Positions 1 through 64,000 of a stretch of 64,000 nt of DNA are shown one piece after another (positions within the stretch are counted from its first letter, which is position 1; every line of letters starts with the position of its first letter). The notes beneath the pieces were generated by a model. The model was not told the origin of the DNA and did no database searches. It worked only from the letters and a program-made list of their open reading frames with translations. The position numbers were made by a program, and so were the translations under genes. Origin of the DNA: Acidobacteriota bacterium (GTDB lineage: Bacteria; Acidobacteriota; Terriglobia; Bryobacterales; Bryobacteraceae); assembly GCA_016213775.1 (NCBI GenBank), contig JACQZR010000248.1, forward strand, positions 1 to 64,000, given 5' to 3'.

Positions 1-316
1 AGGACTCGGGGACGGACACGAGCAGTTCCCCCAGGGCCGCCGTATTCCTTACGACAAGATTACACCCGGCGACAAATACCGCTTGTGGGTCAAGGACAAC
101 GACTTCGGCCACGGCATGTATGGCGACGACCTCGGTACTTGTGCCGATGGCAACATCGCGGAACGCAAATGCCTGCCCTTCCAGCAATTGCTCAAGTCCA
201 CCATGCACGCCTATCTCGACGCGTACATTGAAGAAAAACCTACGGCCCGCACGTTCCTCGAAAACGGCTATCCTGCGCTCGGCGCGCCAACATTGCTCGA
301 ATGGGTCAAGAAGTAG
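1..316 (+). CDS. C-terminal part of a probable alpha/beta hydrolase (5' end outside window)
   Basis: The reading frame is open from base 2 to the stop at 314-316, so the gene starts upstream of the window. The last hundred or so residues include LWVKDNDFGHGMYGD followed by a stretch ending in LKSTMHAYLDAYIEEKP. That layout, a strand, then a histidine, then a long helix with a 'FLDAYL'-like core, is what the C-terminus of dienelactone-hydrolase or chlorophyllase-like hydrolases looks like, and the histidine in FGHGM could be the catalytic one. The nucleophile and acid lie outside the window, so substrate and exact family cannot be given. The next gene group appears to have its own promoter. 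Confidence 0.45.
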   Translation, partial: GLGDGHEQFPQGRRIPYDKITPGDKYRLWVKDNDFGHGMYGDDLGTCADGNIAERKCLPFQQLLKSTMHAYLDAYIEEKPTARTFLENGYPALGAPTLLEWVKK

Positions 317-336
317 CGATCAGCTGCGGCTCCTGG

Positions 337-363
337 TTGCCCCATGGCGTGGGCCTCTATAAT
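337..363 (+). promoter_or_regulatory. Candidate sigma70-type promoter of the ECF sigma/CHAT operon
   Basis: A perfect TATAAT lies at 358-363. Upstream, TTGCCC at 337-342 gives a short 15-base spacer; TGGTTG at 334-339 would give 18. The site lies between the stop of the hydrolase fragment and the sigma factor gene, so it plausibly drives the operon. The -35 element is weak. Confidence 0.35.
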
Positions 364-385
364 GATTCGGTGAAAGATTTGCGAG

Positions 386-410
386 GGGACTCTTCCGAGC
401 TGGGAGTCCC
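386..410. repeat. Seven-base inverted repeat in the leader of the sigma factor gene
   Basis: GGGACTC at 386-392 and GAGTCCC at 404-410 form a perfect seven-base stem with an 11-base loop. It lies between the TATAAT at 358 and the favoured GTG start at 433. It could be an mRNA leader hairpin, or an operator for the sigma factor or its controller. No T-run follows, so it is not an intrinsic terminator. Confidence 0.4.
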
Positions 411-432
411 ATCCGTAGACAAAGTAGATCAG

Positions 433-957
433 GTGTCACAGCGGCATGCCTTGCCGCTCCAGGACGAAGCGTTCCGCGCCGCTTACGATCGCCACGCTTC
501 CGAGATCCTTCGCTACGCCATCCGTTGCACGGGACGGCGGGACATCGCGGAAGAGCTGGCTAGCGAGGCCTTTTTGAAAATGTATGTCCACCGCCAGCAT
601 GTCGATTTCAACCGCGCCGGCGCGTGGCTTACGGCCGCCGTAAAAAACATGGCCATCGACTATTGGCGCCGCATGGAAGTGGAGCGCCGTCCCGAGAATC
701 TGCTCGCTGCCTCGCGCCCGCTGGTCAGCAACCCGGAAGTCGATCGGTTGCGGGAGATCCTGGGTCATCCCGCGCTCAAGGTTGAGCACCGCGTCTGTCT
801 CACTCTCCACTACGTACACGGCATGGAGAACAGAGAGATCACGCAGCACACCGGCCTTTCGCAGAATCAGGTAAAAAGCGCGCTGCAGTATGGGCTGCGG
901 CTGTTGCGCAACGCATATCGGGCTGAGGATCGAAGAAAGGAGGACGACAGCGAATGA
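433..957 (+). CDS. ECF-type RNA polymerase sigma factor
   Basis: Region 2 is clear: the N-terminal part carries EILRYAIRCTGRRDIAEELA and then AWLTAAVKNMAIDYWRR, the region 2.2-2.4 pattern of ECF sigma factors. The C-terminal half carries LTLHYVHGMENREITQHTG followed by LSQNQVKSALQYGLRLLR, the region 4.2 helix-turn-helix. The protein is about 174 residues from the GTG at 433, a normal ECF length. The same frame is open further upstream to 301 (GTG at 370 is another possible start), but the residues before 433 match no sigma domain. The gene overlaps the next one by four bases (ATGA), so the two are translationally coupled. It probably directs RNA polymerase to a small regulon held in check by the next protein. 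Confidence 0.85.
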   Translation: MSQRHALPLQDEAFRAAYDRHASEILRYAIRCTGRRDIAEELASEAFLKMYVHRQHVDFNRAGAWLTAAVKNMAIDYWRRMEVERRPENLLAASRPLVSNPEVDRLREILGHPALKVEHRVCLTLHYVHGMENREITQHTGLSQNQVKSALQYGLRLLRNAYRAEDRRKEDDSE

Positions 958-1751
958 AAGGCACCCTTGATTCCTGCCCGCGGCCCGACCTTCTGGTGGC
1001 CCTTGAAGAAGGCGTCCTGCCGGAAACTCTCGCCACTCCCGTGCGATCGCATCTCGAACACTGCCACCTGTGCACGCATTTGCGTGACGACCTCATCGAC
1101 GCTGCTTTTGCCGAGCCGACGCTGGCGGAAACGGCGGCAGTTCGGCAGCGTGTCTTTGGCCCTCGCCGACCCAATCCAGCTTTTCGATGGGCCGGGGTTG
1201 TCGCCGCGGCCGCGGCGCTAATTTTCGTATTAGTCCACTGGCAGAGCGCGGAAAAGCCTGGCCCCCAAGTCGCCCGCCAAACCTCAACTCGCGCTGAGGA
1301 AGCAAGGCCCAAACCGCCTTACCGCCTGACTCTGGAACCCGCCCCGCTACGTCTCCCCTTCGCGGCCGTCGTCATTCGCGGCTCTTCCGCGGCACTGTCC
1401 GCGTCGTACCTCAAGGAACTCGGCGGGGCCTTGGATCCGTACCGCGCGGGCAACTTCGACGAGTCTTCGCAACGGATGGCCGCCTTGCGCCAGAAATATC
1501 CCCAAGCCGTCGAGCCAGCTTTCTATCAAGGAGTCTCCGAGCTGTTGCGCAACGATGCCGGCCACGCGATGGAACCCCTCCAGGCTGCTCGCAAAATCGG
1601 CGGCGAGGCCTTAAACGATGACATTGATTGGTATCTCGCGATTGCCCACGAACGGAACGGCAATTGGTCTTCCGCCGAACCCTTGCTGGCAAAACTCTGC
1701 AAGTCCGAGGGCCATTACCGTAACTCCGCATGCGCCGCCACCCCGAAATAA
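954..1751 (+). CDS. Membrane-anchored zinc-finger anti-sigma-factor-like protein with TPR-like tail
   Basis: The N-terminal 40 residues contain HLEHCHLC, an H-x3-C-x2-C pattern (His33, Cys37, Cys40) as in zinc-binding anti-sigma domains. A single hydrophobic segment (about residues 79-96, AGVVAAAAALIFVLVHW) would anchor it in the inner membrane with the zinc finger inside and the rest outside. The C-terminal 110 residues are helical and TPR-like (RQKYPQAVEPAFYQGVSELL). It overlaps the sigma gene by four bases and the CHAT gene by 22. By analogy with such pairs it would bind and silence the sigma factor until a periplasmic signal is sensed. The sigma-binding role is inferred from context and the zinc motif. 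Confidence 0.75.
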   Translation: MKGTLDSCPRPDLLVALEEGVLPETLATPVRSHLEHCHLCTHLRDDLIDAAFAEPTLAETAAVRQRVFGPRRPNPAFRWAGVVAAAAALIFVLVHWQSAEKPGPQVARQTSTRAEEARPKPPYRLTLEPAPLRLPFAAVVIRGSSAALSASYLKELGGALDPYRAGNFDESSQRMAALRQKYPQAVEPAFYQGVSELLRNDAGHAMEPLQAARKIGGEALNDDIDWYLAIAHERNGNWSSAEPLLAKLCKSEGHYRNSACAATPK

Positions 1752-4270
1752 TCGGACTCCCGGCAATCTGCGCGCTGGCACTGGCTGCCTCATGCAACGC
1801 CGCTGAAATACCGCTCCCCTTCCACTTCGACCAACTGCTGGCACTCGCTGAACAAGTCCAATCCGGCCGCGTCCCCGATCCTCGTAAAGACATCGAAACC
1901 CTGATCGCGCGGGCCACGGCCGCTGCCGATCCTCTTTCGGCCGCCTACGCGAAGGCAGGCGTTGCCGCTCTCGAGGAAAGAGACGGCCGCTGGAGATTCG
2001 CGGAACGAACCGTGCGCGAAGCAGCAGTCGCGGTGCGAGCCGCCGAACCGGAATTCCTCGGCAGAATCGCGCTCTGGCTCGCGCAGGAATCCTTCCGCGG
2101 ATCCCGATTCGACCGTGCCGGCTCCTGGGCCCGAGTCGCCATAACGGAGTTCTCCGCCGCCGGCGACCGCCGCAACCTGGCGCGCTCTCAGTTCGCGGCC
2201 TCGCAGGTGGTGGCTGGCCGCGAAAAGCGAAGCCTCCTCCATGAGGCCGCGCTCAACGCCACAACCGCCGGAGACCGGCGCGTCCTTGCCTCCATCCAGA
2301 TTGAACTCGGCGAGCAGCAGCGGCAGGCCGGCGAATTCGCCGCTGCCGTTCAAACCTTGCGGGCCAGCAGCCTCACTCTCGATCAGCTTGAGGAGTGGCG
2401 GCTTGCGGGCCGCGCCTACACCTTTCTCGCCCGCGCCGAAATCGCCCACTCCCACCATCGGGAAGCCCTTCAACATCTCCAGCGGGCGGAAGCTGTTCTC
2501 GAGAAGAGCGGCGATTCCGACGGCATCATCGCCACCCGCCTGGAGCGCGGTAAAATCCATGCGGCCGCCGGAGAGCGCAAAGAAGCGCTCGCCACCCTCG
2601 ACCAGGTGCGCAAAGCGATCACGGCTATGCCAGCAGGCTCGCCGCGCCGTGCCCGCTTTGCCGGACTCGCCTACAGCTACCAGCTCATCAAAGACTACAA
2701 ACAGTCCGTCGAAGTTGGCGAAGCCATTCTCAAAGAGAGCGACCGCCGCGTACCGTTCGCCACTTATTGGATTCTCAGTTGCGGCTACTTCCACCTGGGC
2801 AGACTGGAGGACGCAGTCGACATCGCCACCACGGGCATCAGCCGCTCGGGCGCGGTGGAGCGCCTTTCCAACGTCGCCACCTACCGCTGGCGCGCCCGCG
2901 CCCTCGACAAACTCGGCCGGCACCAGGAAGCGGCGCGCGACATATTCGAACTGAACCGCATCGGCGACCCGATGATGGACCGCCTCATGCCCGACGACGA
3001 ATGGAAACGCGCCTTCCTCGAAACCGCGCAGCAGATCGCCGACGACGGCATCGCGGTCTTGTGGCGCGCCGGGAAACGCATCGACGCCCTCCAGATGGCC
3101 GAGAAATTCCGCGCCCGGGCTTTCCTCGACCTGCTCGCCTCCCGCGGTGCCCAGGACCTCGACTACCCCGCCTCCGCCGTTGCGGGCAACGATCCTCGCC
3201 TCTCCAGTTCGGTGCTGTCCACGCCACCCACGGTTGCCCAACTCACCTCGCTCGCCAAGGAGAGCAAGGGCCCCATACTTTGTTATTGGCAGCATCCCGA
3301 TGGAATCTACGTCTGGCTCCTCTCCGTCAATGGAGAAGTGAAAAGCGCCTTCAGCCCCGCGCCAGAAGCGAAGGTGCAACAACTCGTCGAACGGGCACGC
3401 CGGTTCCAGTACAAGCCCGACCTCGAAGCATGGCGCGAACTCTACCGCCTGGTCTTTCAACCCGTGCAGCCCTGGCTCGCCTCATCCAAAGGTCAGGTTC
3501 TCACGATCCTGCCTCACCGCAGCCTGCTCCAGCTCCCCTTCGGCGCGTTGCTCGCTCCGAACCAGCGCTACCTGCTTGAAGACTTCCCCCTCCGCGTCAC
3601 CCCCGCGGCCGGCTTCCTATTACGTCCCACGATAGAGCGCGACGGCGCATACGTGCTCATGGGCGCTCCGGTGCGCATGGCGGCGTCTCTCCCATCTCTG
3701 CCTGGCGCCCAACGCGAATTGGCCCGCGCCGCTTCCCTCCTGCCCAACACCCAGGTGCTCAGCGGCCCCGCCATGCAGGAGCCGCGCATCCGCGAAGAAG
3801 CCTCCCGCGCCCGCGTTCTCCATTTCGCCACTCATGCAGTGGTCGATCCGGGCGATCCTTTCCAATCATTCCTCGCCCTCAGTGAGCGCGGCCGGTTGAC
3901 GGTCGGCCACATCTACGATCTCCGCATCAGGGCCGACCTCGTGATGATGAGCGCCTGCCGCAGCGGCTCCGGCCGCGTCTCTGCCGACGGCCTGCTCGGC
4001 TTCACTCGTGCCTTCCTGTACGCGGGTGCGGCCAGTGTCATCGCCCCGCTTTGGGACATTCCGGATGAGCCCACCGTCCGCCTCGTCGAAGAGTTCTACC
4101 GCCACTATTCCAAAGGCGCCGCCAAAAGCCTCGCCCTGCGCTCCGCCCAGCTAAAACTCCTCGCCGATCTCCGCGCCGGCCGCGTCGCCGTCTCCACCCC
4201 TGCTGGTCAAATGACCCTCCCTGAACACCCCGGCATCTGGGCCGCCTTCGTCCTCCAGGGCGCCGACTGA
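1730..4270 (+). CDS. Exported TPR-CHAT domain protein (caspase-like peptidase family)
   Basis: The protein has 846 residues. It starts with a likely signal peptide (LPAICALALAASCNA). A long middle part is made of helical repeats typical of tetratricopeptide arrays. The C-terminal third is a CHAT domain, with RVLHFATHAVV holding the probable catalytic His702 and VMMSACRSGSG holding the probable catalytic Cys743; the flanking GLLGFTRAFLYAGAASVIAPLWDI is typical of CHAT proteins. CHAT is a clan CD cysteine-peptidase domain related to caspases and separase. The gene overlaps the anti-sigma-like gene, so the three genes form one operon. A reasonable guess is that TPRs sense a partner or damage and the CHAT domain cleaves a target; the substrate is unknown. 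The 235 bases after the stop hold no visible gene. Confidence 0.85.
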   Translation: MRRHPEIIGLPAICALALAASCNAAEIPLPFHFDQLLALAEQVQSGRVPDPRKDIETLIARATAAADPLSAAYAKAGVAALEERDGRWRFAERTVREAAVAVRAAEPEFLGRIALWLAQESFRGSRFDRAGSWARVAITEFSAAGDRRNLARSQFAASQVVAGREKRSLLHEAALNATTAGDRRVLASIQIELGEQQRQAGEFAAAVQTLRASSLTLDQLEEWRLAGRAYTFLARAEIAHSHHREALQHLQRAEAVLEKSGDSDGIIATRLERGKIHAAAGERKEALATLDQVRKAITAMPAGSPRRARFAGLAYSYQLIKDYKQSVEVGEAILKESDRRVPFATYWILSCGYFHLGRLEDAVDIATTGISRSGAVERLSNVATYRWRARALDKLGRHQEAARDIFELNRIGDPMMDRLMPDDEWKRAFLETAQQIADDGIAVLWRAGKRIDALQMAEKFRARAFLDLLASRGAQDLDYPASAVAGNDPRLSSSVLSTPPTVAQLTSLAKESKGPILCYWQHPDGIYVWLLSVNGEVKSAFSPAPEAKVQQLVERARRFQYKPDLEAWRELYRLVFQPVQPWLASSKGQVLTILPHRSLLQLPFGALLAPNQRYLLEDFPLRVTPAAGFLLRPTIERDGAYVLMGAPVRMAASLPSLPGAQRELARAASLLPNTQVLSGPAMQEPRIREEASRARVLHFATHAVVDPGDPFQSFLALSERGRLTVGHIYDLRIRADLVMMSACRSGSGRVSADGLLGFTRAFLYAGAASVIAPLWDIPDEPTVRLVEEFYRHYSKGAAKSLALRSAQLKLLADLRAGRVAVSTPAGQMTLPEHPGIWAAFVLQGAD

Positions 4271-4505
4271 TTGGAATGGGAACGCGGCAGCTACGAGCAA
4301 GAACTCGTAGAACGAGCATCCGCCGGGAACTCGCAGAACCGCACCGCGCAGAGGTCGCTCTCAGTTCCGCCATATGGCCCATGACACCGAGTGTATGAGT
4401 GAAGTTCACCGGATACTTGGCGAGTTCGTCCGATGGTGAAACGATCCCTAGAAAGTAGGACTGCAATTCGATGGGTCAGTTTTCCGCTGACCGCCACGCC
4501 GTGCA

Positions 4506-4928
4506 TCACTTCACCCGCTCCCAACGCAAACTCCGCAACCGCACCTCCCCCTTTACCACCACTGGCGGCAACCCCAGCGTCAGCCGGTTCGCCTCGAGCG
4601 TGACAAACCGCAACTGGGTCGTCCCTCGATAGCTCAACCGCGTCGACGCTGCCACCTTATGCGACACCGTGCTCGCCGCATCATCGGTCGTATAAGTCCC
4701 GTAATAGGCAACGTAAGTCTCCCCATCCGCATTGGCCGCGCTGAATTGAATCTGCGCGGACATGTTGCCGTTTCCGTCGTACATCAACTGCCCGGCCGGC
4801 TCCTTGCCATACGGCAGTATCATCTCTCCATTCGGCCGCCACTCCCCCGCGGAGACGAGTCTCCACGTTCCCGTCAGATCCATCCCCGGCACCGGCAACG
4901 CCAGAGCGAATAGAAGCAATTCCCTCAT
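4506..4928 (-). CDS. Secreted lipocalin-like domain protein
   Basis: The 140-residue protein opens with a hydrophobic leader (MRELLLFALALPVPG). It continues with DLTGTWRLVSAGEWRPNGE and then YGKEPAGQLMYDGNGNMSAQI, the GTW...YG..P.G.L.Y..G.M signature of the lipocalin-like (PF13924) family. The remainder is beta-rich. These proteins are usually extracytoplasmic barrels of unknown ligand. It is transcribed away from the RNase J gene, with 56 bases between the two starts. Confidence 0.75.
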   Translation of the reverse strand: MRELLLFALALPVPGMDLTGTWRLVSAGEWRPNGEMILPYGKEPAGQLMYDGNGNMSAQIQFSAANADGETYVAYYGTYTTDDAASTVSHKVAASTRLSYRGTTQLRFVTLEANRLTLGLPPVVVKGEVRLRSLRWERVK

Positions 4929-4984
4929 GGGCGTCCACTATATCACTGCACCGGGCCATTTTCCCTACCCGCGCGTGATAGCCT

Positions 4985-6667
4985 ATGAATTACACAATGT
5001 CCGATTCTAAACTGCTCGTAATTCCCCTCGGAGGTCTTGGGGAGTTCGGCATGAACTGTCTCGCCATCCGTTACGGCGACGACATCATCGTAGTCGACGC
5101 CGGCATGATGTTTCCCGACGCGGAACTCCTCGGTGTTGATGTCGTCGTGCCGGATTTCAGCTATCTTGTCGAGAACCGCGAAAAGGTTCGCGCGGTCGTG
5201 CTCACCCACGGCCACGAAGACCACATCGGAGGTGTCCCTTTCCTCCTCAGCCAAGTCAACATCCCAGTCTACGGCACCGCGCTCACCCTCGCGTTAGTGG
5301 AACGCCGACTCGATGAGCACGAACTCGAAGAGGAGCCGCATCTCAACGTCGTTGAAGCCGGCACGAGAATCGAGATCGGCCCCTTCACTGTCGAGTTCAT
5401 CCACGTCACCCATTCCATCGTCAGCACCGTGGCGCTCGCCATCACCACTCCGCTCGGCGTCATTCTTCACACGGGGGACTTCAAACTCGACCCCACGCCG
5501 CTCGACAACGAACCCTTCGACCTCCACACCTTCGCCGATTACGGCAAAGGCGGCGTGCTACTGTTGCTATCCGATTCCACTAACGTCGATCGGCCCGGCT
5601 TCACCGAGAGCGAGCGCGCTGTTCGTCCGCGCCTCGAAGAATGCTTCCATCGAGCCGAAGGCCGCGTCATCATTTCCTGCTTCTCTTCCTCCATTCACCG
5701 CCTCCAGCAAATCCTCAATCTGGGCGAAGAGTTCGGCCGTAAAGTCGCCTTCCTCGGCCGCAGCATGCTCAGCGTCACCGAGATCGCCCATAACCTGAAC
5801 CTCCTCGAAATCCCTGATTCCATCCTCCTGCGGCCCCAGGACATTATGTCCACTCCCGCCAACAAAGTGGTCACTGTCGTCAGCGGCACCCAAGGCGAAC
5901 CGATGTCCGCAATGGCCCGCGTTGCGGTGGACAATCACAAGAGCCTCTCCGTTCGCCCCGGCGACATGGTGGTGCTCAGCGCCCGCATGATCCCCGGTAA
6001 TGAGAAACCGATCTACCGCATGATCAACCACCTCGCGCGCCGCGGCAGCGACATCGTCTACGGCACCATGAATCCCCCCGTACACGTCTCCGGTCACGCC
6101 AGCGTCGAAGAGTTGAAGCTCATTCTGTCCCTCGTCCGCCCCAAGTACTTCATGCCCGTTCACGGCGAGTTCCGCCAGTTGACGCGACACGCCCAACTCG
6201 CCAAAAACGTGATCGGCCAGCATCTCACGGAGACCTTCGTCATGGAGTCCGGCGATGTTCTCGAGCTGGATAAATTCGGCGCGCGCAAAGCCGGAACAGT
6301 CTCCGTCGGCCGCGTGTGCATCGATTCCGGCACCGTCGACGAAGTCGTCGAGGACATAGTCATTCGCGACCGCCGGCATCTTTCCGAAGACGGATTCGTC
6401 CTCCCCATCATCGCCATCAACAAGATCACCGGCCGCAACGAGACTCTGCCGGAAATCGTTTCCCGCGGCTTCGTCAGCTTCGACGACAGCTCCGATCTGA
6501 TGCAGCAGGCGCGTCAGGTCGTCGCAAAAACACTCGACTCCTCCAGCGCTGAAGAGCGCACCGACTGGGGTGTCATGCAGGAGAAGATTCGCGTCGACCT
6601 CAAGCGCTTCATCTCCAAGCAGACCTCTCGACGTCCCCTCATCATGCCCGTTATTCTGGAAGTGTGA
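4985..6667 (+). CDS. rnj: Ribonuclease J
   Basis: This is a 560-residue metallo-beta-lactamase/beta-CASP ribonuclease. The metal-binding motif HGHEDH occupies residues 75-80, the N-terminal IPLGGLGEFGMNCLAI is characteristic of RNase J, and YFMPVHGEFRQL lies in the late metal-binding region. RNase J is a 5'-3' exonuclease and endonuclease of mRNA decay and rRNA maturation, and length and order match the family. Translation may start at ATG 4985 or at the ATG five codons in; no clear ribosome binding site settles it. The stop overlaps the GTG start of the next gene (GTGTGA), suggesting coupled translation. Confidence 0.96.
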   Translation: MNYTMSDSKLLVIPLGGLGEFGMNCLAIRYGDDIIVVDAGMMFPDAELLGVDVVVPDFSYLVENREKVRAVVLTHGHEDHIGGVPFLLSQVNIPVYGTALTLALVERRLDEHELEEEPHLNVVEAGTRIEIGPFTVEFIHVTHSIVSTVALAITTPLGVILHTGDFKLDPTPLDNEPFDLHTFADYGKGGVLLLLSDSTNVDRPGFTESERAVRPRLEECFHRAEGRVIISCFSSSIHRLQQILNLGEEFGRKVAFLGRSMLSVTEIAHNLNLLEIPDSILLRPQDIMSTPANKVVTVVSGTQGEPMSAMARVAVDNHKSLSVRPGDMVVLSARMIPGNEKPIYRMINHLARRGSDIVYGTMNPPVHVSGHASVEELKLILSLVRPKYFMPVHGEFRQLTRHAQLAKNVIGQHLTETFVMESGDVLELDKFGARKAGTVSVGRVCIDSGTVDEVVEDIVIRDRRHLSEDGFVLPIIAINKITGRNETLPEIVSRGFVSFDDSSDLMQQARQVVAKTLDSSSAEERTDWGVMQEKIRVDLKRFISKQTSRRPLIMPVILEV

Positions 6668-8034
6668 GTCTCACAATCCCCCCGCATTACCTGGAGGATG
6701 CCTCAGGCTATCAAGGCCACGCCGACGAGCTGTTCACGCCGGCAAACGAAGAGGAACTTGCCGCCATCCTGCGCCGGGCCACCGCCGCGCGCGTTCCCGT
6801 CACCATCGCCGGAGCCGGCACCGGTGTCGCCGGAGGACGTTGCGCCAACGGCGGCTACGTCATCTCCATCGAACGCTTTTCCACGATCAGCGTGCATCCA
6901 GGATACGCGGTTGCAGGCGCGGGCGCGCTCCTCAAGGACGTGCAATCCGGGGCCGCTGCGTCAGGCCAATTCTATGCGCCCGATCCCACCGAGAACGCTT
7001 CCTCTATCGGCGGCAACATCGCCTGCAACGCCAGCGGCTCGCGTAGTTTCCTCTATGGCGATACGCGGCGCCACGTGCGCGCCCTACGCGTGCTCCTGAT
7101 GGAAGGCACTGCCCTCTCGCTGCGCCGCGGCGAGCCCGTCCCATTCCCCGTCGCCGAAATTCCCATGCCCCTGAGCAGCAAGCACTCCGCCGGCTACTGG
7201 CTCAAGCCCGGCATGGACTACGTCGATCTCTTCATCGGCTCGGAAGGCACGCTCGGCATCATCACTGAGGCTGAGGTGACACTGCTCCCCGCAGTGCAGC
7301 ATCTGCTCACCGGTGTCATCTTCTTCGCCGATGATGACTCCGCTCTCGCCGGGGTCGCCGCCTGGCGCGACACCCCCTGCCTGCGAATGCTCGAGTATGT
7401 CGATGCCGGCTCGCTCGCATTGCTACGCTCGCGCTACGACGACGTTCCCAAACAGGCTCGCGCAGCCCTGCTCATCGAGCAGGAATTGGAAGCGGACGAC
7501 TCCCCCGAAATCGACGCCTGGGACGAGCGCCTCACCAACAGCCCCGCCCTCTACGAAGCGTCGTGGTTCGCCGCCACCGCAGCCGACCGCGAACGCTTCC
7601 GCAAATTTCGCCATGCACTGCCCGAATTAGTAAACGACACAGTGCGCCGCAACGGCTTCCTGAAACTCGGCTCCGACTTCGCCGTGCCCTTCCATCGCAA
7701 CGCCGAGATGATGGCCTTCTATCGCGAAAAGCTCGAAGCGGACTTCGCCGGCCGCTACGTCATCTTCGGTCACATCGGCGATGCGCACGTGCATGTCAAC
7801 ATCCTTCCCACCAACCAGGCCGAGTTCGATCGCGGCAAAGAGATGATGAACGAATTCGCCCGGCACGCAGTCGCCTTAGACGGCACAGTTGGCGCCGAGC
7901 ACGGCCTCGGCAAACGCAAAGCCCACTTCCTCAGCTATCAATACAACCATGACCAACTGGAAGCCATGAAGACCATCAAACGCCGCCTGGATCCGCATTG
8001 GCTTCTCGGCCGCGGAACCCTCTTCCCCGTCTAA
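6664..8034 (+). CDS. FAD-linked oxidase of the glycolate oxidase GlcD / D-lactate dehydrogenase family
   Basis: The 456-residue protein has the PCMH-type FAD-binding domain at the N-terminus (VPVTIAGAGTGVAGG and later ENASSIGGNIACNASGSRSF). The C-terminal FAD-oxidase domain follows, with VIFGHIGDAHVHVNILP and the family-typical end GTVGAEHGLGKRKAHFL. Family members oxidise 2-hydroxy acids such as D-lactate or glycolate; the substrate cannot be told here. The GTG start overlaps the RNase J stop. The end overlaps the convergent methyltransferase gene by four bases, leaving no room for a terminator between them. Confidence 0.9.
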   Translation: MSLTIPPHYLEDASGYQGHADELFTPANEEELAAILRRATAARVPVTIAGAGTGVAGGRCANGGYVISIERFSTISVHPGYAVAGAGALLKDVQSGAAASGQFYAPDPTENASSIGGNIACNASGSRSFLYGDTRRHVRALRVLLMEGTALSLRRGEPVPFPVAEIPMPLSSKHSAGYWLKPGMDYVDLFIGSEGTLGIITEAEVTLLPAVQHLLTGVIFFADDDSALAGVAAWRDTPCLRMLEYVDAGSLALLRSRYDDVPKQARAALLIEQELEADDSPEIDAWDERLTNSPALYEASWFAATAADRERFRKFRHALPELVNDTVRRNGFLKLGSDFAVPFHRNAEMMAFYREKLEADFAGRYVIFGHIGDAHVHVNILPTNQAEFDRGKEMMNEFARHAVALDGTVGAEHGLGKRKAHFLSYQYNHDQLEAMKTIKRRLDPHWLLGRGTLFPV

Positions 8035-8795
8035 CGAAACACCAACAAATCCAAACTGAACGTCAGCCGCATCTCGCCGCTTGGGGGCGCGCTCATCGGC
8101 CTGTAAATGGAGTGCAGAACATCCTGCACCGAGGCCGCATCCAACTCCGCCACCGTCGTCGCCCGGTCCTGATCCACAAGTTGCATGACCCCCGCGAACT
8201 CCTCCACTGTGCGCTGCACGCGGTCCCTTCCCTTCCCGCGCAGCTCAATCAGATCATCCGGCGCGGGCACCGCAATCAACACTCGTCCGCCCTCCTTGAG
8301 CACCCGCCGAAACTCGTCCGGATTCCGCCGCGCCGCAATAGACACAATGACACTAAACCCGCCGTCTGCATACGGAACAAACCGGTCCGCGTTTGCCACA
8401 ATCCATTCGCACTCCGCATACCGCCGCGCCGCCGCTTCAATCGCCGTCGTGGAAATATCAACGCCACAGCCGCGGCACCCGCTCGATCGTACAAGCCCTC
8501 CCAGAAAGAATCCCTCTCCGCACCCAGCCTCCAGAACAGAATCCTTCGCCGTCAACGCAAGCATCCGCTCCATCGCAAGCAGCAACGGTTGCGTCACCCC
8601 CTTGTCATGCAGCCGCCGCCGCGCCGCCACTGCCTCCGCGCTATCGCCGGGCTGCTTCGATCGCTTGTCCTGCGGCTGCAGCAGATTGACATAACCACTC
8701 CTCGCCACGTCAAACGAATGCGAGTTTCCGCAGACCAGGGTGCGTTCCTTCCGTTCAAGCGAAGCGCGACAATTGCGAACCGGGCATACCAGCAT
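8031..8795 (-). CDS. RlmA-like 23S rRNA (guanine-N1) methyltransferase
   Basis: The N-terminus has the RlmA layout: a zinc knuckle (Cys4, Cys9, Cys22, His26) with SHSFDVARSGYVNLLQP following, then a class I SAM-dependent methyltransferase domain with motif I VLEAGCGEGFF. RlmA-type enzymes methylate N1 of a guanine in helix 35 of 23S rRNA. One oddity is that the first zinc pair reads CPVRNC (C-x4-C), where the family usually has C-x2-C; the second pair keeps normal spacing. The length (254 residues) is close to the family's. Assignment to RlmA proper rather than a paralogue is likely but not certain. Confidence 0.8.
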   Translation of the reverse strand: MLVCPVRNCRASLERKERTLVCGNSHSFDVARSGYVNLLQPQDKRSKQPGDSAEAVAARRRLHDKGVTQPLLLAMERMLALTAKDSVLEAGCGEGFFLGGLVRSSGCRGCGVDISTTAIEAAARRYAECEWIVANADRFVPYADGGFSVIVSIAARRNPDEFRRVLKEGGRVLIAVPAPDDLIELRGKGRDRVQRTVEEFAGVMQLVDQDRATTVAELDAASVQDVLHSIYRPMSAPPSGEMRLTFSLDLLVFR

Positions 8796-8856
8796 CCCTG
8801 TGATTCTCCCGCATCCTGAACGTCTCCGGCAGCATCCTAAACTCTGAGATCAACCA

Positions 8857-9474
8857 ATGAGCATCAAAGCAAAAGTAGTTTTCTACAGCATGTACGGCCA
8901 CATCTACAAAATGGCGGAAGCGATCGCCGCCGGCGCACGGGAAGTAGAAGGCGTCGAAGTGGTTTTGCTGCAGGTGCCGGAACTCGTCCCCGACGCCGCC
9001 CTGGAACGCACCGGCGCCAAAGCCGCCCGTGCCGCGTTCGAGCACATCCCCGTTGCGACTCCCAACGATCTCGTCGATGCCCACGCCCTGATCTTCGGAA
9101 CCCCTACCCGCTTCGGCAACATGGCCGCGCAGATGCGCAACTTCTTCGATCAGACCGGTGGACTCTGGGCCAAAGGCGCGCTCATCGGCAAAGTGGGCAG
9201 CGTGTTCGCATCCACCGCCACGCAGCATGGCGGCCAGGAATCAACCCTCCTTTCCACCCATATCACGCTGCTCCATCATGGGCTGGTCGTGGTCGGGGTC
9301 CCGTATTCTGAAGTCCGTCAGAACTCCATGGCCGAGATTACAGGAGGCAGCCCCTACGGCGCCACCACCATCGCCGGCGGCGACGGCTCCCGCCAGCCAA
9401 GCGAGAACGAACTCGCCATCGCCCGATTCCAGGGCAAACACGTGGCCACCATCGCGAAGAAACACTTCAGCTAA
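8857..9474 (+). CDS. wrbA: NAD(P)H:quinone oxidoreductase, WrbA type
   Basis: The 205-residue flavodoxin-fold protein begins with [19 protein letters not shown], the FMN phosphate-binding loop. The family signature follows: [21 protein letters not shown] and [17 protein letters not shown]. WrbA reduces quinones by two electrons using NAD(P)H and FMN, protecting against redox cycling. It stands alone, with divergent or spaced neighbours on both sides. The 177 bases downstream hold no gene I can support. Confidence 0.95.
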
Positions 9475-9651
9475 TCGGCCGCCCAGCAGGGCGAGTCCAT
9501 TTCACCAATACGGCTTCAACGCCACCTGCATACCAGCGCGCAGCGCGCGATTCCATGGTGAACAAAGATATCAGCAAGTCATAGGGCACGCAAACAGGCC
9601 CACCCCGAGGCAGAGCTCGCTCCTGGCTTACCATGATCATTGACACCCATA

Positions 9652-10608
9652 ATGCCCACCGACGCCGTCATCCTCATGCCCCTTTTCAACGACTGGGATT
9701 CGGCATCCGTCCTCCTCGGTGACCTCGACAGCGCCTTCGCCGGTCATCGCGCGCGCGTCCTCATCGTCGACGATTGCTCCACCATGCCCGCCCCGCCATC
9801 CTTCCACACCACCAATCTCCACCCCATCGAGATCCTCCGGCTCCGCCGCAACCTCGGCCATCAGCGCGCGATCGCCGTCGGCCTCATTCACATCCACCAG
9901 AACATCGATTGCCGGGCCATCGTGTTAATGGACGCCGATGGCCAGGACCGCGCGGCCGACGCCCGCCGCCTCTTCAACGAGTGGCAAAACGCCGGCACCT
10001 CCCAGGTCGTCTTCGCCGAACGAGCCAAGCGCCTGGAAAATTGGATTTTCCGGTCGCTTTATCACCTGTACCGCTGGCTCCATCTCGTCCTTACCGGAGA
10101 TGCCGTCCGCGTCGGCAACTTCAGCGTAGTACCAGCATCCAAACTCACCCAGCTCGCTGTCATGCCCGAGCTCTGGAACCATTACGCCGCCGCGGTCATC
10201 CGCTCCCGCATCGGCATGCGTACAGTGCTCATCCCACGCGGCGCCAGGCTCCGCGGCCATACCCAGATGAACTATTCCAGCCTGATGCTCCATGGACTCA
10301 GCGCCTTCTTCGTCTATGGCGATATCATCGGCGCGCGGCTTCTCGCCGCGGTGGGCGTTCTGCTTTCCCTCGCCACCGCCGTCATTGCATCCGCAATCGC
10401 ATGGGCTATCAGCACCGGTCACGCCTTGCCACCGTGGGCAGCAGTTGCCGCTGGCGTGGCGATCATCGTGTTGCTCCAGGCGATCCTTGGCGCACTCGTA
10501 CTCGTCTTCACCGTCATCGGGAGTAGAGTCAACTTGAACTTCCTGCCAATACGGGATTGCCCGTATTTTGTCGAGTCTTTGCGCCCCCTCGCAACCACCT
10601 CCGAATAG
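9652..10608 (+). CDS. Family 2 glycosyltransferase with C-terminal membrane helices (polyprenyl-phosphate type)
   Basis: A GT-A nucleotide-sugar domain occupies the first two thirds: VILMPLFND, the VLIVDDCST loop and the metal-binding IVLMDADGQDRAA. Two long hydrophobic segments follow (LLAAVGVLLSLATAVIASAI and VAIIVLLQAILGALVLVFTV). This layout is that of dolichyl- or undecaprenyl-phosphate sugar transferases. ATG at 9652 is preferred over TTG at 9640. It lies 41 bases ahead of ispH in the same direction, so a role in glycosylating a hopanoid or polyprenyl lipid is possible, but it does not match a named hopanoid glycosyltransferase by inspection. Confidence 0.8.
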   Translation: MPTDAVILMPLFNDWDSASVLLGDLDSAFAGHRARVLIVDDCSTMPAPPSFHTTNLHPIEILRLRRNLGHQRAIAVGLIHIHQNIDCRAIVLMDADGQDRAADARRLFNEWQNAGTSQVVFAERAKRLENWIFRSLYHLYRWLHLVLTGDAVRVGNFSVVPASKLTQLAVMPELWNHYAAAVIRSRIGMRTVLIPRGARLRGHTQMNYSSLMLHGLSAFFVYGDIIGARLLAAVGVLLSLATAVIASAIAWAISTGHALPPWAAVAAGVAIIVLLQAILGALVLVFTVIGSRVNLNFLPIRDCPYFVESLRPLATTSE

Positions 10609-10630
10609 CACCGTACCCCGGCGAGGTTGC

Positions 10631-10636
10631 TATACT
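10631..10636 (+). promoter_or_regulatory. Possible -10 element ahead of ispH
   Basis: TATACT at 10631-10636 lies in the 41-base gap before ispH and would place a start point shortly before the ATG at 10650. No convincing -35 hexamer is seen 17 bases upstream, so this is weak. Confidence 0.25.
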
Positions 10637-10649
10637 GATGAGATAAGAT

Positions 10650-11645
10650 ATGCATTCCAGTCCTGGGACTAGTGCAGCTTCGCCGCAAAGGCGAATCCTG
10701 CTCATCACTCCTCGTGGATTTTGCGCTGGTGTCGTACGGGCAATCGATGTGGTGAAGATCGCGCTGGAGGCTTTCGGCGCTCCGATCTACGTGCGCAAGG
10801 AAATCGTGCACAACAAACACGTCGTCGAGGAGCTTCGTTGCGCCGGAGCCGTCTTCGTCGAGGAACTCGCTGAAGTTCCCCAGGGCGCTCGTGTCATCTT
10901 CAGCGCCCACGGAGTTTCGCCTGCCGTTCGCCAACAAGCCAAACTGCGCGGGCTCTCCGTCATTGACGCAACCTGCCCGCTCGTCACCAAGGTTCACCTC
11001 GAGGCTGTCCGCTACGCCAAGCGCGGCTACACTATCATTCTTATCGGCCATAAGGACCACGACGAGGTTGTCGGCACCCTCGGCGAAGCCCCCAACGCAA
11101 CCATCCTCGTCGAAACGGAAGAGGACGTCGACCGCCTCGACATCGCCGACCCTTCGCGCATGGTCTTTCTCACACAGACCACCCTCAGCATCGAGGAAAC
11201 CACCGGCATCATCGCCCGCCTCAAAGAGCGCTTCCCCTCGATCCAGGGTCCTCCGGCGCAGGACATTTGTTACGCCACGGAAAACCGTCAACAGGCTGTC
11301 AAAGCCGTTGCCCCGCGCTGTCAGGCGCTTCTTGTCATTGGCTCCCGCAACAGTTCGAATTCGCGCCGCCTCGTCGAGGTGTGCGAGAACAACGGCGTGC
11401 GGTCTTATCTACTAGATGACGCCGCCGAAATCGACCCCGCCTGGCTGGCTGGAGTCGACACGGTGGCGGTCACCGCCGGGGCTTCCGCCCCCGAACATCT
11501 GGTTCAGGATTTGATCGCCGCGCTCCAATCCAAACATGGTTTCAGCGACGTAGAAGAAGTCGAAATCAAAGAGGAAGATGTGCGGTTCATCCTGCCAACG
11601 GAACTCCTCCCGCACGCTTCCCGTCTTACTACTATCACCGTATGA
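10650..11645 (+). CDS. ispH: 4-hydroxy-3-methylbut-2-enyl diphosphate reductase
   Basis: IspH carries out the last step of the MEP pathway, making IPP and DMAPP with a [4Fe-4S] cluster. The three cluster cysteines are present in their family motifs: RGFCAGVVRA (Cys25), DATCPLVTK (Cys109) and DICYATENRQ (Cys207). SAHGVSP and IGHKDHDE carry the conserved substrate-binding histidines. The 331-residue length is normal. Its stop overlaps the start of the squalene-hopene cyclase gene, so isoprenoid supply is co-expressed with hopanoid synthesis. Its cluster need is notable beside the ISC operon 9 kb downstream. Confidence 0.96.
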   Translation: MHSSPGTSAASPQRRILLITPRGFCAGVVRAIDVVKIALEAFGAPIYVRKEIVHNKHVVEELRCAGAVFVEELAEVPQGARVIFSAHGVSPAVRQQAKLRGLSVIDATCPLVTKVHLEAVRYAKRGYTIILIGHKDHDEVVGTLGEAPNATILVETEEDVDRLDIADPSRMVFLTQTTLSIEETTGIIARLKERFPSIQGPPAQDICYATENRQQAVKAVAPRCQALLVIGSRNSSNSRRLVEVCENNGVRSYLLDDAAEIDPAWLAGVDTVAVTAGASAPEHLVQDLIAALQSKHGFSDVEEVEIKEEDVRFILPTELLPHASRLTTITV

Positions 11646-13573
11646 TGCCAGGACTCCAGGTTGCCGACGGTTTGCTCGCCCATGCGACGCACTCAGCGCG
11701 CCGCGCCGTCGACGCGCTCTTGCGGATGCGCGGCCCGGAAGGCTACTGGTGGGCCGACCTCACTGCCGACACCACACTCGAGTCGGACTTCATCCTCCTC
11801 CAGTTGTGGATGTATCCACCCAAGGGCACCCACTGGAATCCCCCCACGCGTCATTTGGTAGACCGGGCGGTTGCCTCGATACTCGCCCGTCAACTCCCTG
11901 ACGGCGGCTTCAACATTTATCAAAAAGGCCCCTCCGAAATCAGCGCCTCGGTGAAAGCCTACTTCGCGCTCAAAGTCTCCGGCCTCTCCCCTGACGATCC
12001 CCGTATGACGAAGCTGCGCGATCGCATTCTTGCCCTCGGCGGCCTCCAGCGCGCCAACAGCTACGTCAAAATCAACCTCAGCCTCTTCGGTCTGTACCCG
12101 CGCGAATTCGTCCCCTCCGTCCCGCCCGAGCTGATGCTCATGGGAAACGTGATCTACGAAATGTCCTCCTGGACCCGCGCCATCGTCATCCCCCTCTCGA
12201 TCGTGCACGCCTCCAACCCGATGCGGCCGGTGCCCGAAGGCTTCCACATCGACGAAATCCACGCGCCCGGCGTCAGCTTCGCATTCCCGGGCGGCGGCAA
12301 CCTGATCAGTTGGAAGACCCTCTTCCACACCGTGGACAAGTTCCTCAAGCACTGGGAACGCTTTGCTCCTCGGTCCATCCGCCGCAAGGCAATGGAAAAG
12401 GCACTCGCCTGGTCGCTCGAACGCACCAGAAATACCCACGGACTCGCGGCAATCTACCCACCGATGCAGTACCTGATCATGGCCCTCGATTGCATGGGCG
12501 TCCCGCGCGACAATCCCGATCACATCGAAGCCCAGAAGCAGTTTGAAAACCTCATGGTGAACGATGAGCGTGGCTTCTTCTTCCAACCCTGCTTCTCGCC
12601 CGTGTGGGACACTGCCATCGCTGCCTTCGCAGTCGGCGAAACCGGACTTGCTCCAAAAGACGCCATGCGCAACACCGCGGATTGGCTCCTCACCAAGGAA
12701 GTCCGCCGCCCCGGTGACTGGTGCTACAAGCGCCCCGGCGTCGAGCCCTCCGGCTGGTACTTCGAATTCGCCAACGAGTTCTACCCCGACATCGACGACA
12801 CTGCCATGGTGCTCATGGGGCTGAAGCATGCCCGCGCCAGCAACGCCGCCCATCATCAGACGGTTATTGACCGCGCGGTCAAATGGCTGCTCGCCATGCA
12901 ATCCTCCGATGGCGGCTGGGCTGCCTTCGATGCCGACAACAATTGGCAGTTCCTAGCCGACGTGCCCTTTGCCGATCACAACGCGATGCTCGACCCCACC
13001 TGCCCGGACATCACGGGCCGCGTGATGGAAGCGCTCGCCATGCACGGCGTCCCGGCGGATCATCCCACCATGCAGCGCGGGGCGGCGTTTCTTCGCGCCA
13101 CCCAGGAAGCCGACGGGAGCTGGTATGGACGCTGGGGCGTTGACTACATCTACGGTACATTCCTCGCTCTCCGGGGCCTCCGCGCCGCCGGCGAGAGCGA
13201 CCGCGAAGCTCACATCCTCCGCGCCGGCGAATGGCTCCGCGCCATCCAGAACGCTGATGGCGGCTGGGGCGAATCCTGCGAAAGCTACGACCGCAAGACC
13301 TTCGTTGCCGCCCCCAGCACCCCATCACAAACCGCCTGGGCCGTCCTCGGTCTCCTTGCCAGTGGCGATGACATCTCCGAGAGCGTGCGCAAAGGCATCG
13401 AATTCCTCATCGACACTCAGAAGCCTGATGGAACGTGGGATGAAGAGCTCGCCACCGGAACCGGATTCCCCAGGGTGTTCTACCTCACCTACCACCTCTA
13501 CCGCAAGTCCTTCCCGACGCTGGCTCTGGCAGCGTTCCTCAAACGGAAGAACGCCGAATTCTCCAGAGCCTGA
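11642..13573 (+). CDS. shc: Squalene-hopene cyclase
   Basis: The 643-residue protein has the catalytic DxDD motif as DIDD at residues 383-386 (within FYPDIDDTAMVLMGL), which protonates squalene to start the polycyclisation to hopene/hopanol. Several QW repeats are visible (QLPDGGFNIY, QSSDGGWAAFDADN, QEADGSWYGRWG, QNADGGWGE, QKPDGTWDE). It is a monotopic inner-membrane enzyme. Start ATG 11642 overlaps the ispH stop; ATG 11645 is equally possible. The downstream gap of 33 bases holds a Shine-Dalgarno-like AAAGGAG for hpnH. Confidence 0.97.
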   Translation: MMPGLQVADGLLAHATHSARRAVDALLRMRGPEGYWWADLTADTTLESDFILLQLWMYPPKGTHWNPPTRHLVDRAVASILARQLPDGGFNIYQKGPSEISASVKAYFALKVSGLSPDDPRMTKLRDRILALGGLQRANSYVKINLSLFGLYPREFVPSVPPELMLMGNVIYEMSSWTRAIVIPLSIVHASNPMRPVPEGFHIDEIHAPGVSFAFPGGGNLISWKTLFHTVDKFLKHWERFAPRSIRRKAMEKALAWSLERTRNTHGLAAIYPPMQYLIMALDCMGVPRDNPDHIEAQKQFENLMVNDERGFFFQPCFSPVWDTAIAAFAVGETGLAPKDAMRNTADWLLTKEVRRPGDWCYKRPGVEPSGWYFEFANEFYPDIDDTAMVLMGLKHARASNAAHHQTVIDRAVKWLLAMQSSDGGWAAFDADNNWQFLADVPFADHNAMLDPTCPDITGRVMEALAMHGVPADHPTMQRGAAFLRATQEADGSWYGRWGVDYIYGTFLALRGLRAAGESDREAHILRAGEWLRAIQNADGGWGESCESYDRKTFVAAPSTPSQTAWAVLGLLASGDDISESVRKGIEFLIDTQKPDGTWDEELATGTGFPRVFYLTYHLYRKSFPTLALAAFLKRKNAEFSRA

Positions 13574-13606
13574 CCGAGCATCACAAAGGAGCGAAACATA
13601 AGCCGA

Positions 13607-14713
13607 ATGCGATTCCCACTAGCCATGACCACCGGGCTCGCCACCTACATCATGAAGAACAAGATGCGGCCCCGTCCTGAGTGGCAGGTGAACAAGTCGG
13701 TCGTCAGCGAATCCAACCCGTTCAAAATCATCTACACGATGAAGACCGATACGGCTCGCCAACCGCACCCTCTCATCCACAAGCGCTTCCCGCTGGTGCT
13801 GATGCTCGAACCGCTCCACACCTGCAACCTCACCTGTACCGGTTGCGGTCGCATCCGCGAGTACGAATCCACCATCACTCAGAAGCTCACTCTTGACCAG
13901 TGCCTCAAAGCCGTTGATGAGTGCGGCGCCCCCATGGTTTCCATCTGCGGCGGCGAACCCCTGCTCTATCCCGAAATCGGCGGCCTTGTCGCCGGCATCA
14001 TGCAGCGCGGCCTCTCCTGCTACCTCTGCACCAACGGCATGTTCATTCAGCGCCGCCTCAAGGATCTCACTCCGCACGACCTGTTCTTCTTCAATGTCCA
14101 CCTGGACGGCATGGAAAAGAATCACGATCTCGCGGTGGAACGCGACGGCGTATTCAAGGAAGCCATCGCCGGCATCCGGGCAGCCAAGGCCGCGGGCTTC
14201 AAGGTCGTCACCAATACGACGGTCTACAAAGAGACCGACATGAACGAAATCGAAGAACTCTTCACTTACCTGAAGCAGTTCCACGTCGACGGTCACACGA
14301 TCGCGCCGGCCTACGGCTACTCAGCCGTTAACGACCGCGAAATCTTCATGACCCGCGACGACATTCACAAGAAATTCGAACACATCGAGCGGATGTCCAA
14401 AGTCTATCCGCTCCAGACTTCGCCGGTTTACATGGACTTCCTCCAGGGGAAACGTGAACTTCCCTGCACCGCTTGGGGCAATCCCACCTACAACGTCAAG
14501 GGCTGGAAAGGCCCCTGCTATCTGATTACCGACGCCCACCACAACACATTCGAGGAGTTCATGACACAGACGCCGTGGGATCAGTATGGTCCCGGCGCTG
14601 ATCCGCGCTGCGAACATTGTATGATGCACTGTGGCTTTGAGCCGTCGGCGGCTTTCGGCATCAATTCGAAGGTCAGCGACCCGTTCCGGTTGCTGAGTTG
14701 GATGCTGCGTTAG
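13607..14713 (+). CDS. hpnH: Adenosylhopane synthase, radical SAM
   Basis: HpnH uses radical SAM chemistry to join the 5'-deoxyadenosyl group to diploptene, giving adenosylhopane, the first side-chain step. The cluster motif C-x3-C-x2-C is at Cys73, Cys77 and Cys80 (HTCNLTCTGCGRI). SICGGEPLLYPEI is the typical SAM-contacting GGEP segment. The preceding FPLVLMLEPL and the C-terminal cysteine-rich CEHCMMHCGFEPS are characteristic of HpnH. The length of 368 residues is normal. The gene sits inside the hopanoid operon, directly after the cyclase whose product it uses. Confidence 0.95.
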   Translation: MRFPLAMTTGLATYIMKNKMRPRPEWQVNKSVVSESNPFKIIYTMKTDTARQPHPLIHKRFPLVLMLEPLHTCNLTCTGCGRIREYESTITQKLTLDQCLKAVDECGAPMVSICGGEPLLYPEIGGLVAGIMQRGLSCYLCTNGMFIQRRLKDLTPHDLFFFNVHLDGMEKNHDLAVERDGVFKEAIAGIRAAKAAGFKVVTNTTVYKETDMNEIEELFTYLKQFHVDGHTIAPAYGYSAVNDREIFMTRDDIHKKFEHIERMSKVYPLQTSPVYMDFLQGKRELPCTAWGNPTYNVKGWKGPCYLITDAHHNTFEEFMTQTPWDQYGPGADPRCEHCMMHCGFEPSAAFGINSKVSDPFRLLSWMLR

Positions 14714-14738
14714 TCGCGGCACCTGCGGTAGGTCCAAG

Positions 14739-15716
14739 TTGAAACCAGTTCTGGTGACGGGGGTTACAGGGTTCATTGGCTGGCACGTGGCAAAGCAGCT
14801 CATCGAGCGCGGCGAGCAGGTTCGTGCGCTTGTTCGCTCCACCAGCCGTGTCTCCGGACTGCCACAGATCGAAGCCTTCACCGGTGATCTGCGTGATGCC
14901 GCTTCACTCCAACGCGCCGTCGCCGGCTGCTCCACCGTCTATCACATCGCGGCCGATTACCGCCTCTTCACGCGCAAACCCGAGGAGATGTACGCCTCCA
15001 ACGTCGATGGGACCCGCAACCTCCTCAGCGCGGCTCGTCAGGCCTCCGTCGACCGCATCGTCTACACCAGCACCGTCGGTTGCATCGGGATCCCCCTCAA
15101 CGGCATCGGAGACGAATCCATGCCGGTAACCATTCAAGCCATGACGGGACACTACAAACGATCGAAGTTCCTCGCCGAGCGCGTCGCCCTCGAAGCCGCC
15201 TCCGCTGGCGATCCCGTCGTCATCGTCAACCCCACCGCTCCCGTCGGCGATCACGATGTCAAACCCACTCCTACCGGCAAGATCATCGTCGATTTCCTCC
15301 GCCGCGACATGCCTGCTTTTATCGACACGGGATTAAATCTGGTGGATGTGCGGGATACAGCAAGAGGACACCTGCTCGCCGCTGATAAGGGAAGACCCGG
15401 CGAGCGCTACATCCTGGGTTGCGAGAACCTCACCCTTCGCGCGATTCTGGAACGTTTAGAAAGGTTGAGTGGATTGCCTGCGCCGCGTATACGGATTCCC
15501 TACGCCGTGGCCTACCTCGCGGGCGTGTGCAGCACTGCCTGGGCTAGTGTCACCGGCGCCGAGCCCCGCGCGCCGCTGGAGGGCGTGCGAATGGCCCGCA
15601 AGAAGATGTTCGTGACCGCTGAAAAAGCCCGCCGCGAATTGGGCTTCGTTCCCGGTCCCGTCGATGGTGCACTCGAACGCGCCATCAACTGGTTCCAGGC
15701 CAATGGGTATTGTTGA
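14739..15716 (+). CDS. hpnA: Hopanoid-associated NAD-dependent epimerase/dehydratase family sugar reductase
   Basis: This extended short-chain dehydrogenase has the Rossmann motif VTGVTGFIGWHVA at the N-terminus. The central YTSTVGCIG and GHYKRSKFLAE supply the Ser/Tyr/Lys catalytic set, with Tyr and Lys in YKRSK. HpnA is regularly found with hpnB/C/D/H in hopanoid clusters, but its reaction is not settled. The start is a TTG at 14739, chosen because MKPVLVTGVTGFIG begins exactly where the family begins and no ATG lies nearby. The distance to hpnG is three bases. Confidence 0.88.
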   Translation: MKPVLVTGVTGFIGWHVAKQLIERGEQVRALVRSTSRVSGLPQIEAFTGDLRDAASLQRAVAGCSTVYHIAADYRLFTRKPEEMYASNVDGTRNLLSAARQASVDRIVYTSTVGCIGIPLNGIGDESMPVTIQAMTGHYKRSKFLAERVALEAASAGDPVVIVNPTAPVGDHDVKPTPTGKIIVDFLRRDMPAFIDTGLNLVDVRDTARGHLLAADKGRPGERYILGCENLTLRAILERLERLSGLPAPRIRIPYAVAYLAGVCSTAWASVTGAEPRAPLEGVRMARKKMFVTAEKARRELGFVPGPVDGALERAINWFQANGYC

Positions 15717-15719
15717 GGA

Positions 15720-16409
15720 ATGATTCTGATGGTTGCCGCTGACCGCTACGAATTTACGGGGATTGAATCGCATGGTAGCGACTGGCGCCGTCTTGCCTGG
15801 CCCGTCGGCTATGCCGCCCAAGGCTCTATCGGCAACACACCTGTCACGCTCGTCGCCAACGGCCCCGGCCCCGCCTTGGCCCGCGCCGCCGTCGATAGCG
15901 CCTTCTCCCACGCCTCCTACAAAGCCGTTGTCAGCACCGGCGTTTGTGGCGCGCTACGGCCTTCCCTGCGCGTCGGCGATGTCGTCGTCGCCGCCGAAGT
16001 CCTGGACTCAGCTTCCGGCCGCCGTTTCGCCTGCGCACCTTTCGGTGGAGCATCCGGTGACGCCGTCGTAGTCAGCCAGGATCGCGTAGCCTGCACCATC
16101 GAAGAAAAACGTGCCCTCGCCTCCTCCGGCACCATCGTCGAGATGGAAGCCGGCGCTGTCGCCGCCCGCGCCAATGACGCCGGCATCCCCTTTTCCTGCA
16201 TCCGCGCCGTGAGCGATAGCGCCTCCGATGCCATGCCGCTCGATTTCAATCTGTTCCGTGATTCCCAAGGCCGCTTCCGCCGTGGCGCCATCGCCGCTGC
16301 CGCCTTGGCCCGTCCGTTTTCGCGCGTTCCCGCGCTGTTCCGTTTGCAACGCAACGCCACTTTCGCGTCCGCCAAGCTGGGAGAGTTCTTTGCCAACTGC
16401 AGTCTCTAG
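15720..16409 (+). CDS. hpnG: Hopanoid-associated nucleoside phosphorylase (adenosylhopane to ribosylhopane)
   Basis: The protein is a 229-residue member of the purine nucleoside phosphorylase/MTA-SAH nucleosidase fold. AVVSTGVCGALRPSLRVGDVVVA is the conserved glycine-rich core and GTIVEMEAGAVAARANDAGI carries the ribose-binding MExG-like segment. HpnG removes adenine from adenosylhopane, leaving (phospho)ribosylhopane. Its place right after hpnH and hpnA supports that role rather than general purine salvage. The match to HpnG rests on fold motifs plus context. Confidence 0.85.
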   Translation: MILMVAADRYEFTGIESHGSDWRRLAWPVGYAAQGSIGNTPVTLVANGPGPALARAAVDSAFSHASYKAVVSTGVCGALRPSLRVGDVVVAAEVLDSASGRRFACAPFGGASGDAVVVSQDRVACTIEEKRALASSGTIVEMEAGAVAARANDAGIPFSCIRAVSDSASDAMPLDFNLFRDSQGRFRRGAIAAAALARPFSRVPALFRLQRNATFASAKLGEFFANCSL

Positions 16410-16413
16410 CACG

Positions 16414-17514
16414 ATGCCGACCGGCGAGCCATCCCTGTCGCCGGTCCCGCAGACCATGCGCGCCGCCGTCTATCGCGGCGATAGCCGTATTGCTATCGAG
16501 TCCGTCGATACGCCCTGCATCGGTCCCGGCGAATTGCTCGTTCGCGTGGAAAGCTGCGGCATCTGCCACACCGACCTCAAGAAGGTCGAGCACAACCTCC
16601 TGTCACCTCCCCGCATCTACGGCCACGAGACCGCGGGAGTCGTGGTCGCTGCCGGCGAAGGCGTCAGCAGATTCCGCGCCGGCGACAGGGTGATTGCATT
16701 CCACCACATTCCATGTGGAAAATGTTTTTATTGCCACAAGCGCCTGTACGCCCAATGCCCCGTCTACAAGAAGGTGGGTATAACCGCCGGCTTCGAGCCC
16801 GCCGGCGGCGGTTTCGCGCAGTACATCCGCATCATGGATTGGATTGTCGACCGCGGCGTCGAAAGAATTCCGGATGGTGTCACCTATGACATCGCCTGCT
16901 TCGTCGAGCCCCTCAACACCTGCCATAAAGCCGTTACGATCGCCTCCCCTCAACCTGGAGAACTGGCGCTCGTGCTCGGTCAGGGTCCCATTGGGCTCAT
17001 CTTCACCTCATTGGTTCAGCGCACGGGGGCGACGGTCTTGACTACCGATACCTTCGAAGCCCGCCGTGCCCTTTCGCTCCGCTTCGGTGCCGGGTCCAGC
17101 TTTGACCCGCGCTTGGCAGACCTCCCCGCCGAAGCCGCTCGCCTTACCGCCGGTCGCGGCGCCGACGTCGTTTTCGTCTGCGCTTCCGCCCCCGGCATCG
17201 TCGAACAGGCATTCCGGGCCTCGCGACCCGGTAGCCGGATATTGTTATTCGCGCAGACTTCGCACAAAGAACGGATCGATGTTTCCGGTGCGGACATCTG
17301 TGTAGGAGAGAGAACCTTGTTCGGCGCCTACAGCGCCGATGTGGACCTGCAAGCCGAGTCGGCGCGCCTTGTTTTCAGTGGCGAGGTCCCCGTTGCGGAC
17401 CTCATCAGCCACCGTGTCGCGCTTGACGAGATTGAGGCCGGGATGGACAGGGCTTTGCATCCTGATGCCAAATCGTTGAAAATAATTGTTCAGCCCCAGA
17501 GGACGACAAAGTGA
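16414..17514 (+). CDS. Zinc-dependent medium-chain alcohol dehydrogenase, hopanoid operon member 1
   Basis: The N-terminal GroES-like domain carries the catalytic-zinc residues (SCGICHTD and YGHETAGVV) and a structural zinc lobe of four cysteines ([15 protein letters not shown]). The Rossmann half carries [13 protein letters not shown]. The cofactor is probably NAD(H) or NADP(H). ATG 16414 follows the hpnG stop by four bases; ATG 16456 (MRAAVYRGD) would start exactly at the family's usual N-terminus and may be the true start. The stop overlaps the GTG start of a second, divergent enzyme of the same family. It is embedded between hpnG and hpnC, so a hopanoid substrate is likely, such as the open-chain aldehyde of ribosylhopane; that is inference. 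Confidence 0.85.
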
Positions 17515-18551
17515 ATAATCAGATGATGGCGGCCGTCCTGTACGGCAAGGAAAGCCTGCAGATCGAGCCGGTTGCCGTTCCACAAATTGGTCCCGACGAC
17601 ATCCTGGTACGGGTACGGGCCGCGCTTACCTGCGGTACCGACGTGAAGGTGTTCCGGCGGGGCTATCACGCCCGCATGATTGTGCCCCCGGCACTGTTCG
17701 GCCACGAACTGGCCGGCGACATCGTCGCCGTGGGCCAGAACGTGCGTACATTCCATCCCGGCCAGCGCGTCGTTTCCGCCAACTCCGCTCCTTGCGGCAA
17801 CTGTTTCTATTGCAGAAAGAACAAAGAGAACCTTTGCGAAGACCTCATCTTCAATAACGGAGCGTACGCCGAATACATCCGCATCCCCAGCCGCATCGTT
17901 CAGAAGAATACCTACGAGATCCCCGCCCACATCACCTATCAGGACGCAGCTCTGATTGAGCCCCTCGCCTGTGTCATGCGCGGCCTCGAGGAATGCGGCC
18001 TGGAGAATCTCGATACCATTTCCGTCATCGGCCTCGGCCCGATCGGCCTTATGTTCGTTCGCCTCGCCAAAGTCTACGGAGCCCGCGTCATCGCTATCGG
18101 CCGCCGCAAGTCGCAGCTCGATCGCGCCGCTCGCATGGGCGCCAACGATCTCCTCTGTACCGCCGACGATTACGATCATGCCGCTCATGTCCGCCATCTC
18201 ACCGGCGGACGCGGCGTCGATGTCGCCATTGAAGCAGTCGGCACGCCCGAAACGTGGCAACTCGCGGCACGCATGGTCCGCCGCGGGGGCACCGTCAACT
18301 TCTTCGGCGGCTGCCCCTCCGATAGCGCCGTCGCCCTCGATACCAACCTCCTCCACTATTCCGAAATCACCTGCAAGGCCAGCTTCCATCACACTCCGGC
18401 CTATATTCAAAAAGCTCTCGATGCCGTCAGCAGGCTCGACATCACCGCCGCCGATTTCGTCAATCGGGAAGAGCCGCTCTCCAACCTGCTGGAAGTGATG
18501 CGCCATCTCATGAGCCACAACGGCCACATGAAAACCGCCATCATCCCCTAG
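17511..18551 (+). CDS. Zinc-dependent medium-chain alcohol dehydrogenase, hopanoid operon member 2
   Basis: This 346-residue protein has the same two-domain plan as its upstream neighbour: catalytic zinc site TCGTDVK with FGHELAGDIV, structural zinc cysteines CGNCFYCRKNKENLC, and nucleotide-binding VIGLGPIGLMFVRLAK. The two proteins are clearly different in sequence, so they are not a recent tandem duplication. The GTG start is four-base overlapped (GTGA) with the preceding stop. The pair may act as a heteromer or on successive steps. It could also belong to sorbitol/threonine dehydrogenase-like enzymes of unrelated function, but the tight operon argues for hopanoid chemistry. Confidence 0.85.
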   Translation: MNNQMMAAVLYGKESLQIEPVAVPQIGPDDILVRVRAALTCGTDVKVFRRGYHARMIVPPALFGHELAGDIVAVGQNVRTFHPGQRVVSANSAPCGNCFYCRKNKENLCEDLIFNNGAYAEYIRIPSRIVQKNTYEIPAHITYQDAALIEPLACVMRGLEECGLENLDTISVIGLGPIGLMFVRLAKVYGARVIAIGRRKSQLDRAARMGANDLLCTADDYDHAAHVRHLTGGRGVDVAIEAVGTPETWQLAARMVRRGGTVNFFGGCPSDSAVALDTNLLHYSEITCKASFHHTPAYIQKALDAVSRLDITAADFVNREEPLSNLLEVMRHLMSHNGHMKTAIIP

Positions 18552-18570
18552 CCCCCGGGGCCCGACTCCT

Positions 18571-19512
18571 ATGCCTGCACAGCCCGTCGGCCAGGAACGA
18601 TTTCTCTCACCCAGAGATTTCGTTTTCCATGCCGATGCCTCGAAATGGCTGTGGTCCCGTGAAGAAGCCGAACAGTACACCCGCTGGCTCGCCACTTCGC
18701 ACTACGAGAATTTCCACGTCGTCAGTTTCCTGTTGCCCAAGAAGCTACACCAGGATTTCTTCAACGTCTATGCGTTCTGCCGCTGGTCCGACGACCTCGG
18801 AGACGAAATCGGCAATACTACCGAGAGCCTCCGCCTCTTGGCTTGGTGGCGCGCCGAACTCGAAGGCATGTACGCCGGCCTGGTCCGTCATCCCGTCTTC
18901 ACCGCCCTCGAAGGCACTGTCAAGAACCACGCGCTCCCCATGGAGCCCTTCGCCGATCTCATCAGCGCCTTTGAACAGGACCAGACCGTCACTCGCTACC
19001 GCACCTGGACCGAGCTGTTTCAGTACTGCCGCTATTCCGCCAATCCCGTTGGCCGGCTGGTCCTCTATCTCTGCGGCTACCGCGACGCCGAACGCCAGCA
19101 ACTCTCTGACTACACTTGCACCGCCCTCCAGCTCGCCAACTTTTGGCAGGACGTCACCGTCGACCTGGAAAAGGATCGAGTCTACATCCCGATCGAGGTC
19201 ATGGAGCAGTACGGCTACACCATCGCCGAATTGTATGCCCGCCGATTCACCCCCGAGTTTCGCGAAGTGCTTCGCGAGGTCTGCGAAAAGACCCGCGAAC
19301 TGTTCGACAAAGGCCTCCCGCTCCCGCGCATGGTCGACAAACGTCTCGCCGTCGATCTCGAGCTCTTCAGCCGCGGCGGACTCAAGGTCCTCGAAAAAAT
19401 CTCCGAGCTCGACTACAACGTTCTCGCCCAGCGCCCGGTCGTGACCAAGACAGAACGTGCCGCGCTGCTGGTCAAAACACTACTTCACGTAGCCTTTTCC
19501 ATTGCCGCATGA
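18571..19512 (+). CDS. hpnC: Squalene synthase HpnC (presqualene diphosphate to hydroxysqualene)
   Basis: The 313-residue protein is a head-to-head prenyl synthase homologue. The first aspartate-rich motif is FCRWSDDLGDE and the second is ANFWQDVTVDLEKDRVYIP, both diphosphate/Mg2+ binding. In the three-enzyme route HpnD joins two farnesyl diphosphates to presqualene diphosphate, HpnC makes hydroxysqualene, and HpnE reduces it. The N-terminal TRWLATSHYENFHVVSFLLP is typical of HpnC and separates it from HpnD. The stop overlaps the hpnD start by four bases (ATGA). Confidence 0.93.
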   Translation: MPAQPVGQERFLSPRDFVFHADASKWLWSREEAEQYTRWLATSHYENFHVVSFLLPKKLHQDFFNVYAFCRWSDDLGDEIGNTTESLRLLAWWRAELEGMYAGLVRHPVFTALEGTVKNHALPMEPFADLISAFEQDQTVTRYRTWTELFQYCRYSANPVGRLVLYLCGYRDAERQQLSDYTCTALQLANFWQDVTVDLEKDRVYIPIEVMEQYGYTIAELYARRFTPEFREVLREVCEKTRELFDKGLPLPRMVDKRLAVDLELFSRGGLKVLEKISELDYNVLAQRPVVTKTERAALLVKTLLHVAFSIAA

Positions 19513-20354
19513 CAGCGCTCGATGAGTCCTACCGCTGGTGCGCCGGCGTGGCCCGCAGCCGCGCCAAGAACTTCTACCCGTCGTTTCTTCTGCTCGATTC
19601 CACCCGGCGCCGATCCATGTGCGCTGTCTACGCCTTCATGCGCATCTGCGACGATTTGAGCGACGAGCCCGGCGAGAAACAGCGATCGGCGTTTCAGGAT
19701 TGGCGAGCCCAGATGTCCGATGCGGTGGAAGGCCGCGCCCTCAGCCGTCACCTCGTCTGGCCCGCACTCCACGACACAGTCACCCGCTACCGCATCCCGT
19801 CCCAATACCTCCACCATATGATTGACGGTGTCGAGTCCGACATTGATTTCCAGACCATTGAGACTTTCGAGCAGTTGTATCAGTACTGCTACCGCGTCGC
19901 CTCGGTCGTGGGACTCATGGTCGTGCACATCCTTGGTTACCAGCGGCCCGAAGCGTTGCCGCTTGCCGAGCAATGCGGTGTCGCCTTCCAACTGACCAAC
20001 ATCCTTCGTGACGTGAAGGAGGATTTCTTCAACGGCCGCGTCTATCTCCCGCTAAAGGACCTCAAGACATTCGGCGTCGCCGACTCCGACCTTGCCGGTG
20101 ACCGCGTGTCCCCCGAACTCCGCCGTCTTCTCGCTTATGAGGCCTCGCGTGCCCGCGGCTACTACCGCGAATCCGCCCCTCTGATCGACATGGTGGAACC
20201 AGCCGGACGTCCCATGCTGCGCGCCATCATCGCCATCTATTCTCGTCTCCTCGAACGCATTGAAGCCGCCGACTACGAAGTGCTATCGCAACGCCTCTCG
20301 GTCCCGGGAATGGAGAAGATATGGATCCTCGCCAAAGCCGCGGTAGGTCGTTAA
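19509..20354 (+). CDS. hpnD: Presqualene diphosphate synthase HpnD
   Basis: The 281-residue protein begins WCAGVARSRAKNFYPSFLLL, typical of phytoene/squalene synthases. The two metal-binding motifs are RICDDLSDE and LTNILRDVKEDFFNGRVYLP. HpnD condenses two farnesyl diphosphate molecules to presqualene diphosphate. The true start is ATG 19509, four-base overlapped with the hpnC stop; an upstream open stretch in this frame is only the shadow of hpnC. It is the last recognisable hopanoid gene here: hpnE does not follow, the next gene being iscR after a 177-base regulatory region. Confidence 0.93.
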   Translation: MTALDESYRWCAGVARSRAKNFYPSFLLLDSTRRRSMCAVYAFMRICDDLSDEPGEKQRSAFQDWRAQMSDAVEGRALSRHLVWPALHDTVTRYRIPSQYLHHMIDGVESDIDFQTIETFEQLYQYCYRVASVVGLMVVHILGYQRPEALPLAEQCGVAFQLTNILRDVKEDFFNGRVYLPLKDLKTFGVADSDLAGDRVSPELRRLLAYEASRARGYYRESAPLIDMVEPAGRPMLRAIIAIYSRLLERIEAADYEVLSQRLSVPGMEKIWILAKAAVGR

Positions 20355-20400
20355 CGCCGCCCTCCACCCTCACGATTCCACCTCGCGAGGCTACCACTCA

Positions 20401-20472
20401 GGGCACAATTTTGCCCGTTCCCTGAATATACGACCTTTCCGGTCGTACCATATGCGACAATTTTGGTCGTAC
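20401..20472. promoter_or_regulatory. Array of inverted repeats upstream of the isc promoter
   Basis: Three related elements lie in the hpnD-iscR gap. GGGCA...TGCCC (20401-20416) surrounds CAATTT. TACGACC (20429-20435) and GGTCGTA (20441-20447) form a perfect seven-base inverted repeat with a five-base centre. A further GGTCGTAC recurs at 20465-20472, preceded by CGACAATTTT, echoing the CACAATTTT of the first element 52 bases upstream. These could be binding sites for IscR or another regulator; the first could instead be a weak hpnD terminator. The binding protein is unknown. Confidence 0.45.
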
Positions 20473-20477
20473 ACCTA

Positions 20478-20521
20478 TTGACCTCCACCGGTCCGAGGGG
20501 TATAACAGATATAGGACCGGT
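20478..20521 (+). promoter_or_regulatory. isc operon promoter overlapped by an eight-base inverted repeat
   Basis: TTGACC at 20478-20483 and TATAAC at 20501-20506 are separated by exactly 17 bases, a very good sigma70-type promoter. ACCGGTCC (20487-20494, inside the spacer) and GGACCGGT (20514-20521, just downstream of the -10) are a perfect eight-base inverted repeat flanking the -10. A repressor bound there would block the promoter, fitting autoregulation by IscR, whose ATG begins at 20532. Confidence 0.7.
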
Positions 20522-20531
20522 TAAGTCGCAT

Positions 20532-21020
20532 ATGCTGAAGCTCACAAAAAAGGCTGACTACGGGTTGATTGCTCTGAAGCATCTCTCGATTACCGCCACG
20601 GGCTCGGCCTCCGCCAAGGAGATCGCCGACAGCTACAGCATCCCCCTGCCTCTGCTCGCCAAAGTCCTCCAGAAGCTCGCCAAGCAAGGCTTCCTCCGTT
20701 CCGAGCAGGGGACCAACGGCGGTTACCGCCTCGCCCGGGCAGCGGCACGCATTAACGCCCTTGAGGTCATCCGCGCCATCGACGGCCCTATTATTCTCAC
20801 CAGTTGCTTCACCGCCCATGGCGCCTGCGGCCTATCCGACCGCTGCAATGTTCGCGAACCGCTCCGCAGGATTCACGAAGGAATCCTCGGCCTCCTCGAA
20901 AGCATCTCAATAGCCGACATGTCCAGCGACGACCCTGACTCGCGCCTTTACGAAATCCCGATTTCATCCCCGGCCGGCGGACTCACAGCCGCAGCCCCGC
21001 ATTTGCAGGAGACAGTATGA
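20532..21020 (+). CDS. iscR: Rrf2-family [Fe-S] cluster regulator IscR
   Basis: The protein starts [19 protein letters not shown], the Rrf2 winged-helix N-terminus, with the recognition region [20 protein letters not shown] and wing [12 protein letters not shown]. Three cysteines ([16 protein letters not shown], spacing C-x6-C-x5-C) match the cluster ligands of IscR. It would sense cluster status and control the operon that it heads. ATG 20532 is chosen because the domain begins there; the frame is open 69 bases further up but that stretch is promoter. The C-terminus, about 30 residues after the cysteines, is Pro/Ala-rich and not conserved. The stop overlaps iscS by four bases. Confidence 0.92.
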
Positions 21021-22231
21021 ATTTCCCAATTTACATGGACTATCACGCCACCACGCCGCTGGACCAGCGCGTGCTCGACGGGATGATGCCCTACATGACT
21101 TCTAAGTTCGGCAACGCCGCCAGCCGCAACCACTCGTTCGGTTGGGAAGCCGAAGAGGCCGTGGAAACGGCGCGAAAACAAATCGCCTCTCTCATCGGCG
21201 CAACAGCCAAGGAAATCGTATTCACCTCCGGTGCAACCGAATCGAATAACCTCGCCCTCAAAGGCGTCGCGGAGATGTACGCCGAGCGCGGCAACCATAT
21301 CATTACCGCCTCCACTGAGCACAAAGCGACTTTGGACACCTGCAAACGCCTGGAAAAACACGGCTGCCGCATCACCATCCTCCCGGTTATGGCCGACGGT
21401 CTGATCGACCTCGACATGCTCCGAGAGGCCATCACTGAGAAAACGATCCTGATCTCCATCATGTATGCCAACAACGAGATTGGCGTCGTCCAGCCCATCG
21501 CGGAAATCGGTAGAATTGCAAAGGAAAAGGGCGTCCTCTTTCACACGGACGCCGTCCAGGCCACCGGCAAAATCCCCGTCGACGTGACCAAAGACAACAT
21601 CGACATGCTCTCGCTCAGCGGCCACAAGATCTACGGGCCCAAAGGCGTCGGCGCGCTCTACGTCCGCCGCCGTAACCCTCGCGTCCAGCTTACCGCCCAA
21701 ATGGATGGCGGCGGGCATGAACGCGGCATGCGCTCGGGTACTCTCAACGTACCCGGCATCGTGGGACTCGGCAAAGCGTGCGAGATTTGCCGCGACGAGA
21801 TGCCCACCGAATCCAAGCGCCTCGCCGCCCTGCGCGACAAGCTCAAAAGCGCCCTGCTGGCGAACTTAGACGAAACCTACGTCAACGGCTCCATCGAGCA
21901 CCGCTTGCCGAATAACTTGAACATCTCTTTCGCCTATGTCGAGGGCGAATCGCTGCTCATGGGCATCAACGACGTCGCCGTATCTTCGGGTTCCGCCTGC
22001 ACGTCCGCAACACTCGAACCGAGCTATGTACTCAAGGCCCTCGGCGCAGGCGACGACCTCGCCCACTCCTCCATCCGCTTCGGTCTGGGCCGTTTTACCA
22101 CCGAAGAAGAAATCGATTACGTAATCGGAAAAGTAACTGAGGTCGTAAAGAAGCTCCGTGAACTCTCACCTCTCTACGACATGTTCAAAGAAGGCATAGA
22201 CCTGAGCAAAGTCCAATGGACCGCACACTAA
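21017..22231 (+). CDS. iscS: Cysteine desulfurase IscS
   Basis: IscS takes sulfur from cysteine for Fe-S cluster assembly using PLP. The PLP lysine is Lys204 in [13 protein letters not shown]. The catalytic Cys328 lies in [19 protein letters not shown], the same position as in the E. coli enzyme. [11 protein letters not shown] provides the conserved active-site histidine. The length of 404 residues is standard, and the C-terminal tail ([15 protein letters not shown]) that contacts IscU is intact. It overlaps iscR by four bases. Confidence 0.97.
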
Positions 22232-22249
22232 CAAGGGAAAGGAACAATT

Positions 22250-22654
22250 ATGGCCTACTCGAATAAAGTTCTGGATCACTACAACAACCCCCGCAACGTC
22301 GGCACACTCGACAAGTTCGATCCCAACGTCGGCACGGGCATGGTCGGCGCTCCCGAATGCGGCGACGTGATGAAGCTTCAGGTGAAGGTCAACCCCATCA
22401 CCGGCATAATTGAAGACGCCAAGTTCAAAACCTTCGGCTGCGGGTCCGCCATCGCCTCTTCGTCACTGGCAACTGAAATGTTGAAAGGCAAAACCATCGA
22501 CGAGGCACTGGAAATCAAGAATACCGAAATCGTGAACGAACTGGCCCTCCCCCCGGTGAAAATCCACTGCTCGGTGCTTGCGGAGGATGCCATAAAGGCA
22601 GCCATAACCGACTACAAGAAGAAAGTGGTGCCCGAAACAGCCCAAGCAGTATAG
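22250..22654 (+). CDS. iscU: Fe-S cluster scaffold IscU
   Basis: This 134-residue scaffold keeps all cluster ligands: Cys37 with Asp39 in PECGDVM, Cys64 in TFGCGSAIA, and Cys107 with His106 in KIHCSVL. The HscA-recognition motif LPPVK is exactly conserved at residues 100-104, which agrees with the hscB and hscA genes in the operon. A GGGAAAGGAA ribosome-binding stretch precedes the ATG. A small hairpin spans the stop codon. Confidence 0.97.
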   Translation: MAYSNKVLDHYNNPRNVGTLDKFDPNVGTGMVGAPECGDVMKLQVKVNPITGIIEDAKFKTFGCGSAIASSSLATEMLKGKTIDEALEIKNTEIVNELALPPVKIHCSVLAEDAIKAAITDYKKKVVPETAQAV

Positions 22655-22692
22655 GCTGCTTTTGCGCTTTTGCGGCCTGCTTTGCGTTTTTT
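22644..22692 (+). terminator. Weak attenuator-like hairpin and short tandem repeat between iscU and iscA
   Basis: AAGCAG (22644-22649) and CTGCTT (22656-22661) form a six-base stem whose loop contains the iscU stop codon. Right after come two perfect copies of CTTTTGCG (22659-22666 and 22667-22674), a degenerate third CTTTGCG (22680-22686), and a run of six T. The stem is too short for a strong terminator, but partial termination or RNA processing here could lower iscA-hscBA expression relative to iscSU. Confidence 0.3.
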
Positions 22693-22733
22693 CGTTAAAC
22701 CTGTGCTAACCAAATTTGTTGGAGCTAAGTAAA

Positions 22734-23081
22734 ATGTCAACCGTAGCCATACAACCCGCCGTTCAAGTTACCCCGAAGGCCGTAGCCAAAATCCGCGCCG
22801 CCTTCGCCCGCGAGGGAGTCAGCGAGGGTGGTCTCCGTCTCGGCGTTCTGGGCGGCGGCTGCTCCGGCCTCAGCTATCAATTCAAGTTCGAACCTAAGTG
22901 CCGCCCCACTGACCATGTCTTTGACTACGACGGCGTCAAGGTTTTCATCGACCCGAAAAGCATGGTCTTCCTCGATGGCATGACCCTCGATTGGAAGGAC
23001 TCTCTCATCCAATCCGGCTTTGTTTTCGAAAACCCGCACGCCAAGCGCAGTTGCGGCTGCGGAACCAGCTTCTCCGCCTAA
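22734..23081 (+). CDS. iscA: A-type Fe-S carrier IscA
   Basis: The 115-residue protein has the three cluster cysteines of A-type carriers: Cys43 in LGGGCSGLSYQF, and Cys107 and Cys109 in the C-terminal SCGCGTSF. GGAG at 22721-22724 nine bases before ATG 22734 fixes the start; a TTG 18 bases earlier is rejected. A-type proteins pass clusters from IscU to client apoproteins. The protein could be called ErpA-like by sequence, but its place in the isc operon favours IscA. It is followed four bases later by hscB. Confidence 0.93.
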   Translation: MSTVAIQPAVQVTPKAVAKIRAAFAREGVSEGGLRLGVLGGGCSGLSYQFKFEPKCRPTDHVFDYDGVKVFIDPKSMVFLDGMTLDWKDSLIQSGFVFENPHAKRSCGCGTSFSA

Positions 23082-23085
23082 GTCC

Positions 23086-23610
23086 ATGCCAGTCTCGAAC
23101 GACTACTACGGGTTCTTCGGCATCCCCCGCAGACTCGCTCTCGATACCTCTGTCTTGCAGAAGCGCTTCTATGAACTCAGCCGCCAGTATCATCCCGACC
23201 GTTTCGCCCGCAAAGCGGCGTCCGAGAGGCTCCAGGCTGAAGAGTCCACCGCCATCCTCAATGACGGCTACCGCATCCTCAAGGACCCCGTCTCACGGGC
23301 CGAGTATGTCCTCAAGCAGGAAGGCTTCGATATCGGCGAACAAAGGTCCAAGGACGTTCCTCCCGAACTGCTCGAGGAAGTCTTCGAATTCAACATGGCA
23401 TTGGAAGACCCCGATGCCGACTTAGAAGGGTTTAAGACTCGTTTCGCCGCCATGCGCGAAGAGATCGACTCCAAGCTCCAGTCTCTCTTCGCACAATATG
23501 ATTCCAGCCCTGATAAGTCGAACCTCCTGCAAATCCGTAATATTCTGAACCGCCGCCGCTATATCCGCAATCTCATTAACCAGGCGGACAAGGTCCATCA
23601 ACATGCCTAA
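23086..23610 (+). CDS. hscB: Co-chaperone HscB (J-domain)
   Basis: The 174-residue protein has an N-terminal J-domain with the essential HPD tripeptide at residues 36-38 (RQYHPDRFA). The C-terminal helical bundle ([19 protein letters not shown]) typically binds IscU. HscB brings IscU to HscA and stimulates its ATPase. ATG 23086 is used because the J-domain starts right after it. The end overlaps hscA by eight bases. Confidence 0.94.
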
Positions 23611-25456
23611 CGTCTTCGAAATCGACTTCGGCGAACACCGCAAATCCACCATCGTCGGCATCGACCTCGGTACCACCAACTCACTTGTCGCCTTCATGGA
23701 TCTCACGGGACCAAAGGTCATCCCCGGCGTCGACGGCTCCAACATCGTACCCAGCGTCGTCTCCCTCAGCGCCGCCAATGGTTATGTAGTGGGCAATGCA
23801 GCCCGCCGCCTCCTAATCGACCAGCCGGAGCGCACCGTCTACTCAGTGAAGCGACTCATGGGCCGCGGCGTAGCTGATGTCAAAGACGAACTGGGCCTCT
23901 TCCCCTTCCGCGTTGCACCGGACAGCGAGCAGGTAATCAAACTCCAACTCGGCGACAGGCTCCTCACCCCGTCCGAAATCTCCGCCCAGGTTTTGCTCCA
24001 ACTCAAGCGCAATGCCGAAGCCAACCTCGGCCATCCCATCGCGCAAGCCGTCATCACCGTCCCGGCCTACTTTAATGATGCCCAGCGGCAGGCCACCAAA
24101 GACGCCGGCCGCCTCGCCGGCCTCGAAGTCCTCCGTCTGGTCAACGAACCCACCGCGGCTTCACTCGCCTACGGCCTCGACAAGCGGCAGAATGGCGTCG
24201 TCGCCGTCTACGACCTCGGCGGCGGCACGTTCGATATCTCGATTCTCCGGCTGCACGACGGCATCTTCGAAGTGCTCGCCACCAATGGCGACACCCACCT
24301 TGGCGGAGACGACATCGACAACCGTCTCCTCAGGATCGCCCTTGAAGATATCGGCACCGAGTGGCACGAAGACCTCTCCCACAACGGGGAGGCCGTGCAG
24401 CTCCTGCGCCGCGCCGTCATTGACGCGAAAGAGCAGCTCTCCTCCGCGCCGGCGGTCAGCGTGACCTTCGAGTACCACGGCCACACCTACCACCGCACCA
24501 TCACGCGCGACCTCTTTGAAGGCCTCATCCGCGACATCGTCGACCGTACTCTCGGCCCGTGCCGTCAGTGCCTCCAGGACTCCGGCCTCACCGTCGATCG
24601 AATCGACGAAGTCGTGATGGTCGGGGGCTCCACGCGCATCCCAATGGTCCGCTCCGCCGTCGAGCAGCTTTTCAAGGCCAAGCCGCACACCGAGCTCAAC
24701 CCCGATGAAGTGGTCGCCCTCGGAGCAGCCGTGCAGGCCGGCATCCTCTCTGGCCAGGTGGAGGACAAGCTCCTGCTCGACGTCACCCCGCTCTCGCTCG
24801 GGATCGAAACCATGGGCGGAGTCGTCTCCAAAATCATCCAGCGCAACTCGACGATTCCCGCCAGCGCCAGGGAAACCTTCACCACCGGCGTCGACGGCCA
24901 GACCAATGTTCTGATCCACGTGCTGCAGGGCGAACGCGAGCTCGTCACCGACTGCCGTTCGCTAGCCCGCTTCGAGCTCAAAGGCATCGAGCCCATGCCC
25001 GCCGGCGCCGCCCGCATCGAAGTGAAGTTCCTGATCGATGCCAATGGCATCCTCAGCGTCACCGCCCGCGACGGCCGCACCGGCTATGAAACCAGCGTCG
25101 AAGTGAAGCCCAGCTACGGCCTCACAGAAGACCAGGTGGAGGCGATGATCAAGGAGTCCATCGAGAAAGCTGAGGATGACTTCCGCGAACGCCAGCTCCG
25201 AGAAGCCCGCCTCGAAGCCGACACCATCATGGCCGCCACCCGCAAGGCTAAGGAGAACGAGGCCTGGCGCGACCTTTCCGACGAGGAGCGCGCCCGCATC
25301 GATCTTCTCTACAACCACCTGCTGCTCGCCTACCACCACAACAACTACGACCTGATCCTCAGCAAGATCCACGAGCTCAACGAAGCAACAGTGGGTCTGG
25401 CCGAGAACATGATGAACTCTGCCGTCCGCGCCGCCCTCAAAGGCACTCACGTATAG
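23603..25456 (+). CDS. hscA: Fe-S assembly Hsp70 chaperone HscA
   Basis: The 617-residue Hsp70 has the phosphate-binding loop [29 protein letters not shown] and [14 protein letters not shown] in the nucleotide-binding domain, then a complete substrate-binding domain. [23 protein letters not shown] marks the linker and its start. HscA pulls on the LPPVK motif of IscU to release clusters. Its length and operon position identify HscA rather than DnaK. The expected next gene, ferredoxin, is missing and an unrelated ATPase gene begins eight bases later. Confidence 0.95.
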
Positions 25457-25464
25457 TAGGTGGT

Positions 25465-26571
25465 ATGATCACCGGAATCCGGATCAAGAACTACCGGGGC
25501 ATCCGCGACTCAGGACAAATAGCGATGGGTCCCTTCCATGTCTTGATCGGCGCGAATGGAAGCGGCAAGAGTACCTTTCTTGATGCCTTTGAGTTCATCA
25601 AAGACTGTATTCAGATCGGTGCCTTGGGCGCGATGAAGAAGCGCGGAACAGCGTTTGAAGACATGACTTTCGGCCGGCGCGGAGGCGCCATCGTTATCCG
25701 CGTGGACTTGAATCTCGATATCGAGCTTTCCTACCAATTCTCTTTGGTCCCTGACTCATCCGCAGGGGTTCGCGTTGACCGCGAAACCCTGCTGGCTCCT
25801 GACCAGGAAATCATAGCCCGAGATCGGGACGGACATTCGCGGTTCTTTGAGCCCCGCCAAGCCCTTTCCTTCACGTTTCCTGCAGGTCAGTTGGCACTAG
25901 CACACACTCCACAGGACTTCTCTGCGCTGCCAATAGCCAACAAAGCGGCCGCAGCCTTCGCATTTGGCATAACGTTAATAGATCTCTATGGCAAGGCTAT
26001 GCGTTGGCCATGGTCACCTCTTAGCCCGGATATCCTGCAGGCTGACGGGGGCAATCTCGCTCGCGTAGTAGGGCGGCTCAAACGAGAGGACCCCGCAGCC
26101 TTCCAGTTTTGGCTAGCCAATCTCCACTATGCGCTGGATGGCATTCAGGATGTTGGTTGGGCCAAGAGAGAAGCCGACAATTTCGAGTACATCACTATCA
26201 GGCAGGACAACGGGCTTGAATGCCCGAGTTGGTTACTAAGCGACGGCACTTTACGGACTCTTGCGCTCACCATTCTTCCTCACGTACCAATGGGCCCAGG
26301 CTTGCTCCTTGTCGAGGAGCCGGAGACTGGAGTACATCCCCGGGCCCTGGAAATCATCCTCGGCGCCTTGCAGGCAGTACCGGATCGCCAAGTGCTCGTA
26401 ACCACACAGTCACCGCTAGTGGTTCGCGACGTGGGCAAGGATTGTCTGCTCTGTTTCACACGTGACGAGGAAGGTATACATATTCGTGCCGGAAACGACC
26501 ATCCGGCTCTGGCAGATTGGGATGGCACTCCCGATCTGGAGACCGTTTTCGCTGCCAGAGTCCTTGGATGA
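25465..26571 (+). CDS. SMC/ABC-like AAA ATPase, probable defence-module subunit
   Basis: The 368-residue protein starts ITGIRIKNYRGIRDSGQI. The Walker A motif GANGSGKST is at residues 29-37, followed by an insert region of helices and strands. LLSDGTLRTLAL is the ABC-signature-like segment, LLLVEEPETGVHPRAL the Walker B with its glutamate, and VTTQSPLVV the switch region. This is the OLD/RecF-like 'AAA15/AAA21' class often paired with a nuclease or TOPRIM effector in phage defence systems. It overlaps the next gene by four bases. Its bases are less GC-rich than hscA before it, and codon use differs, suggesting transfer into the isc operon. Its role here is inferred. Confidence 0.8.
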   Translation: MITGIRIKNYRGIRDSGQIAMGPFHVLIGANGSGKSTFLDAFEFIKDCIQIGALGAMKKRGTAFEDMTFGRRGGAIVIRVDLNLDIELSYQFSLVPDSSAGVRVDRETLLAPDQEIIARDRDGHSRFFEPRQALSFTFPAGQLALAHTPQDFSALPIANKAAAAFAFGITLIDLYGKAMRWPWSPLSPDILQADGGNLARVVGRLKREDPAAFQFWLANLHYALDGIQDVGWAKREADNFEYITIRQDNGLECPSWLLSDGTLRTLALTILPHVPMGPGLLLVEEPETGVHPRALEIILGALQAVPDRQVLVTTQSPLVVRDVGKDCLLCFTRDEEGIHIRAGNDHPALADWDGTPDLETVFAARVLG

Positions 26572-27158
26572 GAGACCTCTTTGTCTATACCGCCGACGCG
26601 GACGCCGTGGCAGTCGTCCGAGTGGTCTTGGCAAAATGCCCGCTTACGCACAAGGTGGAACCCCACGAAGGCAGAGATTCGGGCATGATCAAGGACGGTC
26701 CGGAGACCATTCGCCGCAAGCTGCGTAAAGACGAATACGGAAAAGCTATTCTGCTCTGGGATCACCACGGTTCTGGCCGTGAGGCCACCCCCCCGCAGAA
26801 AGCAGAGCGTAACCTCGCCTTACGCTTGGAGTACTGCACCTGGAAGGACCGCTCAGCAGCCATTGTGGTTGTACCTGAGTTGGAAGAATGGCTTTGGCAG
26901 GATCCCCGCGCGATTGAACGATTCTATGGTTTGGACAGTGTTCACTTGACCGAGGCGGCAAAGCAAGCGATGAATCAGCCTAAAGAAGCTCTCGTCGCGG
27001 TTCATTACAAGGTGAGGCGTAAAGCGAAACTGCAGCCCGCCGATTTCGAGAAGCTCAGTACCCTTGCCAACCACCGCCTCTGGCGCAAGTGCCCGAGTTT
27101 CAACCGGTTTATGAACACCCTGGAAATGTGGTTCCCACACATTAAGGAGCGACAGTAA
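26568..27158 (+). CDS. Unknown protein, likely effector partner of the ATPase (DUF4276/TOPRIM-like architecture suspected)
   Basis: I do not recognise this 196-residue protein with certainty. It begins DLFVYTADADAVAVVRVVL, has an acidic strand end AILLWDHHGSGRE near the middle, then a long helix, then a strand IVVVPELEEWLWQD. That order (acidic N-terminal strand, D-containing strand, later E-x2-W-L segment) resembles DUF4276/TOPRIM-like nuclease proteins encoded beside AAA ATPases. The usual first glutamate is not obvious, so catalysis is unproven. The start ATG 26568 is coupled (ATGA) to the ATPase stop, and the stop is coupled (TAATG) to iscX. The pair moves as a unit in this reading. Confidence 0.65.
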   Translation: MRDLFVYTADADAVAVVRVVLAKCPLTHKVEPHEGRDSGMIKDGPETIRRKLRKDEYGKAILLWDHHGSGREATPPQKAERNLALRLEYCTWKDRSAAIVVVPELEEWLWQDPRAIERFYGLDSVHLTEAAKQAMNQPKEALVAVHYKVRRKAKLQPADFEKLSTLANHRLWRKCPSFNRFMNTLEMWFPHIKERQ

Positions 27159-27370
27159 TGCCCAAAATCACTTGGACCGACGCAGAAGATATCGCCATCG
27201 CCCTCTGCGACAAGTTCCCCGATCAGGACCCGCTCAAAGTCCGCTTCACTGACCTCCACACCTGGGTAACGGACCTGGAAGGCTTCGCCGACGACCCCGC
27301 CAAATCAAACGAGGCCAAACTGGAAGCCATCCAAATGGCATGGTACGAGGAGTGGAAGGACAACCAGTAG
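27158..27370 (+). CDS. iscX: IscX (YfhJ) Fe-S assembly protein
   Basis: The 70-residue acidic protein reads ITWTDAEDIAIALCDKFPD with VRFTDLHTWVTDLEGFADD and EAIQMAWYEEW, which matches IscX along its whole length. IscX is a small partner that binds IscS and iron and tunes cluster assembly. In gammaproteobacterial isc operons it follows hscA-fdx; here it follows the inserted ATPase module, so the original operon end is still in place. The start overlaps the preceding stop by one base (TAATG). Confidence 0.94.
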   Translation: MPKITWTDAEDIAIALCDKFPDQDPLKVRFTDLHTWVTDLEGFADDPAKSNEAKLEAIQMAWYEEWKDNQ

Positions 27371-27385
27371 ATCGACACCGGCGCC

Positions 27386-28177
27386 TCAAGACTTCTTAGC
27401 GACAGTGGCGCGCGTAGCACCAGTGGAAATCCCGCCGTCCACCAGCAGAGTCTGACCCGTCACGTACCGGCTCTCCTCGGAAGCGAGGAACACCACGGCG
27501 CCATCGAGATCGTTGGGCGCGCCCGGACGCTTCACCGGAATACGATCGTTCAAATACTCCAGCCATTCCTGGTTCTCATACAGGACCTTGTTCTGCTCGG
27601 TACGAAACCAACCAGGCGCGAGACAATTCACGGTCACCCCGTGTTTGCCCCAATCATCGGCGAGACTCATGGTCAACTGCTTCACCCCGCCGCGCGACGC
27701 ACAATACGGCGTCAACCCGGCATACCCGAAGACGCTGGTCACCGACCCTATATTCACAATGCGTCCATACCCGCGATCAATCATGTGCCGCGCAATCGCC
27801 TGCGAAACGAAAAAGGTGCCGCGCAAATTGGTGTCGAGCACAAGGTTCCACTCATCCCACGAAATGTCGAGCGCGGGCTTGCGCACGTTGCATCCGGCAT
27901 TGTTCACCAGAATGTCGATCCTGCCGTAAGCTTTCACCGCCTCCTCGCCCATGCGCTGGATGCTGTCGTAATTCCGTACGTCCAACTCCACGGGAACGGC
28001 GCGCCGTCCCAGCGCCTCCACTTCCTTCTGGAAACCGGCAAGGTCGTCCTTCTTACGGCTGGTAATGATCAGGTCCGCCCCGGCCTTCGCCAACGCCCGT
28101 CCAAAGTATTGGCCCAATCCGCGGCTCGTCCCGGTGACCAGGGCCACACGTCCGCTCAGATCGAAAAACTCGCTCAT
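27386..28177 (-). CDS. Short-chain dehydrogenase/reductase, gluconate/sugar type, with altered catalytic lysine
   Basis: The 263-residue classical SDR has the cofactor motif VTGTSRGLGQYF, the NNAG motif VNNAGCNVRK, catalytic Ser145 (NIGSVTS) and Tyr158. The usual catalytic lysine of Y-x3-K is an arginine here: PYCASRGGV places Arg162 at that position. The rest looks like 2-deoxy-D-gluconate 3-dehydrogenase or gluconate 5-dehydrogenase. It is the last gene of a five-gene minus-strand operon (spacing 24 bases to the upstream dehydrogenase). Its 3' end faces iscX with only 15 bases between the stops. Confidence 0.88.
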   Translation of the reverse strand: MSEFFDLSGRVALVTGTSRGLGQYFGRALAKAGADLIITSRKKDDLAGFQKEVEALGRRAVPVELDVRNYDSIQRMGEEAVKAYGRIDILVNNAGCNVRKPALDISWDEWNLVLDTNLRGTFFVSQAIARHMIDRGYGRIVNIGSVTSVFGYAGLTPYCASRGGVKQLTMSLADDWGKHGVTVNCLAPGWFRTEQNKVLYENQEWLEYLNDRIPVKRPGAPNDLDGAVVFLASEESRYVTGQTLLVDGGISTGATRATVAKKS

Positions 28178-28201
28178 GATTTGTCCTTTCTACGCGGAGC
28201 C

Positions 28202-29233
28202 CTACGGCTGCAGAATCACCTTCATCAGGTTCGGTTCATGCTTGTAGAGCCGCGAGAACCACTCTGCTCCATCGGCCAGTGGAGCTTTCGCGCTGATGAA
28301 CGGATCCACTTTCACCAGGCCCTTGCTCAACAGATCGATGCAAGCCGGATACTCGCCCGACGATCCGCACGTGCCCTGGAGCCGGATCTCGCGCGTCACC
28401 ACCGCCTGCAGTGGCAGGTCAATCTTCGGAGTAACGTTTCCGATGAGCGTCACCGTACCGCCCTTGCGAACCGCGTTGATCGCCGTTTTGATCGGCTCGG
28501 TCGCGCCCACGGCTTCCAGCGCCACATCTGCACCGCGCCCGCCGGTGCGATCCTGAATCGCCTTCACCACATCCATGTTCTTCGGATTGAACGCGTCGTC
28601 CGCGCCCAGTTCCTTGGCCAGCGCGAGCTTCGTGTCATCGAGGTCGATCGCGTAGACCCGCGTGCAACCGGCCACTTTCGCGGCCTGCACAGTCAACAGA
28701 CCGATCATGCCGGTACCCACGACCACAGCGGTATCGCCCATGCGAATCGGAGTGAGATTCACCGCGTGCACAGCCACCGAAATGGGCTCGATCATCGCCG
28801 CGTGTTCCATCTTGACGCTGTCCGGCATGCGATAGAGAATGTGCTGCGGAACGGAAACGTATTCGGCAAACGCGCCATGCCGCCGGTAGTCGCCGCACGA
28901 CACACCGAGCACCTGCCGGTTATCGCAAAGGTTGATATCGCCGCGGCGGCAGAAGTGACACTTGCCGCACGACACCATGGAATCGAACGTGACACGGTCG
29001 CCCGATTTGTAGCCGGATACGTTGCGGCCCACCCCGGCAATGGTGCCGGCGGCCTCGTGGCCCATCACCAGCGGTGGGATGCGCCGTCCCGTGCTGCCGT
29101 CCAGTCCGTGGATGTCGCTGCCGCAGATGCCGCACGCGCCCACCTTTACCAAAACATCGTCATCACCGATCGCGGGTTCCGCCATCTCGGTGTATTCGAG
29201 TTCCATGTACTGCTTAAGAAGAAGTGCTTTCAT
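28202..29233 (-). CDS. Zinc-dependent sugar/polyol dehydrogenase (sorbitol/threonine dehydrogenase family)
   Basis: The 343-residue medium-chain dehydrogenase has the catalytic zinc site CGICGSDIHG with MGHEAAGTI. Its structural zinc lobe is CGKCHFCRRGDINLC and its Rossmann motif AVVVGTGMIGLLTVQAAK. YAIDLDDTKLALAKELGAD has an aspartate after the second strand, favouring NAD over NADP. Family members act on polyols, sugar alcohol phosphates or threonine. Together with the SDR downstream it could interconvert a sugar acid or polyol by two oxidations. The upstream propeller gene ends 15 bases before its start. Confidence 0.9.
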   Translation of the reverse strand: MKALLLKQYMELEYTEMAEPAIGDDDVLVKVGACGICGSDIHGLDGSTGRRIPPLVMGHEAAGTIAGVGRNVSGYKSGDRVTFDSMVSCGKCHFCRRGDINLCDNRQVLGVSCGDYRRHGAFAEYVSVPQHILYRMPDSVKMEHAAMIEPISVAVHAVNLTPIRMGDTAVVVGTGMIGLLTVQAAKVAGCTRVYAIDLDDTKLALAKELGADDAFNPKNMDVVKAIQDRTGGRGADVALEAVGATEPIKTAINAVRKGGTVTLIGNVTPKIDLPLQAVVTREIRLQGTCGSSGEYPACIDLLSKGLVKVDPFISAKAPLADGAEWFSRLYKHEPNLMKVILQP

Positions 29234-29248
29234 GAAACTACAATTCTA

Positions 29249-30529
29249 TCAACGGGCGGCTTTCAGGGAGGCAGCGATCACTTCTTCATCGTTGCGAATG
29301 AAAATGTGCCCGTTGGCGAAAGCCGGCTGCGTCCAACTCACTGCACCCTTCTCACGGCGGTTTCCGGAATTGGACGTTGGCTTGATGAGGTGCGTCCGGC
29401 TGATCTCCTGGTAACCTTGCGGCGACAGCTTCGCAATGATCAGATCGCCCTTATCGTTGTTGATCAGGTAACGGTCCTTGTGGCGCGTGATCATCGCAGT
29501 GGACCAGCGCGCTTTCTCACCGGTTACTTCCAACGTTTCCCAAACGCGCTCGCCTGTGTTCGCATTCAGGCAGCGGAACTGCCCGTAGCTGCACACGCCG
29601 TAGATGTAATCGCCGTCAATCACCGGAGTCGAAATGATCGAATGCAGGCCGTCGGTTTGAATCTCGCTTTCGCTCTTGCCCTTCCAAGCGAGCCGCGCCG
29701 AAGGCTTCGCGTCATCCAGAGTGAACATCGCCGGCCCGTTGTAAAAGGCCGACACAAACAACCGCGTCCCGGAATGCACCGGCGTACCGGGATTCAGCGC
29801 GAGGTTGATGCGCCAGGGATGCTCCCAAAACACCTTGCCGGTTTCGGGATCGAGCGAGGCCACTCCGGTGCCATGCCACACGATGGCCTGCGCCCGACCG
29901 CCGGCATTGATCAGAATCGGCGGCGAATATCCCGGCTCGGAGTTCGATTCCAACGCGCGCCACACCTCCTTGCCCGTGCGCTTGTCGAGGGCGACCACCT
30001 TGGCATTCTTCTCTCCGCCAACCAGGCAGATGAGGTTGTTGCCCGCCACCAACGGCGCGCCAGTCATGCCCCACACGGGAACGTGCGTACCAAACTCCTT
30101 CACGTAGTCGCGCTGCCATATTACCTCGCCAGTGGCGGCCTTCAAACAAAGCAGTGCGCCCATAGCACCGAGCACATAAACGCGATCGCCATCAACGGTC
30201 GGCGTCACCCGCGGACCGGTCGCGTAGGTGCCTTGCAGCCCGATGTAGCTGGCGGGCCATTCGCGCGTCCACAAAACCTTGCCGGTCTTTTCATCGAGAG
30301 CCTGCACGCGTTCCTGACCCTTGCGGTCCATCACAAACACGCGGCCATTGGCCACCGCCGGCCCGGCGAACGAAGCGCCCACAGGCGCACGCCAGGCGAT
30401 CTTCAGTCCATCAGCCGGGAACTTGTCCAGGATGCCGTCTTCCGCGAACACGCCGCGGCGTCCGGCGCCACGCCATTCCGGCCAGTCGGCGGCCTGCAAA
30501 GCCGCAATCAGGAGAAGCAGTATCTTCAT
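29249..30529 (-). CDS. Exported PQQ-like beta-propeller repeat protein
   Basis: The protein has 426 residues, beginning with a short signal peptide (MKILLLLIAALQA) and then DWPEWRGAGRRGVF, the usual opening of this family. At least five repeats of the 'V..LD..TG...W' type follow, e.g. VQALDEKTGKVLWTREW, LCLKAATGEVIWQRDY, VVALDKRTGKEVWRALE and RCLNANTGERVWETL. These form a beta-propeller; PQQ binding itself is not assured because many outer-envelope propellers have lost it. The start overlaps the stop of the upstream cysteine hydrolase gene by four bases. Confidence 0.85.
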   Translation of the reverse strand: MKILLLLIAALQAADWPEWRGAGRRGVFAEDGILDKFPADGLKIAWRAPVGASFAGPAVANGRVFVMDRKGQERVQALDEKTGKVLWTREWPASYIGLQGTYATGPRVTPTVDGDRVYVLGAMGALLCLKAATGEVIWQRDYVKEFGTHVPVWGMTGAPLVAGNNLICLVGGEKNAKVVALDKRTGKEVWRALESNSEPGYSPPILINAGGRAQAIVWHGTGVASLDPETGKVFWEHPWRINLALNPGTPVHSGTRLFVSAFYNGPAMFTLDDAKPSARLAWKGKSESEIQTDGLHSIISTPVIDGDYIYGVCSYGQFRCLNANTGERVWETLEVTGEKARWSTAMITRHKDRYLINNDKGDLIIAKLSPQGYQEISRTHLIKPTSNSGNRREKGAVSWTQPAFANGHIFIRNDEEVIAASLKAAR

Positions 30530-31320
30530 CGGATAGCTGCCAGGATATCAACTGATGTCGTCGATGGGGCCCAGTATTTCTCGATGTGCTGCACTACCAG
30601 TTCCGTACCGGCATCGTGGCTGACGAAAGGCCGCTCCGCCGGATTGTACATCGAGTCAGTGAGATCGCGAATCAGCAGGCATTTCATTCCCCACCTGGTC
30701 ATTTGTTTGATCGCGAACGACCGGTTGAGGATGCACATGTTCGTATGCACGCCCATCACCAGCAGATGTGTGATGCCGCGCAGCTTCAACGCGCTGTACA
30801 CTTCATCGCCCTTATCGGAAATCAGGTCATTCGGTCCGATGATCAGCTTCGGATGCTGCCGCTTCCATGCTTTGAAGAACGAGTCGCCGGTGTCGCAGCC
30901 ACCTTTGGAATCGTCAATCGGCAGCGGCGGATCGGACAGATGCAATGCGGTGGGCAGTGGCGCCTTCGGCGTGCTCAGCATCGCCAGACGCCGCTGGTCA
31001 TCCTTGTAGAACTCCATGGTTTCTGAAGGCGCATGTATGACTAACACCTTCTTTGAACGGAGCTTCTCCAGGAACGGATTCGCCTTCTCCACCAAATGGC
31101 CCACGCGCGCGGTGGCGCCTTTGCACCAGTGCTGGTCCCACATGTCGCAGATGATTACTGCCGTGCGATCGAGTTGCAGCGGGACTGTCAGCTCCGATGC
31201 GCGCCACTCGTCCGAGCCTTTGAACAATTCCACGCGAGTGCGCACCTTCAACGTCGCGCCGGTTTGCCCCGATGCTCCTGCCGCGAATAAGGCCGCAACC
31301 GCCGAACGGCGGCTAAGCAT
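30526..31320 (-). CDS. Exported isochorismatase-like cysteine hydrolase
   Basis: The 264-residue protein has a leader with a double arginine (SRRSAVAALFAAGASG). The isochorismatase-fold catalytic set is visible: Asp59 in VIICDMWDQHWC and the nucleophile Cys196 in MGVHTNMCILNRS, with a lysine available from the KLIIGPND region. Such enzymes hydrolyse amides or imino compounds (nicotinamidase-like). Export is unusual for the family, whose known members are mainly cytoplasmic. It overlaps the UroD-like gene upstream by eight bases and the propeller gene by four. Confidence 0.82.
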   Translation of the reverse strand: MLSRRSAVAALFAAGASGQTGATLKVRTRVELFKGSDEWRASELTVPLQLDRTAVIICDMWDQHWCKGATARVGHLVEKANPFLEKLRSKKVLVIHAPSETMEFYKDDQRRLAMLSTPKAPLPTALHLSDPPLPIDDSKGGCDTGDSFFKAWKRQHPKLIIGPNDLISDKGDEVYSALKLRGITHLLVMGVHTNMCILNRSFAIKQMTRWGMKCLLIRDLTDSMYNPAERPFVSHDAGTELVVQHIEKYWAPSTTSVDILAAIR

Positions 31321-32257
31321 TCAGCACCCCCGGGAGCTTGTTCAACTCCTCTTTCGTGCTCTGGTCCGGGACCGAACAACCAGGAGTGAGAATGTACTTG
31401 CGCCCCGCGGCTTTCATCGCCGCCTGCCACTGCTCCTTCAACTGCGCCGGCGTGAGTTTGGCGTAGTCCACTTCATCGATGCCCCCGGCAATGACATTCG
31501 AGAACGACTTCCGCACCGTCGCAATCGGGATGCCCGACACACGATGCGAATAGTTCACCACTGGCGCCGGAAAGTCGCGGAAGAACTCCAGATAGACGGG
31601 CTCGACATGGATGTGCAGAAACGTGAGCGGCGAGCCCTTCACGGCTTCGGTAAGGCGCCGGTCGAAAGGCTCGCTGAACTTCTTATAGTCCGCCGGCGAA
31701 AGCTCTGCCTTGTTCGCATTCGCGACCGACAACAGAACACCCGATGCCCCGAGCGCGAGTACCCGCTTCGCATGCCGGATCTCCGATTGCGTGATCACGT
31801 CGAGCGCGTTCAGCAGCGCCTGCGGATTCTCTTTCTTCAACCGCGCCACTTCTTCCTTGGACGACAGCTTCTGCGCCACGTTGTACGGATTGAAAATGGT
31901 CTCGATGAAATACGCGCTGCCCTTCAAGCCGTCGCGAATCATCTCCAACGCCTGTATCTGTTGCGGGAACGGGTTGTCGAGCGGCTTCAATTCATACCAC
32001 TTGCCTGTGGGTTTCGGATAAGGAAAGTCGCTCATCACTTTCACGATGTCGGTGCGATAGGCGCGGTGAAAATCGAGCGTCGCCTTGGCATGAGACTCCG
32101 GAGTCTTCAATCCGAAGTGATGCCAGAAGCTGAACGGCGTGCGGTCCACTTCCTTGCCTTGAAGCGCGAGGTCCACTCGCTCTTTGTGCGAAAGCGGCGA
32201 CTTGGCAGTGGCCAGCGACGCCATCGTGGCTGTGGTGAGAAAGCTGCGGCGGAGCAT
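31313..32257 (-). CDS. Exported uroporphyrinogen decarboxylase (URO-D)-family protein
   Basis: From ATG 32257 the protein has 314 residues, preceded in the same frame only by the antisense shadow of the esterase. The leader MLRRSFLTTATMASLATA carries two arginines and a hydrophobic stretch, so it may be exported. The mature part follows the URO-D/MtaA-like TIM-barrel plan: KERVDLALQGKEVDRTPFSFW at the start, LTFLHIHVEPVYLEF in the middle and a C-terminal YILTPGCSVPDQST. In this superfamily such proteins are often methyl-transfer enzymes using corrinoid proteins rather than haem enzymes. It heads the five-gene minus-strand operon and diverges from the esterase gene with 36 bases between. Confidence 0.78.
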   Translation of the reverse strand: MLRRSFLTTATMASLATAKSPLSHKERVDLALQGKEVDRTPFSFWHHFGLKTPESHAKATLDFHRAYRTDIVKVMSDFPYPKPTGKWYELKPLDNPFPQQIQALEMIRDGLKGSAYFIETIFNPYNVAQKLSSKEEVARLKKENPQALLNALDVITQSEIRHAKRVLALGASGVLLSVANANKAELSPADYKKFSEPFDRRLTEAVKGSPLTFLHIHVEPVYLEFFRDFPAPVVNYSHRVSGIPIATVRKSFSNVIAGGIDEVDYAKLTPAQLKEQWQAAMKAAGRKYILTPGCSVPDQSTKEELNKLPGVLNA

Positions 32258-32293
32258 ATGAGTCGTTCTCCTTGTGGCAATATTAGCAGGAGA

Positions 32294-33286
32294 ATGCTCC
32301 ACCCTCATGCCCGCCGGTTTCTCGACACAGTCAAGGAAGCCGGCACTCCACCGCTGTACACGCAGGACCCTGTCTCGGCCCGCAATCAGGTGATCGCCAC
32401 CTTCCTCTCGGGGGAATCCGAACCGGAGCCGGTTGCATCCATCGAAGACCTGCGCATCCCCGGACCCGCGGGCGAGATCCCCGTTCGCATCTACAACTCC
32501 GATGCCGCCGCGCCCCGTCCCTGTCTGGTTTACTTCCACGGCGGCGGATGGGTGGTGTGCAACCTCGACACACACAACGGCCCCTGCCGCGCCATCGCCC
32601 GCCGTGCCGCGGCAACGGTGGTTTCGGTGGACTACCGGCTTGCGCCGGAGCACAAGTTCCCCGCCGCAGTGGACGATTGCTACGCAGCCACGGTGTGGGT
32701 GGCGGACAACGCGGACCGCCTCGGCATCGACCCTGCGCGCATCTCCGTGGGCGGCGACAGCGCGGGCGGCAACCTCGCTACAGTGATGGCGATCCGGAGC
32801 CGCAACGAAGGCGGTCCGAAGTTCGCCTCGCAGATTCTCGTCTACCCCGTAACGGATCTGTCGTCCTTCGACACCTGCTCATACAGGGAGTTCGCCGAGG
32901 AGCACCAACTCACGCGCGCCTTGATGGACTGGTTCCGCGTTCATTACCTGCAAGGCAGCATCAGCGAGGATGGCCGTCATCCCTACGTGTCACCGCTGCT
33001 GGAGCCGGACCTGAGCGGCCTCCCGCCGGCACTGGTGATCACCGCGGAATGCGACCCGTTACGCGATGAAGGCGAAGCCTACGCGAGGCGGCTGGAAGCC
33101 GCCGGAGTCCCAGTCACCTGCACTCGTTATGAAGGAATGATCCATCCGTTCTTCACATTGTCGGCGTATATGCCGCGAGCCTTCGACGCTTATCAGCAGG
33201 TGGCGGAGATGGTGGCAAACGCGAAAGCGATGGTGGTCTCCGCCTCGACGCCACCGTTCGCTGCGAACTCCTCGACTGCCCGATGA
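32294..33286 (+). CDS. Alpha/beta hydrolase, hormone-sensitive lipase (HSL) family esterase
   Basis: The 330-residue protein shows the oxyanion motif FHGGGW (residues 81-86) and the nucleophile elbow GGDSAGGN with Ser156. The later ITAECDPLRDEG (acid) and GMIHPFF (histidine) complete the triad. This is the bacterial HSL (family IV) esterase pattern. ATG 32294 follows AGGAGA closely, giving a good ribosome binding site, and the family N-terminus (ARRFLDTVKEAGTPP) starts there. It overlaps the convergent YkgJ gene by 94 bases at its 3' end, which is long for convergent genes. Confidence 0.92.
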   Translation: MLHPHARRFLDTVKEAGTPPLYTQDPVSARNQVIATFLSGESEPEPVASIEDLRIPGPAGEIPVRIYNSDAAAPRPCLVYFHGGGWVVCNLDTHNGPCRAIARRAAATVVSVDYRLAPEHKFPAAVDDCYAATVWVADNADRLGIDPARISVGGDSAGGNLATVMAIRSRNEGGPKFASQILVYPVTDLSSFDTCSYREFAEEHQLTRALMDWFRVHYLQGSISEDGRHPYVSPLLEPDLSGLPPALVITAECDPLRDEGEAYARRLEAAGVPVTCTRYEGMIHPFFTLSAYMPRAFDAYQQVAEMVANAKAMVVSASTPPFAANSSTAR

Positions 33287-33798
33287 GTCGCTTCGCCGGG
33301 ATCGATGGTCACGCGCAACTGCTCGATCTGATCAGGTGACAAGCCGGTATAGTTGAGAGGACAGTGCGGCAGCGTCCGGCCTTCCAGCGTGACGGCAGGA
33401 CCGTAAGTGCGACAGGCGATCGGGCGGTATTCGTAGAGCAGGCACGCCCCGGATTCCAGGTCGAGGACGGGGCAGGGGACGTTGCGGAAGCGCGGCCCAA
33501 AGAGCGTGTCGCCGTGGGTGAGGACGCCCGTGCGAGGATCGCCGGGGTAGTCAAGCCCGGCCAGAACGGCGGCGGCTTCGCGCGCCCGTTCGCGGAGGCG
33601 GTCCGCTGCCGTGGCAGACAGTGTTTCGAGACCGCGGCGTAGACGATCCGCGTCCATGGCCGTGATAGGGAATGGCCCGATGCAACAGCTAAAGCACCCG
33701 GACCGGCAAGTGAGATGACCGCCCGCAAGGACGCGCGCCTGCTCTAATGGTTGATCGAGGATCTGGAGCAGATGCTGCTCCGCGGGTCTGAGACTCAC
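33193..33798 (-). CDS. YkgJ-family cysteine cluster protein (Zn/Fe-chelating)
   Basis: The 201-residue protein has the YkgJ signature: an N-terminal four-cysteine patch (Cys31, Cys35, Cys38, Cys39 in CRSGCFSCC), and later PCPVLDLESGACLLYEYRP followed by ACRTYGP. These cysteines chelate a metal; the molecular role is not known. The start is a GTG at 33798. Its last 94 bases overlap the 3' end of the esterase on the other strand; both frames read well, so both genes are kept. Confidence 0.85.
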   Translation of the reverse strand: MSLRPAEQHLLQILDQPLEQARVLAGGHLTCRSGCFSCCIGPFPITAMDADRLRRGLETLSATAADRLRERAREAAAVLAGLDYPGDPRTGVLTHGDTLFGPRFRNVPCPVLDLESGACLLYEYRPIACRTYGPAVTLEGRTLPHCPLNYTGLSPDQIEQLRVTIDPGEATHRAVEEFAANGGVEAETTIAFAFATISATC

Positions 33799-33856
33799 CT
33801 GCGGTTCATGTTACAAGATTGATGAGTGTTTTGCGCATGATGATATAGGAGGCCAA

Positions 33857-34420
33857 GTGGCGAACGAATTCACGACACTGGAACGGAACATATTGAAGGC
33901 GAAAGGGCTGGCCGACGAAGGGATTGCCGCGCTGCAAGAGGCAGGCGTTGCCTCGCGCGCGGACTTCCAGACGGTGGGCGACGCCGAAACGCTCGCGCAA
34001 CTGGTGCCCGGTCTGGATGAGGCGGTTGCGGCAAAGGTTATGGAGTGGGCCACTGGCGTTGTGGCGAGGAAAGCGGCGGATCCTGTCGGCACCGGTCCGG
34101 TGTTGGTGGATTCCGCTGACGTCGTCTATTGCGTGCACTGCAGGACGAAACAGCCGAAGGATTACAAGAGCGGCGATTTGTGTCTGGCGTGCGGAAAGCA
34201 GGCCGAGCCGATCCTCTCCTGTTACTGGTGCTCGTCGAGCGGGCCTGGGAAATTCTGCCGCACGTGCGGAGCGGAGTTTGTCTCTACCGCCGAGTTGGAT
34301 CTCGCTGTGTTGTTGCGGCGCGAAGGGCTGCCCAAGGAGGAAGTTCCACGCAAGCTGAAAGGCATGACGGCCGCGGAGAAGGACGATCTTTGGGGCCGGG
34401 TGCGGCGGTCGCGCGGATAA
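33857..34420 (+). CDS. Helix-hairpin-helix plus double zinc-ribbon protein of unknown function
   Basis: I recognise the parts but not the whole. Residues 1-65 read like a helix-hairpin-helix/SAM-like domain (GLADEGIAALQEAGVASRADF, then LVPGLDEAVAAKVMEWA). Residues 92-137 hold two C-x2-C...C-x2-C zinc ribbons (Cys92/95/109/112 and Cys122/125/134/137). A short charged helix ends the protein (LLRREGLPKEEVPRKLKGM). DNA or RNA binding or adaptor duty is a reasonable guess. A perfect AGGAGG at 33847-33852 precedes the GTG start at 33857, suggesting strong translation. It stands alone between two minus-strand genes. Confidence 0.75.
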   Translation: MANEFTTLERNILKAKGLADEGIAALQEAGVASRADFQTVGDAETLAQLVPGLDEAVAAKVMEWATGVVARKAADPVGTGPVLVDSADVVYCVHCRTKQPKDYKSGDLCLACGKQAEPILSCYWCSSSGPGKFCRTCGAEFVSTAELDLAVLLRREGLPKEEVPRKLKGMTAAEKDDLWGRVRRSRG

Positions 34421-34421
34421 A

Positions 34422-35192
34422 TTACTTCTCGCAGTGGAATTCGAGATACGGGACGCGGACGAAGAACGAGCCATTGGGGGCTTTGGGGAACTGCTCGCCC
34501 AGCGCGAGTAGCTTCGCATCGAGACTCGCCGCGGCATCTGCGGAGAGGTTCTCGTACGCCAGCACGACCGGGGCGAGAAACGCTTTCATTCCCGTGAGCC
34601 ACTTTTGTGTGTCGAGGGCGCGCACGAGGAACTGACGGTGGACGACGCGGACGATCGCGAAGTGTCCGGAGAGCCATTTGCGCGCGTCGGCTTCCCTGCC
34701 CCATTTGCGCGCGATCGGGAGCATGGCGAGATCGGGGAGCGCTGCCTGGCAACATGCGATTAGCTGATCGTTGAGACCGCCTTCGGTCCACGATGTGAAC
34801 ACGAGGCGGCCGGATGGCACGAGCACGCGCGCCGCTTCAGAAACGGCCTGTGCGGGCTGGAGCGAAAAGATCATGCCGAAGGTGCTGGTTGCAATGTCGA
34901 AGGAGGCGTCGGGGAACGGGAGAAACTCGCCCACACCCTGGCGCCATTCGACGTCGAGCCGGTCGGCGTCGGCCCGATTGCGCGCTTCGTTCAACAAAAA
35001 GGGTACCGGATCGATGCCCATTACGATGGCCCGGCGTCGGGCCGCGGCGATCGCGGTATTGCCGGAACCGCAACCGATGTCGAGCACGCGCTGGCCAGCG
35101 TGGAGGGGAATCTCGTCGCAGAGCAGCTCTCCAGCAATGGTGGAGGACGGAGCAATTCGGGCGAAGTTGCCTGCTTCCCACGGATTCAGCAT
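34422..35192 (-). CDS. Class I SAM-dependent methyltransferase (UbiE/COQ5-like)
   Basis: From ATG 35192 (MLNPWEAGNFARIAPSS) the protein has 256 residues. Motif I is RVLDIGCGSGNTAIAAARR and the acidic end of strand 2 is GIDPVPF. The family pattern continues with EFLPFPDASFDIATSTFGMIF and the post-motif VLVPSGRLVFTSW. These enzymes methylate small molecules; the substrate is not predictable. The frame is open 25 codons further upstream, but the family N-terminus fits 35192. The gene diverges from a small membrane protein gene. Confidence 0.88.
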   Translation of the reverse strand: MLNPWEAGNFARIAPSSTIAGELLCDEIPLHAGQRVLDIGCGSGNTAIAAARRRAIVMGIDPVPFLLNEARNRADADRLDVEWRQGVGEFLPFPDASFDIATSTFGMIFSLQPAQAVSEAARVLVPSGRLVFTSWTEGGLNDQLIACCQAALPDLAMLPIARKWGREADARKWLSGHFAIVRVVHRQFLVRALDTQKWLTGMKAFLAPVVLAYENLSADAAASLDAKLLALGEQFPKAPNGSFFVRVPYLEFHCEK

Positions 35193-35230
35193 CCCTACAG
35201 TATGAACTGCCGGACCCTGTCGCCGCACCC

Positions 35231-35259
35231 TTGACACGCACGCGCCATGGGCGTAGGTT
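35231..35259 (+). promoter_or_regulatory. Promoter placing the start point at the ATG of a small gene (leaderless)
   Basis: TTGACA at 35231-35236 is a perfect -35. TAGGTT at 35254-35259, after a 17-base spacer, is a plausible -10. Transcription would begin about 35265-35267, on the ATG at 35266, so the small gene would be translated from a leaderless mRNA. Confidence 0.5.
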
Positions 35260-35265
35260 GAGGGC

Positions 35266-35403
35266 ATGCCGGTAGTATCGCAGCATCACCGCGAGGAGCC
35301 CGAGCGCCCGAAGACCGCTTTGCTGGAAGTCACAGCCGCCGCTCTGATTCTCTTCATTCTGGTAGCTGTGTTGGCTATGATGGTTCTTTACCGTCCCGCA
35401 TAG
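35266..35403 (+). CDS. Small single-pass membrane protein, 45 residues
   Basis: A 46-codon frame runs from ATG 35266 to TAG 35401-35403. The product begins MPVVSQHHREEPERPKTA, a charged cytoplasmic-looking head, and continues with a strongly hydrophobic helix of about 20 residues (AAALILFILVAVLAMMV) ending LYRPA. It has no Shine-Dalgarno but lies exactly at the predicted start point of a good promoter. It precedes the PepSY protein gene by 24 bases, so the two are probably co-transcribed. It is too short to assign to a family. Confidence 0.6.
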   Translation: MPVVSQHHREEPERPKTALLEVTAAALILFILVAVLAMMVLYRPA

Positions 35404-35427
35404 GCAGGGTTCGAGGAGCTTGCTCGC

Positions 35428-36606
35428 TTGGGTTTCATCAAGAAGGCTTTGGACAAGCCGCGGACGCTGTTTCTGCGCCGCGCGTTGTTTCAGATTCATC
35501 TCTGGGCTGGGATTGCGATTGGCATTTACGCGCTGCTGATCGGGATCAGCGGGAGCATTCTCGTGTTTCGCGAGGACTTGCAGGAGATGCGGCTGCATCC
35601 TTATGAGACAGTGACGGTTCCCGCGGGCTCGGCGCGGCAATCGCCGGATGCCTGGCTGGCGGTACTGCGGAGAGAGTTGGGGCCGCGCGGGCAGATGACC
35701 ATCGAATTGCCGCAGAAGCCCGAAGATCCCGTGCACGCCTTTCTGTTCCGCGAGGGCGGGATGCATCACTACTTTTTGAACCCGTACACATCAGAGGTGA
35801 TGGGGCAGGTGTCGTTCAAGGGCGGGTTCCTCGCGTTCCTGCATACGTTTCATGGCAACCTGTTTCTGATGCGGCCGGGCCGGTTGGTGAACGGGTACGG
35901 AGCCTTGCTCCTGCTTCTGTTGATCGTGACCGGCGCCTTCATCTGGTGGCCGGGACGTCGGCTGTGGCGGCGTCGCATGGGGATCGACTTTTCGGCGAGC
36001 GGCAAGCGCATCAATTGGGATCTGCATAATGCCACCGGGTTCTGGAGTCTTTCTGGGTTCGCGCTCCTGTGCCTCACTGGTGCGTTCTTCACATGGCCGC
36101 AGTTCTTTCGCGACGCCATCGGAAAGCGGTGGCCGTTGAGTCCTCCGGCACAAGTGAAGCCGGTAATCATGGCTGGGGCACCCGCGGCTTCGATGGAGTC
36201 GATCATTGCGGCGGCGGACAAGGCGCTGCCGGAGAAACCGTCGTGGCGGGTGCAATATCCGCCCAACAACAGGGAGGTCGTGCGCGTGTGGAAGCTCGGC
36301 CCTGGCATGCCGGAACATCGCACGGCGACTCAGATCTGGGTGCATCCGCAGACGGCGGAGGTGCTGCGCGTGGACCGGTTTGAGAATCGCACTACCGGCG
36401 ACAAGATCGCCGGGTGGATCGCCCCGTTACATATTGGGAACTTCGGCGGACTGCCGGTGCGAATCGTATATGCGATTCTGGGTGTGGTGCCGGGGTTGCT
36501 GTTCATTACCGGCTTCATCATGTGGTGGGATCGCGTGGTGCGAAAGCGATGGCGGTCGTGGAAGACGGCGCCGAATGAGGAGAAAGAGACGATAGCGGCA
36601 GCATGA
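35428..36606 (+). CDS. PepSY-associated transmembrane protein (PiuB-like)
   Basis: The 392-residue protein has four membrane helices in the PepSY-TM plan: HLWAGIAIGIYALLIGISGSILVF near the start, a pair in the middle (YGALLLLLLIVTGAFIWWPG and FWSLSGFALLCLTGAFFTW), and one near the end (VYAILGVVPGLLFITGFIMWW). Conserved histidines lie in FLHTFHGNLF, WDLHNATGF and APLHIGNFGG. PepSY-TM proteins are often tied to iron or siderophore uptake and possibly transfer electrons; that is family knowledge, not shown here. The TTG start at 35428 is supported by GAGGAG nine bases upstream. The stop overlaps the next gene by four bases. Confidence 0.88.
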   Translation: MGFIKKALDKPRTLFLRRALFQIHLWAGIAIGIYALLIGISGSILVFREDLQEMRLHPYETVTVPAGSARQSPDAWLAVLRRELGPRGQMTIELPQKPEDPVHAFLFREGGMHHYFLNPYTSEVMGQVSFKGGFLAFLHTFHGNLFLMRPGRLVNGYGALLLLLLIVTGAFIWWPGRRLWRRRMGIDFSASGKRINWDLHNATGFWSLSGFALLCLTGAFFTWPQFFRDAIGKRWPLSPPAQVKPVIMAGAPAASMESIIAAADKALPEKPSWRVQYPPNNREVVRVWKLGPGMPEHRTATQIWVHPQTAEVLRVDRFENRTTGDKIAGWIAPLHIGNFGGLPVRIVYAILGVVPGLLFITGFIMWWDRVVRKRWRSWKTAPNEEKETIAAA

Positions 36607-37526
36607 GCGAATCGAATTGGCTGGCGGATCAGTTTTTGCGGTCGGTTGAGGGGGAAGCCTGGCACGGACCATCGTTGATGGAGGCGCTGAACGGCGTTTC
36701 GCACACGCTGGCGGCGGCTTCTCCAGGCGCTGGGAAGCACGGCATCTGGCAACAACTTTTGCATGTGGAAGCGTGGATGAACGCGGCGTTGCGCAGGACT
36801 GCGGGCGAGGCGGTGGAGTTGGACCCAGCCCAGGATTGGCCTGCAATTGGGGACGCTACCGCGGAGCGATGGACCGCGGCCCAGACGGAGTTTCGGGCGA
36901 AGGCGGTGGAGTGCGCCGAACGGATGCGCTCATTGACCGAGGAGGATTTTTCGCTGGTGGTTTCGGGGCGCGAGTACAACGTGCGGTTCCTGTTGTACGG
37001 GTTGGTGCAGCACACGGCGTATCATACGGGTCAGATTGCGTTGTTGAAGGCGTTGGATGGGAAACGCGATCTACTGCGTCATTCGTTGGCCACGCTGGTG
37101 TATCGCGGGAAGAAGGCCATCACTGGCGCGCCGGATTCGTTCCCGACGTTTCAGGCTGGCGAGTCGTCGCGAACGCCGCTGCAAATTCTCGCTCATGTGG
37201 ATGATTTACTGGATTGGGCGCTGACGCTGGCTGAAGGACAACAGGCGTGGCGCGAGTTGAACTCGGGGGATTGGGAGGCGGAATCGGCGCGGTTCTTCGC
37301 CGGAGCTGAGGCATTGGAAACACGGCTGGCGGCGGCGGCGACCGCGTATCCGGCCGAGAAGATCTATCAGGGGCCGATCGCCGATGCGACGCAGCACATC
37401 GGCCAAATCACGTATTTGCGGCGCCTGGCAGGGGCGCCGATTCGCGGAGAGAACTACGCCAAGGCGGCGATTGAAACCGGACGTGCCGGCAAGGATCAGG
37501 CCGCGCCCAAACGCGAGTTCGACTAG
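36603..37526 (+). CDS. Tandem DinB-like four-helix bundle protein
   Basis: The 307-residue protein holds two DinB/YfiT-like repeats. The first has HVEAWMNAAL with QHTAYHTGQIALL, giving the three-histidine metal site of the family. The second has LAHVDDLLDWAL and ATQHIGQITYLRRLAG, keeping two of the histidines. DinB-like bundles include thiol transferases (bacillithiol, mycothiol) and many uncharacterised proteins. The ATG overlaps the PepSY gene stop (ATGA), suggesting co-translation. Confidence 0.85.
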   Translation: MSESNWLADQFLRSVEGEAWHGPSLMEALNGVSHTLAAASPGAGKHGIWQQLLHVEAWMNAALRRTAGEAVELDPAQDWPAIGDATAERWTAAQTEFRAKAVECAERMRSLTEEDFSLVVSGREYNVRFLLYGLVQHTAYHTGQIALLKALDGKRDLLRHSLATLVYRGKKAITGAPDSFPTFQAGESSRTPLQILAHVDDLLDWALTLAEGQQAWRELNSGDWEAESARFFAGAEALETRLAAAATAYPAEKIYQGPIADATQHIGQITYLRRLAGAPIRGENYAKAAIETGRAGKDQAAPKREFD

Positions 37527-37548
37527 TACAATAGCCGTTGTACCTTTC

Positions 37549-39804
37549 ATGATTCCGCGTTCTGTTCTTGTCATTACCGCGCTGGGAATGCTGCCTGCGG
37601 GCGCGCTTGCTGAAGTCGATTTCGCGACGCAAATTCATCCCATCATGCTGGCGCGATGCGTGTCGTGCCACGCCGGCGATAAGGCCCAGGGCGGGCTTGC
37701 GTTGAATACGCGCGCCGAGATTCTGCGTGGGGGAAGCAGCGGGCCGTCGGTGCTGCCGGGCAACAGCAAAGGGAGCCGGTTGATCCGGCGCGTGCGCGGC
37801 GAAACATTACCGTTGATGCCGCTTGGCCGTGATGCGATGCCGGCGGCGGAGATTGATCTGCTGGCGAAGTGGATTGATGAAGGCGCGAAGGGGCCCGGAG
37901 GACCAGCCGCGGCAAGATGGGAGCCTCCGTTGCTGCCGCGCAAGCCGGCTGTGCCCGCGGGCGCCAAGCATCCGGTGGATGCGTTTCTGAAGACGACGGG
38001 ACAGCCGGTCTCCGATGCCCTGTTCGCGCGGCGGGCGTATCTGGATGTTTGGGGATTGCTGCCAACTCCGGAGCAGTTGCGCGCGTTTGAAGCGGACAAG
38101 CCGGCCGGCAAGCGCGCCAGGCTGATCGATGCACTGCTGGCAAACAAGGAGAATTACACGGGGCATTGGATCACGTTCTGGAACGACGTTCTGCGCAACG
38201 ACGATGGAGTGGTCTATTACGGAGAACGGAAGTCGATGACTCCGTGGTTGAAGAAGGCCCTGGCGGAGAACAAGCCGTACAACCGGTTTGTATCGGAGTT
38301 GCTGAATCCCGGCAAGGAGAAGGACGCGCCGGAGGGATTTATTCTCGGGGTGACGTGGCGCGGGGAAGTGCCGGCGGCCGAGCGGCCTCCTTTGCAGGCG
38401 GCCCAGAATAGCGCGCAGGCGTTTCTCGGGATCAACCTGAAATGCAATTCGTGTCACGACAGTTTCATCAGCAAATGGAAGTTGAAGGACGCTTACGGAC
38501 TGGCGAGTTTCTTTTCGCCCGAGCCGCTGAAGATCGTGCGTTGCGATGTGGACACGGGCGAGGTGTCCTCTCCGAAGTTTCTGTTTCCGGAGTTGGGCAA
38601 GGTGAGTGAGACGGCGTTGTCACTGCAGGAGCGGCGCGCCGAAGCTGCGCGATTCTTCACGATGAAAGAGAACGGCCGGCTGTATCGTACGATTGTCAAC
38701 CGCTACTGGAAGAAACTGTTCGGACGCGGGCTGGTGGAACCGGTGGACGATATGGCGGCTGAGCCGTTCCATGCGGATCTACTCGACTGGCTGGCGAGCG
38801 ACTTCGCCGATCATGGGTACGACCTGAAGTATCTCCAGCGGCTGTTGATGACATCGAATGCGTATCAGCTTCCGGCCTTGAACACGGAGGTGGATCCGAA
38901 GGAACGGTACACGTTTCGTGGTCCGCACAAACGGCGGCTGACGGCGGAGGAGTTTGTCGATGCGCTGGCCTCGATCACGGGGGAGTGGCGGATGAAGGTA
39001 CCGAATCAGCCGACCGTCAAGGCGAGGTTTGTGCGCGAGTGGGAGTTGAAGTCGACCGCCCTGACACGCGCGATGGGGCGGCCGCAACGGGATCAGGTGA
39101 CGACCGAGCGGTTGACGCTGCCGACAACGTTGCAGGCTCTGGAACTGGTGAATGGGGCGACACTGGCTGACTGGCTGCTGGAGGGCGCGCGGCGGCTTGT
39201 GGAGAATCCTCCGGCGCCGGCGCAGAACCTCTTCGATAGCGGGTTGGTGCGGCGCAATGCGGTGAAGGTGGACATGCCGCTGCAAGGTGCAAAGAAGCTG
39301 TGGTTTCTGGTGGAGAACATCGATTCCTACGATCCGTCGCGCGTGGTTCCGATGTGGCGGGATGCGGTGCTGCTGAAGAATGGCGTCGAGACGAAGCTGC
39401 AGGATTTGCTGAAGAATGTGGATCTGGAGCGGTTGAAACTGCCGGCACGATTTACGGTGGAGTTGGATGGGTCGTTTGACCGGCTGCGGGGGGCCGCCGA
39501 TGTCGCGAAGGTGAGCAAGGAGTCGGATATCGGGCCGGCGATCCGGTTCTTTATCTTCGATCGCGAGCCGGACAAGCGGCGGCTGGTGAGGAGTGACCCG
39601 CGGACGCCGGTGGTGCGGCCCGCCGGTGAATGGACGCCGCAGTCACTGGTGACGCGGGTGTATCGTCATGCGCTGCAGCGGGAGCCATCGGAAGCGGAGC
39701 GACTTGTGGCCGCGGAGGTGTTGGGCGAGCGGTTGACCGTCGATGGCGTGGAAGACTTTTTGTGGATGGTGTTGCAGTCGCCGGAGTTTCAGTACATATG
39801 GTGA
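37549..39804 (+). CDS. Exported PSCyt1-DUF1549-DUF1553 protein (planctomycete-type haem protein)
   Basis: From ATG 37549 the product has 751 residues with a signal peptide (SVLVITALGMLPAGALA). A cytochrome c-like PSCyt1 domain carries the haem motif CVSCH (residues 37-41), with DAMPAAEIDLLAKWIDEGAK at its end. DUF1549 follows, with a second CxxCH (CNSCH, residues 299-303), then DUF1553 (TIVNRYWKKLFGRGLVEPVDD through AYQLP). Within the last part is an extra stretch around GAKKLWFLVENIDSYDPSRV that resembles a carbohydrate-binding-like insertion. Such proteins are common in planctomycetes and Solibacteres, usually paired with DUF1501 as here; their reaction is unknown. Confidence 0.88.
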   Translation: MIPRSVLVITALGMLPAGALAEVDFATQIHPIMLARCVSCHAGDKAQGGLALNTRAEILRGGSSGPSVLPGNSKGSRLIRRVRGETLPLMPLGRDAMPAAEIDLLAKWIDEGAKGPGGPAAARWEPPLLPRKPAVPAGAKHPVDAFLKTTGQPVSDALFARRAYLDVWGLLPTPEQLRAFEADKPAGKRARLIDALLANKENYTGHWITFWNDVLRNDDGVVYYGERKSMTPWLKKALAENKPYNRFVSELLNPGKEKDAPEGFILGVTWRGEVPAAERPPLQAAQNSAQAFLGINLKCNSCHDSFISKWKLKDAYGLASFFSPEPLKIVRCDVDTGEVSSPKFLFPELGKVSETALSLQERRAEAARFFTMKENGRLYRTIVNRYWKKLFGRGLVEPVDDMAAEPFHADLLDWLASDFADHGYDLKYLQRLLMTSNAYQLPALNTEVDPKERYTFRGPHKRRLTAEEFVDALASITGEWRMKVPNQPTVKARFVREWELKSTALTRAMGRPQRDQVTTERLTLPTTLQALELVNGATLADWLLEGARRLVENPPAPAQNLFDSGLVRRNAVKVDMPLQGAKKLWFLVENIDSYDPSRVVPMWRDAVLLKNGVETKLQDLLKNVDLERLKLPARFTVELDGSFDRLRGAADVAKVSKESDIGPAIRFFIFDREPDKRRLVRSDPRTPVVRPAGEWTPQSLVTRVYRHALQREPSEAERLVAAEVLGERLTVDGVEDFLWMVLQSPEFQYIW

Positions 39805-39812
39805 GGGATGCG

Positions 39813-41249
39813 ATGAACAAAGACGAACGGCGGATTGTGGATGGATTGACGCGGCGCGGGTTTGTGGGCGCAACGTGGTCAGCAGTGTTGTCGGCGTTGA
39901 CGGCAGGCGCTCCGCGAACGTTGTGGCCGCAGGAGAAGCCCAAGACGAAGGCCGATACGCTGATCGTGCTGTGGATGGCCGGCGGCATGGCGCAGACTGA
40001 GACGTTCGATCCCAAGGCGTACACGCCGTTCGAGGCGGGGCTGGAATCGCGGCGCGTGTTGAGTACTTTTCCGTCCATCGATTCGAAGGTGGACAACATC
40101 AAGTTGTCGAAAGGGCTGGAAGGGATAGCGTCCATCATGGACCGGTGTACCTTGGTACGCACGTACCAGGCGGGCGATCTGGGGTTCATTCTCCATTCGC
40201 GGCATCAGTACCACTGGCACACGGGTTATGCGCCGCCGTTGTCGGTGGCTGCTCCGCACATCGGCTCCGTGATCGCAAAGACGCTTGGGTCGCGCAATCC
40301 GGATGTGCCGGCGTTTATCGACATCGGACAGAATCTCGACATCGGCGCGGAGAGCGATGCGGTGAAGGCGTTCCATACGGCGGGGTTTCTGGGTACGGAG
40401 TATGGACCGTTTCTGGTGGCGGATCCGAAGGAAGCTGCGGCAACGGTGCGCCCGGCGGCGCACATCACACCCTCGCGGTTTGAACGGCGGCAGCAGCAGT
40501 ATCAGAAGCTGCTGGCGGCGAATCCGGTGCTGCGCGACGGGAGTGACTATCAGCAGCAGTCGTTGATGAAGTCAGTGGATAATGCGTACCGGCTCATGAC
40601 CTCACCTGCCGCGAAGGCGTTTGATATTACGTTGGAGCCGCGGGCGAGTTTCGAAAAGTACAATACGGGGCGCTTCGGGTTGGGATGTTTGCTTGCGCGC
40701 CGGTTGACCGAGGCTGGGGCGCGGTTCATTGAGATCACCACGGAGTACATTCCGTTCCGGCATTGGGACACGCATGAGAACGGTCACACGCGGGCCAAGG
40801 ACATGAAGCAGGAAGTGGACGGGCCGATCCGTCAACTGGTGCTCGATCTGGAGGAGCGCGGATTGTTGGACCGTACGTTGATTGTGCTGGCGAGCGAGTT
40901 TGGCCGCGACATGATGGTGGAAGGCAAGGCCAATCTTCAGGTGAAGGATCAGGTGAAGCAGCCGGACGTAATGACGGAGATGAAGCACTACGGCATGCAT
41001 CGTCATTTCACGGATGCGGGGTCGGTGCTGCTGATCGGCGGCGGAATGAAGAAGGGTTTTCTCTATGGGACCACTGCTGATGAGCGCCCCTGCAAGGTGA
41101 TGGATCATCCGGTGCCGATTGAGAATCTGCATGCGACGATTTTCCATGCCATGGGGATACCGCCAGATCTCGCATATGAAGTGGAGAAACGGCCGTTCCA
41201 TGTGACGAAGGATGGGAAAGGCAAGCCGGTGATGGAGCTTTTCGCTTGA
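39813..41249 (+). CDS. DUF1501 family protein with Tat signal
   Basis: The 478-residue protein begins MNKDERRIVDGLTRRGFVGATW, a twin-arginine signal (TRRGF). The DUF1501 core shows LIVLWMAGGMAQTETFDPK, VDNAYRLMTSPAAKAFD and RTLIVLASEFGRD. DUF1501 proteins resemble the alkaline phosphatase/sulfatase superfamily. ATG 39798, overlapping the upstream stop, is an alternative start. The gene almost always accompanies DUF1549/DUF1553 partners, as here. The stop overlaps the thioesterase start. Confidence 0.88.
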   Translation: MNKDERRIVDGLTRRGFVGATWSAVLSALTAGAPRTLWPQEKPKTKADTLIVLWMAGGMAQTETFDPKAYTPFEAGLESRRVLSTFPSIDSKVDNIKLSKGLEGIASIMDRCTLVRTYQAGDLGFILHSRHQYHWHTGYAPPLSVAAPHIGSVIAKTLGSRNPDVPAFIDIGQNLDIGAESDAVKAFHTAGFLGTEYGPFLVADPKEAAATVRPAAHITPSRFERRQQQYQKLLAANPVLRDGSDYQQQSLMKSVDNAYRLMTSPAAKAFDITLEPRASFEKYNTGRFGLGCLLARRLTEAGARFIEITTEYIPFRHWDTHENGHTRAKDMKQEVDGPIRQLVLDLEERGLLDRTLIVLASEFGRDMMVEGKANLQVKDQVKQPDVMTEMKHYGMHRHFTDAGSVLLIGGGMKKGFLYGTTADERPCKVMDHPVPIENLHATIFHAMGIPPDLAYEVEKRPFHVTKDGKGKPVMELFA

Positions 41250-41617
41250 CGTTCACCGAGTTCCTGCAACTGCGGGTTGTGGAGCAGCGAGTGGACGGAG
41301 TGACGATTGAGTGCCCGCTGCAAACGTACTACTTCAATCCCGACGGGTCGCTGCATGGCGGGTTGATCGCGACAGTGGCGGATGAAGCCGTGTGGTACGC
41401 ACTGGAGCATGTCACGGGGAGCACGCGGAATTCGACGACCGTGGAATTGAAGGTGAACTATCTGCGGGCGGCCAGGAACACGGGCGTGGTGCGAGGTAAC
41501 GCGCGGCTGGTGAAGACCGGCAGAACGCTGATTGTGGGAACGGTGGAAGTGTCCGATGAGCGCGGCGAGCTGTGCGCCATCGCCACGGTAACGTATATGC
41601 TGCTGGGGGAGAAGTGA
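41246..41617 (+). CDS. Hotdog-fold thioesterase, PaaI type
   Basis: The 123-residue protein carries the family signature YYFNPDGSLHGGLIATVADEAVWYAL, in which HGG and the following acidic residue line the active site. The C-terminal half is typical: TTVELKVNYLRAARNTGVVRGNARLVKTGR. It would cleave acyl-CoA thioesters. The start is a TTG at 41246 overlapping the DUF1501 stop; no better start is near. Confidence 0.85.
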   Translation: MTFTEFLQLRVVEQRVDGVTIECPLQTYYFNPDGSLHGGLIATVADEAVWYALEHVTGSTRNSTTVELKVNYLRAARNTGVVRGNARLVKTGRTLIVGTVEVSDERGELCAIATVTYMLLGEK

Positions 41618-41648
41618 ACATCCGGGACCTAAGCTGCGTATAGCAGGT

Positions 41649-42101
41649 ATGCTCAACCTAATTCTGGTGTGGCTCCTGCCGACATGCCTTCAGGCACAGC
41701 CTACGGGAGACGAACTTTTCCGGACACTCGCGGCTCTCGATGCGGCTTTGTTTGATTCCTTCAACAAGTGCGATCTGGAGAAGAACAGAACGTTCTTCGC
41801 CGATGACCTGGAGTTCTATCACGATCAGAGCGGTCTCACAGTGGGGGCGGACAAGGTGGTGCAGCAACTGAAACAGAACATCTGTGGGAAGGTTCGGAGG
41901 GAACTCGTGGCGGGGTCGTTGGAAGCTCACGCGCTGAAAGGCTATGGCGCGGTTCAGATAGGCCGGCACCGGTTCTATAATCCGCCAAGTGCGGCGGAGC
42001 CCGGCGGCGAGGCGAAATTCATTCACATCTGGCGATACCTGGATGGGAAATGGAAGATCACACGGGTGATCAGCTACGACCATGAAGCGGTCCGAAAGTA
42101 G
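41649..42101 (+). CDS. Exported SnoaL/DUF4440-like (NTF2 fold) protein
   Basis: The 150-residue protein has a signal peptide (LILVWLLPTCLQAQ) and then a small NTF2-like domain: LAALDAALFDSFNKCDLE, FFADDLEFYHDQSGLTVG and the closing KFIHIWRYLDGKWKITRVISYDH. DUF4440 proteins occur as lone domains of unknown role. It lies 31 bases after the thioesterase and 26 before the phosphotriesterase-like gene, in the same direction. Confidence 0.8.
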   Translation: MLNLILVWLLPTCLQAQPTGDELFRTLAALDAALFDSFNKCDLEKNRTFFADDLEFYHDQSGLTVGADKVVQQLKQNICGKVRRELVAGSLEAHALKGYGAVQIGRHRFYNPPSAAEPGGEAKFIHIWRYLDGKWKITRVISYDHEAVRK

Positions 42102-42127
42102 CGGGCGGTTTCAGGTATCATGCAACG

Positions 42128-43048
42128 GTGGTCACTATTGCGCGCCGGGAGTTCCTCTTTGCACCGCTTGCTCTAGCGGCGGCACCAGAGCCGTCGATTC
42201 TGGTGCATGAGCATGTGCTGGTGGATTTCATCGGGGCGGACAAGATCGGACCGGGGCGGTATGATCCCGATGTCGTGTTCCGGCTTGTGAAACCGAAGTT
42301 GGACGAGGTGGCGAAGCTGGGGTGCCGCCGGTTTCAGGAGTGCACTCCGAATTTTATCGGGCGTGATGCGAAGCTGCTTGCGCGGCTACAGGACGCCACG
42401 GGCATCGAGATCTGGACCAACACCGGCCTGTACGCCGCGCGCAACCACGTCTTCCTGCCCTCCTATGCGAGGATGGAATCGGCGGCACAGTTGGCCAAGC
42501 GCTGGGTGGAAGAGCATCGCAAGGGTGTGGATGGGATGAAGCCGCGGTTCATCAAGATCGGCGTCAATCGCGGACCTCTGGCGGAGTTGGACAAGAAGAT
42601 TGTTCGAGCGGCGGCGTTGGCGTCGAAGGAGACGGGGCTGACATTCGCGTCGCACACCGGCAATGGAATCGCCGCAACAGAGCAGCTCGAAATTGTTTTA
42701 TCGGAAAAACTGGCTCCGGCGAAGTTCGTGTGGGTACACGCCGATGGGGAGAAGGACCACTCGTTCCATAGGCAGATCGCCGAGGCGGGCGCCTGGGTGG
42801 AATTCGATCATGTGGGACCGTCATCGGAGGCGCTACGCTGGCATCTGGAGTGTGTGCAGTTCATGGAGAAGAACAAGCTTCTGGGGCGCACGCTGGTCTC
42901 ACAGGATGCCGGTTACTACAAGCCCGGCGAGCCCAACGGCGGGGCGTTCAAAGACTATTCGCACATCTATACGAAGTTTGTGCCGCAGCTTTCGGCGGCT
43001 ACCACGAAGACGTTACTTTGGGAGAATCCACGTGCTGCTTTTGGCTAG
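42128..43048 (+). CDS. Exported phosphotriesterase-family metal hydrolase
   Basis: The 306-residue protein opens with a twin-arginine-like leader (RREFLFAPLALAAA). The binuclear-metal site of the family follows: HEH at residues 27-29 (ILVHEHVLVDF), a candidate bridging lysine in RFIKIGVNRG, histidines in FASHTGNG and FVWVHADGE, and the aspartate in LVSQDAGYYKP. PTE relatives act as lactonases or esterases; the name does not imply organophosphate use. GTG 42128 is the start. The end overlaps the next gene by 17 bases. Confidence 0.85.
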   Translation: MVTIARREFLFAPLALAAAPEPSILVHEHVLVDFIGADKIGPGRYDPDVVFRLVKPKLDEVAKLGCRRFQECTPNFIGRDAKLLARLQDATGIEIWTNTGLYAARNHVFLPSYARMESAAQLAKRWVEEHRKGVDGMKPRFIKIGVNRGPLAELDKKIVRAAALASKETGLTFASHTGNGIAATEQLEIVLSEKLAPAKFVWVHADGEKDHSFHRQIAEAGAWVEFDHVGPSSEALRWHLECVQFMEKNKLLGRTLVSQDAGYYKPGEPNGGAFKDYSHIYTKFVPQLSAATTKTLLWENPRAAFG

Positions 43049-43844
43049 TCTGCTGCTTGCCGCCACCGCGTTTGGCGGCGAGACGAATGATATCGAGTTC
43101 GCCAAACCCGGCGGCTTTTCACTGACCCTGGATGCCTACGTGCCGGCAGGGAAGGGCCCGTTCCCGGCAGTAGTAATTGTGCATGGTGGCGGTTGGGTGA
43201 ACGGTCACAAGCGGACTTACGTGACGCCGTTGTTCAAGCCGCTTAGCGATGCCGGATTCGCCTGGTTCACCATCAACTACCGGCTGGCGAAAGATGCTCC
43301 GTATCCGGCGGCGCTGGAGGATGTGCTGTCCGCGGTGCGATGGGTGAAGGCGCACGCCAAGGAGTACCAGGTTGACCCGAAGCGCATCGCGTTGATGGGC
43401 GAGTCCGCGGGCGCGCACCTGGTGGCGCTGGCCGCGGTGAAGGGGAAGAAGGACGAGCAGGTGGCCGCAGTGGTGGATTTCTATGGGCCGCACGATTTAT
43501 TGAAGCGCGCTGTGGAACGGAATGACGTGGGCGACAATTTGAGGAGGTTCCTGCTGGTGGACAAACTGGACGACGCCGGGAGGAAGAAGTTGCAGGAGGC
43601 TTCGGCCATCACGTACGTGCGCAAGGGGCTACCTCCGTTCCTGTTCATCCATGGGACCAAGGACGCCGCGGTGCCGTACGATCAATCGCCGCTGATGTGC
43701 GATGCGTTGAAGAAGGCTGGGAATAAGTGCGAGGTATACACGGTGGAGGGCGGTCCGCATGGCGTGGGGCCCTGGGAGAAGGATCCGGCGATGCAGAGCT
43801 ACAAGGGGAAGATGGTGGAGTGGCTGCGGGCAACGCTGCGGTGA
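43032..43844 (+). CDS. Exported alpha/beta hydrolase (BD-FAE/acetyl esterase type)
   Basis: From GTG 43032 the protein has 270 residues with a signal peptide (LLLASLLLAATAFGG). VVIVHGGGWVNGHKR is the oxyanion segment, ALMGESAGAHLVAL holds the nucleophile serine, FIHGTKDAAVPYDQ the acid, and VEGGPHGVGPW the histidine. The pattern fits carbohydrate acetyl/feruloyl esterases. It overlaps the preceding gene by 17 bases, which together with signal peptides on neighbours points to a set of exported hydrolases. Confidence 0.88.
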   Translation: MLLLASLLLAATAFGGETNDIEFAKPGGFSLTLDAYVPAGKGPFPAVVIVHGGGWVNGHKRTYVTPLFKPLSDAGFAWFTINYRLAKDAPYPAALEDVLSAVRWVKAHAKEYQVDPKRIALMGESAGAHLVALAAVKGKKDEQVAAVVDFYGPHDLLKRAVERNDVGDNLRRFLLVDKLDDAGRKKLQEASAITYVRKGLPPFLFIHGTKDAAVPYDQSPLMCDALKKAGNKCEVYTVEGGPHGVGPWEKDPAMQSYKGKMVEWLRATLR

Positions 43845-43847
43845 GGG

Positions 43848-44249
43848 TTATTGGAAGAGGTAGACAACTTTGACCAGCGCGGTGCGGTAGATGGATTTGC
43901 CTGGCTTTTCGGTTGTGATGAATTCGTCGGCGCGAAGCAGGTGCGCGGCTGCAACGTGGAGGGAGTCCATCGAATTGACTCCGGATTTCGCGGCTTCCTT
44001 GCTGGCCAAGTTGAGAATGGCCTTCAGATCGTCGCAGAAGGTGGCTTGCTTGAAGTAGCGCTGGTAGAAGCGGTACTCGTCGGCGCGGCGGTTGAACTGG
44101 GCTTTAGGTGAAACTTCGTGCCGCACGAACGGGCTGGTGAGGTGAATGCGGCCAGCGCTACCCACGACTTGAAACGCAATATTGCCGGGTTCCATCGAGC
44201 CTTTCCACGCGGCGATGAGCACTCCGCTGTCGAGAAACGTGCGAATCAC
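43848..44249 (-). CDS. PIN-domain ribonuclease, probable toxin
   Basis: The 133-residue protein has the PIN acidic residues: Asp7 in TFLDSGVLIAAW, Glu45 in VRHEVSPKA, Asp95 in SMDSLHVAAAHLL and Asp108 in RADEFITTEK. PIN toxins of VapC type cleave tRNA or rRNA. It starts with GTG directly after the stop of a small upstream gene (no gap), which is the usual toxin-antitoxin arrangement. The stop faces the alpha/beta hydrolase with three bases between. Confidence 0.85.
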   Translation of the reverse strand: MIRTFLDSGVLIAAWKGSMEPGNIAFQVVGSAGRIHLTSPFVRHEVSPKAQFNRRADEYRFYQRYFKQATFCDDLKAILNLASKEAAKSGVNSMDSLHVAAAHLLRADEFITTEKPGKSIYRTALVKVVYLFQ

Positions 44250-44447
44250 CTATCGCCCTCCGCGGAGTTCCGCAACCTCGCGCTGAATTTCGCGGATGGA
44301 CAGCAGTTTGCCGCCTGAGGCGATGTACTTCGCTCGCGCCTTCAGGAGATACTTGCCGAGAGGCGTCACCGCCTTGGGCAGTTCGATGCCTTTCTTGAGA
44401 GCTTTCTTGACAGCCTTCTTCGGCGTCTTGCCGTTCTGCTTTGCCAT
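44250..44447 (-). CDS. Small basic protein, probable antitoxin of the PIN toxin
   Basis: This 65-residue product starts with a lysine-rich head (MAKQNGKTPKKAVKKALKKG) and ends with a helix-rich segment (SIREIQREVAELRGGR). It lies immediately upstream of the PIN gene with zero spacing. I see no standard AbrB, RHH or Phd motif, so the family is unknown; the role rests on position and size. A longer reading of the same frame upstream is only antisense to the sulfatase. Confidence 0.6.
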   Translation of the reverse strand: MAKQNGKTPKKAVKKALKKGIELPKAVTPLGKYLLKARAKYIASGGKLLSIREIQREVAELRGGR

Positions 44448-44501
44448 ACCTCTATTGTGACGCATTACCGGGGGATTTGGCTGTAGAATGGAGCACGGAC
44501 C

Positions 44502-45980
44502 ATGACCAGACGTGATTTCTTTGGAGCCACCGCCGCGGCAGTGGCGGCCGCAACCACCGCGCGTGCGCAATCCGCAAAGCGCCCGAACATTCTCTTTGCC
44601 ATTGCCGATGACTGGGGGTTGCACGCCGGCGTCTACGGCCACACCTGGATCAAGACGCCATCGTTTGACCGCATCGCGCGCGAGGGCGTGCTGTTCACCA
44701 ACGCCTTCACTTCCAACCCGAAGTGCTCCCCCTGCCGCGCGACGATCCTCACGGGCCGCAACACGTGGCAGCTCAAGGAAGCCATCAACCACTTCACCAT
44801 TTTTCCGAACGATTTCGCCTTGTATCCGGCGGAGTTGGAAAAGGCCGGGTACTTCGTGGGGATGACGGGGAAGGGCTGGGGTCCGGGCGATTACAAATCC
44901 ACGGGCTATGCCCACAACCCGGCGGGGAAGGAGTGGCAGAAACGGAGGCTGACTCCACCATTCACTGGGGTGTCGGCCATCGACTACGCCACCAATTTCG
45001 CGGACTTTCTGATCGACCGCCCCCAGGACAAACCGTTCTGTTTCTGGCTGGGTTCGCAGGAGCCCCACCGGGCCTATCAGGAAGGTTCCGGCGTGCGCTC
45101 GGGCCGCAACCCCGCTGATGTTCCCCTGCCGAAGTTCTACCCCAACGCTCCGCAGATTAAAAGCGACATGCTCGATTACGCGATGGAAGTGGAGTGGATG
45201 GACAAGCACCTCGGCCACGCGCTGAAGAAGCTGGAGGAGATCGGCGAGTTGGACAACACGCTGATTGTGGCGACGTCAGACCACGGCATGCCGTTCCCGC
45301 GCGTGAAGGGTCAGTTGTACGAAGCGGCGTTCCATATTCCATTCGCCGTACGATGGGGCGCGGGGATGAAGGGTGGCCGCGTGGTGGATGACTTCATCAA
45401 CTTCCGCGACATTGCGCCCACGTTCCTGGAAGCCGCCGGGCTTCCGCCTGCGATTACCATGACCGGGAAGAGCTTTCTCGATGTTTTGAAATCGAACAAG
45501 TCCGGCACTGTGGATGCGACACGCAACGTGACGCTGGTGGGCAAGGAGCGGCACGATCTTGGCAGGCCGAACGACCAAGGCTATCCGGCACGCGCCATCC
45601 GCACGCCCGAGTATTTCTACGTTCGCAACTACGAGCCCGACCGCTGGCCGGCGGGCAATCCGGAGACCGGCTACCGCAACGTGGACGACAGCCCAACGAA
45701 GACGTTTCTCATCTCGCGCTTTGATGAGTATTACAAGATGTCGTTCGGCAAGCGTCCGCCGGAGGAGTTGTATGACATCAAGAAAGATCCGGATTGCGTG
45801 AACAATCTCGCCAAGGATCTGAACTACGCGCAGGTGAAACGAAAGCTGCAGGAGCGCATGGAGGCGATGCTGAAGGAGGAAGGCGACCCGCGCATGAACG
45901 GTCACGCGGAATTCTTTGACACGATCCAATATACGGGCCCTCGCAAGCACGCTTACGATGAGTGGCTGAAGAACCAATAG
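44502..45980 (+). CDS. Exported sulfatase (formylglycine type)
   Basis: The 492-residue protein has a Tat leader (MTRRDFFGATAAAVAAATTA). The sulfatase N-terminal motif NILFAIADDWG provides metal aspartates 36-37. The maturation motif is CSPCRATILTGR, with Cys75 the residue converted to formylglycine; the fourth position is Cys instead of the common Ser or Ala. IVATSDHGMPF gives further metal ligands. The overall sequence resembles heparan N-sulfatase-like enzymes. It is seven bases upstream of a sodium-solute symporter gene, so a desulfated sugar may be taken up next. Confidence 0.9.
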   Translation: MTRRDFFGATAAAVAAATTARAQSAKRPNILFAIADDWGLHAGVYGHTWIKTPSFDRIAREGVLFTNAFTSNPKCSPCRATILTGRNTWQLKEAINHFTIFPNDFALYPAELEKAGYFVGMTGKGWGPGDYKSTGYAHNPAGKEWQKRRLTPPFTGVSAIDYATNFADFLIDRPQDKPFCFWLGSQEPHRAYQEGSGVRSGRNPADVPLPKFYPNAPQIKSDMLDYAMEVEWMDKHLGHALKKLEEIGELDNTLIVATSDHGMPFPRVKGQLYEAAFHIPFAVRWGAGMKGGRVVDDFINFRDIAPTFLEAAGLPPAITMTGKSFLDVLKSNKSGTVDATRNVTLVGKERHDLGRPNDQGYPARAIRTPEYFYVRNYEPDRWPAGNPETGYRNVDDSPTKTFLISRFDEYYKMSFGKRPPEELYDIKKDPDCVNNLAKDLNYAQVKRKLQERMEAMLKEEGDPRMNGHAEFFDTIQYTGPRKHAYDEWLKNQ

Positions 45981-45986
45981 CCCGTC

Positions 45987-47525
45987 ATGCACGCAGTCGA
46001 CTACGCGATCGTTCTCCTCTACATGGTGGGAATGGCCTGGATCGGTCTGCGTTTTTCGCGCAAACAGACGACCACCGAAGCGTATTTTGTGGCGGGCCGC
46101 GCGATCCCGTCGTGGGCGGTGGGCATGTCGATCATGGCGACGATGGTGAGCAGCGTCACCTTTATCGCGTATCCAGGCTCGTCGTACGCGGGCGACTGGT
46201 CGTTGCTGGTGCCGGGGTTTCTGCTGCTGATCGTACTGGCGATCGCGGGCAAAGTGATCATCCCGTTCTATCGCGAAGCCGTGGGCATGAGCGTCTACGA
46301 ATACTTCGGCAAGCGCTTTGGAACGCCGGTGCGAATGTACGGGTCGATCGCATTCTCGCTGGGGCACTTCGGAAAGATGGGCTTCGTGTACTACCTGGTG
46401 GCGCTGACCGCGAACAGCATGACCGGCTGGAACCTCGATGCCATCATCATCGCCATCGGAATCATTACGGTGTGCTACACGCTGATCGGCGGCATTGAAG
46501 CGGTGATCTGGACGGAAGTGGTTCAGGGCATCGTGAAGTGGATCGGAACGCTGATCGCACTGGGTTACTTGCTTTTCCTTCCGCCGGGAGGGCCTGGCGC
46601 GGTGTTCAGCGTCGCCAACGCGCACAACAAGTTTTCGCTAGGCAGCATGGACTGGGATTTCTCGAAGAAGACGATTCCGGTGCTGGTGCTGTACGGCTTC
46701 TTCTGGTATCTGCAGCGCTACTGCGCCGATCAGACGCTGGTGCAGCGATATCTCGTGGCCAAGTCGGACAAGAAGGCGCTGAAAGGCGTGGCGATGGGCG
46801 CACTGTTGACGCTGCCGGTGTGGGCGCTGTTCATGCTGGTGGGCACAAGCACGTGGGCCTTCTACCGGCTCACGGGCGAGGGGCTGCCCGCGTACATCAC
46901 CAAAGCCGATCAGATCTTTCCGCACTTCCTGAGCACGCACATTCCGATGGGGATGGCAGGGCTGTTCATGGCTTCGCTGTTGGCAGCGGCGATGTCCACG
47001 CTGGCGAGCGATCTGAACTGCATCGCGTTGGTGGGGGTGGAGGACATCTACCGCCACGTCCGGCCTCAATGCGATGATCAACAGCGGCTGCGGATGGGCA
47101 AGATCCTGGTGGCAGTATTCGGCGTTCTTGGCGTGACGATGGCGGAGATCCTCGCGCACGCCAACGGCAGCGCGTTGTCGATGTGGTTCACCGTATCGGC
47201 GGTGTTGTCCGGCGGGCTCGCGGGTTTGTTTCTTTTGGCGTTCTTCAGCCGCCGCGCCAATGCCCGCGGGGTGTATGTAGGGATCGCGGCATGCATTGCA
47301 TTCACGCTGTGGGCTACGGCCACCGGCGGCAAGGACAAGTTCCTCGATCTCGGCGCGTTCAACTATCCCTGGGACGATTTGACCATTGGCGCGGTGGCGC
47401 ATGTTGTGTTGTGGATCATCGGGTATGCGGCGAGCTGGCTGCTCGGCAGTGGAGCAGAGTCGGAGTTCGGCAGCGTCACGGTTTGGCGATGGCTCAAGTC
47501 GCGCGAGCAGCAGCAAAGCGCCTGA
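45987..47525 (+). CDS. Sodium:solute symporter (SSS family)
   Basis: The 512-residue protein has about 13 hydrophobic helices. The SSS pattern is seen in TTEAYFVAGRAIPSWAVGMSIMATMVSSVTFIAYPG, GFFWYLQRYCADQTLVQRYLVAKS and LFMASLLAAAMSTLASDLNCIA. These carriers bring in sugars, sialic acids, nucleosides or organic anions with Na+. Its last 32 bases overlap the convergent kinase gene. Location after the sulfatase and opposite an FGGY kinase suggests a sugar substrate (inference). Confidence 0.9.
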   Translation: MHAVDYAIVLLYMVGMAWIGLRFSRKQTTTEAYFVAGRAIPSWAVGMSIMATMVSSVTFIAYPGSSYAGDWSLLVPGFLLLIVLAIAGKVIIPFYREAVGMSVYEYFGKRFGTPVRMYGSIAFSLGHFGKMGFVYYLVALTANSMTGWNLDAIIIAIGIITVCYTLIGGIEAVIWTEVVQGIVKWIGTLIALGYLLFLPPGGPGAVFSVANAHNKFSLGSMDWDFSKKTIPVLVLYGFFWYLQRYCADQTLVQRYLVAKSDKKALKGVAMGALLTLPVWALFMLVGTSTWAFYRLTGEGLPAYITKADQIFPHFLSTHIPMGMAGLFMASLLAAAMSTLASDLNCIALVGVEDIYRHVRPQCDDQQRLRMGKILVAVFGVLGVTMAEILAHANGSALSMWFTVSAVLSGGLAGLFLLAFFSRRANARGVYVGIAACIAFTLWATATGGKDKFLDLGAFNYPWDDLTIGAVAHVVLWIIGYAASWLLGSGAESEFGSVTVWRWLKSREQQQSA

Positions 47526-48885
47526 ACAGGGCTGCGGCCTGATCGCGATATTGCGCGCGCGGGTGGAGAAGTCGTCCGCGGGTCCAATCTTTCGGGTTCT
47601 CGCCGAGGGCTTGCCATGCCAGCATTGCCGCGCCGCGAAGGCTGGCTTCGCCGTCCTCCATCACCACAAGGTTGCGCTGCAACACGTCCGCACGAAGTTG
47701 ATTCCAGCGCGCGTCGCGAGCGGCGCCACCGGCCAGCACTACTGTGTGGGCAGGCTCGTCCTGTTCGGCGGTATCCAGCACCAGTCTCTCCTGAAGCGCG
47801 ACGCCTTGTAACACCGCATGCACGAGGTCTGCGGCGGTGTGCGAACCGCGCAGTCCTTCGAAACTCGCGCGCAGCGTGTGATCCCAGTACGGAGCGCGTT
47901 CGCCTTGCCAGTATGGCCGGCAGAGGATCTCGCTCAAACCATCTCGTTGCGCGACCAGGGCCAGCGCCTCAGTTGCGGTGCGTCCGAGAACACCGGCGAT
48001 CCAATCGAGACAACTGCCTCCTGCCTGCGTCGGCCCGTAGTGGAGCGATAGCGTGTCGGACTCGAGAATATGTGGCGGCACGTGGAACAGACCTGCCGCG
48101 GCTTGCGGAGCGCGACGGCTCAATCCGATGATTTCGGAGGTGCCCGTCATGACGAAGCCGTGGCGCTCACCGGACATTGCGCCGGTAGCGAGGATGGCGC
48201 ACACGGCATCGGACCAGCCATTCACTACGGGCATTCCTTGCGAATGGCCAGTGACGGCGCGTGTGGAAACGACGGGCGGACAGATGGAGTGCGTCTTGCC
48301 GAGGAACTCGCGCCACTCGTCGTGCATGACACCTGTTTCGAGGTGCGCGATGCCCTTGGCGCACCACGCATCGGTAGCGAGCGTGCCGGTGATGGCGGCG
48401 GCAACGTAGTCCTTCGGCTGCACCACCCATCGAGTGCGTTCCCATATTTCCGGGCGGTGGTTGCGCAACCAGAGCAGCTTCGCGGGAGTGGTGGCGGCGC
48501 CAATGGGCAGGTCCAAACCGAACCAGCAACGGCGCGTTGCGGCGTCGATCATTGAGAGATCCACAGCTTCGTCCACGGCGCGGCTGTCCTGCCAGATGAT
48601 GGCGGGCCCCAAGGGCCGTAGCGCTTCGTCCAGCAGGACGAGGGTTGGAGTCTGGGTGCTGAATGCGATGGCGACAGGCCGGTGGTTGGCTTGACGGCCA
48701 ACTTCCGCCACCACATCGAGAGCGGCGCGCAGATATTGCGCCGGATCTTGCTCCGCAAAGCCGAGGCTCGGCGTGGACACCGGGTAGGAACGGGACTCGG
48801 TGGCGATGCGACGGCCCTCCGGAGTGTAGGCGGCGCCTTTGCAGGAACTCGTGCCGAGGTCGATGGCGATTACGGTATCGAGCAT
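47494..48885 (-). CDS. FGGY-family carbohydrate kinase (xylulokinase-like)
   Basis: The 463-residue protein has the ATPase-fold start VIAIDLGTSSCKGAAY, the sugar-contact segment IIWQDSRAVDEA, and the C-terminal FGGY signature GVALQERLVLDT with TVVLAGGAARDARWNQLRADVL. Family members phosphorylate xylulose, gluconate, glycerol or related sugars; GERAPYWDHTLRASFEGL points to the xylulokinase branch. Its 3' end overlaps the convergent symporter by 32 bases. Confidence 0.88.
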   Translation of the reverse strand: MLDTVIAIDLGTSSCKGAAYTPEGRRIATESRSYPVSTPSLGFAEQDPAQYLRAALDVVAEVGRQANHRPVAIAFSTQTPTLVLLDEALRPLGPAIIWQDSRAVDEAVDLSMIDAATRRCWFGLDLPIGAATTPAKLLWLRNHRPEIWERTRWVVQPKDYVAAAITGTLATDAWCAKGIAHLETGVMHDEWREFLGKTHSICPPVVSTRAVTGHSQGMPVVNGWSDAVCAILATGAMSGERHGFVMTGTSEIIGLSRRAPQAAAGLFHVPPHILESDTLSLHYGPTQAGGSCLDWIAGVLGRTATEALALVAQRDGLSEILCRPYWQGERAPYWDHTLRASFEGLRGSHTAADLVHAVLQGVALQERLVLDTAEQDEPAHTVVLAGGAARDARWNQLRADVLQRNLVVMEDGEASLRGAAMLAWQALGENPKDWTRGRLLHPRAQYRDQAAALFRRFAAARAT

Positions 48886-48954
48886 CCGATTAGTAGGCCC
48901 GGCTGGAAAGCCGGGCCGCGGCCAGGATTGGCCGCCCCACCATGAGAAAGTTCA

Positions 48955-50106
48955 CTAGAGGCGCTCGTCGGGCCGTTCGCCGAGGGTGACTTTGAGCTTA
49001 GTCTGACGTCCGCCGCGGAATATGGTGACCTCGAGCGGATCGCCGACACGCTTGCGGGAGAGCGCGCCAGTGAGGGCGTCGCCCCGCTCCACCGACTTGC
49101 CATCGAGGGCCATGATCAAGTCGCCGCCGATTCCTACCTCCGCGTTGCCGACGATGACGTAACGGCGCGCGCCGCGCAGTCCGGCGCCATCGGCACTGCT
49201 GCCCGGCTGCACGTCCTGAATCAGCAGACCGCCTTCCTTGGGAAGCTCCAGCAACTCGGCGAGATCGCCAAAGACGGGAACCACGGTAACACCCAGCCAG
49301 GGTCGCCCGAACTTGCGGCCGGCCTGATAATCTTCCAGCATCGTCTTGGCGCGGTTGATGGGCAGCGCGAAACCGATACCGATGTTGCCGCCAGGCCCGA
49401 GAATCGCGGTGTTGATACCGATCACGTTGCCTTGGGAATCGAGCAGCGGCCCGCCGCTATTGCCCGGATTGATAGCCGCGTCGGTCTGCACCATACCTTC
49501 CAAGGTACGGTCGCCTTCCTCGCGCAAAGTACGGCCGAGCGAACTAATGACACCGGTGGTGAGCGTGCCTTCCAAGCCGAACGGATTGCCAATGGCCAGC
49601 ACCTTCTGGCCTACCTGGAGATTGTCGGAATCGCCGAGGCGCAAATAGGGCACCTTGTTCTTGGGCTGAATCTGAACCAGCGCGAGATCGCTGCTAGGGT
49701 CGCGGGCGAGGATTTTAGCGGAATAGCGCGACTTGTCGGGGAGGGTCACATAAACCTCCGGCGCCCGCCCGCTCACCACGTGCGCATTGGTGAGAATGCG
49801 GCCGTTAGTGTCGATGAGGAAGCCGGATCCGGTGCCGGGCTCGGGCACTATCTGTCCGAACCACCCGCGGCGGTAGACGGTGCTGGATATGTTCACCGTG
49901 GCCGAGTGCGCGACCTTGTAGATGTCGATATTGTTGACCTCGTCGGAACTCAGGCCTGCTCCCCGGGCCACTTGCGGCTCAGACCAGATCTGGCCGGAAT
50001 GGCCCGCCGGACGCAGAAAACTCGGAGGGTCCCACTTGCGCGTTGTGGTTACCCAAACGAATCCACCGGCAAGTAACAGCGTCAGCAACACAGTTCGGAA
50101 TTTCAT
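48955..50106 (-). CDS. HtrA/DegP-type serine protease with PDZ domain
   Basis: The 383-residue protein has an N-terminal membrane or signal segment (TVLLTLLLAGGFVWVT). The trypsin-like triad is complete: His109 in ILTNAHVV, Asp140 in DPSSDLALVQI, Ser217 in INPGNSGGPLL. One PDZ domain follows (GRPWLGVTVVPV... DLIMALDGKSVERGD). It acts in periplasmic protein quality control. The start overlaps the coaE stop by four bases (ATGA), an unusual pairing that suggests coupled translation. Confidence 0.93.
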   Translation of the reverse strand: MKFRTVLLTLLLAGGFVWVTTTRKWDPPSFLRPAGHSGQIWSEPQVARGAGLSSDEVNNIDIYKVAHSATVNISSTVYRRGWFGQIVPEPGTGSGFLIDTNGRILTNAHVVSGRAPEVYVTLPDKSRYSAKILARDPSSDLALVQIQPKNKVPYLRLGDSDNLQVGQKVLAIGNPFGLEGTLTTGVISSLGRTLREEGDRTLEGMVQTDAAINPGNSGGPLLDSQGNVIGINTAILGPGGNIGIGFALPINRAKTMLEDYQAGRKFGRPWLGVTVVPVFGDLAELLELPKEGGLLIQDVQPGSSADGAGLRGARRYVIVGNAEVGIGGDLIMALDGKSVERGDALTGALSRKRVGDPLEVTIFRGGRQTKLKVTLGERPDERL

Positions 50107-50708
50107 ACGGCGATCCTCCGTAGCTCCTCGTAGATTCTTTTGGTTTGACGTACAGTCTCATCCTTGGTACCGGATGTGTCCACCACGTAGTCGGCGTAGA
50201 GCCGCTTCTCTTCGAGAGACATCTGGTGGGACAGGCGGGCCATCACTTCTTCTCGCGTGGACTGATCGCGATGCATGGCGCGGGAAACCTGCTCTTCCAA
50301 GGGACACCACGCCAACAGCAGTTTGTCATAGTGGCGGTAGCCGCCGGTCTCAATATGAATCGCTGCTTCCACGATGGCGATCCCCCCGGGTTCGCGTTCT
50401 GAGAACGCGTTCAGCATTTGCTCAGCCCGTTCCCGAACCAGCGGATGCACCAACCGGTTCAACAACGTCAGCCGCTCAGGATTCTGAAAAACTTCTGCAG
50501 CGAGCAGTTTTCGTTGAATGAATCCTTCTTTATCCAGGATAGCGCCACCGAAGGCGTCGATGACAGCCTGGTAGGCCTCGGCGCCGGGAAGCAGCACCTC
50601 ATGTCCCAACTTGTCAGCCTGAATGAGAAAGCAGCCCAGAGACTCGAGCGTCTTGCCGACGAAGCTCTTTCCCGAGGCCAACCCACCAGTGAGCGCAACC
50701 TTTAACAT
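50103..50708 (-). CDS. coaE: Dephospho-CoA kinase
   Basis: From ATG 50708 the protein starts MLKVALTGGLASGKSFVGKT with the P-loop GGLASGKS at residues 8-15. The CoaE set follows: IQADKLGHEVL, RLVHPLVRERAEQ, IAIVEAAIHIETGGY, and RDQSTREEVMARLSHQMSLEEKR. CoaE makes the last step of coenzyme A synthesis. An ATG six codons upstream is possible but the family starts at 50708. It is coupled to the HtrA gene and diverges from the Hsp70-like gene by 42 bases. Confidence 0.93.
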   Translation of the reverse strand: MLKVALTGGLASGKSFVGKTLESLGCFLIQADKLGHEVLLPGAEAYQAVIDAFGGAILDKEGFIQRKLLAAEVFQNPERLTLLNRLVHPLVRERAEQMLNAFSEREPGGIAIVEAAIHIETGGYRHYDKLLLAWCPLEEQVSRAMHRDQSTREEVMARLSHQMSLEEKRLYADYVVDTSGTKDETVRQTKRIYEELRRIAV

Positions 50709-50750
50709 CGCAAACAATTCTGGCATGGCTGATATCCTGAAGACTAGAGC

Positions 50751-52322
50751 ATGACGTTAGGAGTCGATTTTGGCACAACGCGGATTGTAGTCGCTGCAGT
50801 CGATCGCGGCAATTATCCGGTGGTCGCGTTTACGACACCGGAGGGCGGTGTGGAGGAGTGGTTTCCTCCAGTGATTGGCGTACGGGAAGGCGAGCGCCGT
50901 TACGGCTGGGAGGCTCATGCGCTGCAAGCGGATCCGGCATGGACAGTGCTGCGGTCGTTAAAGCGCGTGCTGGAAGGGGCTGGGCCGAACACTCTGGTGA
51001 CCGCGGGCGAGGCCACAGTTCCGCTGATGGGATTACTCAAGGGGTTGACCACTACGTTCCACCAGCAACTGCGAGAGCACTCGTCGTTGAGCATCAAGGA
51101 CGACGAGCGGATCGAGGTGATGTTGGGCGTGCCCGCGAACGCCAACTCGAACCAGCGGTTTCTCACAGCCGAGGCGTTCCGCCTTGCCGGTTTCTCGGTA
51201 CTCGGAATTCTGAACGAACCCACCGCTGCAAGCGTCGAGTTCGCGCATCGAAACAAGACGGCAACACCGGATTCGCAGAAGCTGCTGGTGTACGACCTGG
51301 GTGGCGGGACCTTCGATGTCTCGCTGGTGGAACACGACGAGCGCACGCACACCGTACTCGCCTCCGAAGGGATATCCACACTGGGCGGGGACGACTTTGA
51401 TCACGAGCTGGCTTCGATGGCGCTGGAAGGCGCGGGGCTCCAGTGGGATGCGCTCACCCAAAGCGAGACGTTCCGGTTGCTGGAAGAAACGCGGCTGAAG
51501 AAGGAAGCCGTTCATCCGAACACGCGGAGAATCACGATTGACCTTGGAGTGGTACGCGAACACTGGGAGGAAACCTCCATTGCGGCGGCGGACTACTATG
51601 AGCGAGTGCGGCAGCTTGTAGAGGAGAGCATGCATGCGGTGCACGCTCTGCTGGAGAGAACCCACAATCCCGAGATCGACGTGTTGTACATCACCGGGGG
51701 CGGCAGCGAATTGCCGCTGGTGGCACGCGTGCTGCGCGAGGACTTCGGACGGCGGGTGAAGCGCAGCGCGTATACGCGTTCGGCCACGGCAATCGGGCTG
51801 GCGATCCAGGCGGACGCTTCCACTGGCTACCAACTGCGCGACCGTTTCACGCGCTACTTCGGCGTTTGGCGCGAGGCCGAATGCGGCACCAGAATCACCT
51901 TCGATCCACTGTTTCCGAAAGCCACGGCGCTGCCCGCGGCCGGCGATGCCCCGCTGCGGATTTTGCGCTGCTACCGGCCGGTTCACAACATCGGCCACTT
52001 CCGGTATCTGGAATGCAGCCAATTGGGCGAGGATGGACAGCCGTCCGGCGACATCACGGTGTGGGATGAAATCCAATTCCCCTTCGATCCGGAGTTGCAG
52101 ACCACCGCTGACATGGCGGCGTTTCCGGTGATACCCAGCGAGGCAGCCCCGGAGCAGGAGATTGAAGAGATCTATGAATGCACCGCCGGCGGCAGTGTCG
52201 TGGTACGGATTCGCAACGCATCCGCGGGGTACGACCGGAGCTACGCGCTCGGGCGGTGGGCGGTGAAATCGGAACCCGTGACGCCTGTGCGCAAGCGCCG
52301 CGCCCCGAAGAAGACTTCATAA
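50751..52322 (+). CDS. Hsp70-family protein with divergent C-terminal region
   Basis: The nucleotide-binding domain is complete: [54 protein letters not shown] and LYITGGGSELPLVARVL. After about residue 360 the normal peptide-binding domain is replaced by a beta-rich segment (TRITFDPLFPKATALPAAGD and onwards) and the helical lid is missing; the protein ends with a basic tail (VRKRRAPKKTS). Total 523 residues. Such short Hsp70 relatives have unknown clients. Four bases separate it from the cation exchanger gene, so the two are probably one operon. Confidence 0.85.
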   Translation: MTLGVDFGTTRIVVAAVDRGNYPVVAFTTPEGGVEEWFPPVIGVREGERRYGWEAHALQADPAWTVLRSLKRVLEGAGPNTLVTAGEATVPLMGLLKGLTTTFHQQLREHSSLSIKDDERIEVMLGVPANANSNQRFLTAEAFRLAGFSVLGILNEPTAASVEFAHRNKTATPDSQKLLVYDLGGGTFDVSLVEHDERTHTVLASEGISTLGGDDFDHELASMALEGAGLQWDALTQSETFRLLEETRLKKEAVHPNTRRITIDLGVVREHWEETSIAAADYYERVRQLVEESMHAVHALLERTHNPEIDVLYITGGGSELPLVARVLREDFGRRVKRSAYTRSATAIGLAIQADASTGYQLRDRFTRYFGVWREAECGTRITFDPLFPKATALPAAGDAPLRILRCYRPVHNIGHFRYLECSQLGEDGQPSGDITVWDEIQFPFDPELQTTADMAAFPVIPSEAAPEQEIEEIYECTAGGSVVVRIRNASAGYDRSYALGRWAVKSEPVTPVRKRRAPKKTS

Positions 52323-52325
52323 CGC

Positions 52326-53420
52326 ATGAAACTGAAACCCTCCCTCGACTGGCTGTTGGTGTGCGTGCCTGTCACTTTGTGGCTGCACTTCACCAAGCCT
52401 GATTCGCACACGGCCATCTTCATCACGGCGTGCCTGGCGATTGTTCCTCTTGCGGGATGGCTGGGGCACGCCACCGAGCATCTGGCAGCGCGCACCAGCG
52501 AAGCAGTGGGTGGATTGTTGAACGCGACGTTCGGCAATGCGGCTGAGTTGATCATCGCACTCATCGCTCTCAAGAACGGAATGCATGAAGTGGTGAAGGC
52601 ATCGTTGACGGGATCTATCATCGGCAACGTACTGCTGGTGCTCGGCGCGGCCTGTCTCGCGGGAGGGTTGAAGCACAAAATTCTGCGCTTCAATGCGGCC
52701 GGGGCGCGTGCGCAGGCAAGCATGATGCTGCTGGCTGCTATTGCGCTTATCCTTCCGGCGGCGTTCCATTATCTGGGCGGAGCGGCTGCGATCAGCCGCG
52801 AAGCGGATCTGAGCCTGGAGATCGCCGTCGTGCTGATTGCCATCTACGCAGCGAGCCTGGTTTTCTCGCTGCGCACGCACAAGCAGATGTTTGAAAGCCC
52901 CGTGGAGGTGGAGGAGGAAGAGGGACACGCGCCCTGGCCGGCCACGAGGGCATTGGTGACTCTCGCCGTTTCCACCGCACTAATCGCTTGGGTTAGCGAG
53001 GTACTGGTTGGGTCAGTGGAGCATGCCGCCAAAGCACTCGGCATGACCAGCGTATTTGTCGGCGTGATTGTGGTTGCCATAGTGGGCAACGCGGCCGAAC
53101 ACAGTACGGCAATCGTGGTGGCGATGAAGAACCGCATGGATCTGGCGATGGGGATTGCGATGGGAAGCAGCATGCAGATTGCGTTGTTCGTGGCGCCGGT
53201 GCTTGTGATTGCGAGTTACTTTCTTGGGCCCAAGCCGATGGATCTGGTGTTCACGCCGGCCGAGGTGACGGCGGTGGCGTTGTCGATTGCGATTACGAGT
53301 CAGATTTCGGGGGATGGGGAATCGAACTGGCTGGAAGGGCTGCAATTGCTGGCGGTCTACGTGATCCTTGGGATCGTGTTCTACTTCTTACCGGAAGCGC
53401 ATCCGCAAGCGGGGCATTAA
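52326..53420 (+). CDS. cax: Calcium/proton exchanger
   Basis: The 364-residue membrane protein has about 11 helices with two inverted halves. Each half carries the acidic exchanger motif: GGLLNATFGNAAELIIALIAL and FVGVIVVAIVGNAAEHSTAIVVA. A cytoplasmic acidic loop (EVEEEEGHAPW) separates the halves, as in CAX/ChaA proteins. It exports Ca2+ in exchange for protons. The stop overlaps the convergent LssY_C gene by four bases. Confidence 0.93.
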   Translation: MKLKPSLDWLLVCVPVTLWLHFTKPDSHTAIFITACLAIVPLAGWLGHATEHLAARTSEAVGGLLNATFGNAAELIIALIALKNGMHEVVKASLTGSIIGNVLLVLGAACLAGGLKHKILRFNAAGARAQASMMLLAAIALILPAAFHYLGGAAAISREADLSLEIAVVLIAIYAASLVFSLRTHKQMFESPVEVEEEEGHAPWPATRALVTLAVSTALIAWVSEVLVGSVEHAAKALGMTSVFVGVIVVAIVGNAAEHSTAIVVAMKNRMDLAMGIAMGSSMQIALFVAPVLVIASYFLGPKPMDLVFTPAEVTAVALSIAITSQISGDGESNWLEGLQLLAVYVILGIVFYFLPEAHPQAGH

Positions 53421-54862
53421 CGGATGGTAGCGGCGACACGTGCCTTGGTGACATTGTAGGGCGCCTTCTTGTAGGTGCGTGCGTACAGGCGGTGATTGGA
53501 ATAGGAGCGCACGAGGTAACGCGTGAGATCCCATATACCGTAGACGACGTTTGAGCGCAGGAAATCGTGCCGCACCACCAACAACTGCCGCTGCAGATAT
53601 CGTTTCACGAAGGTCTTGTCCGGCTTGGCCAGTTCCTGCATCTCGCGCTCGGAACCGATGCGGGAGTGCTCGCACGGCTTGAGTTCGAGCACGGCCATCG
53701 CGCCATCCGTTACAATGGCGCCGCCGTCGCTGTTCTTTAAGCGCATCGGCAGGAACTCGCGATCCCACAGTTCGCCGCCAGCCACACAACCGGGAAATAC
53801 GAGATCGTCGACGATCTTTTGCCGCTCGAGGTCCACTTCAGGTGAGGTGCCATGCGTGAACCACATTCTTTTCCAGGCGAACTTCACACCGGTGTCATGA
53901 GTGGCGGCAGCAAACCAGACGGTCTTCCCTTCGTGCGTTTCGTCGGCACTCCAGACGCGGACGTGATGCCGCTTGGCGTAGGTGTTCAACGACTTCTGGA
54001 ATTTCAGCTCCGGCGAGTGGCCGTTCCAGTACATGCGCGACATCGGAGCATTGGGATCGGAGCCGATCTTGAGAACGTCGCGCATGCCCCGCAAGACGGA
54101 CTTGGTGGTGTAGGCACGTGTTTCGCTCCAACCCGCCGCGTCAAATGCGCGGCGCACTTCCTCGCGGTCGCCAATGATGACCATGTTCATCACATCTGCC
54201 TGCTTTCCATCGCGCGTCTGCACACGCGGTGGAAGATGGGTGTAATGTTCGGGCAGCGGCTTGCGTTGCATCTCGTCCGGTCTGTCTCCGCCGGAAGGCA
54301 AAGACGGAGGCATGGTAAGCCGCACTCGCAAGTCGGTGCCGCGCGGCAGCCGGATCTCGGGGTCGGGGAAGTAAGGGAACAGTGCCTTGTGAATCCACAG
54401 GACCGGGTGCGGATACGGATTGAGGGTGGGCAGGTGCCAGAGCCGGCTGGTGGCTGTGCCCTGCATCGTGGCGGTGACGCGCGTGCCGAGAATTACGCCG
54501 TCCTTGTTGACGCTTTCGCGGGCGTTGTCCAGATCATGCACGCGCGCCTTCAACGCAAAGCGCTCCCCGCCGGGAAGCTCGAGCGAGTCGAACTCGACGT
54601 CGAGCAGCGCCCGCTCGCGGCGCAGTCCCATGCCGACAGAGATCGCACGCCGCACCCAACCAGTGAGCAAGGCGCGGTTGGGAACAACGACGTTGCCGTC
54701 CAGCGAGACTGGCTTTGTCACCACGGCTCGCACAGGGTCAGCAGGCGAGTTGCGATCGGAGCAGATTGGGTCCAAAAGTCGAATGGAAAGCAGTTGGTCC
54801 GCCGGAATCCCGGCGGCTTGCGATGTAGACAGTAAGACTGCATGCAGGAGCAGTGACACCAA
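53417..54862 (-). CDS. Exported LssY C-terminal domain protein
   Basis: The 481-residue protein starts with a signal peptide (VSLLLHAVLLSTSQAAG), then a beta-rich N-terminal half. The C-terminal half matches the LssY_C domain: QADVMNMVIIGDREEVRRAFDAAGWSETRAYTTKS, MYWNGHSPELKFQKSLNTYAKRHHVRVW, and TVWFAAATHDTGVKFAW. LssY_C is usually fused to a PAP2 phosphatase membrane domain; here it is free and exported. The start may be TTG 54862 or the adjacent GTG 54859. The region 54863-54983 before rpsA is AT-rich and probably holds its promoter. Confidence 0.78.
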   Translation of the reverse strand: MVSLLLHAVLLSTSQAAGIPADQLLSIRLLDPICSDRNSPADPVRAVVTKPVSLDGNVVVPNRALLTGWVRRAISVGMGLRRERALLDVEFDSLELPGGERFALKARVHDLDNARESVNKDGVILGTRVTATMQGTATSRLWHLPTLNPYPHPVLWIHKALFPYFPDPEIRLPRGTDLRVRLTMPPSLPSGGDRPDEMQRKPLPEHYTHLPPRVQTRDGKQADVMNMVIIGDREEVRRAFDAAGWSETRAYTTKSVLRGMRDVLKIGSDPNAPMSRMYWNGHSPELKFQKSLNTYAKRHHVRVWSADETHEGKTVWFAAATHDTGVKFAWKRMWFTHGTSPEVDLERQKIVDDLVFPGCVAGGELWDREFLPMRLKNSDGGAIVTDGAMAVLELKPCEHSRIGSEREMQELAKPDKTFVKRYLQRQLLVVRHDFLRSNVVYGIWDLTRYLVRSYSNHRLYARTYKKAPYNVTKARVAATIR

Positions 54863-54983
54863 TATGAAACCTTTCCAGCAAGTCTATATGAGGACGGTCT
54901 GGAAAGATGAGGATTGTGAAGAAAGTTTAATAATAAATCTTGCGACGCAGCCTATGGGTCGCGCATCTAATCGCGCGCGGGCC

Positions 54984-56681
54984 TTACTCCAGCGTAAGTT
55001 CGACGCTCTGCGAATTGGCGTCGAGCAAAGAAATGCGGAACTGGCGGACTTCACCGCGGCGGATACGTTCCGTCTTGACTGTCTCCTCGCCGGGGCCAGT
55101 CTTCCATTTGCTGGAAAGCATCGCAGTGAGTGAAGAGAGGTCGGCTTTGGGCCGGTCAGTCGGCGCCGCAACTGGAGCCTGAGCCTCTTCCTTGGGAAGA
55201 CGGCAAACGCCGACGATACCATCCCCGACTTCCACCTTCACGAGATTGCCTTCGGTGTAGATGACGCGGCCGCTGAGCATCTCGCCGACGGTGTGCTCGG
55301 CGATGAACTTGTCCACGGCGGTGGGTTCAAGTTGCTTCATGCCGAGACGAATGCGCCGCTTGCCCTTGTCGACTTCCAGCACCTTGACGCGGACCTTCTG
55401 GTTGGCGGCAAGCATTTCCTTGGGGTGCTCGAGACGTTTTTCGGAGGTGATGTCGGCAATGTGAATCATGCCTTCGACGCCATCGCCGAGATCGACGAAT
55501 GCGCCGAACTTGGCGAGGTTGGTGATGGTGACTTCGTTGAGGATGGCGCCTGCGGGGAAGCGCCGTTCAATCCCTTCCCAGGGATCGCCGAGGGCTTCCT
55601 TCATGCCGAGCGCGATGCGCTTTTCGGCGGGTTTGATGTCGAGCACCAAGGCTTCCACCATTTCGCCAACCTTGAGAATGTCGGAGGGTTTGCGAATCTT
55701 CTTGCCCCAGCTCAGTGAGGAAACGTGAATGAGACCATCGACGCCGGGGAACAACTCAATAAACGCGCCAAAGTCAGTCAACCGCGCGACCTTCCCCTTC
55801 ACCTTCTCACCGACTTTGAGCTGCTCCAACGCCAAGGACCACGGGTCCGGCGTGAGTTGCTTCATGCCGAGGGAGATCTTCCTGGTGTTGGGGTCGATCT
55901 TGAGGATCTTCACCTCGACGGAATCGCCGACGCTCACCACATCGGAAGCCTTGCCGACGCGGTTCCAGCTCATATCGGCAATATGGAGAAGGCCATCGAC
56001 GCCGCCCAGATCGACGAATGCTCCAAACTCGGTAACCGTGCGAACCGTACCGTGCACCACGGCGCCTTCGGAGAGGTTCTCAAAGGCGCGGGCTTTAGTC
56101 AGAGCCGCTTCTTCTTCGAGCACCACGCGGCGGTCGACCACCACGTCGTCGTTTTCTTTGTCCAGCTTGGTGATGCGGCAGCGGATCTCCTGGCCGACAA
56201 GACGTTCCATCTCGGCGGGGTCCTTGGCGCCGCTGCGGGATGCGGGCATGAAGGCGCGCACGCCGACGTCCACGCGCAGGCCGCCCTTCACCACTTCGGT
56301 GACACGGCCGGCGATGACGGCCTTTTCGGCGAACGATTTCTCAAACTCGGTCCAGTCGGTGGGCCGCCTCACCTTGAGCGTCGACAGTACGTAGTAACCC
56401 TCTTCGTTGCGTCCCGTCACTACAACAGGAAGGATGTCGCCAGGCTTGATGCTGAAGTTGCCCGAGGGGGCCATGAACTGAGTGGCTTCGAGCATTCCCT
56501 CCATCTTGCGGCCGATGTCGATGACAACGCCGTCGGGGGAGAGGGACACAACCGTGCCTTGCAGCGCTTCATTGCGATCTGCCTTGTGCTCCTCCTCAAA
56601 CTGCGAGAGGATGTCGCCAAAAGTTGACGTCTCTGGCGGCTGTTCGTCCAGGACGGGTTCGGTGGGGTTAGGAAAGCTCAT
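54984..56681 (-). CDS. rpsA: 30S ribosomal protein S1
   Basis: The 565-residue protein has six S1 (OB-fold) repeats. The clear ones are VVSLSPDGVVIDIGRKMEGML, VHGTVRTVTEFGAFVDLG...GLLHIADMSW, GKVARLTDFGAFIELFPGVDGLIHVSSLSW and ITNLAKFGAFVDLGDGVEGMIHIADI; the second and last are more divergent. S1 brings mRNA to the 30S subunit. The acidic N-terminus (PETSTFGDILSQFEEEHKA) is the ribosome-binding head. The gene diverges from the histidine kinase gene with 65 bases between. Confidence 0.95.
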   Translation of the reverse strand: MSFPNPTEPVLDEQPPETSTFGDILSQFEEEHKADRNEALQGTVVSLSPDGVVIDIGRKMEGMLEATQFMAPSGNFSIKPGDILPVVVTGRNEEGYYVLSTLKVRRPTDWTEFEKSFAEKAVIAGRVTEVVKGGLRVDVGVRAFMPASRSGAKDPAEMERLVGQEIRCRITKLDKENDDVVVDRRVVLEEEAALTKARAFENLSEGAVVHGTVRTVTEFGAFVDLGGVDGLLHIADMSWNRVGKASDVVSVGDSVEVKILKIDPNTRKISLGMKQLTPDPWSLALEQLKVGEKVKGKVARLTDFGAFIELFPGVDGLIHVSSLSWGKKIRKPSDILKVGEMVEALVLDIKPAEKRIALGMKEALGDPWEGIERRFPAGAILNEVTITNLAKFGAFVDLGDGVEGMIHIADITSEKRLEHPKEMLAANQKVRVKVLEVDKGKRRIRLGMKQLEPTAVDKFIAEHTVGEMLSGRVIYTEGNLVKVEVGDGIVGVCRLPKEEAQAPVAAPTDRPKADLSSLTAMLSSKWKTGPGEETVKTERIRRGEVRQFRISLLDANSQSVELTLE

Positions 56682-56746
56682 GCGGAGTGAGAATTGCGAA
56701 CTGCGTTAGTCAAGTAATTCTTTATTTTGGCACAATCAGGAGGACG

Positions 56747-58045
56747 ATGCCGCAGACCCCGACTTCGCAGACGTTGCAGATGGACAACAACCCAGCAACA
56801 CAACCCTCTCCGTGGACCCCTTGGTTCCGGTTGCAGGACCTCGTCTGGCTGCTGCTGATCGGCGGCGTGGCTTGGGCGAGCCTGGAGCGCGGCGTCTATG
56901 AAATGGGCCTGCTCACCGTGCTGGCGGTCTTTCAAATCGCCGAACCACGGGTAGCCTTCTTCGCCACTCGCAATGGCAACTACGTTGCTATCGCGGCAAA
57001 GATCCTGACTGGTTTTCTGCTCATCGGGTGGACAGGCGGCATCCGCAGCAGCTACTACCTGGTGATGCTGTTGCCGGTGGTGTCCGCGGCCACAGCGTTG
57101 GGGCTGCTGGGCACCATGATTGTCACCACGCTGGCATGCGGCTCGTACCTCATATTCCTGCATCCGTATTATCTCGATCCGCTGGTGTACGAGATCACCT
57201 CGGAAGGCGCTCGCGAGTTGGGGATGCGGGTCATCTTCCTCCCGGTGGTGGCGTTCCTGATCAACCAGGTCAACGAGTCACAACGCCTCGCCTCGCAACG
57301 GCATCAGACCGTGGCGGCGCAACTCACCGTGGCGAACCGGAACCTCCAGGAAGCCGAGGCGGCCATGCGGCGGAGCGAGCGGCTGGCGGCGCTCGGTCAG
57401 ATGAGCGCGGGGCTGGCGCACGAGCTGCGCAATCCCCTGGGAACGGTGAAGGCGAGCGCGGAGATGCTGGCGCGGAGTGTGCCGGACGGCATCCCAGCGG
57501 AGCTCGCCGGGTTCATCACCAGCGAGGTGGACCGCGTCAATTCGCTCATCACGCGCTTTCTCGATTTCGCTCGTCCTCTGAAGATCACGCCCGAGCCGAA
57601 TGAGCTGACCGAAGCGCTGGACCACGCGGTTGCGGAGTTGGAGCGGCATACGCCGCGGCTTCCCGTGAAGATCTACAAGAACTACTCGCCGGACATAACG
57701 CCGTTTCCCTTCGACGCGGAGTTGATCCAGCGCGTAGCCTACAACCTCTTATTGAACGCCGCGCAGGCGAGTCCGCCGGATTCGGTGGTCACTATCAAGA
57801 CGCGAGGTATTGATGGCTACGCGGAATTTGCCGTGATCGACCGCGGCAGCGGGATCGAAGCCGCCCAGCGCGAGAACATCTTCAATCCGTTCTTCACCAC
57901 CAAGAAGCAAGGCGTGGGGCTTGGCCTCGCCATCTGCGCGAAGATTGTGGATGAACATCACGGCAAGATCGCCGTGGAAAGCGAGGCCGGCGTGGGCAGC
58001 GTATTCCGAGTTCTTTTGCCCACCAGGGTCAACGAGACTGCATGA
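56747..58045 (+). CDS. Membrane-bound sensor histidine kinase
   Basis: From ATG 56747, preceded by a perfect AGGAGG at 56738-56743, the protein has 432 residues. About five hydrophobic segments (residues 30-175) form the sensor part with no large periplasmic domain. A coiled-coil linker follows, then the H-box LGQMSAGLAHELRNPLGT with phospho-accepting His225. The ATPase boxes are LLLNAAQASPP (N), VIDRGSGI (G1) and GVGLGLAICAKIV (G2). It overlaps the response regulator by four bases, so it is the cognate NtrB-like kinase of a sigma54 activator. Confidence 0.92.
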   Translation: MPQTPTSQTLQMDNNPATQPSPWTPWFRLQDLVWLLLIGGVAWASLERGVYEMGLLTVLAVFQIAEPRVAFFATRNGNYVAIAAKILTGFLLIGWTGGIRSSYYLVMLLPVVSAATALGLLGTMIVTTLACGSYLIFLHPYYLDPLVYEITSEGARELGMRVIFLPVVAFLINQVNESQRLASQRHQTVAAQLTVANRNLQEAEAAMRRSERLAALGQMSAGLAHELRNPLGTVKASAEMLARSVPDGIPAELAGFITSEVDRVNSLITRFLDFARPLKITPEPNELTEALDHAVAELERHTPRLPVKIYKNYSPDITPFPFDAELIQRVAYNLLLNAAQASPPDSVVTIKTRGIDGYAEFAVIDRGSGIEAAQRENIFNPFFTTKKQGVGLGLAICAKIVDEHHGKIAVESEAGVGSVFRVLLPTRVNETA

Positions 58046-59400
58046 AGAAACGAATTCTTGTTGTAGAAGATGAGGACAAGCTCCGCCGCGTTGTTCAGTT
58101 GCAGCTTGCCTCGTCGGGCTATGAGGTGGATCAGGCCGCGCGCGCCGAAGAGGCCATCGCACTGTTGGACCGCGCTGATCTGGTATTAAGCGATTTGAAG
58201 CTGCCGGCCATGAGCGGCCTGGAATTGCTGGCCATCGCGCACCGGCAGAATGCGAACCTGCCGTTCGTGCTGATGACGGCCTTCGGAACCGTGGAAACCG
58301 CAGTGGAAGCCATGAAGAACGGCGCAGCGGACTTTATCCTGAAGCCGTTCTCGCTGGACCATCTGACGCGCGTTGTGGAGAAAGCGATCGAAGTATCCTC
58401 TCTTCGGGATGAGAACCGCAAGCTCAAGGAGGAGCTCGGCCACCGCTATCAGTTCGACAACATCGTCGGGCGTTCTGGGCTAATGCAGGAGATTTTCGCC
58501 ACCATCATGCGCGTTGCTCCGTCGCGCGCCACAGTGCTGCTGGCGGGAGAAAGCGGTGTCGGCAAGGACCTGATCGCGCGCGCGATTCACTTTCATTCGC
58601 CGCGCAAAGACCGTCCGTTCGTCAAGATCAACTGCACCGCGATCCCCGAGAACCTGATGGAGAGCGAACTGTTCGGTTATGAGAAAGGCGCATTCACCGG
58701 CGCCAATACAACCAAGCCGGGCAAGTTTGAACAGGCCGATACCGGTACCGTTTTCCTGGATGAGATCGGAGACGTGCCAGCCAACATTCAGGTGAAGCTG
58801 CTGCGGGTTCTGCAGGAGCGGGAGTTTGAGCGGCTGGGCAGCAACAAAACGTTGCGCATCGACGTGCGTGTGGTGGCCGCGACCAATGTCGACCTGCGCG
58901 CGGCGTTAGAACAGGGGACGTTTCGCGAGGACCTTTACTACCGGCTGAACGTCGTGCCGATAAACATTCCGCCGCTGCGCGATCGCAAGGAAGACATCCC
59001 GTTTCTGGCTCGTCATTTTGTGGACAAGCTGTCGCCCGATCTGGGGACGCCGGTGGAGACCATCAGCGACGAGGCCATCAACAGGCTGATGGAGTATCAC
59101 TGGCCCGGCAATGTACGCGAGTTGGAGAACGTGATTGAGCGCAGCATCGTGCTCTGTCCAAAGCAAGTTCTCGATGCACCGGAGATCCGGCTCGACATGG
59201 AACCGGTGTCACGCAGCGCCGCAGGCTCGCCGGCACTGTTCGTACTGCCTGAGGGAATGTCGCTGGATCAGTACGAACAGTCCATTATCAAAGAGGCGCT
59301 GAACCGCGCGAGCGGGAACAAGAGCCAGGCCGCGCGTTTGTTGGGATTGACGCGTAACGCCTTGCGATACCGCCTGTCGCAGATGGGCATTGAGAGCTGA
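58042..59400 (+). CDS. NtrC-family sigma54-dependent response regulator
   Basis: The 452-residue protein has a receiver domain with acidic pocket (VVEDED) and phospho-acceptor Asp51 (LVLSDLKLP). A sigma54 activator AAA+ domain follows, with Walker [18 protein letters not shown], the sigma54-contact loop [33 protein letters not shown] as Walker B, and a [17 protein letters not shown] segment. It ends in a Fis-type helix-turn-helix ([25 protein letters not shown]). The Walker A has Val and Asp at two positions where Thr and Glu are commoner. It would activate sigma54 promoters on a signal from the preceding kinase. Confidence 0.95.
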
Positions 59401-59403
59401 CAC

Positions 59404-60198
59404 CTACACGCGCCGCAAGTGGAACTTGCCTGGCTGCGCATAGCGGGCGAACCACAAGATCAGGTCCTCGCGGGAGAGCCGCCCTAACTGCCCGGCGGAC
59501 CATTGCGCGAACATCGGAAGAACACTGCGCGTGACATGCGGGACCCGGAGCGATGGCGGCTGGCGGTCCATGTGGGAATGCAGCAGATCGAACACCGCAC
59601 CGGCGGTTTTTCCTTCCTGCAGGAGTTCCACAGCAGCCGCGCTCACATCGTGGATGCGGTCCAACTCCTCCACGAGCATCTCAAAATGACCGGACTCATC
59701 CGGCCCGGCGAACAACCCGTCGTCTAGTATCACGAAATCCAAAGTGACCGATTCCAGCGCGCGCTCGTCAGTGTCCCGCGCACCGCCGCCCGCGCCGCTA
59801 AACCCTCCTCCACGCGCGGGCGGCGGAAGCACGTCGAAGTTGTCCCCATGCATCTGGCCTGGCGTCAGCAACCTGCGCGACCCCGCCGCGATGTAGTTGA
59901 AATGTTCGCCCGGGTCGTTCCCGGTAAGCATGTCCAGTTGTGAGCTCGATGAGCCCACGTTCATCATCCGAAAAGCCGGTTTGCGCCCGCCGGCTTCAAC
60001 AAAGGTCCACACGAAACTGAAGCCGATGATCCGCCGCCCGCTGTTGTTGCAGAGGATCGCTGCGGGCTCCGGCACCGGGTCCGGCCATGGCGTGAAAAAC
60101 AATCGCCGCGAGAGCATCGCTTCCAACGCCCGCCTGTTCTCCGCATGAGACGACGGCAGGAGCACAACGCCAACTTCAGGAAGGTCCCGACACATCAT
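59404..60198 (-). CDS. Conserved-looking protein of unknown function
   Basis: I do not recognise this 264-residue protein. The start ATG 60198 has a good ribosome binding site (AAGGAG six bases away) inside the last bases of the upstream TIGR03435 gene. The N-terminal part is beta-rich (VGVVLLPSSHAENRRALEAML, IIGFSFVWTFVEAGGRKP), the middle holds a glycine/arginine-rich loop, and the C-terminal part is helical with HDVSAAAVELLQEGKTAGAVFDLLHSHM. No signal peptide or membrane segment is seen. It is probably co-transcribed with the TIGR03435 gene and ends three bases from the NtrC stop. Confidence 0.65.
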   Translation of the reverse strand: MMCRDLPEVGVVLLPSSHAENRRALEAMLSRRLFFTPWPDPVPEPAAILCNNSGRRIIGFSFVWTFVEAGGRKPAFRMMNVGSSSSQLDMLTGNDPGEHFNYIAAGSRRLLTPGQMHGDNFDVLPPPARGGGFSGAGGGARDTDERALESVTLDFVILDDGLFAGPDESGHFEMLVEELDRIHDVSAAAVELLQEGKTAGAVFDLLHSHMDRQPPSLRVPHVTRSVLPMFAQWSAGQLGRLSREDLILWFARYAQPGKFHLRRV

Positions 60199-60209
60199 GG
60201 GAAACTCCT

Positions 60210-61015
60210 TCAATTTTCCGTCGGGGGTTCAATCTGGTCCACCACCCAATACTGCACCGGCCCGTATGCACCGCTGAGCTGCAATCCAAACTTGTCTTTC
60301 AGCATCGAGATCAGCAGACCGCGGCCTTCGGTGCCCAAGCCGGCGGACGAAGTGGTGCCTTCCGGGGCGCTCCACTGGACATTGAAGTCGTAGTGACCGT
60401 TCAAACCGGTCTGGTCAATCACAGGACGTTGCAGAAAGAGCTCGATAGCCCTGGCATACCGGCCGTGGTCGACTTCTTCCCGATCATGCGGCCTCCGCTG
60501 TCGCCCACTGCTGCACTCACGAGACCTTCCTTAGCCGGCGGCACTGGCGGATCCACCGCGGGAATCCGGAACCCACCCTTGGCGACTTGCAGGTTTAGAA
60601 TGCGCTCCCGCCGGATCTCTGTGTGCAGGCGAAGTTGAAAGCGATCGGCTAGCATCTTCCGCATCATCAAACGCACCTGCTTATCATTCGCGGCTGGAGT
60701 ATCGGCGGAATAATCAGGCCCCGCCTTGGCGGCAACGGAATAGCTACGTTCCTTTGCCCATCCAGGCAATCCCACCAGTTGCTGCGAAGGATTCGTCACG
60801 CCGTAGGCGTAGGCGATCATGAAGAACAGTGACACGCGGGAATCGACGTATTGCCCACCCGGCAGGACCGGCGTGAAGTCTTGCGACCGAAGGATCGAGG
60901 GCGCATTCGGCGGAACCTGGCGAATGGAAACTACCTCGAAGCTGGGACCTGATGGCTCGCCTGTCTGCGCCGCCGCAACGAGCGCAATGAGAAAAGCAGT
61001 GAATAGCCCCGACAT
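60210..61015 (-). pseudogene. TIGR03435 family (soil-associated) exported protein, frameshifted
   Basis: Two overlapping frames make one TIGR03435 protein. The first, from ATG 61015, has a signal peptide (LFTAFLIALVAAAQ), then FEVVSIRQVPPNAPS, DSRVSLFFMIAYAYGV and MMRKMLADRFQLRLHTEIR, and runs to KKSTTAGM before losing the family pattern. The other frame takes over with ARAIELFLQRPVIDQTGL and NGHYDFNVQW and ends GPVQYWVVDQIEPPTEN, the family C-terminus. Adding one G next to base 60455 would join them seamlessly. A recent mutation, a sequencing error or programmed slippage could each explain it. This family is expanded in Solibacteres. Confidence 0.8.
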
Positions 61016-61093
61016 ACCGCCATCATCGCACTGACTGCACAGGTACGCTCGACAGGCCGCTACCGCGCGCAATTCGGCTATCATCTTAGGCGC

Positions 61094-63211
61094 ATGTCTT
61101 CACTGGTTACCTACAAGATCACTGGCTCCGTGGCAGTCCTCAGCGTCGAGAATCCGCCTGTGAATGCGCTCAGCCCCGGCGTCCCTGAAGGAATCTCGGC
61201 GCACCTGCGAACTGCCGCCGCTGACCCGTCGGTGAAAGCCATTGTCCTCATTGGCGGCGGGCGCACGTTCATCGCGGGTGCTGATATCCGCGAGTTTGAA
61301 AAGATCCACGCCGGTGAAACGGGCAGTCTCGGAGCGATTCTCACCGCCATCCACGACCTTGAGAATTGCCCCAAGCCGGTCATTGCGGCCATTCATGGGA
61401 CGGCTTTCGGTGGCGGGTTGGAAACTGCGATGGCGTGTCACTATCGCGTTGCCGTTGCCGGCGCCAGCGTTGGCCAGCCAGAAGTGAAGCTGGGGATCAT
61501 CCCCGGTGGCGAAGGGACGCAGCGTCTGCCGCGGCTCGCGGGAATCGCCAAGGCCCTGGAGATGTGCGCGTTCGGCGATCCGGTCCTGGTGAGCGACGCG
61601 CTCGGAGCGGGCATCGTCGATGAGATCGTGGAAGGAGATTTGCTCACCGGGGCAATCGCATTCGCGCAGCGTGTGGCCGCAACCCCGCCCCCCCGCACCA
61701 GCGAGCGCAACGAAAAACTGGGGGACGCCGCAGGCAATGCAGGCGCCATCACAGCCGCGCACGATGCCGCCAACAAGCGCCTCCGTGGACAAGCCGCACC
61801 GCACGCCGCCATTGAAGCGATCGAGGCCGCAACCAGGCTCCCCTTCGCTGAGGGCTGCAAGAAGGAAGCAGAAATCTTCGCCGCCTGCCTGTCCAACGAT
61901 CAATCGAAGGCGCTCATCCACGCCTTCTTCGGTGAGCGCACCGTCGCCAAGATTCCCGGCATCGGAAGGGATGTTCCCATCATTCCGATTCAACGCGCGG
62001 CCATCATCGGCGCAGGCACCATGGGCGGGGGCATCGCCATGAATTACGCCAACGCGGGAATCCCTGTCCTGCTGAAGGAAACTACGCAGGAAGCGCTCGA
62101 CCGCGGCATGGCCACCATCACAAAGAACTACATGAACTCTGTCAAACGCGGGCGGTTCAGCGAGGCTTACGCGCGCGGACGCATCGCGCTTATTCATCCG
62201 CAAATCACCTGGGACGGCTTCGATCAGGTGGACATCATCGTCGAAGCGGTGTTTGAGAACATGGCGCTCAAGAAAGAGATCTTCGCCGAAATCGACCGCG
62301 TAGCCAAACCGGGGTGCATCCTCGCGTCCAACACCTCGACGCTCAACATCGATGCGATAGCCTCGGCCACCAAGCGTCCCGAATGGGTGATCGGCCATCA
62401 TTTCTTCAGCCCCGCCAACGTCATGCGACTGCTCGAAATCGTGCGTGGCATGGCGACATCCAACACCGTCATCGCCACCTCAATGGATCTGGCTCGCAAG
62501 CTTCGCAAGGTAGGCGTGCTGGTAGGCAACTGCCGCGGCTTCGTCGGCAACCGCATGTTCGCGCCTTACTGCCGCGAGTCGATTTTCCTGGTGGAAGAAG
62601 GCTGCACGCCGGAGCAAGTGGACGGCGCGCTTTACCGCTGGGGCATGGCGATGGGGCCGCTGGCAGTGCAGGATCTCGCTGGTCTCGACGTCGGCTGGCG
62701 CATTCGCAAAGAGTACAAGCAGTTGGAAAAGCCCGGCGTCCGTTACGCCGAACTCGACAGCATGCTCTGCGAGCAGGGCCACTACGGGCAAAAAACAGGA
62801 AAGGGTTTTTTTGTTTACGACGAAAACCGTAGAGCCTCGCCCAACTCCGACGTTGTCGCGATGGCCAGGGACTACGCCGCGCAAGCGGGCATCGCGCAAC
62901 GAACCGCATCGCCGGATGAGATAGTGGAACGCTGCGTCTACGCGCTGGTGAACGAGGGTGCGCGGCTTTTGGAAGAGGGCTTCGCTCTCCGCGCTGTCGA
63001 CATCGATGTCGTATATCTCAACGGTTACGGTTTCCCCGCCTGGCGCGGCGGTCCCATGAAGTACGCCGATCTTGTCGGGCTTCCTAAAGTCTTCGCCAGA
63101 ATCCGCGAATTCGAAAAACAATTTGGTCATTCGTGGAAACCTGCACCGCTACTGGCACGCCTTGCGATGCAGGGGTCCAGTTTCTCTGCATACGACCGTT
63201 CGAAGGGATAA
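61094..63211 (+). CDS. Fused enoyl-CoA hydratase / 3-hydroxyacyl-CoA dehydrogenase (FadB/FadJ-like)
   Basis: The 705-residue protein starts with a crotonase domain: oxyanion segment TFIAGADIREF, IHGTAFGGGLETAMACHYR with catalytic Glu110, and VGQPEVKLGIIPGGEGTQRLP with Glu130. From about residue 295 comes the NAD-binding dehydrogenase domain (AAIIGAGTMGGGIAMNYANAG, EAVFENMALKKEIFAEID, SNTSTLNIDAIA, GHHFFSPANVMRLLEIV). Two C-terminal dehydrogenase domains follow. It carries out two consecutive steps of fatty-acid beta-oxidation. The order matches peroxisomal-type/FadJ enzymes. A partner thiolase gene is not in the window. Confidence 0.93.
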   Translation: MSSLVTYKITGSVAVLSVENPPVNALSPGVPEGISAHLRTAAADPSVKAIVLIGGGRTFIAGADIREFEKIHAGETGSLGAILTAIHDLENCPKPVIAAIHGTAFGGGLETAMACHYRVAVAGASVGQPEVKLGIIPGGEGTQRLPRLAGIAKALEMCAFGDPVLVSDALGAGIVDEIVEGDLLTGAIAFAQRVAATPPPRTSERNEKLGDAAGNAGAITAAHDAANKRLRGQAAPHAAIEAIEAATRLPFAEGCKKEAEIFAACLSNDQSKALIHAFFGERTVAKIPGIGRDVPIIPIQRAAIIGAGTMGGGIAMNYANAGIPVLLKETTQEALDRGMATITKNYMNSVKRGRFSEAYARGRIALIHPQITWDGFDQVDIIVEAVFENMALKKEIFAEIDRVAKPGCILASNTSTLNIDAIASATKRPEWVIGHHFFSPANVMRLLEIVRGMATSNTVIATSMDLARKLRKVGVLVGNCRGFVGNRMFAPYCRESIFLVEEGCTPEQVDGALYRWGMAMGPLAVQDLAGLDVGWRIRKEYKQLEKPGVRYAELDSMLCEQGHYGQKTGKGFFVYDENRRASPNSDVVAMARDYAAQAGIAQRTASPDEIVERCVYALVNEGARLLEEGFALRAVDIDVVYLNGYGFPAWRGGPMKYADLVGLPKVFARIREFEKQFGHSWKPAPLLARLAMQGSSFSAYDRSKG

Positions 63212-63255
63212 TCAATGCTGACGTGTGGCCGTCATCTTGCGGCGGAGGAGAGTGA

Positions 63256-64000
63256 ATGATTCCCGGCTTGTTGTTTTTGCTTTGCGCCGCGACTGCCGGC
63301 GCGCAGGTTCCATCGAAGGACGCCCGGCTCGACGTCGCCAAAGGCACGAAGTTCGAATATCCGATGCCTCGCTTCGCCTCCAAGGCCGAATGGGAGCAGC
63401 GCCGCGACCAGCTTCGGAAACAGATCCTCGCCACTGCGGGATTGCTTCCCATGCCCGCGCGTTCCACCCCGCGCGCGCTAATTTCCGGCAAGCTCACGCG
63501 TGATGGATACAGCATCGAGAAGGTCGCCGTAGAAACCATGCCTGGCTACTATCTCGGCGGCAATCTTTACCGTCCGCTCGGCAAATCGGGGCGCTTTCCA
63601 GGCATCGTGTCGCCGCATGGACACTGGAAGAACGGTCGTCTGGAGGATTCCGAAGTCGGATCCATTCCCGCGCGCTGCATCAACCTCGCACGGCAAGGCT
63701 ACGTCGTCTTTGCATACGACATGGTTGGCTACAACGACACAAAACAGACCCCGCATGCCTTCGGCAGCGAAACCGAGGATCTCTACAACTTCTCGCCGCT
63801 GCCGCTGCAACTTTGGAATTCTCTCCGCGCCGTCGACTTCATCGAATCGCTTCCCGACGTCGATTCCAGGCGCCTCGGCGCAACCGGCGCTTCCGGTGGA
63901 GGCACGCAGACGTTTCTGCTCGCCGCGGTTGATCCGCGCATTCGCGTCGACGTGCCGGTGAACATGATATCCGGCATCATGCAGGGCGGATCACCTTGCG
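63256..64000 (+). CDS. Exported alpha/beta hydrolase, acetyl xylan esterase-like (3' end outside window)
   Basis: The frame is open from ATG 63256 to the window edge (248 codons so far). GGAGGAG upstream gives a good ribosome binding site. A signal peptide (GLLFLLCAATAGAQ) is followed by the family layout: an N-terminal cap with EWEQRRDQLRKQILATAGLLP, then PGIVSPHGHWKNGR (oxyanion strand), GYVVFAYDMVGYNDTKQTP, and the nucleophile elbow GATGASGGGTQTFLLAA. The acid and histidine of the triad lie beyond the window. Such large exported esterases are common in Solibacteres and planctomycetes. Confidence 0.85.
   Translation, partial: MIPGLLFLLCAATAGAQVPSKDARLDVAKGTKFEYPMPRFASKAEWEQRRDQLRKQILATAGLLPMPARSTPRALISGKLTRDGYSIEKVAVETMPGYYLGGNLYRPLGKSGRFPGIVSPHGHWKNGRLEDSEVGSIPARCINLARQGYVVFAYDMVGYNDTKQTPHAFGSETEDLYNFSPLPLQLWNSLRAVDFIESLPDVDSRRLGATGASGGGTQTFLLAAVDPRIRVDVPVNMISGIMQGGSPC

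Follow-up and report, generated by a model that had tools for sequence, protein, structure and literature searches.

Many C35 hopanoids derive from bacteriohopanetetrol (BHT), which is also a source of hopane fossils; in Methylobacterium the reduction that forms it uses NADPH. As late as November 2025 the enzyme that converts ribosylhopane into BHT was considered not established (PMC12583986, accessible portion), which agrees with the first-pass annotation of the DNA studied here, according to which no accepted enzyme exists for this step; the accessible portion of PMC8537080 likewise names none. The closest described genes are those reported in 2017 by Sinninghe Damsté et al. (PMC5462960), in whose accessible text a Zn alcohol dehydrogenase gene (ug2) located before hpnC was already printed and tied to squalene. 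As portrayed there, ug2 often carries the annotation of a Zn-binding alcohol dehydrogenase of ~350 amino acids, often precedes hpnC and is present in all SD1 and SD3 genomes considered, and a further gene, ug1, follows hpnA-hpnG. The same portion of the paper does not name the ug1 product, does not describe ug1 and ug2 as a matched pair, and links ug2 to hpnC-D-E, not to BHT. A literature search conducted largely outside the subscription journals, partly on incomplete texts, returned no proposal of these dehydrogenases for the BHT step.

The window, i.e. the whole stretch of DNA that was analysed, comprises 64,000 nt from an Acidobacteriota bacterium (GCA_016213775.1, contig JACQZR010000248.1, positions 1-64,000). 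It harbours a hopanoid cluster with two dehydrogenase genes, ADH1 and ADH2, between hpnG and hpnC:

10650..11645, + strand: ispH, 4-hydroxy-3-methylbut-2-enyl diphosphate reductase, first gene of the cluster (TIGR00216, 335.7 bits; cut-off 187.85)
11642..13573, + strand: shc, squalene-hopene cyclase (TIGR01507, 623.1 bits; cut-off 431.1)
13607..14713, + strand: hpnH, adenosylhopane synthase, radical SAM (TIGR03470, 408.9 bits; cut-off 225.05)
14739..15716, + strand: hpnA, hopanoid-associated sugar epimerase, SDR (TIGR03466, 461.8 bits; cut-off 367.65)
15720..16409, + strand: hpnG, hopanoid-associated nucleoside phosphorylase/nucleosidase, adjoining hpnA (best family TIGR03468, 132.0 bits, below the cut-off of 187.1)
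16414..17514 (alternative start 16456), + strand: ADH1, zinc medium-chain dehydrogenase with NAD-type signature (Asp212; PF08240 and PF00107)
17511..18551, + strand: ADH2, zinc medium-chain dehydrogenase with NADP-type signature (Gly197-Arg198-Arg199; PF08240 and PF00107)
18571..19512, + strand: hpnC (TIGR03464, 349.7 bits; cut-off 250.45)
19509..20354, + strand: hpnD, with an ATGA overlap with hpnC (best family TIGR03465, 252.2 bits, below the cut-off of 278.6)

Since hpnG and hpnD score below the NCBIfam cut-offs, they were named by best match and position. ADH1 and ADH2 are full-length, zinc-type medium-chain dehydrogenases (MDRs) at the places where the first-pass annotation had put them, and with 33% identity over 272 aligned positions they are, as it had noted, not close copies. 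The four-base overlaps that it had described at the junctions were found only between the two genes, where GTGA is common to both (17511-17514) and the GTG start codon of ADH2 overlaps the ADH1 stop. At the other two of the three junctions there are gaps, one of 4 bases between the hpnG stop and the ADH1 ATG and one of 19 bases between the ADH2 stop and the hpnC ATG. The true start of ADH1 may be either 16414 or 16456; Met15 (16456) is kept in at least 90% of 14 aligned orthologues, and residues 1-7 are the sole stretch of the ADH1 model with pLDDT < 50. The GC content of both genes resembles that of their neighbours; a recent gain of ADH1 and ADH2 alone was considered and set aside, as neighbour-like GC argues little either way. 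In the window and in relatives, ADH1 occupies the ug1 position and ADH2 the ug2 position, and position and length agree with the accessible description in PMC5462960, a match by description rather than by sequence.

Both proteins contain the GroES-like ADH_N domain (PF08240) and the ADH_zinc_N Rossmann domain (PF00107) above the cut-offs, which places them in the MDR superfamily. Their AlphaFold2 models (mean pLDDT 92.0 for ADH1 and 91.8 for ADH2) matched 50 listed solved entries at Z 37.5-43.6. The nearest fold of both is a putative zinc-binding dehydrogenase of Sinorhizobium meliloti: its NADP-bound entry 4ejm for ADH2 (Z 43.6, rmsd 1.8, 334 residues, 31% identity) and 4ej6 for ADH1 (Z 41.5, rmsd 2.2, 338 aligned residues, 29% identity). 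These entries are 'putative' by title, and their titles carry no hopanoid link. Ketose reductase and sorbitol dehydrogenases act on free sugars and polyols; the NADP(H)-dependent whitefly ketose reductase 1e3j, which is among the top five folds of ADH2, and the sorbitol dehydrogenases 1pl6 and 3qe3 share the ADH2 fold at Z 41.5-41.6 but only 25-28% identity. At the cofactor position the alignment pairs Ala-Arg of 1e3j with Gly-Arg of ADH2. By Z, many MDRs fit both models about equally well, so that fold comparison gave no substrate. Among curated families the best scores were obtained with L-threonine 3-dehydrogenase (TIGR00692; ADH1 146.9 and ADH2 158.7 bits against a cut-off of 458.35) and scyllo-inosose 3-dehydrogenase IolM (NF041097; 150.7 and 156.7 bits against 450), neither of which accepts the proteins as members; the phosphonate-associated 'HpnZ' family (TIGR03366; 103.2 and 98.3 bits against 328.1) does not either. 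We know of no activity, structure or mutant for ADH1 or ADH2.

The zinc ligands, whose positions we presumed from the MDR family pattern, are conserved in both families across 76 distinct orthologues each. In ADH1 the catalytic Cys/His/Glu/Glu set is present in 76/76 and the four structural-zinc cysteines in 75, 76, 76 and 76. In ADH2 the catalytic Cys41 is found in 72/76 (Asp in the remaining 4), and the other three catalytic ligands and all structural-zinc ligands in 76/76. In view of this retention in both partners, the idea that one of them is degenerate and non-catalytic was set aside, as were close duplicates in view of the low mutual identity together with separate clades (support 100/99 for ADH1 and 99/91 for hpn-type ADH2). 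At the end of beta-2, all 76 ADH1 sequences carry Asp or Glu (NAD-like), whereas 74/76 ADH2 sequences lack an acid there (NADP-like) and 69/76 have Lys or Arg next to it. As judged from these residues, the cofactor signatures of ADH1 and ADH2 are complementary, albeit not universally so, because both partners of a sister pair, type b (L157, L158), have an acid at this position.

The first-pass annotation had named a lack of conserved linkage in relatives as a refutation; the linkage to hopanoid genes is conserved. ADH1 sits beside or after hpnG or hpnA in 28 of the 29 Acidobacteriota genomes that have an hpn-type ADH1, and of 82 ADH1-clade loci that were mapped, including a few duplicates, 74 have hpnG or hpnA as the upstream neighbour. 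Among the matches listed, which cover at least 80 loci, hopanoid genes are near 51 of 55 ADH1-clade loci and near none of 25 distant homologues (≤33% identity); some of these loci span merely 3-7 kb, so that missing neighbours there are less telling. Adjacency is conserved in four families (f1, f2, f28 and f50). Where the cluster is split, ADH1 remains with hpnG and ADH2 remains immediately before hpnC-hpnD (12/12).

Co-occurrence with hopanoid side-chain genes was assessed with HpnH, since the HpnG model proved unspecific: 51/54 genomes match it at E ≤ 1e-8, none above the cut-off, and so do 7/14 controls, so that hpnG was named by position and weak similarity. The HpnH profile matched 0/14 control genomes. 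The hpn-type ADH1 occurs in 28/50 HpnH-positive versus 1/149 HpnH-negative Acidobacteriota genomes (p 2e-19). For the ADH2 superclade, which includes the sister types, the figures are 41/50 versus 3/149 (p 4e-30), at a threshold of E ≤ 1e-110 placed in the score gap from 7e-116 to 1e-90; its profile (A5) includes type b/c rows from G051, G063, G078, G108, G123 and G132, chosen with the aid of gene maps, so that these genomes match by construction. Genomes within one family are not independent, which is lessened but not removed by the genus-level count (18/26 versus 2/94, p 2e-13) and by a family-level test based on an assumed total of 66 families (the highest label observed). The co-occurrence of both families with side-chain genes that the first-pass annotation had suggested looking for is thus borne out and supports a hopanoid role. 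Taken together, linkage and co-occurrence show that the gene arrangement is far beyond chance.

Pairing is constant as well. Every genome with the ADH2 superclade (44/44) also contains an ADH1-type partner (E ≤ 1.2e-111; not adjacent in 15), although the partner profile (A6) is less clean than A5: three genomes without the superclade (G020, G060, G101) score as high as the lowest among the 44, and G192 and G120 follow closely. In the tree, type b partners group with hpn-type ADH1 only at 84/52 support and type c partners do not, and joint descent of all pair types does not emerge. Conversely, a profile search at E ≤ 1e-110 revealed no ADH2 superclade in 9/50 HpnH-positive Acidobacteriota; two of these (G152, G192) have weaker adjacent pairs, and for G007 the contig concerned may be missing. 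Within the phylum of G200 the superclade is present in 23/105 HpnH-positive and 16/189 HpnH-negative genomes and, at E ≤ 1e-95 (a threshold set by eye, next value 5e-89), missing from 82/105 HpnH-positive ones; overall, it is therefore not required for hopanoids, nor is it confined to them. Pair genes without an HpnH match occur in G078 and G132 as well as in the genomes that contain L245 and L220. Chloracidobacterium is a proven BHT maker; the three genomes that we take to belong to it (G096, G123, G165) have only distant pair members, which are linked neither to each other nor, in the stretches of sequence retrieved, to hopanoid genes.

As soil acidobacteria keep ADH1 and ADH2 as a matched pair beside the genes for hopanoids, which are sterol-like lipids, we regard the two as strong, testable candidates for the missing hopanoid step. 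The reading that we tentatively prefer, at a little short of an even chance, is that they form a dedicated two-enzyme redox module of the C35 side chain, with ADH2 as the likelier NADPH-dependent ribosylhopane reductase. For substrate, direction, cofactor use, step order and physical interaction we infer the following scheme. The module would act after HpnH (adenosylhopane) and HpnG (ribosylhopane). ADH2, as a putative NADPH-dependent zinc reductase of the aldose/ketose type, would convert the open aldehyde of ribosylhopane (C-35) into the primary alcohol of BHT. ADH1, a predicted NAD-type polyol dehydrogenase, would contribute a coupled redox reaction on that ribose-derived chain and may form a heteromer with ADH2. 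Of the earlier idea that a zinc dehydrogenase reduces ribosylhopane, the hopanoid role has thus gained support, whereas the reductase assignment is weakened. A reductase that is the sole one of its kind would be expected wherever HpnH is, but the pair is missing from many HpnH-positive genomes (the 9/50 and 82/105 above) and present in a few HpnH-negative ones, and for one aldose reduction a single enzyme is enough, without a constant partner. Other reductases must therefore exist, and the ADH2 superclade can be at most one of several. Against ADH2 in particular, the partner that stays with hpnG in the 12 split genomes is ADH1, the reverse of the cofactor-based assignment.

Constant pairing and opposite cofactor signatures would fit an oxidation followed by a reduction better than a single reduction. 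Instead of or besides a net reduction, ADH1 could oxidise a ribose-derived carbinol with NAD+ and ADH2 could re-reduce the resulting ketone from the opposite face by means of NADPH, a redox-neutral inversion that would set the stereochemistry of BHT, the aldehyde being reduced by another enzyme. Polyol and threonine dehydrogenases, which rank high among the fold matches for each model, point the same way; however, the type b pair has an acid in both partners, and a limited literature search yielded no stereochemical data for acidobacterial BHT, and we consider this course unlikely. Still more doubtful is a broader version, in which the constant, perhaps heteromeric NAD-/NADP-type pair would itself be the missing BHT-forming step in Acidobacteriota, both oxidising and reducing and so reducing ribosylhopane and setting the stereochemistry of the product, a solution independent of that of other hopanoid producers. 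The position of ADH2 before hpnC-hpnD in all split genomes could also mean that it works with hpnC-hpnD-hpnE in making squalene, the association given for ug2 in the accessible part of PMC5462960, and that ADH1 alone acts on the side chain. This seems quite improbable, as HpnD, HpnC and HpnE suffice for squalene (Pan 2015, as cited in that part of PMC5462960), six genomes of f28 genus g40 keep ADH2 without an HpnE match (E ≤ 1e-40) and, in their locus maps, have hpnD alone of hpnC/hpnD, and the ADH1-type partner is never missing. That ADH2 stands in for HpnE was rejected, both being present in 22/29 genomes with hpn-type ADH1; an HpnE match was not found in the other seven (G037, G085, G103, G113, G122, G180, G196).

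Zinc dehydrogenases act in aminocyclitol pathways, and ADH1 and ADH2 might tailor the head group, e.g. in cyclitol ether or aminosugar formation, with the SDR HpnA as the reductase. Within NCBIfam, ADH1 scores best with scyllo-inosose 3-dehydrogenase, though well short of the cut-off, HpnJ occurs in 21/29 hpn-type ADH1 genomes, and hpnA and hpnG are neighbours in the window as in many of the loci mapped. HpnA has been suggested as the reductase in PMC5462960; yet that paper, in its accessible text, also refers to evidence for hpnA being non-essential for BHT in Burkholderia, and gives SD1/SD3 as lacking hpnK. HpnJ, needed for the cyclitol ether, was not found (E ≤ 1e-100) in 8/29 genomes (seven of f28 and G066), for which reason cyclitol-ether tailoring was set aside as the main role, and we assign the whole proposal a low probability. 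It is hardly probable that the two are general polyol dehydrogenases placed in the cluster without acting on hopanoids. Superclade members in some HpnH-negative genomes (G078, G132; the 16/189 in the phylum of G200) would accord with such a role, but adjacency is kept in four families, the two stay with hopanoid genes after the cluster has split, the distant homologues lack hopanoid neighbours among the matches listed, and the superclade follows HpnH in Acidobacteriota (41/50 versus 3/149).

Should the two-enzyme module carry out the BHT step, two genes would be enough to put the question to the test; the pair would then mark side-chain capacity in acidobacterial genomes, and HpnH-positive lineages without it (here f3, f25, f26, f41, f48 and f56) would point to where other reductases have to be looked for. 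In keeping with the preferred reading, Terriglobus roseus KBS 63 (DSM 18391) is listed with 99% tetrafunctionalised bacteriohopanepolyols (PMC5462960, Table 1), and in this strain ADH1, the one of the two genes examined there, lies directly after hpnG (locus L244).

The two dehydrogenase genes belong to a forward-strand run assigned by gene calls and family models:

10650-20354, + strand: ispH, shc, hpnH, hpnA, hpnG, ADH1, ADH2, hpnC and hpnD, consecutive

Both products, ADH1 (366 aa counted from the first ATG) and ADH2 (346 aa, start codon GTG), contain ADH_N and ADH_zinc_N domains in a domain search and share 33% identity. They are zinc dehydrogenases between hpnG and hpnC and not close copies of each other, as the first-pass annotation had it. 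The observation of such a pair in the hopanoid cluster is real, with a four-base overlap at one of the three junctions: ADH1 and ADH2 overlap by GTGA, whereas a 4-base gap separates hpnG from ADH1 and a 19-base gap ADH2 from hpnC. No NCBIfam model reached its cut-off for ADH1 (top score 150.7 bits versus 450) or ADH2 (158.7 versus 458.35). Besides these two, the window encodes one further zinc dehydrogenase (28217-29224, - strand), which is 34% identical to ADH2 and lies outside the cluster. Directly downstream of hpnD (20463-25456) there is an apparent iron-sulphur cluster set read by eye as IscR, IscS, IscU, IscA, HscB and HscA. The HpnE and HpnJ matches of this genome are on contigs different from that of the hopanoid cluster (C312:35938-37203 and C244:26109-27512, respectively).

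In 199 Acidobacteriota genomes, strong matches (E <= 1e-100) were obtained for ADH1 in 29 and for ADH2 in 30; all 29 ADH1 genomes also have ADH2, and G132 is the additional ADH2 genome. According to gene maps, the next mapped gene upstream of ADH1 is hpnG in 21 of the 29, the window included (about 630 bases separate the two in G084), and hpnA in seven genomes of family f28, with no hpnG between them. In G066 the pair is located away from hopanoid genes. ADH1 adjoins ADH2 in 17 genomes; in all 12 split clusters (12/12), ADH1 is found with hpnG and ADH2 with hpnC-hpnD. Of the f28 clusters (L107, L109, L111, L113, L115, L118 and L106), six are ordered ispH-hpnA-ADH1-ADH2-hpnD, while L106 reads shc-hpnH-hpnA-ADH1-ADH2-hpnC-hpnD; in none of the seven does hpnG intervene ahead of ADH1. 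HpnG is matched at best weakly in these genomes (59-72 bits), on contigs other than that of the cluster. One genome, G007, has ispH-shc-hpnH (L150) and no match to HpnG, ADH1, ADH2 or HpnE, all of which form a single cluster in G171 of the same genus; this absence reflects either a contig missing from the assembly or loss of the whole block.

Scanning named genomes yielded at least 80 loci with ADH1 homologues. Among the matches listed, 55 (L208-L262, 44-68% identity) represent the ADH1 clade, and the window most resembles the Bryobacterales loci L208-L220. Linkage with hopanoid genes in relatives, on which the earlier proposal was staked, is kept: among these matches a hopanoid gene occurs within the fetched flanks of 51/55 clade loci versus 0/25 of the remaining loci (L263-L287, <=33% identity). 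The clade loci lacking one in the fetched flanks are L245, L252 (a 3.4-kb contig), L258 and L261; HpnH is present in the genomes of the last three, and no HpnH match was found in those of L245 and L220. Over the gene maps above and the listed matches of the scan together, with a few duplicates among them, the upstream neighbour is hpnG (63) or hpnA (11) at 74 of 82 mapped ADH1-clade loci.

In a tree of 68 chosen rows, the hpn-type ADH1 sequences form one clade (support 100/99). The hpn-type ADH2 sequences and a few unlinked kin form another (99/91) within an ADH2 superclade (100/99), which also includes members of adjacent pairs of type b (L157, L158) and type c (L142, L151, L153). Their partners are ADH1-like; those of type b are placed beside the ADH1 clade, albeit weakly (84/52), and those of type c among other homologues. 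At these five loci and at L305 and L306, ADH1-like and ADH2-like genes are adjacent, with no hopanoid gene in the fetched stretch; in type b the residue at the cofactor position is acidic in both partners. Adjacent type b pairs occur in the eight f47 g70 genomes. Three two-replicon genomes of 3.7 Mb, which we take to be Chloracidobacterium, have both members apart (e.g. G123, C1:1313908 and C1:1367791). An ADH1-type gene is present in 44/44 genomes with the ADH2 superclade (E <= 1.2e-111). Since the members are non-adjacent in 15 of these 44 genomes (12 split, 3 two-replicon), the pairing is not merely a reflection of linkage.

The expected co-occurrence with hpnH is borne out. Counted by profile (E <= 1e-110, followed by a gap to 1e-90), the superclade is found in 44 of the 199 Acidobacteriota genomes and HpnH, counted by a curated model, in 50, with both in 41 (41/50 HpnH-positive genomes; Fisher p 4e-30). 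The association persists by genus (18/26 versus 2/94, p 2e-13), by family (7/14 versus 2/52, p 1e-4) and for hpn-type ADH1 alone (28/50 versus 1/149, p 2e-19). In three genomes with the superclade no HpnH match was found (G078, G113, G132); in G113, where the pair lies next to hpnA, shc and hpnD, fragmentation may account for the lack of HpnH. Nine have HpnH without the superclade (G007, G029, G059, G071, G092, G099, G119, G152, G192), and weaker adjacent pairs are present in G152 and G192. In the phylum of G200, presumably Planctomycetota (294 genomes, E <= 1e-95), the association is much weaker than in Acidobacteriota: the superclade occurs in 39, HpnH in 105, both in 23 and the dehydrogenase only in 16 (Fisher p 0.002), and most HpnH-positive genomes there manage without an ADH2-superclade enzyme.

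Over 76 distinct sequences of each protein, the catalytic zinc ligands of ADH1 (C51, H71, E72, E165) are kept in 76/76, as are H65, E66 and E150 of ADH2; C41 is kept in 72/76 (Asp in four). The structural cysteines are kept in both sets, apart from a single Arg in one ADH1. In this fold, an acid at the end of the second Rossmann strand usually denotes an NAD-type enzyme and its absence an NADP-type. ADH1 has Asp (75/76) or Glu (1/76) there, ADH2 Val/Gly/Ala (74/76) or Asp (2/76), with Lys/Arg next in 69/76; the NADP(H) ketose reductase 1e3j aligns Ala-Arg at the ADH2 position. These residues predict that ADH1 is NAD-type and ADH2 NADP-type. Phe-His-His-Thr-Pro at 292-296 of ADH2 is also conserved (75, 75, 70, 73 and 75 of 76). 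Models built from the alignments (mean pLDDT 92.0 for ADH1, 91.8 for ADH2) have 4ej6/4ejm as their nearest solved folds, NADP-bound 4ejm matching ADH2 with Z 43.6 (rmsd 1.8 over 334) and ADH1 with Z 41.5 (rmsd 2.1 over 336). Because the predicted NAD-type ADH1 also ranks an NADP-bound structure first, the fold match does not decide the cofactor; it also gives no substrate.

HpnH provides adenosylhopane and HpnG ribosylhopane; in line with the earlier statement that the next step has no widely accepted enzyme, the enzyme from ribosylhopane to bacteriohopanetetrol (BHT) was not yet established as of 2025 in the part of PMC12583986 consulted. Involvement of the pair in the C35 hopanoid metabolism of Acidobacteriota has good support and is very probable. 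Among individual readings the best is that the pair carries out ribosylhopane reduction, a candidate role that we put forward tentatively. ADH2 would be the first choice, given the NADPH-type pocket in a zinc dehydrogenase and a distribution tied to HpnH. As a single reduction leaves a constant NAD-type second enzyme unexplained, ADH1 may catalyse a coupled step on the same side chain, perhaps carbinol oxidation, with inversion as the boldest form. Location argues against this cofactor-based assignment, ADH1 keeping to hpnG.

In the passages seen of PMC5462960, ug2, whose position ADH2 occupies, frequently carries the annotation Zn-binding alcohol dehydrogenase, often precedes hpnC and occurs in all SD1 and SD3 genomes studied, so that for one gene of the pair the linkage is already published; another passage has ug2 missing at that place in SD3 clusters, unlike the Bryobacterales-like window, where the gene is in place. 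The same passages suggest hpnA for the BHT step and associate ug2 with hpnC-D-E. A tie of ADH2 to hpnC-D-E fits poorly with 7/29 ADH1-ADH2 genomes that keep ADH2 without an HpnE match, and with six f28 g40 clusters in whose locus maps hpnD is seen and hpnC is not. Head-group tailoring by the pair is likewise at odds with 8/29 such genomes in which HpnJ was not found. The literature searched, most subscription journals being outside it, gave no mention of the pairing, the cofactor complementarity, the separation rule or the co-occurrence statistics. C. thermophilum makes BHT and lacks ug2 by the count of PMC5462960 (passages seen); genomes taken for this species hold distant pair members only. 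Terriglobus roseus KBS 63 has 99% tetrafunctionalised BHPs (PMC5462960, Table 1), and in its genome ADH1 is immediately downstream of hpnG (L244). Two HpnH matches of equal score about 460 kb apart in the L244 genome (T. roseus DSM 18391; C1:2326654 and C1:2787173) suggest a recent duplication of hopanoid genes. At L162 (G059) and L166 (G152), genes resembling mevalonate-pathway enzymes, read by eye, adjoin shc-hpnH.
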